A stretch of 64,000 nt of DNA from Paludisphaera borealis (GTDB lineage Bacteria > Planctomycetota > Planctomycetia > Isosphaerales > Isosphaeraceae), in NCBI RefSeq assembly GCF_001956985.1, contig NZ_CP019082.1, positions 6,882,001 to 6,946,000 of the forward strand. Direction: 5' to 3'. The translations under genes and the position numbers were made by a program. This document shows, piece by piece, positions 1-64,000 of this stretch. Positions within the stretch are counted from its first letter, which is position 1. Each line of letters begins with the position of its first letter. The notes beneath the pieces are model-generated. The model worked only from the letters and a program-made list of their open reading frames with translations. It did no database searches and was not told the DNA's origin.

Positions 1-1
1 C

Positions 2-499
2 GCCGTCCAGCACCGCTGGAAGCACGCCTCGATCCTCGCGCAAGCGTTTCAGCATAGAATCCCGATGACCGTCCACCCGGGCGTCGGCTACGACATCATC
101 GCCAACCATCCGATCTTCAACGGCGCGGCGATCGGCCGGGCGGCGGGGATCGATTTCAGTCTGTTCGGCGGCTCGGTCGAGACTCTCGATCACGGCGTCG
201 TCCTGTCGGTCGGCTCGGCGATCATGGGCCCGCAGGTGTTCGAGAAAAGCCTGAGCTGCGTCAACAACCTCCGACTCCAGGACGGCCGCCCGATCGTGTC
301 GGACCACTCGTTCTACGTGGTCGACCTTCAGGACGGCGGCGGCTGGGACTGGTCGCAGGGCGAACCGCCGAAGACCAACCCGGCCTACTACCTCCGGTTC
401 TGCAAGAGCTACGCCCGCATGGGGGGCGAGATGCAGTACCTCCAGTACGACAACGCCGCGTTCATCCACAACCTTTACCAGCAGGTCGCCTCCTCATGA
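2..499 (+). CDS. Conserved hypothetical protein, 5' end truncated by window edge
   Basis: The reading frame is open to the left edge, so this is the C-terminal part of a longer protein. An internal ATG at 65 is not the start, because protein-like sequence (RWKHASILAQAF) precedes it. The visible 165 residues are rich in conserved-looking blocks such as NHPIFNGAAIGRAAGIDF, a Gly-rich FGGSVETLDHG segment, and the motif SDHSFYVVDLQDGG. I do not recognise the family. The gene overlaps the downstream PfkB kinase by 4 bases (ATGA), so the two are almost certainly co-transcribed and probably belong to one sugar or nucleotide pathway; that link is inference from position only. Confidence 0.75.
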   Translation, partial: AVQHRWKHASILAQAFQHRIPMTVHPGVGYDIIANHPIFNGAAIGRAAGIDFSLFGGSVETLDHGVVLSVGSAIMGPQVFEKSLSCVNNLRLQDGRPIVSDHSFYVVDLQDGGGWDWSQGEPPKTNPAYYLRFCKSYARMGGEMQYLQYDNAAFIHNLYQQVASS

Positions 500-1527
500 C
501 TCCCGCGCGGTTCCAGGCCGTCACCTCGCAGTATCCGGGGCTCCGAATCGCGGTCGTCGGCGACTTCTGCCTGGATCGATACCTCGAAATCGACCCCGCC
601 CGGTCCGAGACGTCGATCGAAACCGGCCTGCCGGTCCACAACGTCGTCCGCGTCCGCGCCCAGCCCGGAGGGGCGGGGACGGTCCTGAACAACCTCGTCG
701 CGCTCGGGATCGGCACAATCGAGGTCGTCGGCTTCCGGGGCGACGACGGCGAGGGCTACGAGCTTCAGCGTGGGCTCGAAGCGTCGCCAGGGGTCTCGAC
801 CGAGCACTTCCTGACCACCCCCCTCCGCCGCACTTTCACCTACTGCAAGCCCCTGGTCGTCGAGCCCGGCAGGACCCCCGTCGAGCTGAATCGGCTGGAC
901 TCGAAGAACTGGACCCCGACGCCCGCCGCGATCGAATCCCGCCTGGCCGAGAGCCTCCGGACGGTCGCCCCCCGCGTCGACGCCGTGATCGTCCTTGAAC
1001 AGGTCGACGCGGCCGAGACCGGCGTGGTCACGCGTGGTTTCCTCGAAGCGCTCCGAGCGGTCGCCGAGGCGAACCCCAAGCTGCCGATCCTCGCCGATTC
1101 CCGGCGCGGCCTGGGCGCGTGGCCAAGCGTCGACTTCAAGATGAACGCCGCCGAGCTTTCAGCCCTCCTCGGTCGCGACGAAGTCTCGGCGATCGAGGAC
1201 ATCAAGCGGGCGGCCGTCGACCTGGCCGACCGCAACGGCCGGCCGGTCTTCATCACCCTGGCCGAGCGGGGCATCGTCGCGGCGACTCCCGGCGAGCCGG
1301 CCGAGCACGCACCGGCATTGCCGGTCCGCGGGCCGATCGACGTCGTGGGCGCGGGCGATTCGGTCACCGCCAACCTGGCCGCCGCGCTCGCCGCCGGCGC
1401 GTCGATCCGCGAGGCCGTCGAGCTGGCCGTGATCGCGTCGTCGATCGTCGTTCACCAGCTCGGCACCACGGGCGTCGCCTCCGTGAACGACCTGTCCACG
1501 CTCTTCGACCATCTCAACGCCCCATGA
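496..1527 (+). CDS. PfkB-family carbohydrate kinase (RfaE/HldE kinase-domain-like)
   Basis: A 343-residue ribokinase-fold sugar kinase that should transfer phosphate from ATP to a sugar or sugar phosphate. The N-terminal strand AVVGDFCLDRY, the substrate-loop Gly pair (PGGAGTVLNN) and the C-terminal anion-hole motif VGAGDSVTA near residues 284-292, with catalytic Asp about 288, are all present. Overall order resembles the kinase half of the heptose enzyme HldE, but no nucleotidyltransferase half follows, so the substrate is uncertain. It overlaps the upstream gene by 4 bases and the downstream release-factor-like gene by ATGA, indicating translational coupling across all three. Confidence 0.88.
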   Translation: MTPARFQAVTSQYPGLRIAVVGDFCLDRYLEIDPARSETSIETGLPVHNVVRVRAQPGGAGTVLNNLVALGIGTIEVVGFRGDDGEGYELQRGLEASPGVSTEHFLTTPLRRTFTYCKPLVVEPGRTPVELNRLDSKNWTPTPAAIESRLAESLRTVAPRVDAVIVLEQVDAAETGVVTRGFLEALRAVAEANPKLPILADSRRGLGAWPSVDFKMNAAELSALLGRDEVSAIEDIKRAAVDLADRNGRPVFITLAERGIVAATPGEPAEHAPALPVRGPIDVVGAGDSVTANLAAALAAGASIREAVELAVIASSIVVHQLGTTGVASVNDLSTLFDHLNAP

Positions 1528-2048
1528 CCTCCCAACTCGGCCGTCCCCACCCCGCGCGTCTGCCCCTCGACCAGATCGCCGCCGAGTGCGACCTGAAAAC
1601 AACCCGACGATCGGGGCCTGGCGGCCAGAACCGCAATAAGGTCGAGACCGCCGTGGTCCTCACCCACCGCCCGACCGGCCTCGTCGCCGAAGCCTCCGAG
1701 CGCCGGAGCCAGATCGAAAACCGCCGCGAAGCCCTGTTCCGGCTTCGCCTCAAATTGGCCCTCGAAATCCGCTCGCCGATCGAGCCCGAATCCTACGCGC
1801 CTAGCCCCTTGTGGGGGTCGCGGCTGCGCGGGGGCAAGGTCGTCGTCAGCCCCGAGCACGACGACTTCCCGGCGCTTCTGGCCGAGGCCCTCGACGTCCT
1901 GATCGCCCACAAGCTCGAAGTCAAATCGGCCGCCGACGCCCTCGGCTGCTCGTCGACCCAGCTCGTCAAGCTGCTCGCCGCCGAGCCCCGGGCGCTCATC
2001 TGGCTCAACGCCCAGCGCGGGCTGGCGGGTCTCCATCCTCTCCGCTGA
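1524..2048 (+). CDS. Peptide chain release factor class I-like protein (GGQ, ribosome rescue type)
   Basis: A 174-residue protein with the catalytic RF-1 domain but no codon-recognition domains. The motif SGPGGQNRNKVETAV near residue 30 contains the GGQ tripeptide that triggers peptidyl-tRNA hydrolysis on the ribosome. Small GGQ proteins of this architecture (ArfB/YaeJ and PrfH relatives) rescue stalled ribosomes. Unlike ArfB, the tail is not a strongly basic helix; the C-terminal half is instead a helical region (residues about 105-165) resembling a small HTH-like fold. I chose ATG 1524, whose ATGA overlaps the kinase stop, over a much longer upstream extension that only shadows the kinase gene. 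Confidence 0.82.
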   Translation: MTSQLGRPHPARLPLDQIAAECDLKTTRRSGPGGQNRNKVETAVVLTHRPTGLVAEASERRSQIENRREALFRLRLKLALEIRSPIEPESYAPSPLWGSRLRGGKVVVSPEHDDFPALLAEALDVLIAHKLEVKSAADALGCSSTQLVKLLAAEPRALIWLNAQRGLAGLHPLR

Positions 2049-2145
2049 GGCCCCCCCTCGCTCTTGAGCCGGACGGCCGAAAAGCGTACGGTGACGGGAG
2101 ATTGATTCATCCACCACGCTCCAACCCGTCGCGTCCGCTCTTTTT

Positions 2146-3126
2146 ATGACGTTGAACAACCAGCAAGCCTCTCCCAGCGATCCCGGAACGGACGGCCCCC
2201 GGCGGGTGAAGCCCGGCGACCCGGCGGCGGCGGCGATCGCCTCGGCCCTCCGCACGGCCGTTGCTCGCCTGCGAGCGGCCGATCCCGCGGCCCAAAACGG
2301 CGAGGCCGAAGGGGTCCACCGGCTCCGCACCTCGGCCCGCCGCCTGCGAAGCGAGCTGCGAGCCTTCAGCGACCTGGTCGAGCCAAGCTGGCGCGCGGCC
2401 CTCGAACGCGAACTCCAATGGCTCGGCGGGGCCCTCGGCAACCTCCGCGACCTCGACATCCTCCGCGCCCACTTCGAGACCGCCGCCCGGGGCGACGACG
2501 CAACACCTGACAACAGCAAATGTTGCGATGAATCAATCCCGCTTCGTCCGTTGTTCGACGCGCTCGACGCGCGTCACGAAGCGGCGTCGCAGGCGATGCG
2601 AGAGGCCCTCCAGAGCGACCGTTGCCGCCGCCTGTTCGAGTCGCTCCAGCAATCCGCCGAACACCCGCCGCTCCGCGACGACGCCGACAAGCCGTGCCGG
2701 TCGGTCCTCCCGCCGCTGGTCCAAAAGTCCTGGAAGCGGTTCAAGAAGGATGCCGAGGACCTCGATTCCGACAGCCCCGATTCCGCCTTCCACGAGGTCC
2801 GCAAGCGGGCCAAGCGCACCCGCTACACGGCCGAGCTGATCGCCCCGACCCTGGGCCGTCGCGTGTCGAACAAAGCCAAACGCTTCATCCGCCTGACGAC
2901 CGCCGTCCAGGACGTCCTCGGCGAGCACCAGGACATGACCGTCGCGATCACCGAGGTCGAAAACCTCCTCCCCCGGCATCTCGACGACCCCGAATTCCAG
3001 GAAGCCGCAAAAATCCTCCTGGCCCGGCTCCGCAAGACTGCCGACGACTCGCGGTCCGCCTTCTTCGACCTCTGGCCCAAGCTCGCCAAGAAGAAAACCC
3101 GTCGCTGGCTCAAGCGCCGCGACTGA
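2146..3126 (+). CDS. CHAD domain-containing protein
   Basis: A 326-residue all-helical CHAD protein. CHAD domains carry conserved histidines and basic residues, and known members bind polyphosphate or associate with polyP granules. The first signature EGVHRLRTSARRLRSEL lies near residues 55-72 and the second, FHEVRKRAKRTRYTAEL, near 213-230, as expected for the duplicated helical halves; QDVLGEHQDM follows. No CYTH (triphosphatase) domain is fused. It stands about 100 bases after the release-factor-like gene on the same strand and may share its transcript. No signal peptide is seen, so a cytoplasmic location is likely. Confidence 0.88.
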   Translation: MTLNNQQASPSDPGTDGPRRVKPGDPAAAAIASALRTAVARLRAADPAAQNGEAEGVHRLRTSARRLRSELRAFSDLVEPSWRAALERELQWLGGALGNLRDLDILRAHFETAARGDDATPDNSKCCDESIPLRPLFDALDARHEAASQAMREALQSDRCRRLFESLQQSAEHPPLRDDADKPCRSVLPPLVQKSWKRFKKDAEDLDSDSPDSAFHEVRKRAKRTRYTAELIAPTLGRRVSNKAKRFIRLTTAVQDVLGEHQDMTVAITEVENLLPRHLDDPEFQEAAKILLARLRKTADDSRSAFFDLWPKLAKKKTRRWLKRRD

Positions 3127-3253
3127 TCCCGACCGCTCCCATCCGTCCCAAGACTCGGGTACACTCGCGAAAGTAGTAGCCTGGCCCCCAGATATCGAAG
3201 GCTGGCCGGCCCGCTCGCGTGGTCGAGCGGTTTCTATCGAGGAGTACCCCGGG

Positions 3254-4057
3254 ATGGCGACCACATTCGCTTTGACCTTGATGCTTTCCCTGCCTGGCCA
3301 GGTGCTGCCGGCGCCGCCGTTCCCGGACGATCCGGCCGTGCGGCTGGCCTACATGAAGGGCTCGGTGGCGCCTTACCACATCCACCGGACGACCGGCGAA
3401 TCGCCGGCGTTCCGACTCCGGGCCGAGCCGGTCTTCCGGCTCGACAACCCGGTGTCGGGAGTCAAGGACAGCGCGATCTTCCTCTGGACCGACGCCGAAA
3501 CCGGTCGCCCCGAGGCCACGATCCAGATGTACCGAGCCCCCACGGGATTCTGGAACCACGACTGGACGTCGCTGTCGACCAGCCCGATCGTGGCCGAGGT
3601 CAGGGGCCGAGAGAAGTGGCGGCCCAAGCCCGGCGTCGAATTCCATCTCGTGCCAGACGCCCCCGCCCCGGCGGCGACCCCCTCGGCCCGGCTCCGGCAA
3701 CTCCGCGCCCTGGCCGAGGAGTTCACGGCCACGGACGACTTCCTGAACGCGGGATGGAGCCAGCTCCGGCTCTTGCCGAAACCCTGGCTCCGCTATGGCA
3801 AGGCCGGTTCGGGGGTCGAGGACGGCGCCCTGTTCGCCTTCGCGATCGGCACTGATCCCGAGGTGGTCCTCATGATCGAGTCTCGCCCCGACCCGGCCGG
3901 CACCCTCAAATGGCATTACGGCCTGGCCCCGATGACCTCGTTCGAGGTCAAGGCGTTCTGGAAGGGGAATGAGGTCTGGACACTCCCCTGGCGGAAGATG
4001 TCCAAAGACACGACCGACCCGTTCTACGACATGGAATACTCGCTCGAGCCGCAATAA
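3254..4057 (+). CDS. Hypothetical exported protein
   Basis: A 267-residue protein with a short hydrophobic N-terminus (TFALTLMLSLPGQVLPAP) that reads as a signal peptide cleaved near residue 22. The rest is soluble, with blocks such as AIFLWTDAETGRPEA and FYDMEYSLEPQ near the end. A clear ribosome-binding site (GAGGAG, about 10 bases upstream) supports ATG 3254. Family not recognised; it has the composition of conserved planctomycete proteins of unknown function. Followed by a convergent small gene. Confidence 0.72.
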   Translation: MATTFALTLMLSLPGQVLPAPPFPDDPAVRLAYMKGSVAPYHIHRTTGESPAFRLRAEPVFRLDNPVSGVKDSAIFLWTDAETGRPEATIQMYRAPTGFWNHDWTSLSTSPIVAEVRGREKWRPKPGVEFHLVPDAPAPAATPSARLRQLRALAEEFTATDDFLNAGWSQLRLLPKPWLRYGKAGSGVEDGALFAFAIGTDPEVVLMIESRPDPAGTLKWHYGLAPMTSFEVKAFWKGNEVWTLPWRKMSKDTTDPFYDMEYSLEPQ

Positions 4058-4179
4058 GCAGGGTTCCGGGCCCGTCTTCATGTTCCAGACGACGCCGTAG
4101 CCAAGCCCAAAGGGCCCGGATGCAGGCCACAGAGCTACGGAAGACGGGCAAACGTGACCTGTGGCCGCGTCTGCCGCAG

Positions 4180-4728
4180 CTACGGTGTGGGCGGCTCTCT
4201 CATCGGATCACGTCCGGTACAGATTTCGTGCAGCTTGTACGCGAAGCTGAGCGCCTCGTCGATCGCCTCACTCGGCAGTTTATAGAGCCGGAGGTGGTCT
4301 TCGCGATAGTTCGGGTAGTCATGCCCGCCTCGGAGGAACGCGGCGCCATCGACCATGAAGCAAAGCGGGTTCTTCCCCGCGTCCACGAAGTCGACACGCC
4401 TGATCCGCCCATTTTTCATTCGGATGCGAATCTCGCCCATGTTGGGGAAGACCGTCATCTCCCGAGCAAAGGCGGAGGACTCCGAAGGCTTGAGACAATC
4501 CAGGACGGTCGCGAAGTGCTTCTCATCGATCCGGCAATTCGTGACATCGGCCAGGCCGAACTCGTGGACTCGGAGCGAGACTTCCATGACCTCGACCTCG
4601 GCGGCGTCGGGCAAATCCGCCGATGCCGACGTCCGAGAATTCAGATGCCAGACGATCGTTAGGCCAAGAGCGAGAATCGAGGCCAATACCGTCAGCAGCG
4701 GATGGCGGAACCGAACATATCGCCACAT
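4180..4728 (-). CDS. Hypothetical membrane-anchored protein
   Basis: A 182-residue protein with an N-terminal membrane segment at residues about 10-28 (PLLTVLASILALGLTIVW) and a mixed alpha/beta soluble domain after it, probably outside the cytoplasm. The soluble part contains FPNMGEIRIRMKNGRIRRVDF, which looks like a beta-hairpin, and a conserved-looking tail LSFAYKLHEICTG. I do not recognise the family. It is convergent with the upstream exported protein. Codon use with GC-rich third positions supports it as a real gene over the antisense frame. Confidence 0.6.
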   Translation of the reverse strand: MWRYVRFRHPLLTVLASILALGLTIVWHLNSRTSASADLPDAAEVEVMEVSLRVHEFGLADVTNCRIDEKHFATVLDCLKPSESSAFAREMTVFPNMGEIRIRMKNGRIRRVDFVDAGKNPLCFMVDGAAFLRGGHDYPNYREDHLRLYKLPSEAIDEALSFAYKLHEICTGRDPMREPPTP

Positions 4729-4885
4729 CGTCTGAAAACCACCTTCCAGAAAGCCAAGGCGCAGTTACATCCGGTGGTTCGGCTGTTAAACGATAAGCGG
4801 GAGCGGCAAGACGAAGAGGGCGTGGAACCAGACAGCCCGACAGACGCCAGCCCCCGATGCCATACTCGCACCAGCCGCCGGTCCC

Positions 4886-4907
4886 GTGCCAGTGATTCTG
4901 CTGGCAC
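4886..4907. repeat. GTGCCAG/CTGGCAC hairpin repeat, copy 1
   Basis: A 7-base perfect inverted repeat, GTGCCAG and CTGGCAC, around the 8-base loop TGATTCTG. The same left arm and loop start recur at 5332, embedded in the larger shared string CCCGTGCCAGTGATTCT. This suggests a small dispersed intergenic element and not a terminator, since no T-run follows. Confidence 0.5.
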
Positions 4908-4930
4908 GCGGCGAGCAGATCATGAAGAGG

Positions 4931-5281
4931 TCAAGAAACGATCCACGGCCGGCTGCTCCAGTATCGCAGCTCGATCGTCTCTCCCTCGATCGGATAGACC
5001 GCATCGCGGGCCGGCTCCTCCGTCACCCACACGTCCCGGACCTCACCGGGGACGCCCCAGAGGGCGACGAGCGACCTATCGTTGAGGAGGTCGTCGACGA
5101 ACCGGCGGACCGCCTCGGGCTGTGGAAGCCCCGACAGCGAGGCCAGAATGTCGGCGTGCGTATGCCAAGGAAAACCGTCGAACCCCAAGGACAAGTCGCC
5201 ATCGGGATCGACGCTCACGAGAAACCGCAATCGGCCATCGGGGCTGACATGTTTTTCGAGTATCGCCATACGCCACCTCAC
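4931..5281 (-). CDS. Small hypothetical protein
   Basis: Up to 116 residues; a second Met four codons in (MAILEK) may be the true start, giving 112. The sequence (ILEKHVSPDGRLRFLVSVD, a Trp-containing middle, and EGETIELRYWSS at the end) reads like a small antiparallel beta protein. No signal peptide or membrane segment. It lies between two copies of a short GTGCCAG hairpin repeat. Function unknown. Confidence 0.55.
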   Translation of the reverse strand: MRWRMAILEKHVSPDGRLRFLVSVDPDGDLSLGFDGFPWHTHADILASLSGLPQPEAVRRFVDDLLNDRSLVALWGVPGEVRDVWVTEEPARDAVYPIEGETIELRYWSSRPWIVS

Positions 5282-5331
5282 AAGAGAGTTGAGTCACCGT
5301 GGGCAGGCCCGAATGGGACGAAGCCCGGCCC

Positions 5332-5372
5332 GTGCCAGTGATTCTCCGGGCTCGCGGCGACCTGACTGGCAC
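5332..5372. repeat. GTGCCAG/CTGGCAC repeat, copy 2
   Basis: The same CCCGTGCCAGTGATTCT string as copy 1, here with the closing CTGGCAC arm displaced to 5366-5372, so the loop is longer (27 bases). Both copies flank the small hypothetical gene at 4931-5281. Confidence 0.4.
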
Positions 5373-5470
5373 CAGTTGCCCCCGCGCCGGCAAGCTGAGC
5401 GACCTGTTTCACTCTATCTATACCACCGACGCAGACGGCCCCGACTCGTCGTCCGGCTGATCCGGGCCGC

Positions 5471-5500
5471 TTGAACAGGCGGGCGGTTATGAGCTAGAAT
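5471..5500 (+). promoter_or_regulatory. Candidate sigma-70 promoter for the J-domain gene
   Basis: TTGAAC at 5471-5476 and TAGAAT at 5495-5500 are separated by 18 bases. The match is 4/6 and 5/6 to the bacterial consensus. Transcription would start near 5507, leaving a leader of about 90 bases before ATG 5599. Prediction by eye only. Confidence 0.4.
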
Positions 5501-5598
5501 CGAAGCGAAAGTGCAATTCTCGCGCGACGATCTTCGTCGTCGGCCTGGGGCCGACGCGCCGGGGCTTGGAGCAAGGGATCACGAGGTCGGACAGCGTT

Positions 5599-6576
5599 AT
5601 GCCTGAGCGTGATTATTACGAGGTCCTTGGGGTCGCGCGCGACGCAACGCCCGAGGCGATCAAGAAGGCGTACCGCTCACTGGCGCGGAAGCATCACCCC
5701 GACGTCAATCCCGGCGACAAGGCGGCCGAGAAGCAGTTCAAGGAAGTTCAGCAGGCGTACGACGTCCTCGCCGACCAGGAGAAGCGGTCGATGTACGACC
5801 GCTACGGCGCCGCCGGCTTCGAGGGCATGGCCGCCGCGGGGCCGAGGACCAGCGCCTCGGAGTGGACGGCCCGGTTCGGCGAGCCGGGGGGCGAGGCGGT
5901 CGACTTCAGCGAATTCTTCGGCTCATTCGGCCAGGGTGGACATGGCGGCGGTGACGCCGAGGGAGGCGCGGGGATCTTCGAGGATCTGCTGGGCCGGATG
6001 CGAGGCGGTCGGGCCGCCGCCAAGCCGCGCGGCGGTCGAGGCGTCGAGGCCCGCCTGGCGATCCCGTTCCTCACCGCAGTCCGCGGCGGCGAGACGTCGA
6101 TCGACGTCCAACGCGGCGACGGCAAGCGTGAGAGCCTCGTCGTCAAGATTCCGCCCGGCGTCGACACCGGCGCCAAGCTGCGGCTCAAAGGGCAGGGCGA
6201 ACCCGGACCCAAGGGGACCCCGGCCGGCGACATGACCATCGAGATCGCCGTCGAGCCACACCCGTACTTCAAACGCGACGGCCGCAACCTCCAGGTCGAA
6301 GTCCCCGTGTCCATCGGCGAGGCCGTCCTGGGCGCGAGGATCGAGGTCCCCTCGCTCGACGGGTTGAAGTCGATGACCATCCCGCCGGGCAGTTCGAGCG
6401 GCCAGAAGTTAAGGTTGAAAGGGCAGGGGGTTCCAGCCTCGGGAGGGAAGCCCGAGGGGGACCTGTTCGTCGTGCTCAAAGTCGTCGTCCCCAAAAACGT
6501 CGACGAGGCCGGCAAGCGCCTGATCCAGGAGTTCGCCGACCTCGTCAAGCAGACCCCGCGCGCCGGGTTGTGGTGA
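5599..6576 (+). CDS. DnaJ/CbpA-type J-domain co-chaperone without zinc finger
   Basis: A 325-residue Hsp40. Residues 1-70 form a J domain (RDYYEVLG at the start, HPD at 33-35), which stimulates the Hsp70 (DnaK) ATPase. A Gly-rich linker (about 75-150) leads straight to the two beta-sandwich client-binding domains (about 150-320, with [18 protein letters not shown] and a second copy-like [18 protein letters not shown]). The CxxCxGxG zinc-finger repeats of class I DnaJ are absent, so it is class II/CbpA-like. I prefer ATG 5599, where homology begins, to TTG 5566. The MerR-type gene downstream is a likely partner regulator. Confidence 0.93.
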
Positions 6577-6636
6577 GGTAGGTCGCCTTCGGCGACGGTC
6601 TCTCGCGGCTCTCGCGGCAACGGACACCAGCCGGCC

Positions 6637-6960
6637 ATGAACCAACGGATCATCGCGCGCGACGTCGTCGCCCGGCAACTTGCAATCTCGCCGAACGTAC
6701 TCATCCGGTACGAGCGGATGGGCCTGGTCCAGTCCGTCGGCGAAGGCGAGGCCCAGGGGTACGAGCCTTCCCAGGTGCGGCGAATCTGGTCGATCACAAG
6801 CTACCAGCGCGACCTCGGAATCAATCTGGCGGGCGTGGAGGTCATCCTCCGGCTCCGCGACCGGATGTCGCACCTTCATCACCACCTGAAGGACCTCGCC
6901 GAGCAGCTAGAAGACCTCGTCGCCCCCCCCCAGCCTCCCGACCCCGACCAACCCCGCTGA
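6637..6960 (+). CDS. MerR-family regulator, HspR/CbpM-like
   Basis: A 107-residue protein with a MerR-type helix-turn-helix: VVARQLAISPNVLIRYERMGLV, then the wing residues SQVRRIWSITSYQRDLGINL, and a C-terminal helix rich in His and Leu (LRDRMSHLHHHLKDLAEQLEDL) that should dimerise. It lies 60 bases after the J-domain gene. In actinobacteria HspR, a MerR protein encoded beside dnaJ, represses the chaperone operon; CbpM in E. coli modulates CbpA. This position suggests the same kind of feedback here, which is inference. The effector-binding domain of long MerR proteins is lacking. Confidence 0.82.
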   Translation: MNQRIIARDVVARQLAISPNVLIRYERMGLVQSVGEGEAQGYEPSQVRRIWSITSYQRDLGINLAGVEVILRLRDRMSHLHHHLKDLAEQLEDLVAPPQPPDPDQPR

Positions 6961-6973
6961 GCGATCGGTTCCC

Positions 6974-7300
6974 ATGGTTCAACCTCCCCCCCTCGGCCCA
7001 GGCCCTCCGGACCGTCCTGAAGCCGAGCCGACGAAGACCCGGTTGGGACGCATCCTCGCCGAGCGGCCCGAGGAGCGTCCCCGGATCGCCAGGGCCGTCG
7101 GCGGCCTGCTGGCGGTCACGCTCGTCACGATCGCCGCGATCGGGATCCTGCTCATCTGGCACCTGCGACGACGCGCCGGGCTGATCCGCGAACAACTCGC
7201 ATCCGGTTGCAACGTCTCGCTCGCGGAACTGGAACTTCCCGAACTCGACGCCGACGCCGACTCGGACGGATCGGATTCTCCCTCCCTCGGCTCCCGTTGA
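6974..7300 (+). CDS. Small single-span membrane protein
   Basis: A 108-residue protein with a Pro-rich cytoplasmic start, one strong transmembrane helix at residues about 42-62 (AVGGLLAVTLVTIAAIGILLIW), a basic flank (HLRRRAG) and an acidic C-terminus (DADADSDGSD). By the positive-inside rule the basic side next to the helix would be cytoplasmic, which puts the orientation in doubt. It is 13 bases after the MerR gene and 23 before rnpA, so likely part of the same transcript. Family unknown. Confidence 0.65.
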   Translation: MVQPPPLGPGPPDRPEAEPTKTRLGRILAERPEERPRIARAVGGLLAVTLVTIAAIGILLIWHLRRRAGLIREQLASGCNVSLAELELPELDADADSDGSDSPSLGSR

Positions 7301-7323
7301 TCGGGAGAGGAAGACGCTTTTCA

Positions 7324-7710
7324 ATGGCCTCGGACGCGCGATTTCGACCGCATGAACGCATCAAGGACCCCGCCGACTTCCGCCGCGCGTTCGACCGCAA
7401 GCGGTCGGTCTCGGACGCCATGTTGATCGTCTACAGCGCGGAGAACGGCCTGGACCATTCCCGGCTGGGCGTCTCGGTTTCGCGCAAGCGGGTTCGAAAA
7501 GCCAATGATCGCAACCAGGTCAAGCGGCTGATCCGAGAGGTGTTTCGCCTTTCCAAGGCCGACCTGCCGCCGGGGATTGACCTCGTCGTGCTGCCGCGCG
7601 GACCCCGGCTGACGTTCGACGCCGTGAGCGGCTCATTGCCGACCCTGGCGCGCGACGCCGTCCGTCGACTACGAGGCTCGCGGCCGGCACCGCCTCCGCC
7701 GAAGCCATGA
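7324..7710 (+). CDS. rnpA: Ribonuclease P protein component
   Basis: A 128-residue basic protein subunit of RNase P, which matures the 5' ends of tRNAs. The family signature is visible: FRRAFDRKRSVSD near the start, then RLGVSVSRKRVRKANDRNQVKRLIREVFR, equal to the RNR RNA-binding motif. ATG 7324 gives the family's usual length, so I rejected a longer upstream start at 7207. It overlaps yidD by 4 bases. The usual upstream partner rpmH (L34) is not present here, and yidC is not downstream. Confidence 0.93.
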   Translation: MASDARFRPHERIKDPADFRRAFDRKRSVSDAMLIVYSAENGLDHSRLGVSVSRKRVRKANDRNQVKRLIREVFRLSKADLPPGIDLVVLPRGPRLTFDAVSGSLPTLARDAVRRLRGSRPAPPPPKP

Positions 7711-7961
7711 GCCCCGGCGCGCTCGGCCGCGTGCTTTCCTGGCCTGGGCGGCTCACCGTCGCCCTGTTGATCGGCTGCATTCGGGTCTATCAGGCGACCC
7801 TCAGCCCGTTGCTCGGCAATGTCTGTCGGTTCCACCCGAGTTGCAGCCGGTATATGGTCGAGGCCCTTCGAAAATACGGCTTCGTCGTCGGCCTGGCCAA
7901 AGGCCTGCGGCGGATTTCGCGCTGCCACCCGTGGAACCCGGGCGGCTACGATCCGCCCTGA
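7707..7961 (+). CDS. yidD: Membrane protein insertion efficiency factor YidD
   Basis: An 84-residue DUF37/YidD protein. It has an amphipathic N-terminal helix, the motif CRFHPSCSRYMVEALRKYG, and the ending RCHPWNPGGYDPP, all hallmarks of the family. YidD aids YidC-dependent membrane protein insertion at the inner face of the membrane. It overlaps rnpA by ATGA, the standard coupling for this pair. Confidence 0.95.
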   Translation: MSPGALGRVLSWPGRLTVALLIGCIRVYQATLSPLLGNVCRFHPSCSRYMVEALRKYGFVVGLAKGLRRISRCHPWNPGGYDPP

Positions 7962-8057
7962 ACCCGAGACGCCGCGGCCGGGCGTCGCCCGCCAGAGCGG
8001 CGGGAAAGACCGAGACGGTTCGTTATCGAAGGCGCGTCGGCCGCAGCGCGAGCGGGC

Positions 8058-9056
8058 TTACTTGTGCCCCAGCAAGTGCTTGATCAGCGAGTGCTCCTGA
8101 TGGCTATGGCCCCCCTGGGGCGAAGGGGTCGGAGCTTCCGGCGGGGCCTCCTCGCGGGCGGGCGGGGCGGGAGGGGCGGCCGGCGCGAATGGAGGCTGGA
8201 TCGGCGTCGTGCCGGTCGTGGCGATGGTGGCCGTGCCCCCCAACGGTTGAGACTGGGGCGTCTGGAGCACGGTCTCCTGGACCGTCCGCACCCGGGTCCT
8301 GCCAAGCTGGACCAGCCGCTCCCCGAACCGCGCGAGGCCGGCGCCGAGCATCCCCGGGCCGCGGACTTCGACGCTGGTCATAGAGCCCGACGTCGGAACC
8401 GAGACCGACGATCCCGCCAGGCCCACGCCCGTCCCGATCGCCGCCGGCTGCGGCGGAGCCGCCATCGGCATCGCATAGGCCGGGGCCATCGGCATCGCGT
8501 AGGCCGGAGCCATCGACGCCGCGTAAGCCGGAGCCATCGGCGCCGCCGGAGGAGCGGCCGGTGCGGAATTCGGCAGGAAGAAATTACCCTGCGGGGCCTG
8601 GGGAGGAGCCTGCTGATATTGCGGCATCATCGGCACCATCATCCCATACTGCGGACCATAGGCCGGCGCGTACGGGGCCGAATAGCCCGGCGCATAGGCC
8701 GGCGCGTAAGGCGGAGCATAAGCCGGGGCGTAGGTGGGGGGAGGTGCCGGAGCGGTCGGCGGTGCGGCGGGCGGCGGGGCCGCAGCCGGGGGGGCGTACG
8801 ACGGCAGGGGCTTCGCCGGAACCGAGTGTGACTGCTGCGACGACGGATAGCCGCCGTGGAGGCTCGAACGCCGGACTTCCGGATCGACCCGATCAGGCCT
8901 GACGACGGGCGGGGGGATGGTCGCCGAACCCGACGTCCGGCCGGGACTCGACGGCGTCGCCTGTCCGTGACAGGGGGCGATCACAGCCCACTGCGCCGCG
9001 ACCGTAACACCCAGGGCCAAGGACTGTTCGAGGATCGTTCGCTTCCGTCCATCCAT
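8058..9056 (-). CDS. Secreted Ala/Pro/Tyr-rich repeat protein (YAPAYAP)
   Basis: A 332-residue low-complexity protein. The start at 9056 is fixed by AAGGAG nine bases upstream. An N-terminal hydrophobic stretch (LALGVTVAAQWAVIAPCHGQA) is a signal peptide. Residues about 95-150 are tandem YAPAYAPPYAPAYAP-type units and about 175-210 are MAPAYAMPMAPAYA units. The segment VRGPGMLGAGLARFGERLVQLGR is a less repetitive patch that may be a folded core. The C-terminus is His-rich (GGHSHQEHSLIKHLLGHK). Such Tyr/Pro-rich proteins are known from extracellular structural material, but no function is established here. Related compositions recur at 10617-11060 and 15667-16719. Confidence 0.72.
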   Translation of the reverse strand: MDGRKRTILEQSLALGVTVAAQWAVIAPCHGQATPSSPGRTSGSATIPPPVVRPDRVDPEVRRSSLHGGYPSSQQSHSVPAKPLPSYAPPAAAPPPAAPPTAPAPPPTYAPAYAPPYAPAYAPGYSAPYAPAYGPQYGMMVPMMPQYQQAPPQAPQGNFFLPNSAPAAPPAAPMAPAYAASMAPAYAMPMAPAYAMPMAAPPQPAAIGTGVGLAGSSVSVPTSGSMTSVEVRGPGMLGAGLARFGERLVQLGRTRVRTVQETVLQTPQSQPLGGTATIATTGTTPIQPPFAPAAPPAPPAREEAPPEAPTPSPQGGHSHQEHSLIKHLLGHK

Positions 9057-9146
9057 GGGAAGGGACTCCTTCATTCTCTAGATTCGAAGCCGTTATGTGA
9101 AGCGTCCGCGAGCAACCCGGGCGGGGCGATCGGCCCGGGCTTGCGA

Positions 9147-10310
9147 TCAACGGGCCTGGGCTCGCGCCCGGAATTCGCGTGCGTAGGACGTGAAGAGCTT
9201 CTGGAGCCGTTCCTGCTGGGCCTGCCCCAACGGCTGGTTCTGGCCTTGAGGCGTGCGGATGTCCAGGCCGGTCTGGCGCATCTCGCCGATGATATGCTGG
9301 GTGAGCGGGTCGAAGACGCCTTCCGACCAGAAGCGACGCCAGTTGGGGTCCGTGGGGATGATAGCGTCGAGCCGGCGCATCAGTTCGGAACTGAGGTCGG
9401 CGAAGTTTGAATAGAGCGACGCGCGGGCCGCCACGGTGTCGAATGCGCCGGCGGCCTGCTCCAGAGTCGTCCGCCCAGCCGCGGCCCCGGGGCCCTGCAG
9501 CATCTGGTCGATGGCGGCCGTCGAGATGCCCGAGGCCGCACCACCCACCATCGCCGACGGAACCTCGCCCACGGTGACGACGACCTCGTCCATCTCCGAG
9601 ATGCTCGCCGCGCTCGCACGGGCGGAAGCGACGACGAGCCCGAAACGATACGTCCCGGCGGCCGTCGGAACGAAGGAGAAATAGGACCCGTCCTGGCTCT
9701 CTTGCTCGACCTTGGGGCCGGAGAGTTCGAGCCAGCGGTACGCGACGTTGCGAGGCGCGCTCCGCGCCGCGTTCAAGGTGATCCGACGACCGACAAGGCC
9801 GATCTGATCATCGCCCGCATCGGCCCGGGGAGCTGCGTTCGATAAGCTCGGCGGCGGCGTCGCGGCCCGCGCGACCCGCGCCTCGATCGGGATCACGACC
9901 CGGGCGGACCGTTCGCCCTGGGTGTCCCGGATCGTCAGAAGGAAACCGAGGTTCCGGGCGTCCGGCGGCACGGTCACGTGGATTTTCGGACCGGCCTGGT
10001 CATCGAGCGGCACGGTGGGACCGTCGAACTGGGTCCACTCATACGCCGCGTCCGGGTCCGCCGACCCTTCAAGCCCGATGGCGAGCCGGGCGCCCGGGGC
10101 GGGGGTGCCGACATAGCGGAGAACGCCGGGCGTCGCCGTTGCGGCGTCGATCTCAGGACGAGCGACGGCCGTGAGTTCGGGTGCCGAGGGAGGGGTTCCC
10201 TCGTCTCCCCGGGAATCCTGTTCCATCCCCATGCCGACCAGAAGAGGGAGTACATGCAGCGCTCGGAAGCGTCGGGCCGATCGGCCCGGAGTGCGGCCCA
10301 ACAAGGTCAT
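9147..10310 (-). CDS. Exported protein with two PKD/Ig-like domains
   Basis: A 387-residue protein. The start at 10310 has GAGGAAATCGCC before it, so the longer frame reaching 10445 is not used. The N-terminal segment (FRALHVLPLLVGMGMEQ) is a signal-like hydrophobic patch. Two PKD-like beta domains follow: one containing YEWTQFDGPTVPLDD near residues 75-130, and one containing DAGDDQIGLVGRRITLNA and YRWLELSGPKV near 165-255. The C-terminal 120 residues are helical (GAFDTVAARASLYSNFAD and an ending of Arg/Ala-rich helix). PKD domains mediate binding of carbohydrate or protein at the surface; the ligand is unknown. It lies between two repeat-protein genes. Confidence 0.7.
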   Translation of the reverse strand: MTLLGRTPGRSARRFRALHVLPLLVGMGMEQDSRGDEGTPPSAPELTAVARPEIDAATATPGVLRYVGTPAPGARLAIGLEGSADPDAAYEWTQFDGPTVPLDDQAGPKIHVTVPPDARNLGFLLTIRDTQGERSARVVIPIEARVARAATPPPSLSNAAPRADAGDDQIGLVGRRITLNAARSAPRNVAYRWLELSGPKVEQESQDGSYFSFVPTAAGTYRFGLVVASARASAASISEMDEVVVTVGEVPSAMVGGAASGISTAAIDQMLQGPGAAAGRTTLEQAAGAFDTVAARASLYSNFADLSSELMRRLDAIIPTDPNWRRFWSEGVFDPLTQHIIGEMRQTGLDIRTPQGQNQPLGQAQQERLQKLFTSYAREFRARAQAR

Positions 10311-10616
10311 GGCGATTTCCTCGTCAAGAACAATATCAATCGGCCGACGCCTGGGCCTTGTGCGGCCCAGCATCTTGGTAGGACTGAAAATCGACCGAAC
10401 GACCCGCAAACTTGCGACGATCCACCCGATCATCAGAAAACGCATTTCCGCCCGACCCCGAACAATCAGCGCCTTGACGAGGGAAATTCCCTTGCAGGCC
10501 CGGCGTGACGCCCCGACGTCGGGTAGATTTCCCTCCGTGGTCCCGCCGTGCGCCGGGCCTCCCCAGGGAGGGGAGGGGACCGTCGCTTTTCGCTCTCCAG
10601 ACGGAGGTTAGCCGCG

Positions 10617-11060
10617 ATGAGAGGGATTCTTCGCCCCAGGGTGGTCGCCGCCCTTTTCGGACTGGCGTTCATGGAAGTCGCGCTCGCGCCTGCCCCGTGC
10701 TTCGCCCTGGGCTTCTTCCACACGTACTACAGCAAGACGACCACTAAAACCGTCGTCCACGGGCACCCACCCGCCGCCCCAGCTCCGGATCATGCTCCGG
10801 CCTTTGCTCCGGCCTCGGCTCCGGCGGCCCCGGTGTATTACGCCCCCGCAGCTCCCATGTACTTCGCCCCGGCGGCCCCAGTGTATTACGCCCCCGCGGC
10901 TCCCATGTACTACGCCCCGCCAGCCGCCCCCAGCTTCGCTCCGCCGCTCGCGCCCAGCTATGCCCCGCCGCCTGCACCCAACTATGCTCCGCCGCTTGCA
11001 CCCAACTATGCTCCGCCGGCTCCTGCCGCTCCGTCAGCCCAGGCATCCGGCCAGCGCTGA
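10617..11060 (+). CDS. Secreted Ala/Pro/Tyr repeat protein (YYAPAAP)
   Basis: A 147-residue protein. ATG 10617 is preceded by ACGGAGG at good spacing. Residues 1-30 form a signal peptide (VAALFGLAFMEVALAPAPCFA). After GFFHTYYSKTTTKTVVHGH, residues about 58-140 are tandem units of the type VYYAPAAPMYFAPAAP and then NYAPPLAPNYAPP. A strong intrinsic terminator at 11095-11132 ends the transcript. The same repeat style as at 8058-9056; probably a structural or surface-exposed peptide, function unknown. Confidence 0.75.
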   Translation: MRGILRPRVVAALFGLAFMEVALAPAPCFALGFFHTYYSKTTTKTVVHGHPPAAPAPDHAPAFAPASAPAAPVYYAPAAPMYFAPAAPVYYAPAAPMYYAPPAAPSFAPPLAPSYAPPPAPNYAPPLAPNYAPPAPAAPSAQASGQR

Positions 11061-11094
11061 GGGCAGCTCGTTTTTTGCAGGAAGAACCACGAAG

Positions 11095-11132
11095 GCGCGT
11101 CGAGGGAGGATTCCCACGACGCGCTTTTTTTT
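11095..11132 (+). terminator. Rho-independent terminator
   Basis: An 8-bp perfect stem, GCGCGTCG (11095-11102) with CGACGCGC (11117-11124), a 14-base loop, and a run of eight T (11125-11132). It sits 35 bases after the stop of the YYAPAAP gene. Confidence 0.88.
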
Positions 11133-11440
11133 CGACTCCGATGAACTCGCCCGCGCGGTCACACGCCGCGTTCACTTGGTCCAGCATCTCAAGCGTCGGG
11201 TCCAGTCGACTGATCCTCGACCGGCCCGCTCGCCTGGATTTCCACTCCTCTCGAAGATCCCGCAGCCACCGCACCTTTCCACGCCGTCGTTTTCGACACG
11301 TTCGCTTCGTCTCAAAGCGCGTCTTTTTTTCCGTTGATCGATCATCTCTGCTCGTGTTTAATTTAGATATAGCAAGCGTCTGCCGTGGCCTGATGGGAGA
11401 TTAACATCTGTCCTTTAGGGTCGGAAACGGGGGGAGACAA
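11133..11440. other. Intergenic region ahead of the caspase-like gene
   Basis: About 300 bases after the terminator without a credible gene. It holds a promoter candidate at 11334-11362 and a ribosome-binding site (GGGGGGAG) just before ATG 11441. The 11300-11400 stretch is notably AT-richer than its surroundings. Confidence 0.5.
11334..11362 (+). promoter_or_regulatory. Candidate sigma-70 promoter for the caspase-like gene
   Basis: TTGATC (11334-11339) and TTTAAT (11357-11362) with a 17-base spacer, in a locally AT-rich patch. The expected transcript start near 11369 leaves a leader of about 70 bases. Confidence 0.5.
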
Positions 11441-14074
11441 ATGGCAAACTATGCGGTCGTCATTGGAATCAAAGACTATGACTCTATTCGAAGCCTTCAG
11501 ACGCCGGTAGACGACGCATTGCGGATAACGAACTGGCTACTCGCTCCGGACGGGGGCGGCGTCTCGGTGGACAATCTCCAATTGCTCCTGAACCCCATCC
11601 CGGCGTCACTCGATGCGAATCTGGCCGCCCTGAAAGCCCGGGGCAACCTGAAGCCCGCCACTCGCGATCAGATCCTAACGACCTTCATTAATTTGGCCGA
11701 AGGGGCGTTGGCGGGCGGAGAGCGGTTGTTCTTCTTTTACATGGGGCACGGCCTCATGAGCCGAATCTCGTTCACCAGCGAGGACGCGATCGTGCCGTCC
11801 GACTTCCTGGACGGCGTGCGGAAGGCGATCAGCATCAGTTCGATCCTGCGTTTCTTTCAGGCGATCCCGTTCCCCGAGCAGTTTTGCGTCTTGGACTGCT
11901 GCAGGAACATGTCGATCTCCGAGATGGATCTGGACCGGGCGCCACCGAGGATGCCCGACCCGACGAGGCCGGCCCCGGATCAATTCGTATTCTACGCCAC
12001 GGGGCCCGGGCTAGTGGCCCTCGACGCTCGGGGGATGTTGACCGACAACCTTTTGGACGGGCTCAAGGGCGCGGGACGGGCCAAGTCTTGGTCGCGCCAG
12101 CAGAAGCGGTACGAGGTGTCGACGGCCCGGCTGTTCGACTACATCACGTCGCGGTTCCAAGCGCTGCAACCGGTCGTGCCCGGCGCGGCGGGGGGCGCTC
12201 AGAATCAAATTCCGCGGCTTGGGGGCGAGCACTCCCAAGATCGGACGTTGGCGACCCTGCCCGAATCAGCCGTTTCTCCCGTGAGCCTTAACATCAACCT
12301 GAGCCCGCAGCAGGCAAACTCCGCCATCGACCTGCTGCTCATGGGCGACCGGGTCAACAAGCGGGTTCCGGGGACGCAAGCTCTACTCCCCATCCCGCTG
12401 AAGCCTCGGATCTACACGCTGACGGTGGAGTCCACCCCGCAGTGGGACCCGGGCGACGGGACCTGGGAGTTAGAGGTCTACGAGGACATGGCGTTTCCGG
12501 TCTCAATGACGTTGGCGGCGACGCCCCAATCCCCGGCGCCACCGCCGCCCATTCCGACGCCTACTCCTGCCGACCCCGCGCCGGCGCCACCGCCGCCCAT
12601 CCCGACGCCGACGCCTGCCGAAGCGATTACGACGCACGCCGCGGCGATGCCGACACATGCCGCGGCAGCGCCGGCGACGCCCACCCCGACGCCGACGGAA
12701 GCCTCGACGGGTGAACTGGCCATCATGGCCGAGGACCCGTTGGCCGCCCTGGCGCTCTTCGAGGAGGACGGCACGCCGGTGATGTACGGCGACCGCCCAT
12801 GCCGCGGAAATGGGAGCCTGAAAGTCCCCAACCTCCCCGTCGGGGTTTACCTAGCGACCATGAAGACCCCGGAAGGGCCGGTCGCGAAGCGTCTCGTCCG
12901 CGTGGAGAAAGGAAAGTCGACCACGATCACGATCCAGCCGCCCGAGACCGCGGTCGGCGGATTGATCCGGCGCGTGATCGATCGCGTCGGCTTCGACGTC
13001 AACAAAGATGGAGTCGTGGACCTCTCCGCTCGGGTCAAATCGGTGGCGGCCCCGGCGATCTCCACGGTGCTGGAATTGTCCCGGTGCGCGACGAAGTACA
13101 ACCAGAAATGGCGAGATGCCGGGAACAGGCTCCGCGACGTCCTGAACCCCTCATCCCAGCGAGACACAACGACCCACGGGCATGAGGCGAGGTCGGGCGA
13201 GGATTTCCAAGTCATGATCGCCGCCGAGGTCATGCCGCGCCCTCTGGAGGAAACGCTGGAGAAGCTTCGGGCGCTGGGACAAGTCCTCCTCGTAACGCAG
13301 GACGAGGTCGACTCCTACCTCCGGCTGTTACGATGGCAGTACTGGCCGATGGATGCGGCGCCGAAGGAAAGTCGGCCCCTGGAGCCGTCGGCCACCCCCG
13401 GCGTGGCGATCGCGGCGACGCCGACGACGCCCGGGTCGTACTGGTTCAGGGTCGACTCGAAGGATCGCCGTCGCAACGTCTGCTTCGCGCTGACCATCCT
13501 GCCGGGCTACGACCTGAACCTCATTTTCCACCAGGTGGAGAGCGGCCGGATCTTCGTCTCCCAGTTCATGGAGGCCGACCGACCCGGTCAAGACGCCAAT
13601 CCACTGAAGACGCGCCGACTTGACATGGCCCAACGGTTCCTGATGAGGGGGGACCTGGGTCAGGGATCGTCCACGCTCGAACCACTGCTCGACGACGCGG
13701 ATGAGCTGAACCCGATCGCCGGGAGCCTCGGGGGTCACGTGCTGGTGAAGCAAGGGCGGATCGATCGCGCCGGGGCGATCGGCGAGCGCCTCGTCCAACT
13801 CCATCCCACGCTTCCCGACGGGTACGTTCTTAGCGCACTGGATCTGTCGACGAAGGGCCGGGAGCGCGAGAGCGCGGAGGCGTATCGCAAGGCGATGGAT
13901 CTCGGGTTCCCGGTGGTCGCGGAAAATACGATGCGCCTCGGTTTCGGAGTCGCTCAAATGCGCATCGAGCATCCTCGGGCCGAACTGTTGAACCGCGTGG
14001 TCGGGAGGCTCCATCCCGGGTTGCTCTGGACCGCCTGGATGGCGGATCCGGATTGGCCCAAGAGGGCGACCTGA
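11441..14074 (+). CDS. Caspase-family (peptidase C14) multidomain protein
   Basis: An 877-residue protein. Residues 1-260 are a caspase-fold cysteine peptidase: the first strand YAVVIGIKDYDS, the catalytic His in FYMGHG (His103), and the catalytic Cys in VLDCCRN (Cys154). A Pro-rich linker (PPPPIPTPTPADPAPAPPPP, about 365-420) joins a beta domain. Residues about 518-530 contain DVNKDGVVDL, an EF-hand/dockerin-like calcium loop. The C-terminal part (about 710-870) is helical, with TPR-like units. No signal peptide is visible, so it is probably cytoplasmic. Bacterial C14 proteins act in regulated proteolysis and in some defence systems; the role here is unknown. A metalloprotease gene follows 180 bases on. 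Confidence 0.85.
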   Translation: MANYAVVIGIKDYDSIRSLQTPVDDALRITNWLLAPDGGGVSVDNLQLLLNPIPASLDANLAALKARGNLKPATRDQILTTFINLAEGALAGGERLFFFYMGHGLMSRISFTSEDAIVPSDFLDGVRKAISISSILRFFQAIPFPEQFCVLDCCRNMSISEMDLDRAPPRMPDPTRPAPDQFVFYATGPGLVALDARGMLTDNLLDGLKGAGRAKSWSRQQKRYEVSTARLFDYITSRFQALQPVVPGAAGGAQNQIPRLGGEHSQDRTLATLPESAVSPVSLNINLSPQQANSAIDLLLMGDRVNKRVPGTQALLPIPLKPRIYTLTVESTPQWDPGDGTWELEVYEDMAFPVSMTLAATPQSPAPPPPIPTPTPADPAPAPPPPIPTPTPAEAITTHAAAMPTHAAAAPATPTPTPTEASTGELAIMAEDPLAALALFEEDGTPVMYGDRPCRGNGSLKVPNLPVGVYLATMKTPEGPVAKRLVRVEKGKSTTITIQPPETAVGGLIRRVIDRVGFDVNKDGVVDLSARVKSVAAPAISTVLELSRCATKYNQKWRDAGNRLRDVLNPSSQRDTTTHGHEARSGEDFQVMIAAEVMPRPLEETLEKLRALGQVLLVTQDEVDSYLRLLRWQYWPMDAAPKESRPLEPSATPGVAIAATPTTPGSYWFRVDSKDRRRNVCFALTILPGYDLNLIFHQVESGRIFVSQFMEADRPGQDANPLKTRRLDMAQRFLMRGDLGQGSSTLEPLLDDADELNPIAGSLGGHVLVKQGRIDRAGAIGERLVQLHPTLPDGYVLSALDLSTKGRERESAEAYRKAMDLGFPVVAENTMRLGFGVAQMRIEHPRAELLNRVVGRLHPGLLWTAWMADPDWPKRAT

Positions 14075-14254
14075 GCCTCTGAGACAGGTTGCAACGGTCC
14101 TCGACGACAATCCGCCGTCCCTCGGAAGTGCACGGCCTTTTCCGCTTGTTCATGATATCGTTGAATGAGATCACGACACTTCGGATTCCTTCCGCTCACT
14201 GAGCGGCTGTAAACCATCCCTCCGCGTCATCAACAACTCGAGGAGATCCGCACC

Positions 14255-15436
14255 ATGGCCGACCAAGATCCCTTGCCCATCGACGCCTCGAAATTCCAGC
14301 GGGCGGCCGACTCGCCGTCGCCGGACGACGTCCCGACGCCCGGGCTGTGCGGGAACCAGCCGAACGGCGGCCCCTACGTCCCCAGCAAGCCTGAGACCGC
14401 CGCCACGTCGACGAGGGCGGTCATCGACATGGACCGCCGATGGAAAAACGGCACCCGGCTCCAGGTCGTTTTTTTGACCGGGGACGACGCCTGGGGCCAG
14501 GCGATCCGTCAAGCGGTCAGGAGAATCGCGGTCCAATGGAGCGACTATGCGAACATCACCTTCGATTTCGACCAGCCGGCGGCGCACATCACGGTGAACC
14601 TCGTCCCTGGGAGCATCCCCCAGCTCGGATGGTCGGTCAACTGGGGGAGCTATAACTGCTTCATGGGAACCGATTGCTTGAACATGCGCAAGCAATTCCC
14701 CTCCCTGCCGTCGATGAATCTGGTGTTCCCGCCCAACCTCCAAAACGATCCCAACTTGATGGATGCCGAGTTCAGCCGCGTGATTCTGCACGAATTCGGT
14801 CACGCGCTGGGACTCATTCACGAGCATCAACGACCTGACAGGCCGATCGATTGGACCCCTGACGTCTTCTCGTACTACGGCGCGCCCCCTAACAATTGGT
14901 CTCAGCAAATGGTTCAGGAGCAGATCATCAACGCCGTGCAAGGCGGCACGCTGATGGGGGGGGCGTTCGACATCAACTCGATCATGATGTACCAATATCC
15001 GCAGGGACTGGCGGCTTATAAGGACGGCACCCCTTTCGTCTCACCCAACAACGTCATCCTCACGCCGCTCGACAAGGTCGTCGTGGCCATGGCCTATCCC
15101 GTCGAAGGAGCCCCCGCCTCGAACGAGCAGACGCTCGTCCCCGGCGAGGCTGCGCGACCCGGCAAGATCGATGTCGCCGGCCGCGTGGGCCGCTACAAGT
15201 TCCAACCTCAGACCGAGGGGGTCTATACGATCGCGACCACGGGAATGCCCGCACTCGTCGCCTTATTAGGCAAACGAGACGATCCGGCAGGTCGGATGCT
15301 GGCCGCTGAGGGAGCGAACGCGAAACTCACGTTCCGGCCCAAGAACGTGGGCCAGGACTATTTCGTTCAGGTCCGTCATGCGCGGCCGACAAAGGGCACT
15401 GGCGATTTCCAGATCGCCGTGACACAGGTTTCCTGA
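14255..15436 (+). CDS. Astacin-like zinc metalloprotease
   Basis: A 393-residue metzincin. The zinc-binding motif HEFGHALGLIHEH spans residues 179-191 (His179, His183, His189; Glu180 catalytic), followed by a Met-turn SIMMYQY around Met244-245. The N-terminal 50 residues carry a lone Cys in GLCGNQPNG, which could act as a propeptide switch; that is inference. The last ~100 residues (from about Gly310) resemble a PPC-type beta domain (YTIATTGMPALVALLG ... YFVQVRHA). No classical signal peptide is seen, so secretion would need another route. GAGGAG precedes ATG 14255. Next to the caspase-like gene and in the same direction. Confidence 0.86.
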   Translation: MADQDPLPIDASKFQRAADSPSPDDVPTPGLCGNQPNGGPYVPSKPETAATSTRAVIDMDRRWKNGTRLQVVFLTGDDAWGQAIRQAVRRIAVQWSDYANITFDFDQPAAHITVNLVPGSIPQLGWSVNWGSYNCFMGTDCLNMRKQFPSLPSMNLVFPPNLQNDPNLMDAEFSRVILHEFGHALGLIHEHQRPDRPIDWTPDVFSYYGAPPNNWSQQMVQEQIINAVQGGTLMGGAFDINSIMMYQYPQGLAAYKDGTPFVSPNNVILTPLDKVVVAMAYPVEGAPASNEQTLVPGEAARPGKIDVAGRVGRYKFQPQTEGVYTIATTGMPALVALLGKRDDPAGRMLAAEGANAKLTFRPKNVGQDYFVQVRHARPTKGTGDFQIAVTQVS

Positions 15437-15467
15437 AGCGAGCTTCGCCGGTTCGGCGGAATCGGCG

Positions 15468-15506
15468 TCTCGCCTGCGCTCGCCACGGCTGAGGCGAGAG
15501 CTTTTT
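15468..15506 (+). terminator. Probable intrinsic terminator after the metalloprotease
   Basis: TCTCGCC (15468-15474) pairs with GGCGAGA (15493-15499), and GC then TTTTT follows. The 7-bp stem with an 18-base loop is less tight than ideal. Confidence 0.5.
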
Positions 15507-15666
15507 CCGAGATTCATGAAGGATTTTCCTTGGATCGACTTACAATATGGGATAATTGGAGAACCCAGTCAATCCAAGGCGTATTTTCCGGTTGCCGACG
15601 ACGGCTTCAGGATTTCGGGCATCACGAAAACTGTAAGTGGTTGAGATCACACCCTGGAGGTCCAAC

Positions 15667-16719
15667 GTGAGACGCGTTTCGTTCTCGCTACTGATTCCGG
15701 CCGCACTCGGGTTCGTCCTCGCCGGCTCTGGCGACGTGAGGGCGAATTGCCTGCATGGCCTGCTGCGATGCGGGGCGTGCGGTGGAAGTTACGGCTATAG
15801 CGTCACCAGACCCCCGGCACCTGCGCCCCAGCCTGGCCCGACCAATCCGGGCGGCGGCGCGCCCCCTATCCCGGAAGCGGCCCCGAGCCTGCCCTATCCG
15901 GGCGCAGCCCTGGACCAGCCGGCTTCAGGCGCAGCCGCTTATGCTCGCGCCCCCTACGCCTACGGTGCCGCTCCGGCCGCGCCTTACTCCTACGCCTACG
16001 GTGCCGCCGCTCCGGCCGCGCCTTATGCCTACGGTGCTGCTCCGGCGGCACCTTACTCGTATGCCTACGGAGCCGCCGCTCCTGCGGCGCCTTATTCCTA
16101 CCCTTACGGAGCCGCTCCGGCGGCGCCTTACTCCTACCCCTACGGCGCCGCCGCCCCGAGGGCTGCTGGCTCGTCCCTCCTTGAGGGGTACAGTGCTGCT
16201 GCTCCCATAATGCCGGTCCCGGCGTGGACGCCCCTCGCGAACGGACAACTGGTCGGCTCGCACATCTTCCAGGTTCTCGGCCGGTTCGGAAAGGGTCTCA
16301 GTCAGTCGGGCCTGCTCGATCTGGCGGTCAGAGGCTTTTTCGACGTGAGCGGAGTCATGCCGACGACGCACGAGCGTCAGATCCTGGAAAACATCGTCGC
16401 GCGATTCCTCCAGGGAGGCGATCAGGGGGGGGCCGAGCCTGGAGGGCAGGTCGGGAACGGCGGTAATGGAGCGAACGGCGGTAATGGAGCAAACGGCAAC
16501 ACAAGAATCATCCGGATTATTGTGACGGTCGAGGTGCCTCCAGGCGCAGAGGTTGTGGACGTCAAGACCCAAAAGCAGGCTCAACCTGGGAAGGAAGCGG
16601 GCGCGGACGAACAGGCCGGCCCGATGCCAAAGATCCCCTCGATGGCCCCGGCGGCCGAGCCTCAGTCGCCGAAGCCCTCCTCACCGAGCATCCCCGCCCT
16701 TGCTCCCAAGGCGGAATAA
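15667..16719 (+). CDS. Secreted Ala/Pro/Tyr/Gly repeat protein (YSYAYGAAAPAAP)
   Basis: A 350-residue protein. GTG 15667 is chosen because GGAGG lies 6 bases upstream and the resulting N-terminus (RRVSFSLLIPAALGFVLAGSGDVRA) is a clean signal peptide. A short Cys cluster follows (NCLHGLLRCGACGG). Residues about 90-165 are tandem APYSYAYGAAAP units of about 12-13 residues. The C-terminal half has a less repetitive segment (SHIFQVLGRFGKGLSQSGLLDL), a Gly/Asn run (NGGNGANGGNGANGN), a beta-like TRIIRIIVTVEVPPG stretch and a Pro-rich end. The mid segment echoes the LARFGERLVQLGR patch of the 8058-9056 protein, so the two may be distant paralogues. Confidence 0.75.
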   Translation: MRRVSFSLLIPAALGFVLAGSGDVRANCLHGLLRCGACGGSYGYSVTRPPAPAPQPGPTNPGGGAPPIPEAAPSLPYPGAALDQPASGAAAYARAPYAYGAAPAAPYSYAYGAAAPAAPYAYGAAPAAPYSYAYGAAAPAAPYSYPYGAAPAAPYSYPYGAAAPRAAGSSLLEGYSAAAPIMPVPAWTPLANGQLVGSHIFQVLGRFGKGLSQSGLLDLAVRGFFDVSGVMPTTHERQILENIVARFLQGGDQGGAEPGGQVGNGGNGANGGNGANGNTRIIRIIVTVEVPPGAEVVDVKTQKQAQPGKEAGADEQAGPMPKIPSMAPAAEPQSPKPSSPSIPALAPKAE

Positions 16720-16741
16720 ACCCCCGAGGGTTGGAGTTGCG

Positions 16742-16776
16742 CGATCGAGGCGGCGAAATCGCTTCGGCCTCGATCG
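16742..16776. terminator. Hairpin between convergent genes (bidirectional terminator candidate)
   Basis: A perfect 10-bp stem, CGATCGAGGC (16742-16751) with GCCTCGATCG (16767-16776), and a 15-base loop. It lies between the stops of two convergent genes. No T-run follows in either direction, so Rho-independent action is unproven. Confidence 0.45.
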
Positions 16777-16808
16777 TGCTCGCCCCTAGCTCCGGAAGGC
16801 CTGTCCAA

Positions 16809-18329
16809 TCACTGACGATTGAACAGACGCGTGAAGCCGCCTCGTCGGGGCGGTCCGGCCGTCGCGGCGGCTCGGCCAAGGGCCAGCCGTCGCGAGGTGG
16901 TCTCGGTCGAGGCGACCGGGAGGAGTTGCGGCGGCGCGGCGGCGTAATGGGACGGGTCGCCACCGTTGGCGAGGTCGAGCGCCCGGACGTTGGCCTCCGT
17001 CACGTAGGGGTTGTGCCCCACCCAGCGCGTGCTCTCGACCACCATCAGGTTCAGGGGGGCGAACAGGGCGTCGCCGTCCACCGAGATCCAGTCGCAGGCG
17101 TCCGTCCGCGACGAGTCGACTCGCCCGTCCCGGCCGTAGGCCAGGGTGTAGGCGTAGCGAATCAACCGGGAGTGTTCATCCTGGTTATTGAGGCTCGATC
17201 CCGAGTTGGCCTCAATCTCGACGTCCACGCGGACCGTGAGCACGTCTCGCTCTTGGACCGCCCGATAATGGGCCGTGTACCCGCCGACACCGTGGTTCCA
17301 GACCTCGTCGGTCGTCCCCCGCGGCGGGAAGCCGCGAAGGTTCCCCAGCAGGGCGACGCCCCGACCTAGCAACTGTTCTTCCAGCAGTCGATGGAACGCG
17401 ACGACGGATCGGTCGCAAGGGTCGGGACCGGGGACCGGCGGACCGGCGGCGATGTCGACCACGTGATCGCCGATCCGGTGGTTCAGGTGGTTCTCGCCCA
17501 GTTCCGCCCAGAGAGCCTTCAGTTCGTCCCGCGTCAGACCGGAGCCGGGGGAGGGGACCGGCTCGTTCAGCAGGATCGACGCCACGGCCCCGCCCAAGCA
17601 GTGGCCGGGCCAGCGCGATACGTTGTGGTTCTGGCTGTTCCCCGCCTCCCACGACCGGGCGGAGGAGCGGTAGAGCAGGTCGTACTTGAGCAGCGGGCAC
17701 GGGGTCTCGTGCACCGTCCCGTCGGCGGCCTGGAACGTGACGTCGTCGTAAAGGTTCGGGAACCAGGTCGAGTCGTCGCCGGCGGCCACCGGCGTCTCCA
17801 GCAGCCCGTTCGGCCCGGCGCGGACGATGTCCTGCCCTGGCGCGATCGGGGCTCCGGGCGTGGCGACCAGGACGTCGTCGCCGAAGACCTGCACCGTGTC
17901 CACGCGGCCGTTGCCGTCCGCCCAGGGTTCATGGATCGCATCGGACTTGGTCGGCCAGTAGTAGTAGTTCCAGGGCTTGCGCGCGCTCCGTCCGACTTGG
18001 ACGAACGAGGTGGCGACGGAGAAGGGCGAAGTCGCCCCCTCGATCGCGAACGTGTACCAGCCCGGAACGCCAGGCGCAAGATCCTGCCCGTTGGGCCGCT
18101 GCCGTCCATCGGGCCCCTCGATCGGGCCGACCGTCCCGGAGGTCGTCTCCACGGTCAGAACGCCACCGAACTGCGTCGGAATATAAACACCGAAATGCCG
18201 ATCCCGCCCCTCGACGGACCACGTCCCGCCGAGCGGCAGCGGCCGCATGCGCGTCGGATCATCCGCCGACGCGCCCGCCGGCGTGCTCGCGGCGGCCAGC
18301 ACCACCCAAATCGCGATCGCTCGACGCAT
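16809..18329 (-). CDS. Secreted protein with GHC...WNH motifs, possible transglutaminase-elicitor-like cysteine enzyme
   Basis: A 506-residue protein with a clear start (18329; AAGGAGGGCGG just upstream) and signal peptide (AIWVVLAAASTPAGASA). After a beta-rich N-terminal region (about 25-120, resembling a pre-domain of secreted proteins) comes the motif SRWPGHCLGGAVAS with Cys244, and later EVWNHGVGGYTAHY with His346. A Cys motif followed about 100 residues on by a VWN-H/Y motif resembles the transglutaminase-elicitor family (papain-like fold). The call is tentative: the Cys and His are visible, catalysis is not demonstrated. The C-terminal 50 residues look disordered and basic. Confidence 0.6.
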   Translation of the reverse strand: MRRAIAIWVVLAAASTPAGASADDPTRMRPLPLGGTWSVEGRDRHFGVYIPTQFGGVLTVETTSGTVGPIEGPDGRQRPNGQDLAPGVPGWYTFAIEGATSPFSVATSFVQVGRSARKPWNYYYWPTKSDAIHEPWADGNGRVDTVQVFGDDVLVATPGAPIAPGQDIVRAGPNGLLETPVAAGDDSTWFPNLYDDVTFQAADGTVHETPCPLLKYDLLYRSSARSWEAGNSQNHNVSRWPGHCLGGAVASILLNEPVPSPGSGLTRDELKALWAELGENHLNHRIGDHVVDIAAGPPVPGPDPCDRSVVAFHRLLEEQLLGRGVALLGNLRGFPPRGTTDEVWNHGVGGYTAHYRAVQERDVLTVRVDVEIEANSGSSLNNQDEHSRLIRYAYTLAYGRDGRVDSSRTDACDWISVDGDALFAPLNLMVVESTRWVGHNPYVTEANVRALDLANGGDPSHYAAAPPQLLPVASTETTSRRLALGRAAATAGPPRRGGFTRLFNRQ

Positions 18330-18949
18330 CCGCCCTCCTTGCGCGCCGACAGGCATAACAATCCTGTTCTCGTCCAGGCCTGGGCCGGGAACTACGCAAA
18401 GGTTTCGACAACCGAAGAGTCGCGCCGGCAGATCGAATCGACCACTCGCCGGAACTTCCCACCTAGATCCCCCACCACCGTCCCATTCGGAGGAATCGGA
18501 TCACGGCGACGAAGTCTCATCAGTGGAATTGATCAAGATTGAGACGATCGCCCGACTCGTGAACCTGGACCGAAGCAATCCAGGGAATTCAGGGCGGATG
18601 TTCGTCGAACCATCGCCGCATCATGGCGGTGGTGGAGCCCCAGTCGGTCGAAGGCGCGGACGTAGCGAAGGTCGCGCTGCGACCGCCTGGCCGCCGGGTG
18701 GTCGGCGACCTCTTGGCGGCGGGGCCGCGGCTCGGGTGAGTCGAGCCAGGATGCGGGGGTGGGAGTCGTACGAGAACGCCGACAGCCGCCGGCTGGACGG
18801 GAAAGGCAACAGCGCCCGCCATCGCTCGAACCAACTTCGAGTCGACGCCTGACGCTCATGGCGAGCTTGGCCATCGTCTCCTGATGGGCTGCGCCCACTC
18901 TACAAAACGGAACCCAAGTCGCCGCAGCTCGGCGTCGCCCGCCTTTCAG
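18330..18949. other. Gene-poor region between the GHC protein and tRNA-Ser
   Basis: About 620 bases. Small minus-strand frames (e.g. one ending ...MMRRWFDEHPP at 18589) look protein-like but are split over two frames, so a decayed gene fragment is possible. I could not identify it. No convincing promoter or repeat was found. Confidence 0.35.
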
Positions 18950-19037
18950 CGGAGAGGGAGGGATTCGAACCCTCGGTACGGGGTTAGCGTACACGGCATT
19001 TCCAGTGCCGCACCTTCGGCCTCTCGGTCACCTCTCC
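18950..19037 (-). tRNA. tRNA-Ser (anticodon GGA)
   Basis: Read on the minus strand, the acceptor stem GGAGAGG (19031-19037) pairs with CCTCTCC (18951-18957), with discriminator G (18950). The anticodon stem-loop is CGGCA-CTGGAAA-TGCCG with anticodon GGA (complement of 19001-19003). A long variable arm (TGTACGCTAACCCCGTAC) and a T-loop GGTTCGAATCC are present, as in serine tRNAs. It reads UCC and UCU codons. CCA is not encoded. Confidence 0.96.
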
Positions 19038-19465
19038 GAATCTACTGAACTCTAAGCCGATTCTTGGTTTGTGTCAACGGCTCCTTGGCCGATTCTCGAC
19101 AGCGTCGGCCTCGGCGGGATCGCCGGTTGAAATCCTCCTCGCCTGTCCGGGTTAGATCGTACCGAGGGGCGACGTTCTGGCAAGAAACGGCCACCGCGAT
19201 CATCATTTGCATGCGCCGCCGCCAGCGTCGCCTCGCCGAAGAATAAGCCTATCGGAGCCTGGGACGACGAGGCGACGCCTTCTTTAAAATCGCACATGTT
19301 TCGGTGCGAGCTTGAGTGAAGCAATTAGGAGAGCGATACTCGCCATTTCGACGACTCGCCCGCGACGGTTCAACGGCGACGTGGGCCGAGCCGGTCGTCC
19401 GTGCTTCCTCTCTCGACGATCCGGCCCAAGGTCGGGCGTCCCTCAACCTTGACGAGGGCACCAAC
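19038..19465. other. Leader of the first FG-GAP protein gene
   Basis: About 430 bases between tRNA-Ser and the giant surface-protein gene. From 19268 on it is recognisably homologous to the leader of the next paralogue (22301-22501): shared GAGGCGACG, TTAAAA, CGCACATGTT near 19270-19300, and a GGTCGTCCG ... CGACGATCC ... GTCGGGCG stretch nearer the start codon. No certain promoter is assigned. Confidence 0.5.
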
Positions 19466-22210
19466 ATGAGAACACCGCGCGCAGCGGTTGGTCGAACGCG
19501 ACTCTTCCAAAGCACCGCGGCGGCGAGGCGACGGCGGTGGCGGCCGACGGCCGAGCTGCTGGAGGACCGCCTGGCGCCGGCGACGGGAGCTTGGTCGGCC
19601 CTGGGAGCGGCCGCGCCGGGCCTGCTGAACGGCCAGTCGACCACCGATTCGTACTTCCGGCAGACCACGCTGATGACGCCGGGCCCGGCGGCCGGCGCCA
19701 TGTTCGGCTCGTCGGTCTCGATGACGGCCGACGGCGGCACGGTTGCGATCGGGGCCCCTCATCTGAGCAGCGGGCAGCCCGGCGTCGAGCCCGGAACGGT
19801 CACCCTTTTCACGCGGACCGACCGGGTCTGGACCTCGATCGCCACGTTCTCATCCCCCGCGGGCGACCACAGCTTCGGCGACGCGGTCGCCTTGAGCGCC
19901 GACGGCGACACACTGGCGGTCGGCGCGCAGGCGGGGGACGTCCAGCACGGCGCGGCTTCGCTTTACATCTACACGCGATCGGGAACGGCCTGGACCTTGA
20001 GCCAGTATGTGAACATGGCCGACGGCGGCGGGTTCGGCGCCAGTCTGGCGATCAGCGACGACGGGTCCGTCATCGTGGCCGGCGCCGCGTACACCAACGT
20101 CGGCGCCCATTCGGCGCAAGGGACGGTCTACGTCTTCACGCGGGCCGACGGCGTTTACACCCAGGGGCCGGCGATCGTCGCCGCCGACGGCGCGACGAAC
20201 GACCTCTTCGGCAAGTCGATCGCGCTGAGCGGCGACGGGAGCACGCTGGCGGTCAGCGCGCCGGCCGCGCAGGTCGTCGGTCCCAGCGTGGGCGCCGTTT
20301 ACGTTTACGACCACTCGGGCGCGGATTGGACGTTCGCGACCAGGCTGGAGCCTGCGCCGTCGTCGACCCTCGGTGGGCCGGTCGCGATCGACGGCGACGG
20401 CTCCACGCTCGTGATCGCGGGGGCGACGACGTTCATCAACGGCGGCCCCGTGAATTCCGCTCGCGTCTTCACCAAGTCGGGCGCGGACTGGACCCCGTCC
20501 GCCGACCTGACCGCCTCCGATCCAAGCGTGAGCAAGTCGTTCGGCTCGTCGGTCGCGGTCAGCGCCGACGGAGTCACGGCGGTCGTCGGGGCGAGCTATT
20601 CCACCTCTTCCCAGACTCAGTATCCGGGGGCCGCGTACGTTTTCAGTCTCTCGGGATCGACCTGGACCCAGACCGACAAGCTGTCCGCGAATACGGCTGG
20701 AACGGCCTTCGACCACTTCGGCACGGTGACGGCGATTCGCGGTCGGACCATCGTCGTCGCCGCCCCCTCGGCCGCGATCGGTTTTCGCGCATTGCAGGGC
20801 TCCGCTTACGTCTTCTACAGTCCCCAGGGGTTCGAGGTCGCGCTCGATCCGATCAGCCAGACGGGGTACGTGGGGATGACGACGACGTTCTCGTCAACCG
20901 TGGCGGATGGCACGGGCGTCACGGTCCAATGGCAGGTCAGCACCGACGCCGGCGCAACCTGGACGGACATCGCGGGGGCGTCGAACGGGTGGTACTCGCT
21001 CGTTCCCGCCCTGACCGACTCGGGCAACCAGTATCGCGCCCGGTTCACCGACGCCGCCAGCGACACGATCCTCACCCACCCCGCGACGCTCACCGTCGTC
21101 GGCACGGGAACGACCACCACGCTGACATCGAACCTGAACCCGTCGAGGGGGGGCGATGCGGTGACGTTCACCATCACCGTCACCGACGAGACCGGGATCA
21201 CCCATCCGCCCAACGGCGTGGTGGATCTCTACATCGGCGGGGTGTGGTGCCTGGCGACGTCGGTCGACCTCTACGGCCAGGTGTGGCTCACGACCACGGT
21301 GCTGTATCCGGGGACTTACACGCTGCTCGCCAAATATCGAGGGTGGGACCAGCTCCAGGCGAGCGAGTCGACGGCGCTCTTCCAGGTCGTCCAGCCGGGC
21401 GTGGCGGTGACGAGGTCCACGTTGACGTCGAGCCTGACCCCCTCGACGGTCGGCGACTCGGTGACGTTCACCGTGACGATGGCCAACCTGAGTGGGCCGA
21501 CCTATCCGTGGGCGGGGAGCGTCGACTTCTACGTCGGCGACCAGTGGGTCGCGACGCGGCCGGTCGACGCCGACGGCAAGGCGAAACTCACCACGTCGGC
21601 CCTGGTCCCGGGGACTTACACCCTGACCGCCAAGTATCTGGGGGCGCACGACTTCCAGCCGAGCCAGACGTTCGAGCCGTTCTACCAAATCGTCATGCAT
21701 GTCAAGGCGCCGACGATGACCACGTTGACGTCGAACCCGAACCCGTCAGCGTCCCATGGCTCCGTGACGTTCACCGCGAAGGTCACCGACGCGAGCGGCG
21801 CAACCCCCGTGACCACGGGAGGCGTGGATTGGTACATCGGCGGGGTCCTGGTCTTATCGATGGGGCTCGACGGCACGGGGACCGCGTCCTTCACCACGCA
21901 GTCCCTGGTGCCGGGCTACTACACCCTGACCGCCAAGTATCTGGGGGCGGATTTCTTCCAGGCGAGCCCGTCGGCCCCTTATCTCCAGATCGTCAACGCA
22001 ACGCCCGCTCCGTCCGCGGCGACCGCCTCGGCGGCCCTGATGGCGCAACCGAGTTCGACGGCCCTTGTGGCGCAAGCCGGCCCGACGCCCCTGGCGTCCC
22101 GGCAATGGAAGCTTCAAGCGATGCGGGCGCAGATCGTCGCCGCCCGCGCCGAGCGACTGGCGACCCGCGCCATCCCCCAGCGGTTGGCCACGGCTCACCG
22201 CGGACGCTGA
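19466..22210 (+). CDS. Giant FG-GAP/Ig-like surface protein A
   Basis: A 914-residue protein. ATG 19466 aligns with the start of paralogue B. The N-terminus is Arg-rich and carries the planctomycete signature AELLEDRLAPATG (residues about 29-41) instead of an ordinary signal peptide. Residues about 65-450 are six or seven FG-GAP-type propeller repeats (FGSSVSMTADGGTVAIGAP; GASLAISDDGSVIVAGAA), then an Ig-like domain (WQVSTDAGATWTDIAG) and three Big_3-type Ig domains (each TTLTSNLNPS ... VDFYVGDQW ... PGTYTLTAKY). The C-terminus is the conserved basic tail AARAERLATRAIPQRLATAH. Probable surface adhesin or matrix protein; ligand unknown. Confidence 0.85.
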   Translation: MRTPRAAVGRTRLFQSTAAARRRRWRPTAELLEDRLAPATGAWSALGAAAPGLLNGQSTTDSYFRQTTLMTPGPAAGAMFGSSVSMTADGGTVAIGAPHLSSGQPGVEPGTVTLFTRTDRVWTSIATFSSPAGDHSFGDAVALSADGDTLAVGAQAGDVQHGAASLYIYTRSGTAWTLSQYVNMADGGGFGASLAISDDGSVIVAGAAYTNVGAHSAQGTVYVFTRADGVYTQGPAIVAADGATNDLFGKSIALSGDGSTLAVSAPAAQVVGPSVGAVYVYDHSGADWTFATRLEPAPSSTLGGPVAIDGDGSTLVIAGATTFINGGPVNSARVFTKSGADWTPSADLTASDPSVSKSFGSSVAVSADGVTAVVGASYSTSSQTQYPGAAYVFSLSGSTWTQTDKLSANTAGTAFDHFGTVTAIRGRTIVVAAPSAAIGFRALQGSAYVFYSPQGFEVALDPISQTGYVGMTTTFSSTVADGTGVTVQWQVSTDAGATWTDIAGASNGWYSLVPALTDSGNQYRARFTDAASDTILTHPATLTVVGTGTTTTLTSNLNPSRGGDAVTFTITVTDETGITHPPNGVVDLYIGGVWCLATSVDLYGQVWLTTTVLYPGTYTLLAKYRGWDQLQASESTALFQVVQPGVAVTRSTLTSSLTPSTVGDSVTFTVTMANLSGPTYPWAGSVDFYVGDQWVATRPVDADGKAKLTTSALVPGTYTLTAKYLGAHDFQPSQTFEPFYQIVMHVKAPTMTTLTSNPNPSASHGSVTFTAKVTDASGATPVTTGGVDWYIGGVLVLSMGLDGTGTASFTTQSLVPGYYTLTAKYLGADFFQASPSAPYLQIVNATPAPSAATASAALMAQPSSTALVAQAGPTPLASRQWKLQAMRAQIVAARAERLATRAIPQRLATAHRGR

Positions 22211-22501
22211 GCCTTGAGACGACGGGAGGGACGCGACGGCGGCGAAGGCCGCGGCGTCCCTCCTCCTGGCGGCCAGAGCCATCGCCGATGGCGTGGCGAA
22301 GAGGCGACGGATTATTAAAAACCGCACATGTTCGATTGCGATCATGCACAAACAAGGGCGAGTGGTGTACTCTTCCCTGAATAACGGCCCGGGCGCGACG
22401 GCTCAACCGAAACGTGCATTGCTCCGGTCGTCCGAGCCCCTCGTTCCCGACGATCCAACCCGAAGTCGGGCGCACATTCGAGTTCGATTGAGAACGACAC
22501 C
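22211..22501. other. Duplicated leader between FG-GAP paralogues A and B
   Basis: About 290 bases. A hairpin-poor tail of gene A, then from 22301 the leader elements shared with gene A (GAGGCGACG, TTAAAA, CGCACATGTT, CGACGATCC, GTCGGGCG). The duplication therefore included upstream control sequence as well as the coding part. Confidence 0.55.
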
Positions 22502-25500
22502 ATGAAGACTCTGCGCGCATCGTTTGGTCGAACGGGGCTTTTCCAGGGGCACGGGGCGACGAAGCGACGGCGGTTGCGACCGACGGCCGAGCTGCTGGAA
22601 GATCGCCTGGCACCGGCGACGGGGGGCTTCTCGGCCCTGGGGGCGGGCACCCAGTCCCTGTCGACCAACTCCTACATCCAGCAGGCCAAGCTGACGTCGT
22701 CGACCCCGGGCGGAGAGCTCAACTTCGGCTGGGGGATCTCGTTGACGGCGGATGGCGAAACGCTGGTGGTCGGCACACCTGGCGGGGGCCCAGACTCCGT
22801 GCCCGGGTCGGTCGTCGTCTATACTCGCAGCGATCGGGTCTGGACTGAGGTCGCCAGACTGACTTCTCCCGCCGGAGCCGCTAGTAGCGACGACTTCGGC
22901 ATTGGGGTCGCCATCAGCGCCGATGGGACTACTTTGGCGGTTGGCTCGAAATCGGGCCTGTTCGAGCACGGCCCTGCCGCGCTGTACGTGTACGCGCGAT
23001 CGGGTTCGGAATGGGATTTGACCCAGACGGTGACCCTCGCCGACAGCAATGGGTTCGGCGCGTGGTTGTCCATCAGCGACGACGGCGGCGTTATCGCGGG
23101 CGGGGCTGCGTACGCCGACTCGGTGCGAGGGGCGGCTTACGTCTTCTCGCGAACGGACGGCGTCTACATCCAGGAGCCCCCGGTCGTCGCCCCCAACGGC
23201 GAGGCGAACGACTTCTTCGGCACTTCGATTGCGCTGAGCGGCGATGGCCGCACGCTGGCGGCCGGCTCGTTAGAATCAAATCATGACTACGCCGGCTCGG
23301 GCGCTGTTTACATCTACGAGAAATCAGGGCTGGACTGGACTTTTGTGACCAGGCTGAGCGTCCCACGGGCGTCGAGCCTCAGCGGGAAGGTCGCGCTCAA
23401 TGGCGACGGTTCCGTGCTTCTGGCCGGAGGGTCGTCGCCGGAAGCCGAGGCTGGCATTGCGTCTGTCATCCGTGTCTACATCAAATCGGACTCCTCCTGG
23501 ACCCAGAGCAGCAAGCTGACCGGCTTCGATGTGCCCGCGAGTTACTCGTACGGCGAGTGGGTCGCGCTAAGCTCCGACGGGGCCACGGCGTTAGTTGGGT
23601 CACCTTTCGCCAGAATCTCCGGTGCCGACGACCAAGGTGCCGCGTACCTATTCACTCTGGAAGACTCGACGTGGACTCAGGTCGCCAGATTGACGGCCTT
23701 CGACGGCGCGGCCAGCGATAATTTTGGCACTCAAATCGCAATCCGCGGACGGACTATCGTCGTCGCGGCGCCTCGGGCCACGATCGGATCGCACCGCGGG
23801 CAGGGCGCCGTCTACGTCTTCGACGAACCCCAGGGTTTCGCCGTGACCGTCGATCCGGTCAGCCAGACCGGGTATCCAACGACGACCACCACGTTCACGG
23901 CCGCCGCGACGGGGGCTGCGACCCTCTCGACGCAGTGGCAGGTCAGCACCGACGGCGGCTCGAACTGGTCGAACATCGTCGGCGCGACGAGCCAGTGGTA
24001 CGCCTTCGCCCCCGCCCTGATCAACTCGGGCAACCAGTACCGCGCCGTGTTCACCAATGAGGCGAACGAGACGGTGACGACCAACCCTGCGACGCTCACG
24101 GTCGTGAAGGCGACCCCGGTGATCACGATCACGCCCAGCGTCAACCCGCGCAAGATCGGCGATGGGCTCTCGTTCCAGATCGACGTCGGGTCCAACATTC
24201 CCGCCGCGAGGACGCCCAACGGCGGGGTCGTCAGCCTGACCATCGGATCGTTCCACGTCTCGGCGACGCTTGAGAACAGTCGGCAGACTTTCAGCATCCC
24301 GACCACGCTGGCACCAGGCGTTTACACCGTCACCGCGACCTACGACGGCGCGCTGGACCCCGTGTTCGGCTCGGCCGTCGCGACGACGACGCAAATCATC
24401 GTGCGGGCCTCATCGTCGATCGAGGGCCAGGTCTCAGCGACCACCGCGACGGCCGGCCAGAGCGTGACGCTGACCGGCGTCGTCACCGCGACCGGCGGCG
24501 TGAATCCGCCGACCGGGCGCGTGCTGTTCACCGACAACGGCCAGCCGATCGGGTTCGGAGCGCTTTCCCCCTCCGACATGCCCGGCGTTTCCATCACGGT
24601 GTTCACCACCGGCCCGCTGACCACCGGCGAGCATTACTTTCAGATGGTCTACCAGGGCGATTCCGAGACGTTCGCCTCGGCGTCCGGCGTTTATCGGGTA
24701 GACGTCTCCGCGCCGCTCTACACCGCGACGACGACCACGCTGGCGTCGAGCCGAAGTCCATTTACCACCGGCGGCGCGGTGACGTTCACCGCGACGGTCG
24801 TCGACGCGAGCGGGCCGGGCCATCCGACTTCCGGCCCCGTGGATTTCTACGTCGGCGGGGTGCTGGTTGCATCGACGCCGCTCGACGCCGACGGCGAGGC
24901 GAAGCTCACCACGACGGCGCTGGTCCCCGGCGTGTACACGCTGATCGCCAGGTATCGCGGCTGGGACCATATCCAGCCGAGCGAGTCGGACTCGCTTTAC
25001 CAGTTCGTCAGCCCTGCCGTGGTGACGACGACCAGGTTGATCTCGACTCTGAACCCTTCGATGGTCGGCGAATCCGTGACGTTCTTCGCGGCGGTCACCG
25101 ATGTGTCAGGGCTGTTCCGTCTGTGGCCGGGGGACATCGACTTCTACGTCGGCGACCAGTTGATCGCGACATCACCGGTCTATCCTAGCGGCCAGGCGGC
25201 GTTCACGACTTCGGCCCTGGTCCCGGGCTGGTACACCCTGACGGCCAGGTATCGGGGGACGGAAGACTTCAGGTCGAGCCAGTCACTTCCGCTCTCACAG
25301 ACCGTCAACCAGACGACGACCACGTTGACGTCGAGCCAGAACCCGTTGAAAGCGGGAGATGAGGTGACGTTCACAGCGACGGTCGCCGATGCGAGCGGGG
25401 CGGGCCGTCCGACCTCGGGGGAAGTGGATTTCTACATCGGCGGGGTGCTGGTCGCAACGAGTTCGCTCGACGCCGATGGCAACGCGACTCTCGCCACGAC

Positions 25501-25810
25501 AGCCCTGGTGCCGGGTGACTACACGCTGATCGCCGTTTATCGGGGGACGGAGGACGCTTTGGGGAGTGTGTCGAACAGCCTGTTTCAGACCGTCGGCGCA
25601 CAGGCCACGGCGACGGCTTCGATTGCTTCTGCGGCGCGATCGTCCCTCCCCAGTCCAGAAGCCCCCGTAGTCCAGCCCGTTTCGACGGCCCCGGCGGCCC
25701 GGCCGTCCCGGTTCCAGGCGATGCGCGCGAACATCGTCGCCGCCCGCGCGGAGCGATTGGCGACGCGCGTCATCCCCCAGCGGTTGACCACGGCCCACCG
25801 CTGGAGGTGA
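22502..25810 (+). CDS. Giant FG-GAP/Ig-like surface protein B
   Basis: A 1102-residue paralogue of protein A. The N-terminus MKTLRASFGRTGLFQ and AELLEDRLAPATG match A closely. Residues about 55-430 are FG-GAP-type propeller repeats (FGIGVAISADGTTLAVGS and others), then an Ig-like domain (WQVSTDGGSNWSNIVG), two further Ig domains (ITITPSVNPRKIGD; an ATTATAGQSVTLTG unit with VLFTDNGQPIGFG), and three Big_3-type domains ending VPGDYTLIAVYRG. The C-terminal tail RFQAMRANIVAARAERLATR matches A. Protein B has two Ig domains that A lacks, so domain gain or loss followed the duplication. Confidence 0.85.
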   Translation: MKTLRASFGRTGLFQGHGATKRRRLRPTAELLEDRLAPATGGFSALGAGTQSLSTNSYIQQAKLTSSTPGGELNFGWGISLTADGETLVVGTPGGGPDSVPGSVVVYTRSDRVWTEVARLTSPAGAASSDDFGIGVAISADGTTLAVGSKSGLFEHGPAALYVYARSGSEWDLTQTVTLADSNGFGAWLSISDDGGVIAGGAAYADSVRGAAYVFSRTDGVYIQEPPVVAPNGEANDFFGTSIALSGDGRTLAAGSLESNHDYAGSGAVYIYEKSGLDWTFVTRLSVPRASSLSGKVALNGDGSVLLAGGSSPEAEAGIASVIRVYIKSDSSWTQSSKLTGFDVPASYSYGEWVALSSDGATALVGSPFARISGADDQGAAYLFTLEDSTWTQVARLTAFDGAASDNFGTQIAIRGRTIVVAAPRATIGSHRGQGAVYVFDEPQGFAVTVDPVSQTGYPTTTTTFTAAATGAATLSTQWQVSTDGGSNWSNIVGATSQWYAFAPALINSGNQYRAVFTNEANETVTTNPATLTVVKATPVITITPSVNPRKIGDGLSFQIDVGSNIPAARTPNGGVVSLTIGSFHVSATLENSRQTFSIPTTLAPGVYTVTATYDGALDPVFGSAVATTTQIIVRASSSIEGQVSATTATAGQSVTLTGVVTATGGVNPPTGRVLFTDNGQPIGFGALSPSDMPGVSITVFTTGPLTTGEHYFQMVYQGDSETFASASGVYRVDVSAPLYTATTTTLASSRSPFTTGGAVTFTATVVDASGPGHPTSGPVDFYVGGVLVASTPLDADGEAKLTTTALVPGVYTLIARYRGWDHIQPSESDSLYQFVSPAVVTTTRLISTLNPSMVGESVTFFAAVTDVSGLFRLWPGDIDFYVGDQLIATSPVYPSGQAAFTTSALVPGWYTLTARYRGTEDFRSSQSLPLSQTVNQTTTTLTSSQNPLKAGDEVTFTATVADASGAGRPTSGEVDFYIGGVLVATSSLDADGNATLATTALVPGDYTLIAVYRGTEDALGSVSNSLFQTVGAQATATASIASAARSSLPSPEAPVVQPVSTAPAARPSRFQAMRANIVAARAERLATRVIPQRLTTAHRWR

Positions 25811-25818
25811 GCGGCTTT

Positions 25819-25851
25819 GAGGGGCGTGGCGGCTCGGCTGCTACGCCCCTC
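25819..25851. terminator. Hairpin between convergent genes
   Basis: GAGGGGCGT (25819-25827) pairs perfectly with ACGCCCCTC (25843-25851) around a 15-base loop. It lies between gene B and the convergent DMFase-like gene, and overlaps the last codons of the latter. A likely bidirectional terminator, without a strong T-run. Confidence 0.5.
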
Positions 25852-27367
25852 GCATTCTGTCCAACAGATTCTTGGTCATCTGCTGGACGCGCGGGTCGAC
25901 CCCCTTGGGCTTGGTGTAAACGTCGGGGAGGATGAAGCCGGGGGGGCTCGCCAGGCCGGTGGCCCACCAGATGGTCGCGGCGTTGAAGACGAAGTTGTCC
26001 TTGGGGCCGGGGTAGATCGTGGCCGTGTAGACCCCTTCGCCCCGGGAGCTTTTAGTGGGTCCGCTGGCCAGGACTTCCAGCCCGGGGATCGACCAGGGCT
26101 CGCCGTGCCACTCCCAGCCGACCAGGCCGGCGACGCCGTCGCCGGCCTTCATGCCGGTGCCGGCGAACAGCCAGTGGTCGGGCTTGCGGCAGGTCCAGTC
26201 GCCGCCGCCGGTGACCGGGAACGTGCTCTGGGCGCCCATCAGCGTCGCCTCGTTGGGGCCGTTCTTCTTGAACCGACCCTCCTCGGGGAAGCCCTGTTCG
26301 AGTTCTTCCTTGCGGGGCGAGCCGAAGCGTCCCACGCGCTCGATGATCCGGCCGGGTCGGCCGTCGCTCGACGGGTGAATGTCGACGACGCCGCAGATGC
26401 TGTTGCCCGAGAGGAAGGCCAGGTTGAGGCCGTCGGCGACCGCCTGCTTCATGTGGTCGAACATCGCGAGCGACCAGTATTCGTCGTGGCCGATCGAGAT
26501 CCACCCCTTGGCCCGTTTGAGGCCGGCGGGGTCGAGGTGGGTGTCGATGTTCGAGATGTACGTGACGTCGCAGCCGTGCTGCTCCATCCAGTAGGCGAGC
26601 GGAAACTCCCAGAGCAGCCACTCGCCCGAGCCCACCGAGAGCGGCACGTCGAAGATCTGGCAGTATTTGCCGTACGGCCGGTCGAAGCTCGTCTGGACGT
26701 CCGGTCCCCAGTACCACTCTTTGACGCCGTCGTCGTAGAGCGAGAACTGCGACGGCCAGCGGTTGTAGGCGTTCCAGGTGTTGTCGGAGACCTGAAACAG
26801 GAAATCGGCCTGGCGGTCGTCGCGGACGACGAAGACGACGTAGCTTTCGAGCCCCTCGCCCTCGGTCTTGAGCTTGCCGATGTAGACGCCGCTGGTCCAG
26901 TCGTCGGGGATCGTCAGGGCGACGCTCGGCTCCCACGCGCACTCGCGGAGCCGCATCTCGCCGATCGGCGGATCGGGCTGGGACGAGCCGGGAAACGTCC
27001 CCAGCTTCTCGACCCGCCGCGCTCCGTGGCCCTGGTAATAGCCCATCCGATAGACTTCGAGCGTGAACCGCAAGGCCGGATTCGTGCTGACGTGGATCGT
27101 CAGCTTCTCGCCCGGGCGGATGCTCGTATGCGAGGCGTAGCCCTCGATTCCAGGGCTCCGATACCGGGTCTTGGGATCGACGCGGACGTTGGCGTTCAGC
27201 CAGTCGCGCGTGCCGGGCTTCTCGTTCTCCCGACGGATGCGGTCGGGATCGGCGGCGGAGGGCCCGCGCGCGATCACGGCGGAGTTCAGCCCCGCCGTCG
27301 AGACCAGCCCCGCGGCCGTCGCGGTTCTCAACCAATCGCGACGGTTCATGTCAATCGGCGGCGCCAT
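25841..27367 (-). CDS. Tat-exported N,N-dimethylformamidase beta-subunit-like protein
   Basis: A 508-residue protein. ATG 27367 has GAGGG seven bases upstream. The N-terminus NRRDWLRTATAAGLV is a twin-arginine signal. The body matches the DMFase large-subunit-like domain: an Ig-like front part (SIRPGEKLTIHVST, YRMGYYQGHGARRV), TWNAYNRWPSQFSLYDD, then GHDEYWSLAMFDHMKQAV and LAFLSGNSICGVVDIHP, as in that family. True DMFases hydrolyse dimethylformamide with a small subunit, which is not encoded nearby, so the substrate here is unknown. Convergent with gene B and divergent from surface protein C. Confidence 0.85.
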   Translation of the reverse strand: MAPPIDMNRRDWLRTATAAGLVSTAGLNSAVIARGPSAADPDRIRRENEKPGTRDWLNANVRVDPKTRYRSPGIEGYASHTSIRPGEKLTIHVSTNPALRFTLEVYRMGYYQGHGARRVEKLGTFPGSSQPDPPIGEMRLRECAWEPSVALTIPDDWTSGVYIGKLKTEGEGLESYVVFVVRDDRQADFLFQVSDNTWNAYNRWPSQFSLYDDGVKEWYWGPDVQTSFDRPYGKYCQIFDVPLSVGSGEWLLWEFPLAYWMEQHGCDVTYISNIDTHLDPAGLKRAKGWISIGHDEYWSLAMFDHMKQAVADGLNLAFLSGNSICGVVDIHPSSDGRPGRIIERVGRFGSPRKEELEQGFPEEGRFKKNGPNEATLMGAQSTFPVTGGGDWTCRKPDHWLFAGTGMKAGDGVAGLVGWEWHGEPWSIPGLEVLASGPTKSSRGEGVYTATIYPGPKDNFVFNAATIWWATGLASPPGFILPDVYTKPKGVDPRVQQMTKNLLDRMRGA

Positions 27368-27876
27368 CAAGGAACCCTCAAAGTCGTATGTCGCGAAGGA
27401 ATTCGCTCCGCTTCGATCACTTGAACCGATCCAGGGGACGATCGCAAGAGACCGCCTCGCGATCCGACGCGGCGGCGCAAAGGCTTATTCAGAACAAAAG
27501 CCATGTTTAGCAATTTGAGTTCCAATATAAGAACTGTCGTCCATTCGTTGTTCCGATTTATCGACCTTGCGGCCTGGATATGGTGCCGAATGCGTTTCGG
27601 CTCGCGATTTTGGGTGGAATCTCGGCTGCACGGTGCTGTAGAGTGCGAACACCTTTAAATATTGCGTTGCAGGCGAGGCGCGCGGTGAGTCGGGTTTCGG
27701 AGCGAGGGACGGTGGAACACGTTTTCACCGCCCTCGGTGGTCGGCCGGGAGCCGATTCCGGGGGATCGACGAGTCCTAGCCTCGCGAACGACGCGCGGGG
27801 TTTCCCCCGCCGATTCACGCCGCGGCGAACGCACTCCATACGAATCGACATCTTTCCAGAGATAGGGAACCGAGTG
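27368..27876. other. Divergent intergenic region upstream of surface protein C
   Basis: About 500 bases between two divergent genes. A short AT-rich patch near 27505-27560 (including CAATATAAGAAC) may contain promoters, but no -35/-10 pair with good spacing convinced me. The frame of gene C is open through 27580-27876, yet its sequence there is Arg-rich and not protein-like. Confidence 0.4.
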
Positions 27877-30800
27877 ATGCCTGGCGACCCCACCATGAAG
27901 ATGCAGCGAGACGACGCGGCGCGACGGACTGGCTCGCGAAGACGATCGGCGGTGAGTCGGCGGTTGCGTCCGGAGCGTGAGCGGCTGGAAGATCGTCTCG
28001 CGCCGGCCGTGGGGGGATGGTCGAGCGCCGGCGCGGCCGCGGCGGTTCCCGCCTTGATCTCGAGCGCCTCGAATTCGACGACGACGGCCCCCACCCCGTC
28101 GCCGAGCGTCCCTGTCGGGGCCCAGTACGCAGTGTCGGAGTCGCTCGGCAAGGACGATCCGGCCTACGCGGCGGCCGCCTCGGGCGACGGCTACGCCGTG
28201 AGCAACGCCACCAACCAGTACTCCGCCTTCCTTGACGCGTCCGGGCTTCATGTGGCGACGGGTTCCGACGCCTGGTCGCTGACGGTGCAGGGGGTCGGTT
28301 ACGGCGGCTCGCTCCAGACGCTGGGGACGGCGACCTCGACGTCGACCGCGAACCGCGTCGAGTACGACTACGGCGGCGTCTCGCAGTGGTTCGTCAACGG
28401 CCCGCTCGGACTCCAGCAGGGCTTCACCCTCGCGCAGCGGCCGGCGGGCGGGACGAGCGGCGCGCCGCTGACGGTCGGCCTGGCTCTGGGCGGCGACTTG
28501 ACCGCGACGGCCGACGCCGGCGGCACCAGCGTCACGCTGGCGCGGGCCGACGGCAGTTCGGCCTTGAGTTACGGCGGCCTGATCGCCTACGACGCCACCG
28601 GCCGGGCGATCCCGGCCCACATGTCGGTCGTCACGACGGCCGACGGCCAGTCGCTGTCGATCCAGGTCGACGACGCCGGAGCCCAGTACCCCCTGACCAT
28701 CGACCCGTTCGTTCAGCAGGCCAAGCTGACCGGCGACGAGGTGGACGTGAGCCTGTTCGGGTATGCGGTGGGGATGAACGGTGACGGCACCGAGCTCATC
28801 ATCGGCTCCAAAGGGGTGAACATCGGCTTCAACAACGGGCAAGGCGTGGCTTACGTCTTCACGAGGACGGGGACGTCCTGGAGCCAGACGGCGCGGTTGA
28901 CGGCCAGCGACGGGGCCGCGGGCGACTCGCTGGGCTTTGCCGTCGCGCTCAGCCTCGACGGAGCCACGGCGGTCGTGGGGGCTCCGAACGCGGCGATCGG
29001 GAACAACACCCACCAGGGGGCGGTCTACGTCTACAGTCGTTCGGGCTCCTCCTGGACTCAGACCCAGAAGGTGAGCGCCTCCGACGGCGCCGCCGAGGCG
29101 TTCTTCGGCTCCGCCGTCTCGACCAGCGGCGACGGCGCCGTGTTCGTGGTCGGCGTGCCCAACGCCACGGTCGGCGGCAACGCCAAGCAGGGCGCGGGAT
29201 ACGTCTTCGACAAGGGGGGGGCTCTCTGGTCCCAGGCGTCGAAGATCACCGTCGGCGACGGCGCGGCCAACGCCTTGCTCGGCTACTCGGTCTCGATCAG
29301 CGGCGACGCCGTCACGGTGGCGCTCGGGGCCCCGGGCGCGACGATCGGCGGCAAGTCGGGCCAGGGCGCGGTCTACCTGTTCAACGGCTCGGGCGCCACC
29401 TGGAGCCAGGCGGCCAAGCTCGTCGCCAGCGACGGCGCGGCCGGCGCCGCGTTCGGGACGTCGGTCTCGGCCAGCTACAACGGCGGGGTGGTGCTCTCCG
29501 GCGCCCCGAACGCCACGATCGGCGCCAACGCCAATCAGGGCGCCGCCTACGTCTACACGAGGTCGGGATCGCTCTGGCCGCAGACGAACAAACTGACCGC
29601 CAGCGACGGCGCGGCCGCCGACAACTTCGGCATCGCGGTCGCCCTCAGCGGCGACGGCGGCACCGCCGTCGTCGGAGCGCCTTACGCGAAGATCGGGGCC
29701 AACGCCAATCAGGGCGCCGTCTACGTTTACACGAAATCGGGGGCGCTCTGGCCGCAGACGATCAAGCTGACCGCCAGCGACGGCGCGGCCGCCGACCTCT
29801 TCGGCAGTCCGGTGGCCGTGAGCGCCGACGGCGGCGCCTTGCTGGTGGGCGTGCCGAGCGCGCCGGTCGGCACTCACTTCTTCCAGGGGGCCGCCTACGT
29901 CTACTACAACGCGGCCGCGGTCACGGTGACGAGCAACCCGGTCAACCAGACGACGTCCGTCGGATCGACCGTAACCTTCACCGCCGCCGCCAACGGCTCG
30001 CCGCTGCCGAGCGTCCAGTGGCAGGTCAGCGTCGACGGCGGCGCGAACTGGGTCAACATCGCCGGCGCGGTCCAGGACTGGTTCACGTACGCGCCCAACC
30101 TGGCCGACTCGGGCGATAAATTCCGCGCCGTGTTCACCAACAACGTCGGTTCGACCGTGGCGACCACCGCCGCGACGCTGACCGTCGTCAAGCAGAGCAC
30201 GGTGCTCACGATCACCTCGAACGTCAACCCCCGAGGCGTCGGCGACACCCTCAACCTCACCGTCCACGCCGCCGCCGCCAACGGCGTCGGAACCCCCAAC
30301 GGCGGCACCGTCAACCTCAACATCGGCGCCGTCAACCTCAGCGGCACCCTGGTCAACGGCCTCGCCGTCTTCTCCTCGATCCCCGTCCTGGCCGTCGGAA
30401 CCTACACGGCGACGGCGACCTACGGCGGCTCGGGCGATCCGACCTTCGGACCCGCCGCCGCCACCTTGTCCCAGGTGGTCGTCCGCGGCACCACCTTCCT
30501 CAACGGCGTCGTGCCCGCCCAGGCGACGGCCGGCCAGGCGGTGGCGATGAAGGGGGTCGTGACCTACACCGGAACCACCTCGCCGCCGGTGGGCGGCGTG
30601 GTCTTCATGGACAACGGCCAGCCGATCGGCTTCAGCCAGTTGGCGACGGCGGCGGGGGCGACGGCGGCGACGTTCACGACCTCGACGCTGGCCGTCGGCG
30701 ACCACTACATCCAGTTGGTCTATCTGGGCGAAGCCGGCACCTTCCCGTCGGCGACCGGGGTCTACCACCTGGTGGTCGCGGCGGCCGGCGCGTCCTCCGT

Positions 30801-32049
30801 CGCGAATTCCATTCCGGCTCCCGTCATGGACGGGACGGCTCCGAACTCGGGCGTCGGGACGATCGGCGACGACCACTCGTCCGCGTCCGCCAGCTCGCTC
30901 GGAGGCCCCGTCACGAATGCCGCGAGCGGCGGAAGCGCCCAGTCGGCCGTGACGATCACGAGCAGCCCCGTCAGCCAGACGACGACCATCGGCTCGACGG
31001 CGACCTTCACGTCCTCCGCCACCGGGTCGCCGCAGCTCAGCGTCCAGTGGCAGGTCAGCGTCGACGGCGGCGCGAACTGGGCCGACGTCGCCGGCGCGAC
31101 CCAGGACTGGCTCACCATCACGCCCGCCCTGGCCGACTCGGGCAACCAGTACCGCGCGTTGTTCACCAACAACATCGGCTCGACCGTGCCGACCCTCGTC
31201 GCCACGCTGACCGTCGTGAAGCAGAGCACGGTGCTGACGATCACCTCGAACGTCAATCCGCGAGGCGTCGGCGACACCCTCAACCTCACCGTCCACGCCG
31301 CCGCCGCCAACGGCGTCGGAACCCCCAACGGCGGCACCGTCAACCTCAACATCGGCGCCGTCAACCTCAGCGGCACCCTGGTCAACGGCCTCGCCGTCTT
31401 CTCCTCGATCCCCGTCCTGGCCGTCGGAACCTACACGGCGACGGCGACCTACGGCGGCTCGGGCGATCCGACCTTCGGACCCGCCGCCGCCACCTTGTCC
31501 CAGGTGGTCGTCCGCGGCACCACGTTCCTCAACGGCGTCGTTCCCGCCCAGGCGACGGCCGGCCAGGCGGTGGCGATGAAGGGGGTCGTGACCTACACCG
31601 GGACCACCTCGCCGCCGGTGGGCGGCGTGATGTTCATGGACAACGGCCAGCCGATCGGCTTCAGCCAGTTGGCGACGGCGGCGGGGGCGACGGCGGCGAC
31701 GTTCACGACCTCGACGCTGGCCGTCGGCGACCACTACATCCAGTTGGTCTATCTGGGCGAAGCCGGCACCTTCCCGTCGGCGACCGGGGTCTACCACCTG
31801 GTGGTCGCGGCGGCGGCCAACTCCAACTCCCTCATAGCCGCCGGCGCCCCGGCGGCATCGTCGGTTTCGTCGAGCGTCGCGGCGGCTTCCGCCTCCGCGG
31901 CGGTCGAAGTCGGCGCGTCGCCCAGGAGCCTGGCCTCCGCCACGCAGAGCAAGACCGTCGCCGTTCAGCCGAAGGTCGCCGCCCGCCCTAGCGCGAGCGC
32001 GGCCCGCGTTCTTCAGCAACGGCTCAGCGTCGCGTACAAGACGCGCTGA
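27877..32049 (+). CDS. Giant FG-GAP/Ig-like surface protein C
   Basis: About 1390 residues from ATG 27877 (27895 is an alternative). The N-terminus carries RERLEDRLAPAVGG, as in A and B. A domain of about 200 residues (WFVNGPLGLQQGFTLAQRP ... QYPLTIDPFVQQAKL) precedes seven FG-GAP-type repeats with the refrain ASDGAAADNFG and GAPNATIGANANQGA. Then comes a duplicated module: Ig-like (WQVSVDGGANW) plus two Ig domains (VNPRGVGDTLNLTV; VVFMDNGQPIGFSQ). The two modules are nearly identical at DNA level for about 605 bases. The basic C-terminal tail (RVLQQRLSVAYKTR) resembles the tails of A and B. Probably a cell-surface protein. Confidence 0.85.
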   Translation: MPGDPTMKMQRDDAARRTGSRRRSAVSRRLRPERERLEDRLAPAVGGWSSAGAAAAVPALISSASNSTTTAPTPSPSVPVGAQYAVSESLGKDDPAYAAAASGDGYAVSNATNQYSAFLDASGLHVATGSDAWSLTVQGVGYGGSLQTLGTATSTSTANRVEYDYGGVSQWFVNGPLGLQQGFTLAQRPAGGTSGAPLTVGLALGGDLTATADAGGTSVTLARADGSSALSYGGLIAYDATGRAIPAHMSVVTTADGQSLSIQVDDAGAQYPLTIDPFVQQAKLTGDEVDVSLFGYAVGMNGDGTELIIGSKGVNIGFNNGQGVAYVFTRTGTSWSQTARLTASDGAAGDSLGFAVALSLDGATAVVGAPNAAIGNNTHQGAVYVYSRSGSSWTQTQKVSASDGAAEAFFGSAVSTSGDGAVFVVGVPNATVGGNAKQGAGYVFDKGGALWSQASKITVGDGAANALLGYSVSISGDAVTVALGAPGATIGGKSGQGAVYLFNGSGATWSQAAKLVASDGAAGAAFGTSVSASYNGGVVLSGAPNATIGANANQGAAYVYTRSGSLWPQTNKLTASDGAAADNFGIAVALSGDGGTAVVGAPYAKIGANANQGAVYVYTKSGALWPQTIKLTASDGAAADLFGSPVAVSADGGALLVGVPSAPVGTHFFQGAAYVYYNAAAVTVTSNPVNQTTSVGSTVTFTAAANGSPLPSVQWQVSVDGGANWVNIAGAVQDWFTYAPNLADSGDKFRAVFTNNVGSTVATTAATLTVVKQSTVLTITSNVNPRGVGDTLNLTVHAAAANGVGTPNGGTVNLNIGAVNLSGTLVNGLAVFSSIPVLAVGTYTATATYGGSGDPTFGPAAATLSQVVVRGTTFLNGVVPAQATAGQAVAMKGVVTYTGTTSPPVGGVVFMDNGQPIGFSQLATAAGATAATFTTSTLAVGDHYIQLVYLGEAGTFPSATGVYHLVVAAAGASSVANSIPAPVMDGTAPNSGVGTIGDDHSSASASSLGGPVTNAASGGSAQSAVTITSSPVSQTTTIGSTATFTSSATGSPQLSVQWQVSVDGGANWADVAGATQDWLTITPALADSGNQYRALFTNNIGSTVPTLVATLTVVKQSTVLTITSNVNPRGVGDTLNLTVHAAAANGVGTPNGGTVNLNIGAVNLSGTLVNGLAVFSSIPVLAVGTYTATATYGGSGDPTFGPAAATLSQVVVRGTTFLNGVVPAQATAGQAVAMKGVVTYTGTTSPPVGGVMFMDNGQPIGFSQLATAAGATAATFTTSTLAVGDHYIQLVYLGEAGTFPSATGVYHLVVAAAANSNSLIAAGAPAASSVSSSVAAASASAAVEVGASPRSLASATQSKTVAVQPKVAARPSASAARVLQQRLSVAYKTR
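30181..30785 (+). repeat. Internal near-identical repeat, copy 1
   Basis: Within gene C. Aligns without gaps to 31210-31814 (offset 1029 bases) with only about nine differences that I could count over 605 bases. Each copy encodes two Ig-like domains. Weaker similarity extends upstream over the preceding Ig domain. Confidence 0.9.
31210..31814 (+). repeat. Internal near-identical repeat, copy 2
   Basis: Second copy of the 605-base segment at 30181-30785. The low divergence, including silent positions, points to recent duplication or ongoing gene conversion. Confidence 0.9.
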
Positions 32050-32061
32050 GTCGAACTCATC

Positions 32062-32101
32062 CCCCGCGCCGGACGGCTCTCGCCCGGCGCGGGGTTTCTG
32101 T
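32062..32101. terminator. Strong intrinsic terminator between convergent genes
   Basis: CCCCGCGCCGG (32062-32072) pairs with CCGGCGCGGGG (32084-32094), and TTTCTGTTT follows on the plus strand. It ends gene C and may also serve the convergent lipase gene. Confidence 0.8.
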
Positions 32102-32117
32102 TTCCCCGCCTCGTTCG

Positions 32118-32942
32118 TCAGATCACGGGGCCAGCGGTCGTCGCGGCCCGGTGCTCGCACGGCGGTTGATCCTCGTCGGCACCGAACCCCAGCGCAACCA
32201 GGTTGTCGACGATCCGGCCGTAGAGGGCCGGGACGGAGTGGTCCGAGCCGGCGTCTTCGGGCGGAGTCAGCCAGTTCATCTGGCGAAGATGGTCCAGCGG
32301 CCACGACGGCAGCGGCTCGCCGAAGGCGCGCGCCGATTCGGCGGGGACCAGACCGTCATTCGAACCTTCCATCTCGGAGAGGGCTTCGAATAGGCGATGG
32401 AGCGGCCAGGCGACGTCGTCGGCGTTTGGCTCGCCCGCCAGGCTGAAGCACGGCAGGTCATCGGGCTGAGGATACATGCGGTGGAAATGCCGGGCCGCGC
32501 GGCGGGTCACGTCGAGGCAGCCGCGGTGGTCGATCCCCAGCGCGCTCAAGAGCCGGAAGATCCGCCCCACTTTCAGCTTGGCGAAGTCGGCGATGATCGT
32601 CCCCTGATGCGGCGACCCGATCGTCGTCAGGCTCAAGATCCGCTTCCGCCAGCCGGGCTCGGCGAGCAACCGGCGGGTGTCGAGCCCTCCCATGCTGTGG
32701 CCGATGACGTGCACGGGCTCGTCGGGGAAGTTTGTGAGAATGCGATAGCCGAGCCGCTGGGCGCGAAAGTCGATCGACGCGATCGGATGAACGCGCGTGA
32801 CCAGCACCCGATTGCCGGCGTCGCGAAGGGCCTGGGGGATGCCTCGAAAATACGAGGTCAGCGTCAGCGGGCCGATTCCGATCCGTGAGAATCCGAACAG
32901 CCCGTGCGCTAAAACGATGGGAGCTTGAAGCCGCCCGATCAT
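32118..32942 (-). CDS. Alpha/beta-hydrolase, esterase/lipase family
   Basis: A 274-residue serine hydrolase. The oxyanion-region strand PIVLAHGLFGF is near residue 8, the nucleophile elbow VIGHSMGG near residue 83 gives the catalytic Ser, GSNDGLVP holds the likely Asp, and DAGSDHSVP the likely His, the order known for triacylglycerol-lipase-like esterases. No signal peptide is evident. It should hydrolyse carboxylic esters; the substrate is open. The gene starts directly behind the divergent small genes at 33.1 kb. Confidence 0.86.
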   Translation of the reverse strand: MIGRLQAPIVLAHGLFGFSRIGIGPLTLTSYFRGIPQALRDAGNRVLVTRVHPIASIDFRAQRLGYRILTNFPDEPVHVIGHSMGGLDTRRLLAEPGWRKRILSLTTIGSPHQGTIIADFAKLKVGRIFRLLSALGIDHRGCLDVTRRAARHFHRMYPQPDDLPCFSLAGEPNADDVAWPLHRLFEALSEMEGSNDGLVPAESARAFGEPLPSWPLDHLRQMNWLTPPEDAGSDHSVPALYGRIVDNLVALGFGADEDQPPCEHRAATTAGPVI

Positions 32943-32982
32943 GGCAGGATGTTTCTCGTTTCAATCCGGCGGCGAAGTCGCT

Positions 32983-33168
32983 CTACTCAGCGTAGGCCGC
33001 GGCGTCGTCGCACTGATGATCCACACACTCGATGTTGCTCTTGGTATTGTAGTAGACGATTCATGAGTTGAAGACGAAGAAATCGTCGGCCCTCTCGCGG
33101 GTCGCCCCGGTTCTCGGGGTCGGATCGACCGTGAGCTTTTTTTCGTCCCCAGGCTGGGAGCCTCCCAT
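32983..33168 (-). pseudogene. Small gene interrupted by an in-frame UGA
   Basis: From ATG 33168 a 35-codon frame (MGGSQPGDEKKLTVDPTP ... ADDFFVFNS) ends at TGA (33061-33063), and the same frame continues for 25 more codons (IVYYNTKSNIECVDHQCDD AAAYAE) to TAG at 32983. Both halves look protein-like, and NS-W-IVYYN would be natural if the TGA were TGG. Options are a nonsense mutation, a base-call error, or readthrough; no selenocysteine hairpin was recognised after the UGA. Its start shares the CATG with the divergent gene at 33167. Confidence 0.45.
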
Positions 33169-33442
33169 GCAGCTTCGCGGGATCGTCATGTCCGCCGTGC
33201 TCGATGAGAACCCTCCCGGCAGCGACCGAATCGAGCTGACCCTCTGGCTTCAGGGCGTCGGCCCCGGCAAGCCCAGACGGATCGTCGTCCCCTACGACCT
33301 GCTGCTCAGCGACCCATCGCTCGACGCCGAATCCGTCCAGGGCCATGGCTTCGAGGCCGAGGTCGAGCAAGACACCGGCGGCCGTTGGGTCGTCGCCGCA
33401 ATCGGCTTCGCCGACGGCCGCGTCCTCCGCGATCCCGGGTGA
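33167..33442 (+). CDS. Small hypothetical protein
   Basis: A 91-residue protein from ATG 33167 with GGGAG six bases upstream; the frame extends to 33068 but that part is antisense to the small minus-strand gene. The sequence (RIELTLWLQGVGPGKPRRIVV, GFEAEVEQDTGGRWVVAAI) suggests a small beta-barrel-like fold. No signal peptide or membrane segment. Family unknown. Confidence 0.55.
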   Translation: MQLRGIVMSAVLDENPPGSDRIELTLWLQGVGPGKPRRIVVPYDLLLSDPSLDAESVQGHGFEAEVEQDTGGRWVVAAIGFADGRVLRDPG

Positions 33443-33551
33443 GCGCCAGACACTTGGGGGCCGTCCACGAAACCGACCGCGACACCCCGTTCTCATGAGG
33501 TCGGCACCCAAACTGGCGGCATGACGATTGGATTGGGAGTTGAAGCGACCG

Positions 33552-33640
33552 ACCACGGAGGACGGGAGGGACACGGAGGGTAAGAGGGCCGAAATCCGGT
33601 TGGTTTTTTCCTCCGTGTTCCTCCGTACCCTCCGTGGTGG
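33552..33640. repeat. Imperfect inverted repeat (ACCACGGAGG family)
   Basis: Left arm 33552-33579 begins ACCACGGAGGACGGGAGG; the right arm 33610-33640, read in reverse complement, begins CCACCACGGAGGGTACGG. Arms of about 28 bases match with a few mismatches around a 30-base loop. Looks like a REP/MITE-like hairpin element. Confidence 0.75.
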
Positions 33641-33678
33641 ATTGATCTGAAAATAGCTCGTGGGATGATCGTGGCCCG

Positions 33679-33761
33679 GAATGGAAGCCCGAAGCGCCAG
33701 CGAGTGAATGGATTCGAACGCCGTCCGGGAATTCACTCGCTGGCGCTTCGGGCTTCCATTC
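33679..33761. repeat. Perfect 31-bp inverted repeat
   Basis: Left arm 33679-33709 (starts GAATGGAAGCCCGAAGCG) and right arm 33731-33761 (ends GCTTCGGGCTTCCATTC) are exact reverse complements over 31 bases, with a 21-base loop. RNA of this sequence would fold into a very stable hairpin. No transposase is nearby, so it may be a non-autonomous element. Confidence 0.9.
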
Positions 33762-34004
33762 GGCCCCCCGCCGACCGCGCCCCCCCGTTCTCATGGGGGG
33801 GGCGACCGTCCTGGGTGGCCGTGGCAGGATCGTTTGCATCACCCGGCCGGACTCCCGAGCACGGACCCGGGAGGGTTCATCGTTGGTTCGTCGTCCGTCG
33901 TATATTTAGATTGGAGAATTAGCGAGGGGCGCGATTTAGAAGACCTGGAAGCAAGCATGCAAAATGAGCGGGAGCCCGCTACCGGCGGCGTGGGATCGTC
34001 GAAA

Positions 34005-34418
34005 GCGCGACGAACGAACCCAATGCCGATCGGCCCGGAGCGCGAGGCGAGCGGGGCGTGGTCAGACCTTGAAAACGCGCGAACGAACCCAACCGGCAGG
34101 TCGTCGAAAACGGAGCACCGCGCGGCCCCGACCGATCGTCGGCCAGGAAATTACGTGCGATCGAACCCAATCCTTGGGCCTCGATTGAGCGATGCAAAGC
34201 GTTTAGTGTTAGTACGTTGCAGTTCAAGATCCGGGCATGGCCTGAAAGCTTCGGGCGCGAACGAACCCAAATCCGGCCGGGAGGTCTTGCGAGGCTGCCG
34301 GGGCGGGAGATGGGGAGTTTCGGCGCGAACGAACCCAAATCGCCAGGGCTGCGTCGAGCGGGAGCTTGAAGTGAAGCCGCGACCTGTTTTCGGCGCGAAC
34401 GAACCCAAATCGCCGCGG
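34005..34418 (+). repeat. Six-copy interspersed GCGAACGAACCCAA repeat
   Basis: The core GAACGAACCC (copy 3 is GATCGAACCC) occurs at 34012, 34081, 34159, 34259, 34327 and 34397. The last three copies share GGCGCGAACGAACCCAAAT. Start-to-start distances are 69, 78, 100, 68 and 70 bases. Sequences between the copies are not alike. Confidence 0.85.
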
Positions 34419-34542
34419 TAGCCCCCCGGGCTGGGCGGCGGATGACATTCCGCCCGGAATTCCAAAAAAGTGAGATTGGGAACCCCGCAAGCCGCACATT
34501 GAGAGTGTTGGACCGACGTTCGAGGACGGGGAGGGCGACGGC

Positions 34543-36321
34543 GTGGGCCGCATTTCGGGGAACGTCATTGGCGAGCTGACGCGCGTACTCCGCTGGGGGA
34601 CGGCGACCGGCGACGACGACGATCGGCTGCTGGAGCGGTTCCTCGCCAATCGCGACGAGTCAGCCTTCACCGCGCTCGTCGCGCGGCACGGGCCGATGGT
34701 CCTGGGCGTCTGCCGCCGCGTCCTTCGCGACGAGCACGACGTCGAGGACGCGTTCCAGGCGACGTTCCTGGTTCTGGTGCGCAGCGCCGGGGCGATCCGC
34801 CGGGGTGAATTGGTCGGCCCCTGGCTCCACGGCGTCGCCCACCGGGTCGCCGTCCGGGCTCGGGCCGGCGCCGCCCGCCGGTTCGTCCGTGAGAAGAACG
34901 GGGCGGACGTGGAGTCACTGGCACTCGCGCCGGCGGCTCGCGACCACGAGCACGCCGAACTGCGGACGATCCTCGACGCCGAACTGGCGAGACTCCCCGA
35001 GGCGCTCCGCGCGCCTTTAGTCCTCTGCTATCTCGAAGGTCTGACCCACGAGCAGGCCGCCGGTCGATTGCGACAGCCGGTGGGCACGATCCGCAGCCGG
35101 CTCTCGCGGGGCCGCGACCGACTTCGAACCCGCCTGGCCCGTCGCGGTGTGTCGGCCGACGACGCCGCCTGGGGCACGATCGTCCTCGCCGAGCCAGTCT
35201 CGCCCGTCCTGTTCGAAACGACCGTCCGGTCCGCCCTGGAATTCACCGTCCACCACAACACCGCCACGGCCCTGGTCTCCGCCACGACCGCCGCGCTCGC
35301 CAAGGGAGTTCTCGACGCCATGTTGATCTCGAAATTGAAGCTGGCTGGCGCCTGCGCGCTGGGGTTGATCCTGACAATGGGCGGGGTGAGCGGCTACGCG
35401 CTGCAACAGGGGCCAGGTGAGAAGAAAGCGGAGCCGACGCCCGCGATCGAGACGCCACAAGACACTTCGACGTCGCGCGTCGCGAGCGAAGTGCGGGAGC
35501 TGAAGGCAACGATCCTCAAATCCGAACTCGAACTCGCGGAGTTGAAGCGCCGGAGAGAGGAACTCGAGAATCATATCACCGACGTAGAGAGCGTGGTGGC
35601 CAGGAAACGGAAAGTGCTGGCAGACGTGCTCCAGAATGCAAACAACCCGCGAACCGCCCCGGCGCAGAAGCCCGCCGAGGACCAGAAAGCCGACGGCACG
35701 AACCAACTCGAGTACCTCGACCCCGACAAACCTATCGTCATTCCGTCACCGAGAGGTGACGTCGTCACGGTCTTCGGAATTCCCAACCAAAGAGCGAGGA
35801 TGATGGGCGGCATGGGTGCCCAGATGATGGGTCGAATGGGACCGGGCGGCGGCATGGGTGCCATGATGGGCCGCGACGCGGCGAAGTCGTACCTTGACCC
35901 CCAGTCCGTCCGACTGGCTGAAGAGGGCGACCCCCGGCTAGTCGTTACCGCGGTTACCAACCAGATGCTGATACCTTTGGCGCTTCGGGGTGAGAAGATC
36001 CAGCGGCTCGCGGTCTTCAATAAGCAGTACAGCCGCTGGGACGTCGAGGAACTGCGCGAGCCTGTAAAGGAAGCGACGCCCGTATCGAGTCAATACATGA
36101 CCGTCTACGCCCTCGGCCGGCGGCTTTACACCTACAGCGCCGGGGCCGGGAGGTGGAGCGTGCTGGAGTTGCCTGAGGGCGCGACGCCGAAGGCGATTGC
36201 GAGCGATCGCGGCCTCACGTTGAAGTATGGAGATAAAGTTCACATCTACAATATCCAGTCGGGCGAATGGACCGAATTCGACCTTCATATGAAGCCCAAG
36301 GAATCGGAGAAGGAGGAGTGA
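34543..36321 (+). CDS. ECF sigma factor fused to a membrane-anchored C-terminal region
   Basis: A 592-residue protein from GTG 34543. Residues about 25-100 are sigma region 2 (DESAFTALVARHGPMVLGVC, EDAFQATFLVLVR) and about 145-200 region 4 (LPEALRAPLVLCYLEGLTHEQAA, VGTIRSRLSRGRDRL). A transmembrane helix at about 266-286 (LAGACALGLILTMGGVSGYA) leads to a coiled coil (about 316-366), a Met/Gly-rich stretch (about 420-445, MMGGMGAQMMGRMG) and a C-terminal beta-rich domain. Large membrane-linked ECF sigma factors are typical of planctomycetes; the outer part may sense the envelope without a separate anti-sigma factor. Its stop abuts the stop of the convergent GT4 gene. Confidence 0.9.
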   Translation: MGRISGNVIGELTRVLRWGTATGDDDDRLLERFLANRDESAFTALVARHGPMVLGVCRRVLRDEHDVEDAFQATFLVLVRSAGAIRRGELVGPWLHGVAHRVAVRARAGAARRFVREKNGADVESLALAPAARDHEHAELRTILDAELARLPEALRAPLVLCYLEGLTHEQAAGRLRQPVGTIRSRLSRGRDRLRTRLARRGVSADDAAWGTIVLAEPVSPVLFETTVRSALEFTVHHNTATALVSATTAALAKGVLDAMLISKLKLAGACALGLILTMGGVSGYALQQGPGEKKAEPTPAIETPQDTSTSRVASEVRELKATILKSELELAELKRRREELENHITDVESVVARKRKVLADVLQNANNPRTAPAQKPAEDQKADGTNQLEYLDPDKPIVIPSPRGDVVTVFGIPNQRARMMGGMGAQMMGRMGPGGGMGAMMGRDAAKSYLDPQSVRLAEEGDPRLVVTAVTNQMLIPLALRGEKIQRLAVFNKQYSRWDVEELREPVKEATPVSSQYMTVYALGRRLYTYSAGAGRWSVLELPEGATPKAIASDRGLTLKYGDKVHIYNIQSGEWTEFDLHMKPKESEKEE

Positions 36322-37500
36322 TCATCGGCCTTTGTGCTGATCTTCTTTCGCGATCAGATCGCGATATAAGTCGACGTAACGGTCGACGACGGCGCGGAGG
36401 GAGTATTCGGTCTCGACGCGGTCGCGGGCGGCCTGGCCAAGGCGGAGGGCTTCGGCGGGGTCGTGGATCAAGGCGAGCAGCGTCGAGGCCCAGGCTTCGG
36501 GCGTCGGGGGCGAGACCAGCAGGCCGGTCCGGCCGTGGGCGATCAGGTCGGTGTTGCCCCCCACGCCCGAGACGACGCAGGGGAGGGCCGAGGCCATCGC
36601 TTCGAGGAGCGAGTTGCTCATCCCCTCGGCCACGCTGGGCAGGACGAAGACGTCGGCGGCGCGGAGGTAGTCGGCCGGGTTCGGCACCGCGCCCACGAAC
36701 TGGACGCGATCGGCGATTCCCAGCGACTCGGCCTGTTCCATAAGGGCCTGGCGATCGGTCCCAGGGCCGATCAGGATCAGGTTCGCGGCCGACCGGCGGG
36801 AGACCTCGGCCCAGGCGTCCAGCAGCATCGGCAGGTTCTTCTGGGGGTGCAGCCGGCCTGTAAAAACGACGCGGGGACGCGGCAGCAATTCCTGGTCGAC
36901 CAGGCTCGGGCCGGGGTGGAAGACGTCGGTGTCGACGCCGCTGCAAAGACGACTGAGCCGACCGGACGGCACGCCCAGGTCCGTCCACTCGCGGGCGATG
37001 TCGTCGGAGATCGCGGCGAAATGCGTGTTACGCAAGATGATCCGCCGGAGCAGGGGAGCGCCCCGAGTCCGGCCCAGCTCCTGGGCTTCGCCGTAGTATC
37101 CCGAACTGGCCGGCTGGACGAGCGTCGGGATTCCCCGGAGCGACGGCCGAGCCAGACCGGTCGCCACGGCTTCCCAGAGCGCCTGGTGGGTGTGGACGAC
37201 GTCCAGCTCGCCGCGCAACCGCCGCAGCGCCCCGACGACGCCGGCGACGAAACTGAGGGCGAAGGCCGGCCCACGGTCCCAGGTCTTGATCCAGCGGTGG
37301 ATCTGAACCCCCTGATATTCCTCGTCGTCGATTGGATAGCCGGGGACCGACCGGGTGATCACCCGGACCGAGTGACCGCGCCGAACGAGTTCGAGTCCCT
37401 GCGCCAGCGCCTGGCGCTCGGCCCCACTGGCGAACGGGTGGAAGTAGCTGACCAGCAGGCCGACGCGCAACGGCCGTTCCGAAGTCGGGAGCGGTGACAT
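36322..37500 (-). CDS. Glycosyltransferase family 4
   Basis: A 392-residue GT-B glycosyltransferase. The N-terminal part has VGLLVSYFHPFASGAERQA, the acceptor-side loop, and HTHQALWE; the C-terminal nucleotide-sugar part has VFTGRLHPQKNLPMLLDAW and the EX7E motif in LPSVAEGMSNSLLEAMASALP. It transfers a sugar from an activated donor in polysaccharide or glycoconjugate synthesis at the cytoplasmic membrane face. With the GH5-like enzyme and the O-antigen-ligase-type protein nearby it hints at exopolysaccharide metabolism. Confidence 0.92.
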   Translation of the reverse strand: MSPLPTSERPLRVGLLVSYFHPFASGAERQALAQGLELVRRGHSVRVITRSVPGYPIDDEEYQGVQIHRWIKTWDRGPAFALSFVAGVVGALRRLRGELDVVHTHQALWEAVATGLARPSLRGIPTLVQPASSGYYGEAQELGRTRGAPLLRRIILRNTHFAAISDDIAREWTDLGVPSGRLSRLCSGVDTDVFHPGPSLVDQELLPRPRVVFTGRLHPQKNLPMLLDAWAEVSRRSAANLILIGPGTDRQALMEQAESLGIADRVQFVGAVPNPADYLRAADVFVLPSVAEGMSNSLLEAMASALPCVVSGVGGNTDLIAHGRTGLLVSPPTPEAWASTLLALIHDPAEALRLGQAARDRVETEYSLRAVVDRYVDLYRDLIAKEDQHKGR

Positions 37501-37528
37501 GGAAGTTCGTCTCGACGGCCCGGGCGCG

Positions 37529-37789
37529 TCAATCGCTGACGGGTTCGTGGACGTTCTTCAGGTTGTGGAAATGGGGATAGTCGGACAGGATCGCGCGGGC
37601 TCTCCGGGCCAGGGGGGCGGCGACGTACACGCCGTGGCCGGATTCGAACGGCAGGCCGCCGAAGACGCTCCCGGCCGGGGTCGCGTCGCTCCGCGCGGGG
37701 ATGCCGTCGCTCTGGAGCAGGTTCACGACCAGGGCGGCTTCGACCTCGTTGGCGACCTCGCAGAGGCGGACTTCTTCGACTTCGTCCAT
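37529..37789 (-). CDS. DUF2007-like small protein
   Basis: An 86-residue protein with the DUF2007 pattern: VRLCEVANEVEAALVVNLLQSDGIPA, then VYVAAPLARRARAILSDY. DUF2007 members have a ferredoxin-like fold related to the PII/ACT style and are called putative signal transducers, with no proven role. GGGAG precedes ATG 37789. It lies just upstream of the GT4 gene (28 bases) and is probably co-transcribed. Confidence 0.8.
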   Translation of the reverse strand: MDEVEEVRLCEVANEVEAALVVNLLQSDGIPARSDATPAGSVFGGLPFESGHGVYVAAPLARRARAILSDYPHFHNLKNVHEPVSD

Positions 37790-37888
37790 GGAATTCTCCC
37801 TTCAGACCGACTGTCGCGGCGAGCCCGGGCGGGCCGAGAAGGACCGCCCGGGCGTTGGCTGCGCGTGGCTTGTGATGGTCGACGAACG

Positions 37889-39184
37889 TCAGCGGGTGAT
37901 GGTCAGGCTGGGGACGTCGCGTCCCTGATCGTCGCTGATCTGGCCGTTGCTGACGGTGATCTCGCTCACCGAGTAGACCCGGCCGCTGGGCATCGTCACC
38001 TTGACGGTCCAGTCGCCGTCGGGGACGCGGACGGCGAACCGGCCGAAGGCGTCGGTCATGGCGACCCGATCGTCGAAGGTGTTGGTGCGGTTGCTCAGCA
38101 AGACGCGGACTCCTTCCTCGGGCTCGCGGGTCTCGCGCTCGCGGACGCGGCCGAAGAGGACGTTGCGGCTCTCGGTCCGGAATGCGCGTGCCGGGTCGTA
38201 GACTGGCTTGCGTGACTCGCTGCGGGTCCCGGCCTCGTCAGGGGCGGTCGGCAGCGGGGCCGGCTCGTTCAGGAACTCGTCAACGCCGGACGGGGCCTTG
38301 GGCAGCGCCGGCTCGGTTGCTTTCGACGGCTCGGGGGCCGGCGTGATGGCCTGCTTCGAGGTGTCTTCGGGGCGGGCCGCCGAGTCACGGCGTTCCGGCG
38401 CGGGGGGATTCGGCGGGCTCCCGGTCGTTTCCTTCGGGGTCTCGGTCTTTGCGGCCTCGGCGGGCTTCCTGACGCCCGCGTTGTTCTCCGGAGCCACCCG
38501 GGGCTTGACCACCGGCGCGGGAGTCGGCTCGACGTCGGAGGGGAGCGACGGAGCGTCGTCTTCCTCGGGCTCGGACTGCACGACGGACCGACGCGGGCGG
38601 CGGGCCGACGATTCGCTCGACCGCTCCGGGGCGATCGTGCGCGCCGGGGCCATGGCGATGGGAGTCGCGTCGTCGCAGCAGAGGCTCGACTCGCGGACGT
38701 ACTCGGTGGCGACGACCGAGCGGTCGATCACGGTCGGAACCGTCCGGTACGTGGTCGGGACGTAGTAGGCCGTCGGATAATAGAGCGTCGTCGGGAAGTA
38801 GCTCGTCGGCGCGTAGTAAGTCGTCGGCGTGTAGGAGGTGAGGCCGGTGGGAACCGTGTATCTGCCGATGGCGCTGGGAATCAGCCGCCGGCCGAAGATG
38901 CTGCGGCGGAATCGGGTTTCATAGTAGCTGGGGACGACGTACGAGGTCGGCGTCAGCACGCGCTCGGTGGCGTAGGCCGTCGCATAGACGGTCGGCACGC
39001 TGTACGAGGTGGGCAAGACGTACGAAGTCGCCGCGAGGTACGACGTCGGGAGAATCGAGACGCTCGACGTCGGCACCCAGTCGACCGTCTCGACCCAGTA
39101 ATCATCGGCCCAAGCGTTCGATCCGGCGCTCGAAGCCCAGAGAGTCACCGCCAGGATCGGCAACCAAAAGCCACGGCAGCGCAT
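37889..39184 (-). CDS. Secreted PTSY-repeat protein with C-terminal regulatory-like beta domain
   Basis: A 431-residue protein; ATG 39184 has GAGGAAATCAACG before it. Signal peptide: LPILAVTLWASSAGSNAWA. Residues about 35-160 are irregular Thr/Tyr/Pro repeats (LPTSYLAATSYVLPTSY, YAPTSYFPTTLYYPTAYY). A Pro/Ala/Glu-rich middle (about 190-330) looks unstructured. The last ~95 residues (FGRVRERETREPEEGVRVLL ... FGRFAVRVPDGDW) form a carboxypeptidase-regulatory-like beta sandwich. Likely an envelope or extracellular structural protein; function unknown. Confidence 0.75.
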   Translation of the reverse strand: MRCRGFWLPILAVTLWASSAGSNAWADDYWVETVDWVPTSSVSILPTSYLAATSYVLPTSYSVPTVYATAYATERVLTPTSYVVPSYYETRFRRSIFGRRLIPSAIGRYTVPTGLTSYTPTTYYAPTSYFPTTLYYPTAYYVPTTYRTVPTVIDRSVVATEYVRESSLCCDDATPIAMAPARTIAPERSSESSARRPRRSVVQSEPEEDDAPSLPSDVEPTPAPVVKPRVAPENNAGVRKPAEAAKTETPKETTGSPPNPPAPERRDSAARPEDTSKQAITPAPEPSKATEPALPKAPSGVDEFLNEPAPLPTAPDEAGTRSESRKPVYDPARAFRTESRNVLFGRVRERETREPEEGVRVLLSNRTNTFDDRVAMTDAFGRFAVRVPDGDWTVKVTMPSGRVYSVSEITVSNGQISDDQGRDVPSLTITR

Positions 39185-39386
39185 CGTTGATTTCCTCGCA
39201 TTATGCGGATTCGAACCCCGGTGAACCACCATGGCTTCATGCCCAGGGCTGTTGAGATTCTAGGATAGCAAATTTTACAAGTCGAACCAAGAACCCGACC
39301 TGTACTGAATCCCACGATGTCGGCCGGCCCGGTTCGACTCAGGAACTGTTAGCAAATCGCACGCCGCGCCTTGGTCGAGGTTGCCT

Positions 39387-41513
39387 TCAAAGGGGGGCGG
39401 AGGCGGGTTGGGGCGATTGATCAGGCGTCGGTTTGGCTTCGGAGGGCCTGGATTTCAGGACGAACCAATGGGTTCCCCGGCCCGCGGGAAGCGTGAAGGA
39501 GACGACGCCCTGGATTCGGTTGGTCGCCAGCCGGCTCACGACCTTGCCGTCGGCGGCGAGGGCCAGGAGCTCAAGGTCGTCGACTTCCGTCTTCAGGTCG
39601 ACCGTCCCGACCACGGGCTCGGAGAGAAGGGGCGTGTGGTTCTTATCGCTGGGTACGGCGCGGGCCACGGCCGTGACGAGGATGAACCGCGACTTGTCGA
39701 GCGGCTGGTCGTCGATGCTTGTGAGCGCCACGACGGCCTTCTTGGTGCGAAACTGAAATCGCGCGTCGGCGGTTTTGAGTTCCTTGCCGCCGATCCAGCC
39801 GCTGACGGACTGGGTCCTCGCCGTGTCGATGAACTGAATTCCCTGGTTCCAGTCGCGGGTCAGTTCGCCGGTGTCGGAGCGGACCTCCGAGGCGCCCTGG
39901 GGAAGCATGTCGCGGTCGGGGTCGTCGATCACGACCGCCCCCTCGGGCGGCTTCGACGGCGCCAGCCAGGGCAGTTCCTTGACCGCTGGCAGTCCGATCG
40001 TCAGCCGGCTCTGTTCGACGAGGGTCCGGATGGTCGCCGACGTCTTGGGGGAGAGGTCGCGGTCGAAGAGCTGCGCCGGGGTGAGCGCCAGGTGAAAGGT
40101 CTTCTTGGCCGGGGAGACGTGGCCGCGACGATACAGCAGAGCAGCGGCCGGCATGACGCCCGTGAGCGCGGGGTCGAAGAACGAGGACCATTCGCTGGGC
40201 CCTCCCGGCTGCTGCAGCTTGTCTTGCGAGTAGTTGTAGATCATGGGGGCGTCCCATCCCTGGAGCGCGGCGAGGCTGGCCACGTACAAGGGAGACGTGA
40301 AGCGGTCGACGGTCGGGTAGGGGACGTTCCATTCGGTGATGGTGAGCGGCTTGCCGCTCACCTGGGCGGCGCCGATCCAGTGGACGAAGCCGGGCTCGCG
40401 GCGCGGATCGAGGCTCAGCTCCTCGGCCTTGCCGTAGGAGTGGACGTCGATGACGTCGCCGTCGGTCAGGGAGGGGAGTACGAAGAGGGGCGAAGCGCCC
40501 CAGTAGTTCGTCGTCGCGATCGGCGCGCGGACTCCGATCGCCCGGAGATCGCCCACGAGCGCCTTGTTGAAGCGGTGTTCGATCTCGCCGAGGTAGATCT
40601 TGCTCGGCCCCGCCATCCAGGTCTGGAAGACCTTGCTCTCGGGAAGGCCGTGCTCTTTCGCGAACGCCTTGTAATCCTTGGTGAAAAGAGCCGTGTGGAA
40701 CGGGTTGCCCTTGTCGGGCAGCATCCGGTTTCCGAAGTGATGGGCCAGGTCGTTTTCATTGGTGAGCAGCACCCCGATCACGGCCGGGTCGTCCTTGTAC
40801 GCCATCTTGGTGTATGGGTTGACGTGGCTGAGATACTGATTTTGAAACTCCTTCATGAGCCGCTGGACGTCGGGATTGTAATAGCAAAAGCCGGCCAGGT
40901 TGCTCTGAGTCTTGAGAAGCTCGGCGGCGCCGAACTCCAGATGGTCGCGGGCTTCGATCTGTCGGCCCACCTGCATGTCGAGCCAGACGTAGATCCCTTC
41001 GTCCTTGAGACACTTGATCCACCAGTCGAGGCTGTCGAACGCATCGACGTCGAGGCGGCGGGCGTTCTTGGATTTAGCGTCGAAGACGTTGGGATGCACC
41101 CAGGACGAATCGTGGTGGTGGATGCGCATCAGGTTGTAGCCGAGTTGGGCCATCCGCCGGGCCTGCGCGGCGATGGTCTGGCGGGGGGTGGTGAAGAGGG
41201 CGTAGGCGGCGAGGTTGCCCCCCCAGAACCGGGCCGGGGTCCCGTCCTCGAAGACCATCTGGTCGCCGACGGCCTTGACGAACCCACGACGGCCTGCGGG
41301 GCGGTCGTCCTTGTTGAGGAAGCGGAGGTCCACCGGGCTGGCGTTCCAGGCCAGCGCGCCGCGGAACCATCGGCTCGGGTTCACCGGGTCGTAGCGGCCC
41401 TCGACCGCCGGCGCGCCAGTCTGGGCTTCCGCCGCCCGGAACGCGCGCTCGCGATAGAATCCGAGGGCGATCATCGACGCCAAAGCCAGGACGACTGCGA
41501 GCCGGGATCTCAT
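39387..41513 (-). CDS. Exported glycoside hydrolase, GH5-like (cellulase superfamily)
   Basis: A 708-residue protein with a signal peptide (LAVVLALASMIALGF). The central (beta/alpha)8 barrel shows MRIHHHDSSWVHPNVFD, GIYVWLDMQVGRQ, an acid/base motif LTNENDLAHHF and a nucleophile motif TITEWNVPYP, the two Glu positions expected of clan GH-A. The C-terminal ~200 residues are beta-rich (GWIGGKELKTADARFQF) and may bind carbohydrate. Substrate not predictable by eye. Divergent from the O-antigen-ligase-like gene. Confidence 0.82.
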   Translation of the reverse strand: MRSRLAVVLALASMIALGFYRERAFRAAEAQTGAPAVEGRYDPVNPSRWFRGALAWNASPVDLRFLNKDDRPAGRRGFVKAVGDQMVFEDGTPARFWGGNLAAYALFTTPRQTIAAQARRMAQLGYNLMRIHHHDSSWVHPNVFDAKSKNARRLDVDAFDSLDWWIKCLKDEGIYVWLDMQVGRQIEARDHLEFGAAELLKTQSNLAGFCYYNPDVQRLMKEFQNQYLSHVNPYTKMAYKDDPAVIGVLLTNENDLAHHFGNRMLPDKGNPFHTALFTKDYKAFAKEHGLPESKVFQTWMAGPSKIYLGEIEHRFNKALVGDLRAIGVRAPIATTNYWGASPLFVLPSLTDGDVIDVHSYGKAEELSLDPRREPGFVHWIGAAQVSGKPLTITEWNVPYPTVDRFTSPLYVASLAALQGWDAPMIYNYSQDKLQQPGGPSEWSSFFDPALTGVMPAAALLYRRGHVSPAKKTFHLALTPAQLFDRDLSPKTSATIRTLVEQSRLTIGLPAVKELPWLAPSKPPEGAVVIDDPDRDMLPQGASEVRSDTGELTRDWNQGIQFIDTARTQSVSGWIGGKELKTADARFQFRTKKAVVALTSIDDQPLDKSRFILVTAVARAVPSDKNHTPLLSEPVVGTVDLKTEVDDLELLALAADGKVVSRLATNRIQGVVSFTLPAGRGTHWFVLKSRPSEAKPTPDQSPQPASAPL

Positions 41514-41951
41514 GGATGGGTCTCCTGGAGACGCGGGGGGCGGCCTGATCGTCTCCGCGTCGCTCTGTCACATGCCGAGCCGCCGACGGCCGTCCGATCG
41601 CGGAATCCGGCAGCCCTCCGTTACGATGAGCTAAACTTAGGTTATTCCTTGGGCTGCAACCACGCAACAAGCGAATCCGGCGTTCGATTCGACCGACCGC
41701 GGCCGATCGCGGCGGTTCGTGCGTAGTTTCAAAAGGGCTTTCCCGCCGGAGTCTTGCGCACTAGGCTTTACAAGCGGAAACCGGCGGAGGCGCGCGGGGA
41801 AAGAGCGGCCGCTGGTCGGCCGATTCGGCAAGCTTCGTGGGAGCGCCGCCATCGGCCCGGTCGGTCTCGATCCGTCCGTCGAGGCGTCGCTTGAAGAACT
41901 GGGCCGGGTGGAGCGACGGCGCTCTGATCGTCAGATGGGGATCGACTCGCC
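41514..41951. other. Divergent intergenic region
   Basis: About 440 bases between the GH5-like gene and the O-antigen-ligase-like gene. It should hold two promoters; no confident -35/-10 pair was found. Nothing else was recognised. Confidence 0.4.
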
Positions 41952-43886
41952 GTGTATTTTCTTGTACCTGTGACGCTCATAGCCTGGATTCCGTTCTGTC
42001 TGGTCCTGTTCGCTGTGATCCCCCGCCGCCAAGCCGTCGTGATCGGGATCATCGCCGCCTGGCTGTTTCTGCCCCCTTCTGGGATCTCCATCGCCGGCCT
42101 GCCCGATTACGGCAAGGGCTCGGCGTTCAGCTACGGAATCCTTCTGGGCACACTCCTGTTCATGCCCGACCGGATCCTCCAATTCCGCCCGCACTGGCTC
42201 GACGTCATGATGATCTGCCACTGTGTGTGCCCGATGGCGTCGTCGCTGACCAACGGCCTCGGCGCCTACGACGGGACCTCCGGATGCGTGGCGAGCGTCA
42301 TCACCTGGGCGTTCCCCTATCTCGTGGGGAGGATTCATTTCAACGATGAGCGGTCGCTTCGCGACTTGCTAATCGGGATCGTCGTCGGGGGCCTCGTCTA
42401 CGTCCCCTTCTGCCTGTACGAGATGCGGATGAGCCCCACACTGCTCACCACGGTTTACGGCATCGGCGGATTCTCGGGCGAGCGATTGGGAGGTTGGCGG
42501 CCTCGCGTCTTCTTTCCGGACGGGCTCGAACTCGGAATGTGGATGTCGATCAGCAGCCTGTCGGCGGTGTGGCTGTGGCAGCGACGCGTGCTCACAAGCA
42601 TGGCGGGTTATTCGTTCGGCTCTTTTATCCTGCCCGTGCTGCTGATCATCACGGTCCTGTGCCGATCCTCAGGCGCGTTGCTGCTTCTCATGACGGGGCT
42701 GGCGATCCTCTGGCTCTCCGTTCGGTTTAACTCTCGACTGTTGATGCTCAGCTTGCTCTCAGTCCCCATCCTTTATGTCGCGATTCGTGTGCCGAACCTC
42801 TGGGATTACGGAGGCCTGGTCTCATTTCTGACCAACAACTTCAGCCCGGCCCGCGCCCAGTCCCTCGAATTTCGGTTCCAGAACGAGGACATCCTGATCA
42901 ATAAGGCCGTTCAACAGCCTATCTTCGGCTGGGCCGGCTGGGGACGATCGCGCGTCTTTGACGCCAACGGCAAGGACATCAGCATCACCGATGGTCTCTG
43001 GATCATCCTCCTGGGGCAGGGGGGCATGGTCGGACTCGCCTCGTTCCTCGCCATCTTCCTATTACCAGCACTCGTTTTCCTTGGGAGATACCAGCCCAAG
43101 AGGTGGGCCGAACCGGCCCTCGCCGCCCAGTCGGCGGTCGTCTGTATTATCGGCATTTACATGATCGATTGCTTGTTGAACGGGTTCGTCAACAGCGTTT
43201 ACGTCGTGGCGCTCGGAGGGCTGGTCTCCTGTCTCCAGCGCGGTCCGGCCTCCGATGCGGCGCATACCTTGCGTGGAGTCGGGGGCGGAAACGGGATCGG
43301 GGACGATTGCGACGGCGACGTCCGGCCGCTCGGCGGCGGCCGGCGCGAGGGCGGGTTGGCCGACCGCTACATCGAACTGGCGCGAAACTCTCGGCGCTCC
43401 GGGTCGTACAAGAACGCCGGCTCCGCATGGCGGTGCGCGTACGAACTCCTCGTCAGCCAGAGCGCCGCCGACGACGACGCAGAGCTGAGCCGGCGGCGGT
43501 TCGACTGCGCCAACGACCTGGCCTGGTTCCTCCTGAGCCGGCCCGACCCCGAGCCTGGCGACCGAGTCGAGGCGGTGGATCTGGCCCGGCAGGCGACGCA
43601 AGCCAATCCCGAGAACCCAACCTACTGGAACACGCTGGCCGCCGCGCTCTGCCGCGTCGGCGACGACCAGGCCGCGATCGACTCAATCGAACGCGGCCTG
43701 GCCCTGAATGCGGCGCCCTCCAGCTTCGACTTCGCCGTGCTGGCCCTGGCCCACGCGCGTCTGGGACGAAGAGAACAGGCCGCGCAATGGCTCGCCGAAG
43801 CCCGCGAATGGCGAAAGCGAAGCCAGGTCGCCAGCACCTTGCTCGATGAGCTGATCGAGGAGTCCCAGACCGCACTAGCCTCCTGA
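41952..43886 (+). CDS. O-antigen ligase/polymerase-like membrane protein with C-terminal TPR
   Basis: A 644-residue protein from GTG 41952. Residues 1-430 contain about ten hydrophobic helices and the Wzy/WaaL-type signature RFQNEDILINKAVQQPIFGWAGWG followed by DGLWIILLGQGGMVGL. Residues about 470-640 are a soluble helical region with TPR units (ANPENPTYWNTLAAALCRVG; AIDSIERGLALNAAPSSFDF). Such proteins polymerise or ligate polysaccharide at the periplasmic membrane face; the TPR tail could bind a partner. Neighbouring GT4 and glycoside hydrolase genes fit polysaccharide export. Confidence 0.82.
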   Translation: MYFLVPVTLIAWIPFCLVLFAVIPRRQAVVIGIIAAWLFLPPSGISIAGLPDYGKGSAFSYGILLGTLLFMPDRILQFRPHWLDVMMICHCVCPMASSLTNGLGAYDGTSGCVASVITWAFPYLVGRIHFNDERSLRDLLIGIVVGGLVYVPFCLYEMRMSPTLLTTVYGIGGFSGERLGGWRPRVFFPDGLELGMWMSISSLSAVWLWQRRVLTSMAGYSFGSFILPVLLIITVLCRSSGALLLLMTGLAILWLSVRFNSRLLMLSLLSVPILYVAIRVPNLWDYGGLVSFLTNNFSPARAQSLEFRFQNEDILINKAVQQPIFGWAGWGRSRVFDANGKDISITDGLWIILLGQGGMVGLASFLAIFLLPALVFLGRYQPKRWAEPALAAQSAVVCIIGIYMIDCLLNGFVNSVYVVALGGLVSCLQRGPASDAAHTLRGVGGGNGIGDDCDGDVRPLGGGRREGGLADRYIELARNSRRSGSYKNAGSAWRCAYELLVSQSAADDDAELSRRRFDCANDLAWFLLSRPDPEPGDRVEAVDLARQATQANPENPTYWNTLAAALCRVGDDQAAIDSIERGLALNAAPSSFDFAVLALAHARLGRREQAAQWLAEAREWRKRSQVASTLLDELIEESQTALAS

Positions 43887-44000
43887 TCCCACAGACGCGT
43901 TTGCGTGCGAGGGCTTGTTGTGGGAAAATGAAGCCGATCAAGCGGCCGGACCAGGCCGGACGGCCCGCAAGCCTGTTCTCCTAGCGGCGAGGACTCCCAA

Positions 44001-44279
44001 GTGCCCCACCAACGCGACGCCTTGCAAGTCCTGGATCGCGACTTCTTCGAAATCCGTTCCAAGATCCTCGAGATCGCGGCGAGCCTCGACCGGATGGACC
44101 GCGCGCCCGCCCACCACGGCGACCATCCCGACCCGCGCCTCGGCCAGGTCCGCCAGGCGCTCGACGCCCTCCGCGAGCCGGGCCCCGATCGGGCCGAGAC
44201 CATCCAGCTCATCTTCTCGCTCGCCTACGACTCCGCCTGGCAGCGCAACCTCGGCGTCGCCCGGCCCGAGCGGGCGTAG
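44001..44279 (+). CDS. Small helical hypothetical protein
   Basis: A 92-residue protein from GTG 44001, with GAGGA about 8 bases upstream. It is almost all helix (ALQVLDRDFFEIRSKILEIAASLDRMDRA; LGQVRQALDALRE) with a central His-rich bend (APAHHGDHPD), which could bind metal. It ends LAYDSAWQRNLGVARPE. Family not recognised. Confidence 0.6.
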   Translation: MPHQRDALQVLDRDFFEIRSKILEIAASLDRMDRAPAHHGDHPDPRLGQVRQALDALREPGPDRAETIQLIFSLAYDSAWQRNLGVARPERA

Positions 44280-44295
44280 CCGAGGCGAGCCGACG

Positions 44296-44916
44296 TCAGT
44301 TGTACGCCGGTTCCAACGTCGCCTGGGCGGTCGTGCGTCCCGCGACGGCCTCACGCCTCCGAAGGTAGAGCTTCGCCGAGTCGGTCATCGTGACGAGTGC
44401 GGCCCCCATCATGATCACGTCCTTCACGACCAGCCGCCCCGCGCCGCTCAGGTACGGGAAGCCGTGCCTCGGGTCTCCCAGCGCGGGTACCCAGCACTCG
44501 GGAGTCGTGACGAGGAACGAGAGGGTGACGAACGACATGATCACCACCAGAAAGCTGCCGACGGCCGCCGCCTGCGGCAGCCACGGGTGCAGGCAAAGCA
44601 GCAGCCCGTACAGGACGATCACGGTCCCCAGTCCGTAGGCGAACGCATACGTCCCGTTCGCCTCATGCCAGGCCCGGTTCGCGGGTACGAGCGCGCCCTC
44701 CGGGTTCTTGTGGGACTTGTAACCGCCGGGGTCGTTGTACCAGAAACTCATCATAGGGCTGTTGGCCACGAACGGCACGATGCCGTCGGCCTCGTAGCGG
44801 AACGCCTTCAAACCACCGATCCAGAGCAGGACGACGATCAGGCCGATCCGTGTGACGGTGACGCCCAACCGGTCCGCCCGCGCCGCGACCTCGAAACAAC
44901 GATTGATCCAACCCAT
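44296..44916 (-). CDS. DUF417 membrane protein (YkgB/RclC-like)
   Basis: A 206-residue inner-membrane protein with four hydrophobic helices. The family signature WIGGLKAFRYEADGIVPFV and FVTLSFLVTTPECW are present. E. coli RclC (YkgB) of this family belongs to the reactive-chlorine response with the AraC regulator RclR. Here an AraC-family gene lies directly upstream on the same strand, so a similar regulon is possible. AAGGAGGGG before ATG 44916 fixes the start. Confidence 0.88.
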   Translation of the reverse strand: MGWINRCFEVAARADRLGVTVTRIGLIVVLLWIGGLKAFRYEADGIVPFVANSPMMSFWYNDPGGYKSHKNPEGALVPANRAWHEANGTYAFAYGLGTVIVLYGLLLCLHPWLPQAAAVGSFLVVIMSFVTLSFLVTTPECWVPALGDPRHGFPYLSGAGRLVVKDVIMMGAALVTMTDSAKLYLRRREAVAGRTTAQATLEPAYN

Positions 44917-45080
44917 CGGCCCCTCCTTCTTTCAGGTTCTCAACGGCCGCCGGAAACTCCGAGGCGTCGGCGGGTCTATAGCCCTATCGTAGGGCTGAAA
45001 GAAGGGGCTCGGAATGGGCGCTTGACGCCAAGGCATGGACGGAAGACGCCGCCGGGACCGCGTCCGAACAGTCGGTGCGT

Positions 45081-45965
45081 CTAGCGGACCCAGACGTTCT
45101 GGCCGCCGCGAATGCTCGTCTCGAATTCCCGGAAGAAACTCGGCGCGCAGCCCGTGGCGCGCTTGAACAGGCGACTGAAGTAGAGCTCGTCTTGAAACCC
45201 GACCTCGGCGGCGATCTGCTTCACCGGCTTCAGGGTGTGGAGCAATTCCCACTTCGCCTGCCGGAGAACGCAATCGCGGATCAGCTCCGTCAGGGTCTTG
45301 TGGAAGTGCTTCTTGACCAGCTTGGCCAGCGACTTCGGCGCGAGATGAAGCTGCTGGGCGTAGTAACCCGGGCTATGCTCGGCTCGATAGTGCTCTTCGA
45401 TCAGCCGCTTCAGCTCGTCCAGCACGGGAGGCCGCTTGATCGCGGCAGGTTGAAGGCGCCCCTGCTGCTCAAGCTTCAGACGGGCGGCCTTGACGAGAAA
45501 GATCTTCAGGTAAGAGAGCAAGACCTCGGAATGTGCCAGGCCGCTCGCTTCCAGCTCCCCGCGCATGCTGTCGACGATCCCGAGGAACTCGCCCTCGTGA
45601 CCGGCGTTCAGCCGGACGAGTGGGACGCCGTAGACGTCGTTGAACAAGACGCCGTTGCAGCCGACTTCCGCGTGATGGGTTTCGATGCAGAGGAAGTTCG
45701 CGTGGAACTGGATGACGAGTCCGCGCGCCGGCGTCTCCGGCAGCAGCCGGAACGACTGGTAGGGAACGAAGAAGAGGAGCGACCCCGCCTCGAAATCATA
45801 CCGGCCCAGATCGGCCCAGAACGTCCCGCAACCCTCTTGTACCCACACCGCGGTGAAGTAGTTGAAGCGGAGCGTCTGCGCGAGATCCAGCCCACCGGGA
45901 AGGCTCGCCACCTTGAGGGCGACGTCGCCGTCGCGCGGGTCATAAAGCTGAAGAGGCGTTTCCAC
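45081..45965 (-). CDS. AraC-family transcriptional regulator
   Basis: A 294-residue regulator. The N-terminal half is a cupin-like sensing domain (YFTAVWVQEGCGTFWADLG, LLFFVPYQSFRLLP). The C-terminal ~100 residues hold the two helix-turn-helix units: YYAQQLHLAPKSLAKLVKKHF and VKQIAAEVGFQDELYFSRLF, followed by the typical KRATGCAPSFFR. It probably controls the downstream DUF417 gene (165 bases away). The effector is unknown. Confidence 0.9.
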   Translation of the reverse strand: METPLQLYDPRDGDVALKVASLPGGLDLAQTLRFNYFTAVWVQEGCGTFWADLGRYDFEAGSLLFFVPYQSFRLLPETPARGLVIQFHANFLCIETHHAEVGCNGVLFNDVYGVPLVRLNAGHEGEFLGIVDSMRGELEASGLAHSEVLLSYLKIFLVKAARLKLEQQGRLQPAAIKRPPVLDELKRLIEEHYRAEHSPGYYAQQLHLAPKSLAKLVKKHFHKTLTELIRDCVLRQAKWELLHTLKPVKQIAAEVGFQDELYFSRLFKRATGCAPSFFREFETSIRGGQNVWVR

Positions 45966-46065
45966 GATCGCGTTCGTCTCGATCCACGGCGGGTCGGCTT
46001 GTCACTCGTTCGATTCTAACCGGTTCCGCCGGCGCCGTGCCCTGCCCACCTGATCAATCCCAACG

Positions 46066-46098
46066 GCCCCACGCACAGCGAAACGCGGTGCGTGGGGC
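46066..46098 (-). terminator. Hairpin after the M56 gene
   Basis: A perfect 11-bp stem, GCCCCACGCAC (46066-46076) with GTGCGTGGGGC (46088-46098), and an 11-base loop. It lies 57 bases beyond the stop of the minus-strand M56 gene. No T-run follows on the minus strand, so mode of action is uncertain. Confidence 0.5.
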
Positions 46099-46154
46099 GC
46101 GGTTGAATCACTTCCGACAAGATCAAGCCGATCCGTCTCGGCCGCTTGGCCGGA

Positions 46155-49100
46155 TCAGGGAACCTTGAAATCGACGCTGTCCTTCGACGCGCCGACGGCC
46201 AGCGTCTCGGCGCGGCTAGTCCCTTCGGGGGATTGGCGGGCGTCGAGCCAGAAGGGTGAGATCTGGATGAACTGCTCGCCGGGCCGGATGAACTTAAGCT
46301 CATAGGTTCCGTCGCTAGCCGTCTTGACCGTCGGGTCGTAGTAGCGGTTTTCAAAACGATCGGCCGCGCTGGCGCGGACGTCACGGCCCGCGACCGGTCG
46401 GCCTTGCGCGTCGGTCACGCGGCCGCGGACGGTCGCGGGCCGAGTGAGCCGGATCTCGACGTCGCCGATCGCGTCGCCGGGCTTGGTGCGGAACGGCGGG
46501 AGGACGCCGTTGGCCCAGTTCCGCCATTCTTGATACTTGCCGTCGTGGGCGATCAGGTTGTAGTCGCGGTCGCCGCTGGCCGGCAGCACCACGCGAAAAC
46601 CGCCGTTCTTGTCAGTCGTCACGCTGAACCGGGTATCGCCGGTCAGCGAGTTGCCGGTTCCGGTCAGGGCCGGCGCGACGGTCGCCCCGGCGACCGGCTT
46701 GCCGTCGGGGTCGACGACCTTCCCGGTCACGGTCGCCCCGCGTTCGAGCGTGATCGTCACAGCGGCCATGCCGGTCTTGAGGTCGAAATCCAGGTGGTCG
46801 AAATTGCGCTGCCAGCCGCCCCGGCTCTCGTCGATATGGCGGCGGTTCCACTCGCTGACCGCTTCTTCCGACCACCAACGGGTGAAGCCGGAGGCGTCGA
46901 CCTGGAAGTTGAATCGGCCGGGGAGCATGTCGGCGATCGTCGCGACGCCGTCCTTGTCCGACCGGCCCTCGACGCCAGGCTGTTGCCAGTCCCAGAGGCG
47001 GACGCCCGAGACGGGTGCGCCGGTGATGCTGTCGACGACCTTCGCGCGGAAGGTCACGCCCGGTTCGAGACGAATATCGAGCTTCCGGGCCTCGTCATGC
47101 GAAAGCGGCGTTTCGGGCAGCCTCGCCACGCCGACTCCCGGGATGCGGATCTGAATATCGTAGACGTCGGCCTGGGCGTACAGCCGATAGCGGCCGTCGT
47201 CGCCGCTCTTCGCCTCGGTCCAGATCTCGGAGACCATGCCGTTGTCGACCCGCTTCGGTCCGTTGTTGGCCCGGATCAACGCGTCGGCCACGGGCTTGCC
47301 GTCGGGGCTCGTGACCGTCCCTTCGAAGTAGGTCTTGTCGCCCAAGACGACGACCCATCCGTTTTTACCTACCGGCTGGCTCAGGAACAACTTCGGCGTG
47401 TACCCCGGCTTGCGGACGACGACCTCGACCTTCTCGCCTTTGTCGAGCTTGCGAAGCCGGAAAACGCCCTTGGCGTCGGTCTTCGCCTCATTGCCCGGGA
47501 ACCAGGTCCAGACGTCGGCCTCGGCGCCTTCGATCGGCTTGCCGTCCGTGTCGACGACGATCCCGGCCAGTTCATCGGGCGCGACGTCACGGGGGCCTTC
47601 AACGCCGGCGGGCGACTTCTCGGCGACGGGCACCTGGACCACGACCGAGCCGTCCTTGGCGGGGAGTGTGGCGGCTTCAAACTCGGTCCCGTCCTTGAAC
47701 CGGATCAGCAGCCGGGCGGGCTTGCCGATCGCGACCACGTTGTTGAGACCCTCCGGCAGGCGGAACTCGCCCTTGGCGTCGGTCAGGGTCTCGGGCCCGC
47801 CGAACGGTCGGCAGAGTCCCCCCTCGCACATGCCGACGATATTCGCGCCGACGACCGGCGCATTGGCGGCGTCGACCACCTGGCCGCGAACCGTCACGGC
47901 GGCCGTGACCTCGATCGGCGGGACCTCGAACTTTGCCACGCCTTCAGGGATCGTCACCGTCCGGCTGGAGCCTTCATTCGGCAGCCTCGTGAAGCCGCTC
48001 GGCGGACCCATCACGTAGAAGTACGTCTCACCAGCCGGCAGCCGGTAATGATATCGGCCCTTGGCGTCGGTCGTATCGCTCTGGGTCGCCGCCCCAGTGC
48101 GGGGGCGGTACGGCCCGTAGGATCCGATCATCGCCTTTTCGACGGGCGCGCCCGTGCCTTGGGCGATAACAGTCCCCTCGACCTCGACGCCGCGAATCAG
48201 CTCGATCACGACCTCGGACGTCTTCCCGGGAATCAGCTCAACATCCTTCGCCGCGCGGTAGGTCCAGGCCTCGTTCTCGCCCTTGCCGATCGCAAAGATG
48301 TTGATCGTCCCTTCTTCGAGGCCGTCGAATACGAACCGGCCGTCGCGGTCGACCGGAACCTCGGCGCCGAAGTTGCGCTCTGGGACGTAGGTGTCGCTGC
48401 GTTTCCTGCTGGACTGATAATGGGCCTTCAATCCCGACACGTCCACGCCGGGGACAGCCGAAACGACCCGGCCCGAAACCCGGGCCGAGGGGATCGCCGC
48501 GAGCTGGAGCGTCTTCCCCGGCGCGGCGACGACGAACCCCATGCCCTCCAGGACTCTTCCCGGCGAGGACGCGCCTCCTCCGATGGGCTGGCCGGAGCCA
48601 TTAGTTCGGACTCCGATCGTCATGGGGCGGCCATCAGGGGCGGTGGTTTCCAGTTTCAGGCCCGAGCCCTCACGAGTAGACCGGAATGAGAACGATCCGT
48701 CGGCGGCGGTCGTCGCGACGAAGAGGTCTTCCACGGGGCTGCCCTCGATCACCGCTCGCGGGACTTCCTGGTAGCTCGAGCTGATCGAGGAACCCGTGCC
48801 GTTCTTCGTCTCGGTGGAGTGCCCCACCCTCCTGATCCAGACCTTCACGCCGGACATCGGCTTGCCGTCGGCGTCGAGGAGGACCGCGTTAAAGGGGTCG
48901 GGCTTGGAAAGCCGCAGTTTCAGATCGAGCGGAGTGGCCAGCGCACGCGCGACCGTCGAGAGGATCATCGAGCTCAGTCCTTCCTTCGTCGCGATCAGAC
49001 AGACCCGATCTGCCCCCTCCGGAATCGGCCAGGCGAACTTTCCTTGAGAATCGGTCTTGAGGATTTGATGGCCCGACTTGCCCGGATCGTACGAGCCGGA

Positions 49101-50384
49101 GACGACGGTCGCGTCAGGGACCGGACGTCCGTCGGCGTCGAGGACCACGCCCCGCAGTTCGCGAGGCGTTTCTTTTACGCCCGCCGGGGGCGCGGGCTTC
49201 GCGGTGGGCTGAGGCGAGGGCTTCCCGGCGGGCGGCGTCGGTTTCGCGTCATCGGCAATCGGCCGGGGCGAAGCACCTCGCACCCGGAGCCCGCCTACAG
49301 CCAGGCAGGCGGCCAGTGCGAGCGAGCCGAGGAGCAGGGAACGGGCGAGGGACGAGCGGGAGAGCGTGCGCGGCATGTCATCCTCCAGAAGTCGTTCGAT
49401 ACGGACCACGACGGTGCGGCGATCGAGAAACGGGAGCAAGACGGGACGGGAGACGGGGACCAGACGGACGGGGCGCTTCGCCAGTTCGAGCAGCAGGCGG
49501 GCCAGGCTCTCGGGCTCGGTGCCGAGAGCGACGACCGCCTCGTCGCAGAGCAGCTCGCGCTCGCGATCGAGCCGGGCGAACAGCCAGAGGGCCAGGGGGT
49601 GGAAGAAGAACGGAACTCGGATCAACTCCTGAGCGAACTTCGACCAGTCGTCGTACCGCGTCAGGTGGGCCAGCTCGTGGAGCAGGCAGGCGCGGCGTTG
49701 GGGCTCGGGCCAGTCTTCCCAGTCGGTCGGCACGAGAACCAACGGCCTCAAACCGCCGAGCACCACGGGCGAGGCCACCCCCGGATGCATCGCCAGCCGC
49801 ACCGGCCGCGACGTCCCGAGCCGCGCCCGGCACTCGTCCACGAGGCGGTTCGCGTCCTCACCAACCTCGGCGAGCCCGCGCCGCATCCTCGCGAGCACCA
49901 CCCCGCCGCAGGCAAGTCTCGCCAGCAGAACCCCCACCACGATCGCCCACGTCCCGACCGCCGCCTGGGCCGCGAGTCGCCAACGATCGAGCGGAACGGC
50001 GGCGGATCGAGAAGGTGGAACATACGCCACGGGCCTGGCGGTCGCGATGACTTCCGCGTCCGGTCGCGGCGAGGGCCGGTCGGTCGCGACGAACACCGCC
50101 GTCGAGGGCCTTGAGAACGAGGCCGGCGAAGGTGAAAGAGCGAGGGGCTCGACGGTTGGCATCGACGCTTGAGCGGGCCACGGAACGACGGCGTCGCCCC
50201 AGCGCGGGGCAAACGGCAAGACCGCTCCGGCCGCCAGGGCCGAGACGCACAGCAAGTGCCGGGTCGCGGCCCGACGCGGCGGTCGCAGGGCGAACCAGAC
50301 GGCGAGCACGGCCAGCACGATCCCCCAGCGGATCGAGCCGTCGACCAGAAGCGCGAGCCAGGGAACGACCCAACGGTCCGTCAT
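46155..50384 (-). CDS. M56 (BlaR1/MecR1-type) metallopeptidase with long regulatory-like beta-domain tail
   Basis: A protein of about 1409 residues. Start 50384 overlaps blaI by ATGA; a longer frame to 50870 is the blaI shadow. Residues about 10-130 are membrane helices (WGIVLAVLAVWFALRP, HLLCVSALAAGAVLPF). The M56 zinc motif is HELAHLTRYDD near residue 234. After a further transmembrane segment, about 850 residues contain at least six carboxypeptidase-regulatory-like beta units (VVLDADGRPVPDATVVSG; VVDTDGKPIEGAEADVW; VVDPDGKPVAGATVAPAL; VTDAQGRPVAGRDVRAS). In BlaR1 the outer domain binds beta-lactam and the protease inactivates BlaI; the tail here replaces that sensor. Confidence 0.88.
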   Translation of the reverse strand: MTDRWVVPWLALLVDGSIRWGIVLAVLAVWFALRPPRRAATRHLLCVSALAAGAVLPFAPRWGDAVVPWPAQASMPTVEPLALSPSPASFSRPSTAVFVATDRPSPRPDAEVIATARPVAYVPPSRSAAVPLDRWRLAAQAAVGTWAIVVGVLLARLACGGVVLARMRRGLAEVGEDANRLVDECRARLGTSRPVRLAMHPGVASPVVLGGLRPLVLVPTDWEDWPEPQRRACLLHELAHLTRYDDWSKFAQELIRVPFFFHPLALWLFARLDRERELLCDEAVVALGTEPESLARLLLELAKRPVRLVPVSRPVLLPFLDRRTVVVRIERLLEDDMPRTLSRSSLARSLLLGSLALAACLAVGGLRVRGASPRPIADDAKPTPPAGKPSPQPTAKPAPPAGVKETPRELRGVVLDADGRPVPDATVVSGSYDPGKSGHQILKTDSQGKFAWPIPEGADRVCLIATKEGLSSMILSTVARALATPLDLKLRLSKPDPFNAVLLDADGKPMSGVKVWIRRVGHSTETKNGTGSSISSSYQEVPRAVIEGSPVEDLFVATTAADGSFSFRSTREGSGLKLETTAPDGRPMTIGVRTNGSGQPIGGGASSPGRVLEGMGFVVAAPGKTLQLAAIPSARVSGRVVSAVPGVDVSGLKAHYQSSRKRSDTYVPERNFGAEVPVDRDGRFVFDGLEEGTINIFAIGKGENEAWTYRAAKDVELIPGKTSEVVIELIRGVEVEGTVIAQGTGAPVEKAMIGSYGPYRPRTGAATQSDTTDAKGRYHYRLPAGETYFYVMGPPSGFTRLPNEGSSRTVTIPEGVAKFEVPPIEVTAAVTVRGQVVDAANAPVVGANIVGMCEGGLCRPFGGPETLTDAKGEFRLPEGLNNVVAIGKPARLLIRFKDGTEFEAATLPAKDGSVVVQVPVAEKSPAGVEGPRDVAPDELAGIVVDTDGKPIEGAEADVWTWFPGNEAKTDAKGVFRLRKLDKGEKVEVVVRKPGYTPKLFLSQPVGKNGWVVVLGDKTYFEGTVTSPDGKPVADALIRANNGPKRVDNGMVSEIWTEAKSGDDGRYRLYAQADVYDIQIRIPGVGVARLPETPLSHDEARKLDIRLEPGVTFRAKVVDSITGAPVSGVRLWDWQQPGVEGRSDKDGVATIADMLPGRFNFQVDASGFTRWWSEEAVSEWNRRHIDESRGGWQRNFDHLDFDLKTGMAAVTITLERGATVTGKVVDPDGKPVAGATVAPALTGTGNSLTGDTRFSVTTDKNGGFRVVLPASGDRDYNLIAHDGKYQEWRNWANGVLPPFRTKPGDAIGDVEIRLTRPATVRGRVTDAQGRPVAGRDVRASAADRFENRYYDPTVKTASDGTYELKFIRPGEQFIQISPFWLDARQSPEGTSRAETLAVGASKDSVDFKVP

Positions 50385-50818
50385 GGCTTGTTCCTCCGCC
50401 TCTTGTCGGTCTTCTCCGCCTTCTCCGACTCCGGCCGGGTCTCGCCCTCGCCGCCGAGCCGCGCTTCGATCGCGCGGAGGTCGTCCGGCGCGAGCTGGTC
50501 GGCGTCGACCAGGCCGAGGATCAACTGCTCGGCCGACCCGTGGAAGAACCGCGTCAGGAAGTCCGAGAGCAAGTTGCCCGTGGCCTCCCGACGCGAGACG
50601 GCCGACCGATAGAGATGGGTCAGCCCTTGCTTCTCGTGGTCGACGAGCCCCGCCTTCTCCATGCTCTGGAGCAAGCCGAGCACCGTCGTGTACGGTTGCC
50701 CGTCGCCGCGCGGCATGTGCTCCATCAGCCCGCGCACGGTCTGCGGCCCGTGCTCCCAGAGCACCCGAAGCACGGCGAACTGCCGCTCCGTCAACGCCAA
50801 GACCTTCCGCCCAGCCAT
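50381..50818 (-). CDS. BlaI/MecI-family transcriptional repressor
   Basis: A 145-residue winged-helix repressor. The N-terminal part shows LTERQFAVLRVLWEHGPQTV and the recognition region YTTVLGLLQSMEKAGLV, then GLTHLYRSAVSRREATGNLL; the C-terminal helices form the dimer. GGAGGAGG precedes ATG 50818, so I rejected the longer start. BlaI-type repressors are cleaved after signalling through the M56 partner encoded immediately downstream. No clean operator dyad was found in the 98 bases upstream. Confidence 0.93.
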   Translation of the reverse strand: MAGRKVLALTERQFAVLRVLWEHGPQTVRGLMEHMPRGDGQPYTTVLGLLQSMEKAGLVDHEKQGLTHLYRSAVSRREATGNLLSDFLTRFFHGSAEQLILGLVDADQLAPDDLRAIEARLGGEGETRPESEKAEKTDKRRRNKP

Positions 50819-50915
50819 CGTTCGCGCCTCCTCCGCTCGACCCAACTCGTTCCAACGTACTCATTGTCACGTAGATAAAACCGAGGAGTCAAGGGAGAAG
50901 TGGTTGACGGGCCGA

Positions 50916-53149
50916 TCAGACCCAGCCGTGCTTCTTGCGGAGCCACCATTCGGCTGTCAGAAGGGCGGTGAAGAGCAGGAAGAAGGGCCAGTTGTCCCAG
51001 ACGCGGTGCTCGGTGGGGCTGACGTACTCGGTGTAGGGGGAGTGGTCGAGGCCCTTGAGGTACTTGACGAGCTGCTCGGGGGGACGGCCTCGCCGCTGGT
51101 AATCTCGGCGATCTGCTTCGCCAGCGAGAGGTCGGCGGATGGGTTGTCGAGTTCGCGGTCGTCCTGGAAGACCAGGAATCGGGCGGCGTCGCGGCCGACT
51201 TCCTGGCCGTTCCGCTTGGCGACGACTGTGATCTTGTAGTCGCCGGGCTCGCCGATCGCGGGGTATGAGCCCTTCCACTCGTCGCCGCGCGTGTAGAGCT
51301 CGACGGGCTGCCCGGCGGGGGTCGGGCCCTCGCGTTCGACCTTGGTCTCATAGACGACGTCGGTCAGGGGCTCGCCCTTGGCGTTGCGGCCGGTGACGGT
51401 CAGCTCGACGCTCTGGCCGACGCTGGCGCGGCGGCGGTCGATGGAAAGCTTGACCTGGTCGTCCCCCTGGTTCTCCTTGTGCGAGAGCCAGAAAATCACC
51501 TGCCTCCAGAACTTGCGGTGGACCAGACGACCCGCGTCGGTCCGGGCCCAGACCCAGGTGTCGCCTCCGTAGGCGATGGCTCGGCCCCGGCCGGTCTCGA
51601 TGGTGAGCATCATCGGCTCGGGGATCGCCCCCGATGTCGTGCCGAGGATCTGGGCTCCCTGTTTGGGGGGCCCGAAGCGATTGGCCCCCTGGAGCGGCGG
51701 CAGCCCCGCCCAGAGCTTGGCCGACTCGTCGGGGCTGGCGCCGATCTGGAGCAGGTACTTGTTCAGGCCCGAGGCGCTGGGGACGAAACTCACACCGCCC
51801 GGGGGTTCGATCTGGCCGTCCCCGGGGTGAAGCTCGACCGGCAGGACGTCGGCCAGCTCGGTGCGGCCCCAGCCGCCGGGCCCAAAGCTGTTGCGGCCGC
51901 CGAGCATGATCAGGCCGGCCGAGCCCTTGACGACGGCGTCGGCCAACAGTTTGTGCTGCTTTCGGGTCAGAAATTCGGCCGCCATGTCGCTGATGATGTA
52001 GACGTTGTACCGGCCGGGGGTGAACTCGGCGTCGTCGACCTCGCTCTTGTCGCCGACGGCCGGGCGACGGATGAGGATCCCTTCGACCCGGATGTCCGGC
52101 GAGGTGCCGATTGACCGCATCAGGTAACGGTAGTCCCAGGTGAAGTTGGGCCCCTGGAGGAAGAGGACGTTAAGCCCGCCGCTCAACACCGTGACGAACG
52201 TGCTGATCTCGTTGTTGGAGACGACCAGCTCGCCGTCGTGCGGCGCGACCTTGAGCGTGACCTTCTGATCGCCGGGCGACTTGGGGATGTATTCGAGGCC
52301 GCTGATCGGCACGGAGTCGGCCCCTTCGGGGACCTTGACCCGGGTCTTGGCCACGGGCGAGGTTTGGCCCTCGACGTACAGCTCGACGTCAAGCTGCTGG
52401 CCGGCGTAGCCGCGGGCCGACAGCGCGCCGCGGACTTCGAGCTTGTTCTTGACGAACACGGTCGGCCCGGCCGTGATCTCGCGGACGGCGATGTCGCGCG
52501 AGCCGGCGCCGGCGTTCTGGCTGCCGAAGCCGACCGTGACCACCGGCACCTGCTGATCGCGCATCCGACGCGCGGCGACCAGCGGGTTGACGCCGTTGTT
52601 GGAGGCGAAGTCGGAGAGGATGATCATCCGCGCCGCCCGACGGCTGCTCTCGGCCTGTCGCTTCTCGGCCTCGATCATCGCCGTGCCGAGCTGAGTCTCG
52701 CGGCCCGTGGGCTCGGCGGGCTTCGCCTCGTCGGGCTTGGGCTCGACGAGCGTCGAGGCGAACCGGTAGGCCTTCACTTCGAGGTCGGGGTCGACCTTCT
52801 TGACCGCCTCGACGGCCGACTCCAGGGCCTTGTTCGCCTCCTCCCATCGGGTCTTGCCGCTCGCCTCGTCGGCGAGCAACATGCTCGTGGTGGAGTCGAT
52901 CATGAACACGACCGACGCGGGCTGCTTCTTCTTCTCCTGGACGATCACCGACGGCCGAAGCGCCGCCAGCAGGCAAAGAAAGACCGCCAGCAGCCGCAGG
53001 CTGAGCGCGACCCATCGCCAGCGGGCGCCGGGCCCGCGCAGCTTCCGGGCGTAGGCCCAGACGGTCAGCACGACGACGGCCAGCGAGGCCAGCAAGAGCA
53101 GCGGCCAGGGACCGATCGGATTGAAGCTTGCGCTGATGCCTTGAAACAT
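50916..53149 (-). CDS. VWA/amidotransferase-like membrane protein, frameshifted near its 3' end
   Basis: About 744 residues once the shift is corrected. N-terminal membrane helices (LLLLASLAVVVLTVWAY; LLAVFLCLLAALRPSV), then a VWA domain with a MIDAS DSTTSM, a middle part resembling a glutamine-amidotransferase-like domain (VLFLQGPNFTWDYRYLMRS, GLIMLGGRNSFGPGGWG), beta domains and a final membrane helix (WPFFLLFTALLTAEWWLRK). In frame the protein ends in a low-complexity Ser run; the natural C-terminus (PPEQLVKYLKGLDHSPYTE) is one frame over. The shift lies in a run of six G at 51078-51083; one more base restores the reading frame. Confidence 0.85.
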
Positions 53150-53248
53150 GACGTCGGGCCGACCTGCGAGAAAGGGGCGTTGTCTATTACGATTGTCGCG
53201 GTCGGGTCCGACGGCGTCCAGCCCGATCGGCGGCCGGGGCTTCGGGCT

Positions 53249-55456
53249 TCACGCCGCCGCCTTGGCCTTGCCGGCGTCGGTGGGCGCGGGGGGCTCCTTG
53301 TAGAACGTGTTGGCCAGGAAGTTCTCGGCGGTGACGAGCAGGAGGATCAGCATCATCAGCCAGGGGAAGATCTCGTGGCCGACGCGGACGACGTCGATCA
53401 GCTTTTTGAGCGACTCGGGGTCGTCGGCCAGCGCGTAGCCGTCCTTGCCGAACATCGCGTCCAGCTCGGCGGGCTCGAGCCGGGTCATGACGCTCTCGGA
53501 GCGCGGAGGGTTGAGGCTGAATCCGAGCATCGTCTTCTGGTTGTCGGGCCCCAGGGCGGTGACGGTCCACTGGCCGAGGTGCTGCGGCGCGGTGATCTTG
53601 AGCGGGTCGCCGACGACGGGGGGGGAAAGCCGTTCGGTGGTCTTCTCGTCGGGGCCGGTGACCAGGAAATTCTGGTAGCGGGCGTCGGGTTTCAGGTTCA
53701 GCACCACGTCGTCGCCGGCCTCGAAGTTGAGCTGATCGCTGGTCGCGCCGGCCAGGTAGGGGACGGTCAGGTTCATCAGCACCGGGAACGCCCAGTAGGA
53801 CGCATCGGGAAACTCGTTCCACCGCGCCCGGTCGTTCAGCCCCGGGCGCCGGGCCAGGGGGGTGGACCAGAGCAAGACGCGGCCGGTCTTGGCGCCTCGG
53901 AACGTCCGCTCGACGAGCGCGGGGGCCCCGTCGGCGAAGCTCAGCAAGGCGCGGCTCGCTTCCGTCGTCTTGAGCTTCCAGTAGCGAAACACGGGCATCA
54001 CGGCGAACTGGGAGTCGAACTCCTTGGCGAACCGCTCGAACAACGGGTGGGTGACGTCGAGGATCTTGCCGAACATGATCTCGCCCCCGGGCGGGGCGTG
54101 CGGCGGATCGTCGAGCTGCGCCGGCAGGACCTGCGCGGCGGTCGGCCCGTTGTAGTTCTTGGGCTGGCAGCGGTCGCCCAGGCCGACGACGAGCCCTCCT
54201 CCCTCATGGACGTAACCGTTGAGGAGTCCCCAAGCCGACTCGTCGAGCGTCGCGACGTTGAGCAGGAACACGGCGGCGAAGTCCTTGAGCGTGTCGCGAT
54301 AGCGGACGACCAGTTCGGCCGGTCGGGCGAGTTCCAGCTCGAAGCTCTTGAGCGCGCCCGGCGAAGGGTCGAGGGCCGATGCGACGTAGTCGGCGTCGAT
54401 GGTCTGGTCGGCGACGAGCAGCACCTTGAGGGCCGGGCGGACGCCAAAGCTCAGATAGCGTTCGTCGTTGAACTTGAGCGCGTCGGGCGCGCCGCTGAGG
54501 CGCAGCTCGACGCGGTGGACCTCGCCTTCCTTGAGGCGCGGGGGCGTGGTGAACCGGACTTCGGCCTGCCCCCCCGCGGGGATCTCGACCGGCTGGTTCC
54601 CCTTCTTGACGCCGTCCAGGTAGAACTCGACGATCGGACTGACCGGATTAGGCCCCAGCGCGCGGACCACGCCGCGGACTTCCAGCGGTTCGCCCTGCGT
54701 CGCCGTGGTCGACGACAGCGCGACCTCGTCGATCGCGACGTCACGGAACTCCTGGGAGCCGACGCGGAGCACGAACGTGGCGATCTTGGCCGCCGGCGCC
54801 CCCTTGACCTGCTTGGCCCGATCGAGCCCCTCGGCGGGACGGTCCGGGTTCCACGACGACCGGCTCAGGTCGGTCAGGATGTAGACCTCGTGGCGCGGAC
54901 GGTCGCATTCAGCGACCGCCGGGTACACCTGACCGGTCGCCACGTTCAACGGTCGGTTCACCGGCCGGATGGTCAGGTTGTCGATCCACTTGCGAGCGGC
55001 CGACGGCGACAGCCCGACGGGGACGCCGGGGTCGGCCGAGTTGACCGCGAAGACCAGGCTCGAATCGGGGATGCGGCCGATGATCTCGCGCGCTCGGTCT
55101 TTCGCCTGGTCGAGGAGGGTTTTGTCGTTCTCCTTGTAGCTCATCGACAGGCTGGTGTCGAAGACGAGGCCGAGGGCCGTCGGCACCGACTCGTCGCCCA
55201 GGGGCATGTCCGAGTGCAGCCGCGGTCGGGCCAGGGCCAGAGCCATGAGGGCCAGAAGCGCCATCCTGGCCGCAAGGAGCAGCCAGTTCTTGATCTTCAT
55301 CCGCTTCCGCGACCGCTTCTGCCGCTCGCGGATCAGACGAATCGCGGGAAAGATCACATGCTTGGGCGTCTGCCGCATGAACAGGTGGAGGATCACCGGC
55401 ACCGCCGCCAGTGCGGCACCCGCGGCAAGCCCGGCGTGGATGAGTGAGAGTTCCAT
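53249..55456 (-). CDS. BatA-type VWA membrane protein
   Basis: A 735-residue protein. The BatA N-terminus (AVPVILHLFMRQTPKHVIFPA) and two membrane helices come first, then a VWA domain with MIDAS DTSLSM near residue 91, beta domains, and a C-terminal membrane helix (IFPWLMMLILLLVTAENFL). In the Bat/MoxR systems such proteins sit in the inner membrane with VWA domains outside and serve complex assembly or stress tolerance. Six bases from the DUF58 gene. Confidence 0.88.
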   Translation of the reverse strand: MELSLIHAGLAAGAALAAVPVILHLFMRQTPKHVIFPAIRLIRERQKRSRKRMKIKNWLLLAARMALLALMALALARPRLHSDMPLGDESVPTALGLVFDTSLSMSYKENDKTLLDQAKDRAREIIGRIPDSSLVFAVNSADPGVPVGLSPSAARKWIDNLTIRPVNRPLNVATGQVYPAVAECDRPRHEVYILTDLSRSSWNPDRPAEGLDRAKQVKGAPAAKIATFVLRVGSQEFRDVAIDEVALSSTTATQGEPLEVRGVVRALGPNPVSPIVEFYLDGVKKGNQPVEIPAGGQAEVRFTTPPRLKEGEVHRVELRLSGAPDALKFNDERYLSFGVRPALKVLLVADQTIDADYVASALDPSPGALKSFELELARPAELVVRYRDTLKDFAAVFLLNVATLDESAWGLLNGYVHEGGGLVVGLGDRCQPKNYNGPTAAQVLPAQLDDPPHAPPGGEIMFGKILDVTHPLFERFAKEFDSQFAVMPVFRYWKLKTTEASRALLSFADGAPALVERTFRGAKTGRVLLWSTPLARRPGLNDRARWNEFPDASYWAFPVLMNLTVPYLAGATSDQLNFEAGDDVVLNLKPDARYQNFLVTGPDEKTTERLSPPVVGDPLKITAPQHLGQWTVTALGPDNQKTMLGFSLNPPRSESVMTRLEPAELDAMFGKDGYALADDPESLKKLIDVVRVGHEIFPWLMMLILLLVTAENFLANTFYKEPPAPTDAGKAKAAA

Positions 55457-55462
55457 GGAGCG

Positions 55463-56362
55463 TCAGCCTCGCGCCTGTCGAGACAGCAAATAGGACATGA
55501 GGGCCTTATCGAAGGGCATGCCCGTGTGCAACGGGACGTAGTCGATGCGAGCGCGGACGCAGTCGGCCTTGTACGTCGCGCGGAAGCTCTCCACCTCTTC
55601 GAGATAGTCGGCCTTGATCGCGTCGGCGTCGACCTCGATGACTTCCTGGCTCTCGTTGTCCTCGAACCGCACCATCCCCTCGAACGGGAACTCGGCCTCG
55701 GCCTCGTCGAGGATGTGGAAGAGGATCACGTCGTGCCCTGAGAATCGGAGTCGGTAAAGGGCCCTGCGGATCGGCTCGGGATCGGCCAATAGGTCGCTGA
55801 AGATCATGACGAGGCTCCGATGCCGCATCATGCTGGCGACCTGGTGCAGACTGGCCTCGATGTCGGTCTCGCCCGAGGGCTTGAGTTTGGCGAGCATCGA
55901 GAGGATGTTGCCGAGCTGCGACCGCCGGCTCGCCGGCGCGAGGCTCTTGCGGACCTTCACGTCGAAGGCCATCAGGCCGACGGGGTCTTGCTGGTGGATC
56001 ATCAGGTAGCTGAGCGCCGCGGCCAGGCTGATCCCGTACTCGAACTTGGTCAGCTCCTGGCGGTAGGTGTACCCCATCGACGCCGAGAGATCCATGACGA
56101 GGTAGCCGGTGAGGTTGGTCTCGGCCTGGAACTTCTTGGTGTAGTACCGGTCGGTCTTGGCGTAGACGTTCCAGTCGATGTCGGAGATGTTGTCGCCCGG
56201 GCTGTACTTGCGATGCTCCGAGAACTCGACCGAGAACCCCTGGAACGGGCTGGCGTGCAACCCCGCGATGAACCCCTCGACGATGAACTTCGCGCGCAAA
56301 TCGAGCCGGGCGACCTGACGGATGACCTCGGGTTTCAGATATTGTTCGGCGGACCCTGCCAA
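55463..56362 (-). CDS. DUF58 domain protein
   Basis: A 299-residue protein with the DUF58 signature SPGDNISDIDWNVYAKTDRYYTKKF followed by a VWA-like MIDAS (MDLSASMGYT). It starts with LKPEVIRQVARLDLRAKFIVEG, as in many family members. DUF58 proteins are regular partners of MoxR ATPases; the exact target is unknown. Six bases upstream of the BatA gene. Confidence 0.92.
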   Translation of the reverse strand: MAGSAEQYLKPEVIRQVARLDLRAKFIVEGFIAGLHASPFQGFSVEFSEHRKYSPGDNISDIDWNVYAKTDRYYTKKFQAETNLTGYLVMDLSASMGYTYRQELTKFEYGISLAAALSYLMIHQQDPVGLMAFDVKVRKSLAPASRRSQLGNILSMLAKLKPSGETDIEASLHQVASMMRHRSLVMIFSDLLADPEPIRRALYRLRFSGHDVILFHILDEAEAEFPFEGMVRFEDNESQEVIEVDADAIKADYLEEVESFRATYKADCVRARIDYVPLHTGMPFDKALMSYLLSRQARG

Positions 56363-56573
56363 GTCGAAGCTCCCCGAAGGGTGTCAGAAAACGGAAACAT
56401 CGGAGATCGAAGGGGTTCTCCGCCGGCAGGCGGGGCGGCGTTTCACGACCACGTTCGATTGAGTCAAAGGCCGCGAGGTGTCGAGAAAGGTTCTCTCCAA
56501 ACGAACGAAAGGCGCGAGTTGTTCATTCCGTTTCGGATCGGGGCGGTCGGCGGCCTTCGATCACCGTGGCCCC

Positions 56574-57602
56574 TCACGCCCCCTTCCGCTCGTATTTCGG
56601 CGTTTCGGGCTCGCGGACCTCGGCGACCAGCCGGTTGATGAGGCTCTCGGTGGTCTGGCCTTCGGCCTGGGCCTGGAAGTTGGTGCTGATGCGGTGGCGG
56701 AGGACCGGGACGGCGACTTTGCGGACGTCGTCGAGGGAGACGCTGTAGCGGCCGTCCATCGCGGCCATCGCCTTGCCGGCGAGGATCAGGTTCTGACCGG
56801 CCCGAGGCCCCGCGCCGTAGTCGACCAGCTCCTTGATGAACGCCGGCGCGTGCTCGTCGGCGGGGCGCGTGGCGCGGACCAGCCGGGCCACGTAGTCGAC
56901 CGTGTACTCCGACGCCGGAACCGAGGTCACGAGCCGCTGGAGATTGACGATCGCCTTGCCTGAGAGGATCTTCTTCAACTCCGGCGTCTCCCCCTTGGTC
57001 GTGCCGAGGAGGATCTTCTTCTCCTCGTCGAGCGACGGGTAACCCACCCGGATGTCGAACATGAACCGGTCGAGCTGCGCCTCGGGGAGCGGGTACGTCC
57101 CTTCCTGCTCGATCGGGTTCTGGGTGGCGATCACGAAGAACGGCTCGGGCAGCCGCAGCGTCTCCTGGCCGACGGTCACCTCTCGTTCCTGCATGGCCTG
57201 GAGCAGGGCCGCCTGGGTCTTGGGAGGCGTCCGGTTGATCTCGTCGGCGAGGATGATGTTCGAGAAGATCGGCCCGGCCACGAACCGAAACTCGCGACGC
57301 CCCGACTCGGGCTCCTCCAACACGTTGGTGCCGGTGATGTCCGACGGCATCAGGTCGGGCGTGAACTGGATCCGCTTGAAACCGACGTCGAGAATCCGGG
57401 CGATCGAGCTGACCATCAGGGTCTTGGCCAGGCCGGGAACCCCCACGAGCAAGACGTGCCCGCGCGTGAAGATCGCGGCCAGGATCAGCTCGACGACCTC
57501 GCTCTGGCCGATGATGACCTTGCTCAACTCGGCGGTCATGACGTCGCGGGAATGCCGAAACTCGTCGAGAAGCTGCGTGATCCGGTCGCTCGCGGTAGAC
57601 AT
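56574..57602 (-). CDS. MoxR-family AAA+ ATPase
   Basis: A 342-residue AAA+ ATPase. Walker A VGVPGLAKT near residues 52-60, Walker B IILADEINR near 115-123, and the sensor/pore region ATQNPIEQEGTYPLPEAQLDRFMFD are typical of MoxR. These act as chaperones that activate or assemble VWA-containing complexes. First gene of the leftward block MoxR-DUF58-BatA-VWA. Confidence 0.95.
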   Translation of the reverse strand: MSTASDRITQLLDEFRHSRDVMTAELSKVIIGQSEVVELILAAIFTRGHVLLVGVPGLAKTLMVSSIARILDVGFKRIQFTPDLMPSDITGTNVLEEPESGRREFRFVAGPIFSNIILADEINRTPPKTQAALLQAMQEREVTVGQETLRLPEPFFVIATQNPIEQEGTYPLPEAQLDRFMFDIRVGYPSLDEEKKILLGTTKGETPELKKILSGKAIVNLQRLVTSVPASEYTVDYVARLVRATRPADEHAPAFIKELVDYGAGPRAGQNLILAGKAMAAMDGRYSVSLDDVRKVAVPVLRHRISTNFQAQAEGQTTESLINRLVAEVREPETPKYERKGA

Positions 57603-58378
57603 TCCGAAGCTCGCCCCAGCCAGGTTAGTTGAGGGAAAGGCTTAAAAGCGCTCCGGCGTCTCGTCGGGCCTGGACCAGCGAAAAGACCAACCGTGCAAGA
57701 CCGGGGATTCCGCGGCCCTCGCGGCGCGCACATCGACACCCGCATTGTAGGGACTCGGAAACCCCCGATTCAAGCAACGACACCACCCTCCGCCGCCAAC
57801 CTGTGCGGGTTTCACAGCCCGACGCCGCCTCAACGACGTCGCCAAACCCCACAGATCGCCCAGACCACTCAATCTCTGGCCGCGTCGCCTCGACGCACGG
57901 ACCGCCCGATCTTTCGACGACGTGCCCAAGACTTGTGATCCCGAACCGACGCCCTGGCACGTCGAGCGGACCGCCCGAAGCGTCCCCCGAATTTCCCAAG
58001 ACAGACGCAAACACTAATTCAACCAGACGTTGCGTCCGGCGTCTTGGCCGATCCTCGGGGTAAGACAGGGAACTGGCCTCGCGATTGCAACAGGGGAGGA
58101 ACACAGCCCCACCACTCGGGCTGCGTCGGCCCTCTCTCGGCCGTCCGTCGTCTTGAATTCCTCCCCTCGCTCGAGCGTCGACGGCTCGGCGCGATCCTCC
58201 CTCTCGAAGTTCCTCGAACCTCTCTGGACCGGCCGCGCGCCTCTCGACACGTCGGCCCAACCGCCTTCGTTTGTCCGTCCACGACTGGACGACGCCTCGA
58301 AATCATCAAGCCGCCCGATCCTGCATTCCATCGCCGGCGCGAAGCGACGCGCACGAAACCAAAACTCGAGATTAACTC
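57603..58378. other. 776 bp divergent intergenic region
   Basis: Between the divergent MoxR gene and the 58379 gene. Only short, mutually overlapping frames occur, none protein-like. No repeat, tRNA or clear promoter recognised, although both flanking operons must start here. Confidence 0.45.
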
Positions 58379-59521
58379 ATGTTTTATTATTTTGAATCAC
58401 TTGCAAGACTCGTCGTGATCGTCGTCTCACTCTTCTCCGTGGCGGCCTTGACCGCGTCGCAGCTCAAGCCCGTCGGCACGGAGGGCGGCGCTCGGCTGGC
58501 CAGCTCATGGGATTCCTTGTCCGGCGGGTACTTCCAAGGCGATGCCCGGGTTCACCTGATCGACCGTGCCGACGGCCGGACGACCACGATTGCCGCCCCC
58601 GAGGGGGAGCGGTGGAACTACATCTCCGCGTCACCCTGGAAAAACCAGGACGAGGGGGTCGAAGCCGTCGGCCGGTTTACGAGGAGCAGCCGGCCGGGCG
58701 CGGACTCCGGCTCTCCCGTGTGCGGACTGGTCCGGCTCCGACTCCCCGAAGCCGAGGTGATCGAGCGCGTCGACCTGGACATCATCCCCGCGGGGCGTCC
58801 CGCCTGGAATCCGGTCGGCGACGGCCAGATCCTCATCCCCGCAGGCAATGGCAGGCTTTATGCCTATCGGTTCGCCTCGCGGAGCGACGAAGTGGGGGGC
58901 CTGATCGCGACTCCCGAGCATCAGGCGACCGTCGGGGCCGACCTGATGGCCGTCGAATGGCGGTGCCAGCCCCCGGGGCAAGGCGAGCCCTTCCTCTCCG
59001 ATCCGGTTTGGCCGACGATCCCCGAGCTGCAGAACCTGGTGATCGTCTCACTGAGCGCCATGACGGCGGACGACAGCGGACGCCCACGCTACGGAGCGAC
59101 GGCTCTCTGGTGGCTGGAGTTGAGCGGCGACGGCGAGCAGATCGTCGCCGCCGGCCCCCTGATCGACCCGTCCGACGACCCCAACGGCAGCGTCGGGGTC
59201 CGCCGTAGATTTCCCAACGTCGTGGCCCGCGACGGTCGAATCCAGCTCGCCTACCTCGTCTCCCGAACCGGCGGGTCCGAGGCCGAGCTGCGCGTCGGCG
59301 ACCTGGAGCGAGGCTCCAACGCCGGTCGTCTCCGTCTGCGCTTCGACTCGGCGGCCGAGGGGGCGGCCCGCCCGTTCCCGATCGGCCATCTGAGCGCCTC
59401 GTGGGACGGCCGTTGGATTCACGGGTTCTCCCATGATCTCGGCCGGATCGTCAGCCTGCCGCTCGCGACCGACGACGGAGCCCCTGGTGGTCGCGCAAGC
59501 GACCCGAAGCGCCTCCCCTGA
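58379..59521 (+). CDS. Hypothetical beta-propeller-like exported protein
   Basis: A 380-residue protein with an N-terminal hydrophobic segment (LARLVVIVVSLFSVAALTA), a signal peptide or anchor. The body has repeated Asp/Trp-containing beta stretches (PAWNPVGDGQILIPAGNGRL; GHLSASWDGRWIHGFSHD) spaced like TolB/WD-type propeller blades. Family not firmly recognised. No good ribosome-binding site at 58379. It lies between the MoxR block and the DUF4159 genes. Confidence 0.62.
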   Translation: MFYYFESLARLVVIVVSLFSVAALTASQLKPVGTEGGARLASSWDSLSGGYFQGDARVHLIDRADGRTTTIAAPEGERWNYISASPWKNQDEGVEAVGRFTRSSRPGADSGSPVCGLVRLRLPEAEVIERVDLDIIPAGRPAWNPVGDGQILIPAGNGRLYAYRFASRSDEVGGLIATPEHQATVGADLMAVEWRCQPPGQGEPFLSDPVWPTIPELQNLVIVSLSAMTADDSGRPRYGATALWWLELSGDGEQIVAAGPLIDPSDDPNGSVGVRRRFPNVVARDGRIQLAYLVSRTGGSEAELRVGDLERGSNAGRLRLRFDSAAEGAARPFPIGHLSASWDGRWIHGFSHDLGRIVSLPLATDDGAPGGRASDPKRLP

Positions 59522-59650
59522 GCGCCCCGACGCGGGGCGACGCGCTCGCCTTGTCCGCACGCGATGACTTATGTCATAGTGTAGAATGGAGATGAAATTC
59601 GCGGCGGTCGGACGAAGATGGGCGCTCGCCCTTTGCTCGGGAGGTTGGTC

Positions 59651-61975
59651 ATGTCGCAGACACGCGGGGCGCTGCTCCGGCTGACGCTCGGGTTGGTCGT
59701 CGGGTCCGTCGCTCTGGCCGTGGTCGGCCCCAGGACGGCCGACGCGGCGGTGACGCGCGAGGAGGTCGAACGGGCGATTCGCGAGGGCGTCCGCTTCCTC
59801 ATCAAGGAGCAGAAGGAGAACGGCTCCTGGCAGGATTACCCCGGCGATGCGAGGACGGGGGTCAGCAGCCTGGTCACGCTGGCGTTGCTCACGGCCGGCG
59901 AGAAGCCCGATTCGCCGGCCATCCGCAAGTCGGTGGCCTATCTGAGAGGCTTCAGCCCCGACCAGCTCAACAGCACCTATTCCGTCGCGCTCCAGACGAT
60001 GGTCTTCGCCCAGGTCGACCCCAAGACCGACGTCAACCGCATCTTGGCGAACGTCGACTGGCTCGAGCGCGCCCAGATCCGGCCCACCGACGTGGTCTCG
60101 TGGCCCGGCTCGTGGTCGTACAGCATCGGCTCACGGCGCACGAATCCCGGCGACAACTCGAACTCCCAGTACGCGCTGTTGGGTCTGCACGCGGCGTCGG
60201 AGGTCGGCGTGAGCGTCAAACCCGAGGTCTGGAACCTCGCTCGGGGGTACTGGGAGGGCGCCCAGCGGGCCGACGGCGGCTGGGGCTACCACCATCGCGA
60301 CCAGCTCTCGACCGCCAGCATGACCGCCGCCGGCATCTCCAGCCTGGTGATCACCGGTCTGAAGCGGTATCAGGGGAGCGAGTACATCGAAGGCGAGACC
60401 ATCCACAACTGCGGCAAAGGGGGGGTGAACATCAACCTCAAGCGCGGCATCGATTGGATGGCCAACCACTTCCACGTCGGCCAGAACTTCGGCCTCGGTC
60501 AGCAGTGGCGGCTTTATTATCTGTACGGCCTGGAACGCGCCGGCCGGCTCGGCGGCCTCCGCTTCTTCGGCGAGCACGATTGGTATCGCGAAGGCGCGGA
60601 GAAGCTCGTCCACGAGCAAGACCGGCTCTCGGGCTTCTGGCGCGGCGTGCTCAACGAGGACAACTCGCTGGTCGCCACCAGCTTCTCCCTCCTGTTCCTG
60701 GCCAAGGGCCGCGCGCCGGTCCTGGTCAACAAGCTGGTGCACGGCCCCCAGAACGACTGGAACCACGACGTCGACGACGTCCGCAACCTCGTCAACCTCG
60801 TCTCGCAAGACTGGAAGAACCTGCTGACCTGGCAGGTCGTCAACCCCGCCGAGGCCACCGTCGAGGACATGCTCCAGGCCCCCATCGTCTTCTTCAACGG
60901 CCACGAAGAGCCGGTGTTCACCGCCGTCGGCGAACGCCGGCTCCGCGAGTACGTCGAGCAGGGGGGCTTCATCATCGCCGACGCCTGCTGCAACAGCCCG
61001 AAATTCCACGAGGGCTTCCTGAAGCTCATGAAGCGGGTCTTCCCCGAGGAGGAATACAAGCTCAAGCCGCTCTCCGACGACCACCCCGTCTGGCGCGCCA
61101 AGCACCTCCTGAGCCCGACCGCCTATCCGCTCTGGGGCATCGAGCACGGCTGCCGGACCGTGGTGATCTACTCGCCCAAGGACCTCTCCTGCTTCTGGAA
61201 CCAGATCGAACGTTCCGACCGCCCCAGGCAGGATACCGCCACAGCCGTCCTCAAGGCCGCCAAGGTCGGTCAGAACATCATCGACTACGCCACCGGCCGC
61301 GAGCTGCCCGCCGACAAGCTGACGGTCCGAGAAGTCCACGACTTCAAGGCCGACGCCCCCAAGCGCGGTTCGCTGCGGATCGCCAAGCTGCTGCACGCCG
61401 GCGACTGGAACATCGCCCCCCTGGCGATCCCCAACCTGATGGAAGTGCTCCGCAAGCCCCCGCTGAGCTTCGACGTGTCGATCTCGCACAAAGAGCTCGC
61501 GCCGACCGACCCCAACCTGATCTACTACCCGCTGGTCTACGTCCACGGCCGCGCCGCGGCGTCGTTCTCCAAGGAAGACCTCGACGCCCTCCGCAAGCAC
61601 GTCGACCCCGGCGGCGGCACGATCTTCGCCGACGCCGCCTGCGGCAGCCCCGCATTCGACGCCTCGTTCCGCCGACTCGCCGCCGAGCTGTTCCCCAGCA
61701 ACCCCCTCGTCCCCATCCCCAAGGACGACGAACTCCTCTCCACCAGGGTCTACTTCGACCTCAAGGACGCGCAGTACACCAAGGCCGCCGGCGGAGCCAA
61801 GGACTACCCCCAGCTCGAAGGGGTCAAAATCAACGGACACTGGTCGATCATCTACTCCAAGTACGACATCGGCTGCGCCCTCGAACGCCACTCGGCCCTC
61901 GACTGCAAAGGCTACAACTACGACAGCGCCCTGCGGATCGCCGCCAACATCGTCATCTACTCGACCTTGCCGTGA
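59651..61975 (+). CDS. DUF4159 protein with prenyltransferase/terpene-cyclase-like alpha barrel (paralogue 1)
   Basis: A 774-residue exported protein. ATG 59651 has GGGAGG upstream; signal peptide LTLGLVVGSVALAVVGPRTADA. Residues about 35-330 form helical repeats of the squalene-hopene-cyclase/prenyltransferase alpha-alpha barrel (QEKENGSWQDYPGD-type and ADGGWGYHHRDQ motifs). The C-terminal half carries two DUF4159 (glutamine-amidotransferase-like) units: IVFFNGHEEPVF ... GGFIIADACCNSPKFHEGF and LVYVHGRAAASFSKED ... GGTIFADAACGSPAFD. DUF4159 genes commonly lie beside MoxR/DUF58/Bat genes, as here. Confidence 0.9.
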   Translation: MSQTRGALLRLTLGLVVGSVALAVVGPRTADAAVTREEVERAIREGVRFLIKEQKENGSWQDYPGDARTGVSSLVTLALLTAGEKPDSPAIRKSVAYLRGFSPDQLNSTYSVALQTMVFAQVDPKTDVNRILANVDWLERAQIRPTDVVSWPGSWSYSIGSRRTNPGDNSNSQYALLGLHAASEVGVSVKPEVWNLARGYWEGAQRADGGWGYHHRDQLSTASMTAAGISSLVITGLKRYQGSEYIEGETIHNCGKGGVNINLKRGIDWMANHFHVGQNFGLGQQWRLYYLYGLERAGRLGGLRFFGEHDWYREGAEKLVHEQDRLSGFWRGVLNEDNSLVATSFSLLFLAKGRAPVLVNKLVHGPQNDWNHDVDDVRNLVNLVSQDWKNLLTWQVVNPAEATVEDMLQAPIVFFNGHEEPVFTAVGERRLREYVEQGGFIIADACCNSPKFHEGFLKLMKRVFPEEEYKLKPLSDDHPVWRAKHLLSPTAYPLWGIEHGCRTVVIYSPKDLSCFWNQIERSDRPRQDTATAVLKAAKVGQNIIDYATGRELPADKLTVREVHDFKADAPKRGSLRIAKLLHAGDWNIAPLAIPNLMEVLRKPPLSFDVSISHKELAPTDPNLIYYPLVYVHGRAAASFSKEDLDALRKHVDPGGGTIFADAACGSPAFDASFRRLAAELFPSNPLVPIPKDDELLSTRVYFDLKDAQYTKAAGGAKDYPQLEGVKINGHWSIIYSKYDIGCALERHSALDCKGYNYDSALRIAANIVIYSTLP

Positions 61976-62085
61976 ACGGACGGGATGCCGACGAGTCCTC
62001 CGCCTACGTCCTTGCTGGAGGACGTAGCAAGGTTCGCGGCGGTCTGACAAACACGATCGCTCGCCCATTGCTCGGGAGGTTGGTC

Positions 62086-64000
62086 ATGTCGCAGACACGC
62101 GGGGCTCTGTTCCGGCTGACGCTCGGATTGGTCGTCGGGTCCGTCGCTCTGACCGTGGCCGGCCCCAGGACGGCCGACGCGGCGGTGACGCGCGAGGAGG
62201 TCGAGCGGGCGATTCGCGAGGGCGTCCGCTTCCTCATCAAGGAGCAGAAGGAGAACGGCTCCTGGCAGGATTACAACGACGGCAGGTTCAAGACGGGGGT
62301 CACGAGCCTGGTCACGCTGGCGTTGCTCACGGCCGGCGAGAAGCCCGATTCGCCGGCCATACTCAAAGCCGTCGCCTACCTGAGGGGCTTCCGCCCCGGC
62401 CAGCTCGACAGCACTTACACCATCGCGCTCCAGACGATGGTCTTCGCCGGCGTCGCCCCCGAGAAAGACGGCAACCGCATCTTGGCGAACGTCGACTGGC
62501 TCGAGCGCGCCCAGATCCGGCCCGACGCCGCCCCCTCATCGCGTGGCGCATGGCCTTATGGCATAGGCCGGCACGAAGGCGTCGACAATTCGAACTCCCA
62601 GTACGCGCTGCTGGGTCTGCACGCGGCGTCGGAGGTCGGCGCCGCCGTCAATCCGGAGGTCTGGAATCTCGCTCGATCGTATTGGCAGGGCGCCCAGCAG
62701 GCCGACGGCGGCTGGGGCTACCACTTTCGCGACCAGCACTCGACCGCCAGCATGACCGCCGCCGGCGTTTCCAGCCTGGTGATCACCGGCCTGAGGCGGT
62801 ACCAGGGCGCCGAGCACATCGAAGGCGGGACCATCCACAACTGCGGCAAGGGGGGCGATAACATCAACCTCGGGCGCGGGATCAACTGGCTGGCCAACAA
62901 CTTCTCCGTCGGCCAGAACTTCGGCCTCGGCCAGCAGTGGCGGCACTATTACTTGTACGGCCTGGAACGGGCCGGCCGGCTCGCCGGCCTCCGCTTCTTC
63001 GGCGAGCACGATTGGTATCGCGAAGGCGCGGAGAAGCTCGTCCACGAGCAAGACCGGCTCTCGGGCTTCTGGCGCGGGGGGGGAGGGGAAAGCCCGCTGC
63101 TGGCCACCAGCTTCGCCCTCCTGTTCCTGTCCAAGGGCCGCGCGCCGGTCCTGGTCAACAAGCTGGTGCACGGCCCACGGGGCGACTGGAACCACGACGT
63201 CGACGACGTCCGCAACCTCGTCAACCTCGTCTCGCAAGACTGGAAGAACCTGTTGACCTGGCAGTTCGTCAACCCCGCCGAGGCCACCGTCGAGGACATG
63301 CTCCAGGCTCCCATCGTCTTCTTCAACGGCCACGCGGAGCCGGTGTTCACCGCCGTCGGCGAACGCCGGCTCCGCGTGTACGTCGAGCAAGGGGGCTTCA
63401 TCATCGCCGACGCCTGCTGCAACAGCCCGATATTCCACGAGGGCTTCCTGAAGCTCATGAAGCGGGTCTTCCCCGAGGAGGAATACAAGCTCAAGCCGCT
63501 CTCCGACGACCACCCCGTCTGGCGCGCCAAGCACCTCCTGAGCCCGACCGCCTATCCGCTCTGGGGCATCGAGCACGGCTGCCGGACCGTGGTGATCTAC
63601 TCGCCCAAGGACCTCTCCTGCTTCTGGAACCAGCTCGAACGTTCCGAGCGCGACAAGCAAAACACCGCCATCCTCAAGGCCGCCAAGGTCGGTCAGAACA
63701 TCATCGACTACGCCACCGGCCGCGAGCTGCCCGCCGACAAGCTGATGGCCCGCGAGGTCCACGACTTCAAGGTCGACGCCCCCAAGCGCGGCGCGCTGCG
63801 GATCGCCAAGCTCGAACATCCCGGCGACTGGAACATCGCCCCGCTGGCGATCCCCAACCTGATGTCCGTGCTCAGCAAGCCCCCGTTGAACTTCGACGTC
63901 ACCATTTCCCAGAAGCCTCTCCGGCCGACCGACCCCAACCTGATCTACTACCCGCTGGTCTACGTCCACGGCCGCGCCGCGGCGTCGTTCTCCAAGGAAG
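62086..64000 (+). CDS. DUF4159 protein, tandem paralogue 2, cut by the window end
   Basis: The first 638 residues of a close paralogue of the 59651 gene, open to the right edge. It begins with the same SQTRGAL start and signal peptide after the same GGGAGGTTGGTC leader. It keeps the alpha-barrel motifs (ADGGWGYHFRDQ) and both DUF4159 units up to HGRAAASFSKE. Notable differences: a GGGGESPLL insert-like change at the VLNEDNSLV position, and a PDAAPSSRGAWPYG segment replacing PTDVVSWPGSWSYS. The gap to paralogue 1 is 110 bases. Confidence 0.88.
   Translation, partial: MSQTRGALFRLTLGLVVGSVALTVAGPRTADAAVTREEVERAIREGVRFLIKEQKENGSWQDYNDGRFKTGVTSLVTLALLTAGEKPDSPAILKAVAYLRGFRPGQLDSTYTIALQTMVFAGVAPEKDGNRILANVDWLERAQIRPDAAPSSRGAWPYGIGRHEGVDNSNSQYALLGLHAASEVGAAVNPEVWNLARSYWQGAQQADGGWGYHFRDQHSTASMTAAGVSSLVITGLRRYQGAEHIEGGTIHNCGKGGDNINLGRGINWLANNFSVGQNFGLGQQWRHYYLYGLERAGRLAGLRFFGEHDWYREGAEKLVHEQDRLSGFWRGGGGESPLLATSFALLFLSKGRAPVLVNKLVHGPRGDWNHDVDDVRNLVNLVSQDWKNLLTWQFVNPAEATVEDMLQAPIVFFNGHAEPVFTAVGERRLRVYVEQGGFIIADACCNSPIFHEGFLKLMKRVFPEEEYKLKPLSDDHPVWRAKHLLSPTAYPLWGIEHGCRTVVIYSPKDLSCFWNQLERSERDKQNTAILKAAKVGQNIIDYATGRELPADKLMAREVHDFKVDAPKRGALRIAKLEHPGDWNIAPLAIPNLMSVLSKPPLNFDVTISQKPLRPTDPNLIYYPLVYVHGRAAASFSKE

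What the first reader, a model, noticed from the sequence alone, without database searches (positions are those of the whole stretch)
8058..18329. Accessory island pairing low-complexity A/P/Y-repeat secreted proteins with a caspase-like protein and a metalloprotease
Three secreted proteins built of Ala/Pro/Tyr repeats (8058-9056, 10617-11060, 15667-16719) surround a PKD-like secreted protein, a C14 caspase-like protein, an astacin-like metalloprotease and a secreted GHC/WNH protein. Repeat proteins of this kind could be structural matrix or cross-linkable (Tyr-rich) substrates; proteases and a possible transglutaminase-like enzyme next to them suggest a processing or cross-linking system. Composition and order are seen directly; the joint function is inference. 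I know of no described system with this set.
Basis: partly seen in the sequence, partly recalled or inferred. Interest (0 to 1): 0.72.

Follow-up and report, generated by a model that had tools for sequence, protein, structure and literature searches.

The report
Caspase paired with latent astacin protease
A planctomycete carries a caspase gene next to a metal-dependent protease that looks locked by its own front end, a pair that recurs in distant bacteria and probably works as a two-step proteolytic switch like known bacterial cell-suicide systems; here it sits inside an older cluster of secreted repeat proteins.

Summary
All seven ORFs exist, but as three things, not one island. (1) The GHC protein is family-wide (37 of 37 genomes) and was not found linked to the rest elsewhere; transglutaminase kinship is unsupported. 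(2) APY_A-PKD-APY_B-APY_C is a secreted-protein cassette; three genus mates carry it as one block with their own secreted astacin. (3) Caspase plus astacin is a two-gene unit, here between APY_B and APY_C, adjacent and co-oriented at 9 loci in 7 genomes (Planctomycetota, one Myxococcota). Relatives of this caspase instead sit beside bacterial gasdermin, trypsin or an alpha/beta-hydrolase. [quoted passage not shown] all 9 partner astacins keep a prosegment cysteine and a basic residue at the mature N-terminus, but some caspase-free astacins do too. The caspase folds like MALT1, which cuts after Arg. Best reading: the triggered caspase cuts the astacin after Arg54 and unleashes it, a protease-activates-protease variant of the gasdermin/Canu kind. 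The pairing is shown; activation and immune role are inferred. Metalloproteases also recur beside the PKD gene (8 of 21 loci), so an envelope role stays open.

The parts
11441..14074 (+). Caspase (C14, 877 aa): caspase domain about 1-273, beta-rich regions, Pro-rich linker about 376-420, C-terminal beta domain and TPR-like helices. No leader seen.
   Evidence: PADLOC caspase PDLC02987 3e-27; AF2 pLDDT 81.6; MALT1 3uo8 Z 22.4, 20% id over residues 2-273
11747..11749 (+). Catalytic His103 codon (GHG motif)
   Evidence: invariant in 18 of 18 rows of A4
11894..11902 (+). D152-C153-C154: catalytic Cys154 and the Asp two residues before it (place of MALT1 Asp462)
   Evidence: D152 and C154 invariant in 18 of 18 rows; MALT1 S1 residues from PMC4357240 passages
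14255..15436 (+). Pro-astacin (M12A, 393 aa): prosegment 1-54, catalytic domain about 55-283, C-terminal beta-sandwich about 285-392. No leader seen.
   Evidence: PF01400 4.7e-7; AF2 pLDDT 85.2; myroilysin 5zjk Z 26.1, 34% id, model 55-283
14348..14350 (+). Cys32 codon, candidate cysteine switch in the prosegment
   Evidence: Cys in the prosegment of 9 of 9 caspase-linked astacins; residues 29-35 are the one stretch of 1-54 outside the segments that AF2 lists under pLDDT 50
14414..14416 (+). Arg54 codon, predicted activation site (mature chain would start at Ala55)
   Evidence: mature myroilysin 5zjk aligns from model residue 55; Arg or Lys at this place in 9 of 9 caspase-linked astacins
14789..14827 (+). 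Zinc motif HEFGHALGLIHEH (residues 179-191)
8058..9056 (-). APY_A, Ala/Pro/Tyr-rich secreted-type protein with a conserved segment (within residues 206-290); part of the PKD cassette
   Evidence: segment found again in L077, L082, L083, L084, L203, L206, of 20 PKD loci searched
9147..10310 (-). PKD protein; part of the PKD cassette
   Evidence: PF22352 1.1e-11; homologues in 18 of 59 genomes
10617..11060 (+). APY_B, short Ala/Pro/Tyr-repeat protein, divergent from PKD
   Evidence: N-terminal segment found in L082, L083, L084 at the same place, of 20 PKD loci searched
15667..16719 (+). APY_C, Ala/Pro/Tyr-repeat protein; follows APY_B directly in three genus mates
   Evidence: segment E 1e-48 to 7e-53 in L082, L083, L084, of 20 PKD loci searched; spacers 197-215 bp there

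Best explanation
The core is a two-gene proteolytic switch: a MALT1-like caspase with beta-sandwich and TPR-type parts, and a latent myroilysin-like astacin. A signal sensed by the caspase's C-terminal domains makes the caspase active. It cuts the astacin after Arg54, which frees the catalytic domain from the prosegment whose Cys32 blocks the zinc. The freed metalloprotease then degrades cell proteins, as an executioner in cell suicide or growth arrest, most likely against phage. It is the same plan as gasdermin-caspase and Canu (caspase-nuclease) loci with a different effector. In this genome the pair sits inside an older secreted-protein cassette (APY_A-PKD-APY_B-APY_C). Shown: the conserved pairing, intact catalytic motifs in both, the prosegment Cys and the basic residue, and kinship of the caspase with gasdermin-linked caspases. 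Inferred: activation, its direction, the trigger, and the immune role.
For: Pairing: adjacent, same strand, gaps 13-180 bp, at 9 loci in 7 genomes: window, G004, G009 (three), G002, G033, G474 and the Myxococcota contig L164. Single-sequence searches of 59 genomes first showed it: 8 have a caspase match and 5 of these have the astacin match beside it. Profile scans agree but are partly circular, since the profiles hold pair members: 10 places exceed 190 bits for the astacin, 8 with the caspase next door; of the 4 not in the profile, 2 (G009:C409, G474) have it and 2 (G091, G009:C118) do not. Of 397 class genomes, 5 hold the full-length caspase (over 300 bits): 4 beside astacin, 1 (G228) beside gasdermin. 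Swappable partner: the upstream gene is bGSDM in L126 (1.8e-72), L133 (1e-78) and L128 (4e-74), trypsin in L129 (2e-16), DUF900 hydrolase in L134 (5e-7). Latency: model residues 55-283 lie on mature myroilysin 38-241, Z 26.1; [quoted passage not shown] Cys in 9 of 9 prosegments. Specificity: Asp152 invariant, Asp25 nearly so in 18 caspases; MALT1's P1-Arg pocket uses Asp365, Asp462, Glu500 (PMC4357240 passages). Leaders agree within the pair at 8 of 9 loci: RRx[F/V]L type on both in 3, on neither in 5.
Against: The basic residue and the Cys also occur together in five caspase-free astacins (L192, L095, L080, L081, L193), and myroilysin itself has Arg there, so they are not specific to a caspase partner. 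One pair (G009:C409) has a Sec-like leader on the astacin only. Gene order differs between loci. Astacin is the partner at only 3 of the 41 caspase loci, two of them already in the profile. The window's surroundings (dnaJ, rnpA, tRNA-Ser, secreted proteins) are no defence island; only G004 was seen with defence-type neighbours (C5 methyltransferase, HNH, Phd/PIN), and I did no enrichment test. In G009 (two pairs) and G002 both proteins look exported, which does not fit a cytosolic abortive system. Metazoan caspases and metacaspases score within about 1-1.5 Z of MALT1. No coordinates were available, so Cys-zinc geometry was not measured.
Confidence: 0.5

Rival explanations
1. Envelope-protein processing: the astacin (switched on by the caspase) matures or remodels the secreted PKD and APY proteins of the cassette. 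The caspase is a regulator of surface assembly, not of cell death.
For: M12A proteases of different subtypes lie in the fetched stretch around the PKD gene at 8 of 21 PKD loci (window and 7 of 20 others), against about 1% assumed by chance per locus. Three genus mates carry a secreted-type astacin in the same cassette (PF01400 3.4e-27 in G003 and 6.1e-25 in G001; G002 by profile). G009 has caspase-astacin pairs on both sides of PKD-APY_A, and there both enzymes carry Tat-like leaders.
Against: In G004, G002, G033, G474 and L164 no PKD or APY segment is found in the 15-20 kb around the pair. In the window the enzymes have no leader while PKD/APY look exported. The caspase's relatives sit with gasdermin, trypsin and a hydrolase, not with surface proteins.
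Confidence: 0.25
2. Two unrelated modules that share an address by chance or because the site tolerates insertions: a caspase-astacin unit landed between APY_B and APY_C, and nothing links them. (This can be true together with the best explanation.)
For: In G001, G002, G003 the APY_B to APY_C spacer is 197-215 bp, against 4.6 kb in the window, and the end of window APY_B with about 70 bp after it, and the region around the APY_C start, match those loci (blastn 6e-8, 1e-7). The pair lies elsewhere in G004 and G002. The pair has slightly lower GC (0.651, 0.621) than the cassette genes (0.67-0.72), though other window genes reach 0.657.
Against: Co-location again in G009, a different genus (chance at most about 4.5% by a rough estimate). 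No terminal repeats seen at the edges.
Confidence: 0.4
3. The cascade runs the other way: the astacin is the upstream protease and processes the caspase.
For: The caspase has a long Pro-rich, low-confidence linker (376-420) that a broad protease could cut.
Against: The astacin carries the latency features (prosegment Cys). PMC4357240 (passages) says MALT1 needs no such cleavage. In relatives the caspase is constant and the partner changes.
Confidence: 0.1

Closest known systems
Bacterial gasdermin (bGSDM) loci
   Same: Related caspase: PADLOC 'caspase' PDLC02987 at 3e-27 (that this model belongs to the bGSDM system is my recall, its number is next to bGSDM PDLC02986). In L126, L128 and L133 this caspase type is directly downstream of bGSDM.
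   Different: The neighbour here is a metalloprotease with zymogen features, not a pore-forming gasdermin.
Canu (caspase-nuclease) systems, PMC12799240
   Same: A MALT1-like caspase with Ig-like and TPR parts beside a latent enzyme that the caspase activates (passages read).
   Different: The effector is an astacin, not a gated nuclease. I made no direct sequence comparison with CanA.
Myroilysin (M12A, cysteine switch)
   Same: Catalytic domain Z 26.1 and 34% identity; mature chain starts at the matching place; a prosegment with Cys.
   Different: Myroilysin is secreted and has, as far as I know (recall), no caspase partner. Here there is an extra C-terminal beta domain and no leader.
EACC1-caspase and other conflict systems of Kaur 2020 (PMC7159879)
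   Same: Caspase at the N-terminus of a multi-domain protein; weak hit to NF047832 (3.4e-6). The passages also mention a metallopeptidase domain on rare occasions among effector domains of vWA ternary systems, so a metallopeptidase effector as such is not new.
   Different: Score 26.7 against a cut-off of 140; the upstream gene is a repeat protein; no vWA, MoxR or VMAP partner seen.
MALT1 paracaspase
   Same: Fold match Z 22.4 over residues 2-273; DxCR motif; acidic residue two before the Cys.
   Different: 20% identity; other C14 enzymes score nearly as high.

Membership tests
M12A astacin family | Pfam PF01400 above its gathering score | tested here: met
   30.1 bits against 22.5
M12A astacin family | HExxHxxGxxHE zinc motif and SxMxY Met-turn | tested here: met
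   HEFGHALGLIHEH and SIMMY
Cysteine-switch astacin (myroilysin type) | Cys in the prosegment that binds the catalytic zinc | tested here: inconclusive
   Cys32 present, and a Cys present in 9 of 9 caspase-linked astacins; zinc binding not measured, no coordinates available
Caspase family C14 | caspase fold with His-Cys dyad | tested here: met
   H103 and C154 invariant in 18 rows, also kept in G474; fold match Z about 20-22 to C14 enzymes
Paracaspase/metacaspase subfamily C14B | acidic S1 pocket and basic P1 preference | tested here: inconclusive
   D152 and D25 conserved; Glu500 place not assigned; specificity itself not testable here
bGSDM system | matches PADLOC's caspase model | tested here: met
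   PDLC02987 3e-27
bGSDM system | gasdermin gene next to the caspase | tested here: not met
   astacin and PKD protein and APY_A, APY_B, APY_C, GHC give 0 PADLOC families
Canu | gated nuclease CanC beside the caspase | tested here: not met
   no nuclease domain among the seven ORFs scanned
Canu | Ig-like fold after the caspase domain | tested here: inconclusive
   beta-rich segments at 281-355 and 423-498 in the model; weak PEGA hit only in relative L126
EACC1-associated caspase (NF047832) | score above the curated cut-off | tested here: not met
   26.7 against 140 bits
Transglutaminase elicitor (PF16683), for the GHC protein | score above the gathering score | tested here: not met
   13.4 against 25 bits; 5 of 12 family members match at E up to 1, best 0.034

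The most novel reading that the evidence does not exclude
A bacterial initiator-executioner protease cascade: a MALT1-like caspase releases a cysteine-switched astacin. It has spread across Planctomycetota and into Myxococcota, with versions in which both enzymes switched together to Tat-type export, so a folded caspase cascade would run outside the cytoplasm, coupled to a secreted PKD/APY surface cassette that itself recurrently recruits astacins.
Probability: 0.3. Interest if true: 0.78.

Novelty: new variant of a known kind. Interest (0 to 1): 0.6.

Why it matters
In the caspase systems I read about, the caspase releases a pore (gasdermin) or a nuclease (Canu). A caspase that switches on a second, broad-acting protease would be a close bacterial parallel to animal initiator-executioner cascades, and would give a use for bacterial cysteine-switch astacins. 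It makes a prediction testable with two purified proteins. The PKD-APY cassette with its recurrent astacins looks like a separate surface module of Isosphaeraceae; I did not search the literature for it.

Tried and rejected
Seven genes as one system: rejected, because GHC is not linked to the rest elsewhere. In all 17 other genomes that have a PKD homologue, GHC lies on another contig or more than 0.5 Mb away (in draft assemblies another contig is no proof of distance). GHC as transglutaminase: below every cut-off; a profile search of solved structures gave one chance-level hit (E 0.7). Papain-like kinship was tested only through Pfam.

EACC1 membership: below cut-off. Mobile carrier: no terminal repeats; one weak caspase hit in plasmids (the phage collection was not searched); 11 astacin loci in viral contigs, and no caspase match among the called genes (L218 and L221 gave no called astacin gene). 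Basic P1 residue as proof of a caspase partner: dropped, since caspase-free astacins share it. Strict leader co-switching: weakened by G009:C409. Match of the prosegment alone to solved structures: none. G063 has an astacin and a caspase-like gene about 5 kb apart; not counted. G700, G498 and G488 astacins have no caspase gene alongside.

Literature: nine searches; none of the listed rows was about a caspase-astacin pair, but several lists were cut (for example 15 of 1,365). The library lacks most subscription papers, among them Johnson 2022, Wein 2025 and Xu 2017, whose contents I know by recall or through other papers. PMC3501461 was read in passages: no 'astacin' in its text. PMC8195603 and PMC7159879 were read in passages: each has the word 'astacin' once, in PMC7159879 within a reference; the one in PMC8195603 I did not see. 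PMC12799240, PMC9848320 and PMC4357240: passages only. PMC3500650 and PMC6207715: start of abstract in a listing.

Limits: gene calls in other genomes come from my own codon-usage script; leaders were judged by motif, hydropathy and eye; hydrolase partners in Bacteroidota loci beyond L134 were judged by eye. The class scan for the caspase scored only the top two candidates per genome. The chance figures are rough and ignore shared ancestry (G001-G003 and G013/G030 are not independent).


Full report
WHAT IS THERE. All seven ORFs are present at the stated places, and the repeat arrays are real. Composition: A+P+Y 42% in APY_A, 59% in APY_B, 40% in APY_C; Tyr 4.2%, 8.2% and 6.0%. The window is part of contig C1 of a 7.65-Mb genome. 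G004, a genus mate, has a contig of the same length as MKTT01000074.1 (Planctomycetales bacterium 71-10), and G009 one of the same length as JAJPJC010000027.1 (Isosphaeraceae bacterium Centralia_MAG_412), so I take family f1 to be Isosphaeraceae.

THREE THINGS, NOT ONE. GHC: a match in all 37 family-f1 genomes searched (36 relatives plus own; in G029 only a fragment) and in none of the 22 from other families. In all 17 other genomes with a PKD homologue it lies on another contig or more than 0.5 Mb away. The window's genome has a 56% paralogue at C1:3115531. GHC is left out of the system.

PKD cassette: a PKD homologue in 18 of 59 genomes, 21 loci, the 20 others fetched. A gene with 26-44% A+P+Y follows PKD on the same strand at 19 of 21 loci (read by eye; L202 does not show it and L210 is too short to tell); detectable kinship with APY_A was shown only for six of the 20 (L077, L082, L083, L084, L203, L206). 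In genus mates G001, G002 and G003 the order is APY_A(-) PKD(-) APY_B(+) APY_C(+) astacin(-), one block (G003 read on the other strand). Their astacins are 605-823 aa with a leader-like N-terminus and an A/P-rich tail (PF01400 3.4e-27 in G003, 6.1e-25 in G001; G002 by profile, its 823-aa tail looks like an over-long reading). The flanking genes differ from the window's, so the block sits at another chromosomal place. The window has the same order with caspase and astacin between APY_B and APY_C, and no long astacin follows APY_C.

CASPASE-ASTACIN PAIR. Nine loci: window; G004:C74; G009:C162 (two pairs); G009:C409; G002:C1 2.72 Mb; G033:C121; G474:C135 (another family of the phylum, outside the class); L164 (contig JAGDMS010000123.1, titled Deltaproteobacteria, Myxococcota in the tree output). 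All are same-strand with gaps of 13 to 180 bp. Two forms exist: fused (caspase plus beta/TPR parts in one protein, astacin with a C-terminal domain; window, G004, G002, G009:C162) and split (astacin, caspase of 349-375 aa, then a 546-582-aa protein; G033, G009:C409, G474, L164). The astacin tree pairs G009a with G002 and G033 with G009c firmly, and has window and G004 as nearest neighbours, but several forks are open.

HOW SPECIFIC IS THE PAIRING. Single-sequence searches of 59 genomes: 8 with a caspase match, 5 of them with an astacin match beside it (own, G002, G004, G009, G033); G008, G029 and G034, with weak caspase matches, have no astacin match. For the astacin, 10 places exceed 190 bits in the class and phylum scans, 8 with the caspase adjacent; six of the ten are in the profile itself, and of the other four two have it. 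So the pairing is strong for this astacin subtype, not absolute.

SWAPPABLE PARTNER. In the 41 loci found across genomes, the gene next to the relative is bGSDM in L126, L128 and L133; a trypsin in L129; an unknown 231-246-aa protein in L130 and L132 (L132 also has a CHAT protein downstream); a DUF900 alpha/beta-hydrolase in L134 with look-alikes by eye in 14 further Bacteroidota loci; astacin in 3 (L127, L131, L164). The remaining loci show other or no clear partners. A constant caspase with a changing effector is the pattern of gasdermin and Canu loci.

LATENCY AND ACTIVATION. The astacin model (pLDDT 85) matches mature myroilysin with Z 26.1, rmsd 1.8, 202 residues, 34% identity, model residues 55-283 on chain 38-241; the two other myroilysin entries follow at Z about 17.5-18 and animal astacins at about 15-16. 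Residues 1-54 are predicted disordered except 29-35, around Cys32. All nine caspase-linked astacins have a Cys before the catalytic domain, and in the split form W8, C9 and R24 are invariant in 4 of 4. At the mature start all nine have Arg or Lys. Five caspase-free relatives share both features, so these mark the astacin subtype, not the caspase link. The caspase model (pLDDT 81.6) matches MALT1 best (Z 22.4), with metacaspases and caspases at about 21. MALT1's arginine pocket uses Asp365, Asp462 and Glu500; Asp152 is two residues before the catalytic Cys, as Asp462 is, and Asp25 lies in helix 1, as Asp365 does; I did not place Glu500.

LEADERS. RRx[F/V]L-type N-termini with a hydrophobic stretch stand on both proteins in G009:C162 (both pairs) and G002, on neither in window, G004, G033, G474 and L164, and G009:C409 has a Sec-like leader on the astacin only: 8 of 9 agree.

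LINK BETWEEN THE MODULES. Pairs lie within 10 kb of PKD in window and G009:C162 (3 of 9 pairs, 2 of 7 genomes); around the six other pairs no PKD or APY segment is found. In G004 and G002 both modules exist but apart. A rough upper bound for the G009 coincidence is 4.5%. Separately, an M12A protease lies in the fetched stretch around PKD at 8 of 21 loci (plus window); rough chance 5e-11 if loci were independent and 1.5e-6 for five independent cases. So a protease link to the PKD cassette is well supported; a caspase link is only suggestive.

VERDICT. A caspase-effector module with an astacin as effector is the best reading (0.5 for the full mechanism; I would put about 0.85 on the two genes acting together). 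Novelty: new variant of a known kind. The nine literature searches listed no description of a caspase-astacin pair, within a library that lacks many key papers; metallopeptidase effector domains as such are mentioned for other conflict systems (PMC7159879 passages).

Noticed in passing
16809-18329: GHC protein: homologue, mostly 54-63% identical, in 37 of 37 Isosphaeraceae genomes searched (G029 a fragment), absent from 22 genomes of other families; strongly conserved motifs (GHC, ENHxNH, VWN), function unknown. Own genome has a paralogue at C1:3115531.
   Followed up: partly
19466-32049: Large neighbouring ORFs at 19466, 22574 and 28009; the first two share an N-terminal motif LLEDRLAPATG, and the third carries a 174-bp repeat.
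   Followed up: no
L082, L083, L084: Secreted-type astacins with long Ala/Pro-rich tails inside the APY-PKD cassette of genus mates; the G002 copy reads into an unlikely tail, possibly a frameshift or wrong reading.
   Followed up: partly
L213 5959-6669, L217 3888-4772: Viral contigs carry small astacin-like genes, in L213 and L217 right after short ORFs that look membrane-bound by eye, perhaps lysis genes.
   Followed up: no
L076 5453-13385: In G004 the caspase-astacin pair lies among a C5 cytosine methyltransferase, an HNH endonuclease and a Phd/PIN toxin-antitoxin pair.
   Followed up: partly
L077 17600-18721: G009 has a stand-alone copy of the caspase's C-terminal beta/TPR part with its own Tat-like N-terminus, next to the second pair.
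   Followed up: no
L130 3154-3894, L132 9277-9972: An unknown 231-246-aa protein just upstream of related caspases in an Acidobacteria MAG and Variovorax; a candidate further caspase-controlled effector (no good Pfam hit, none in PADLOC).
   Followed up: no
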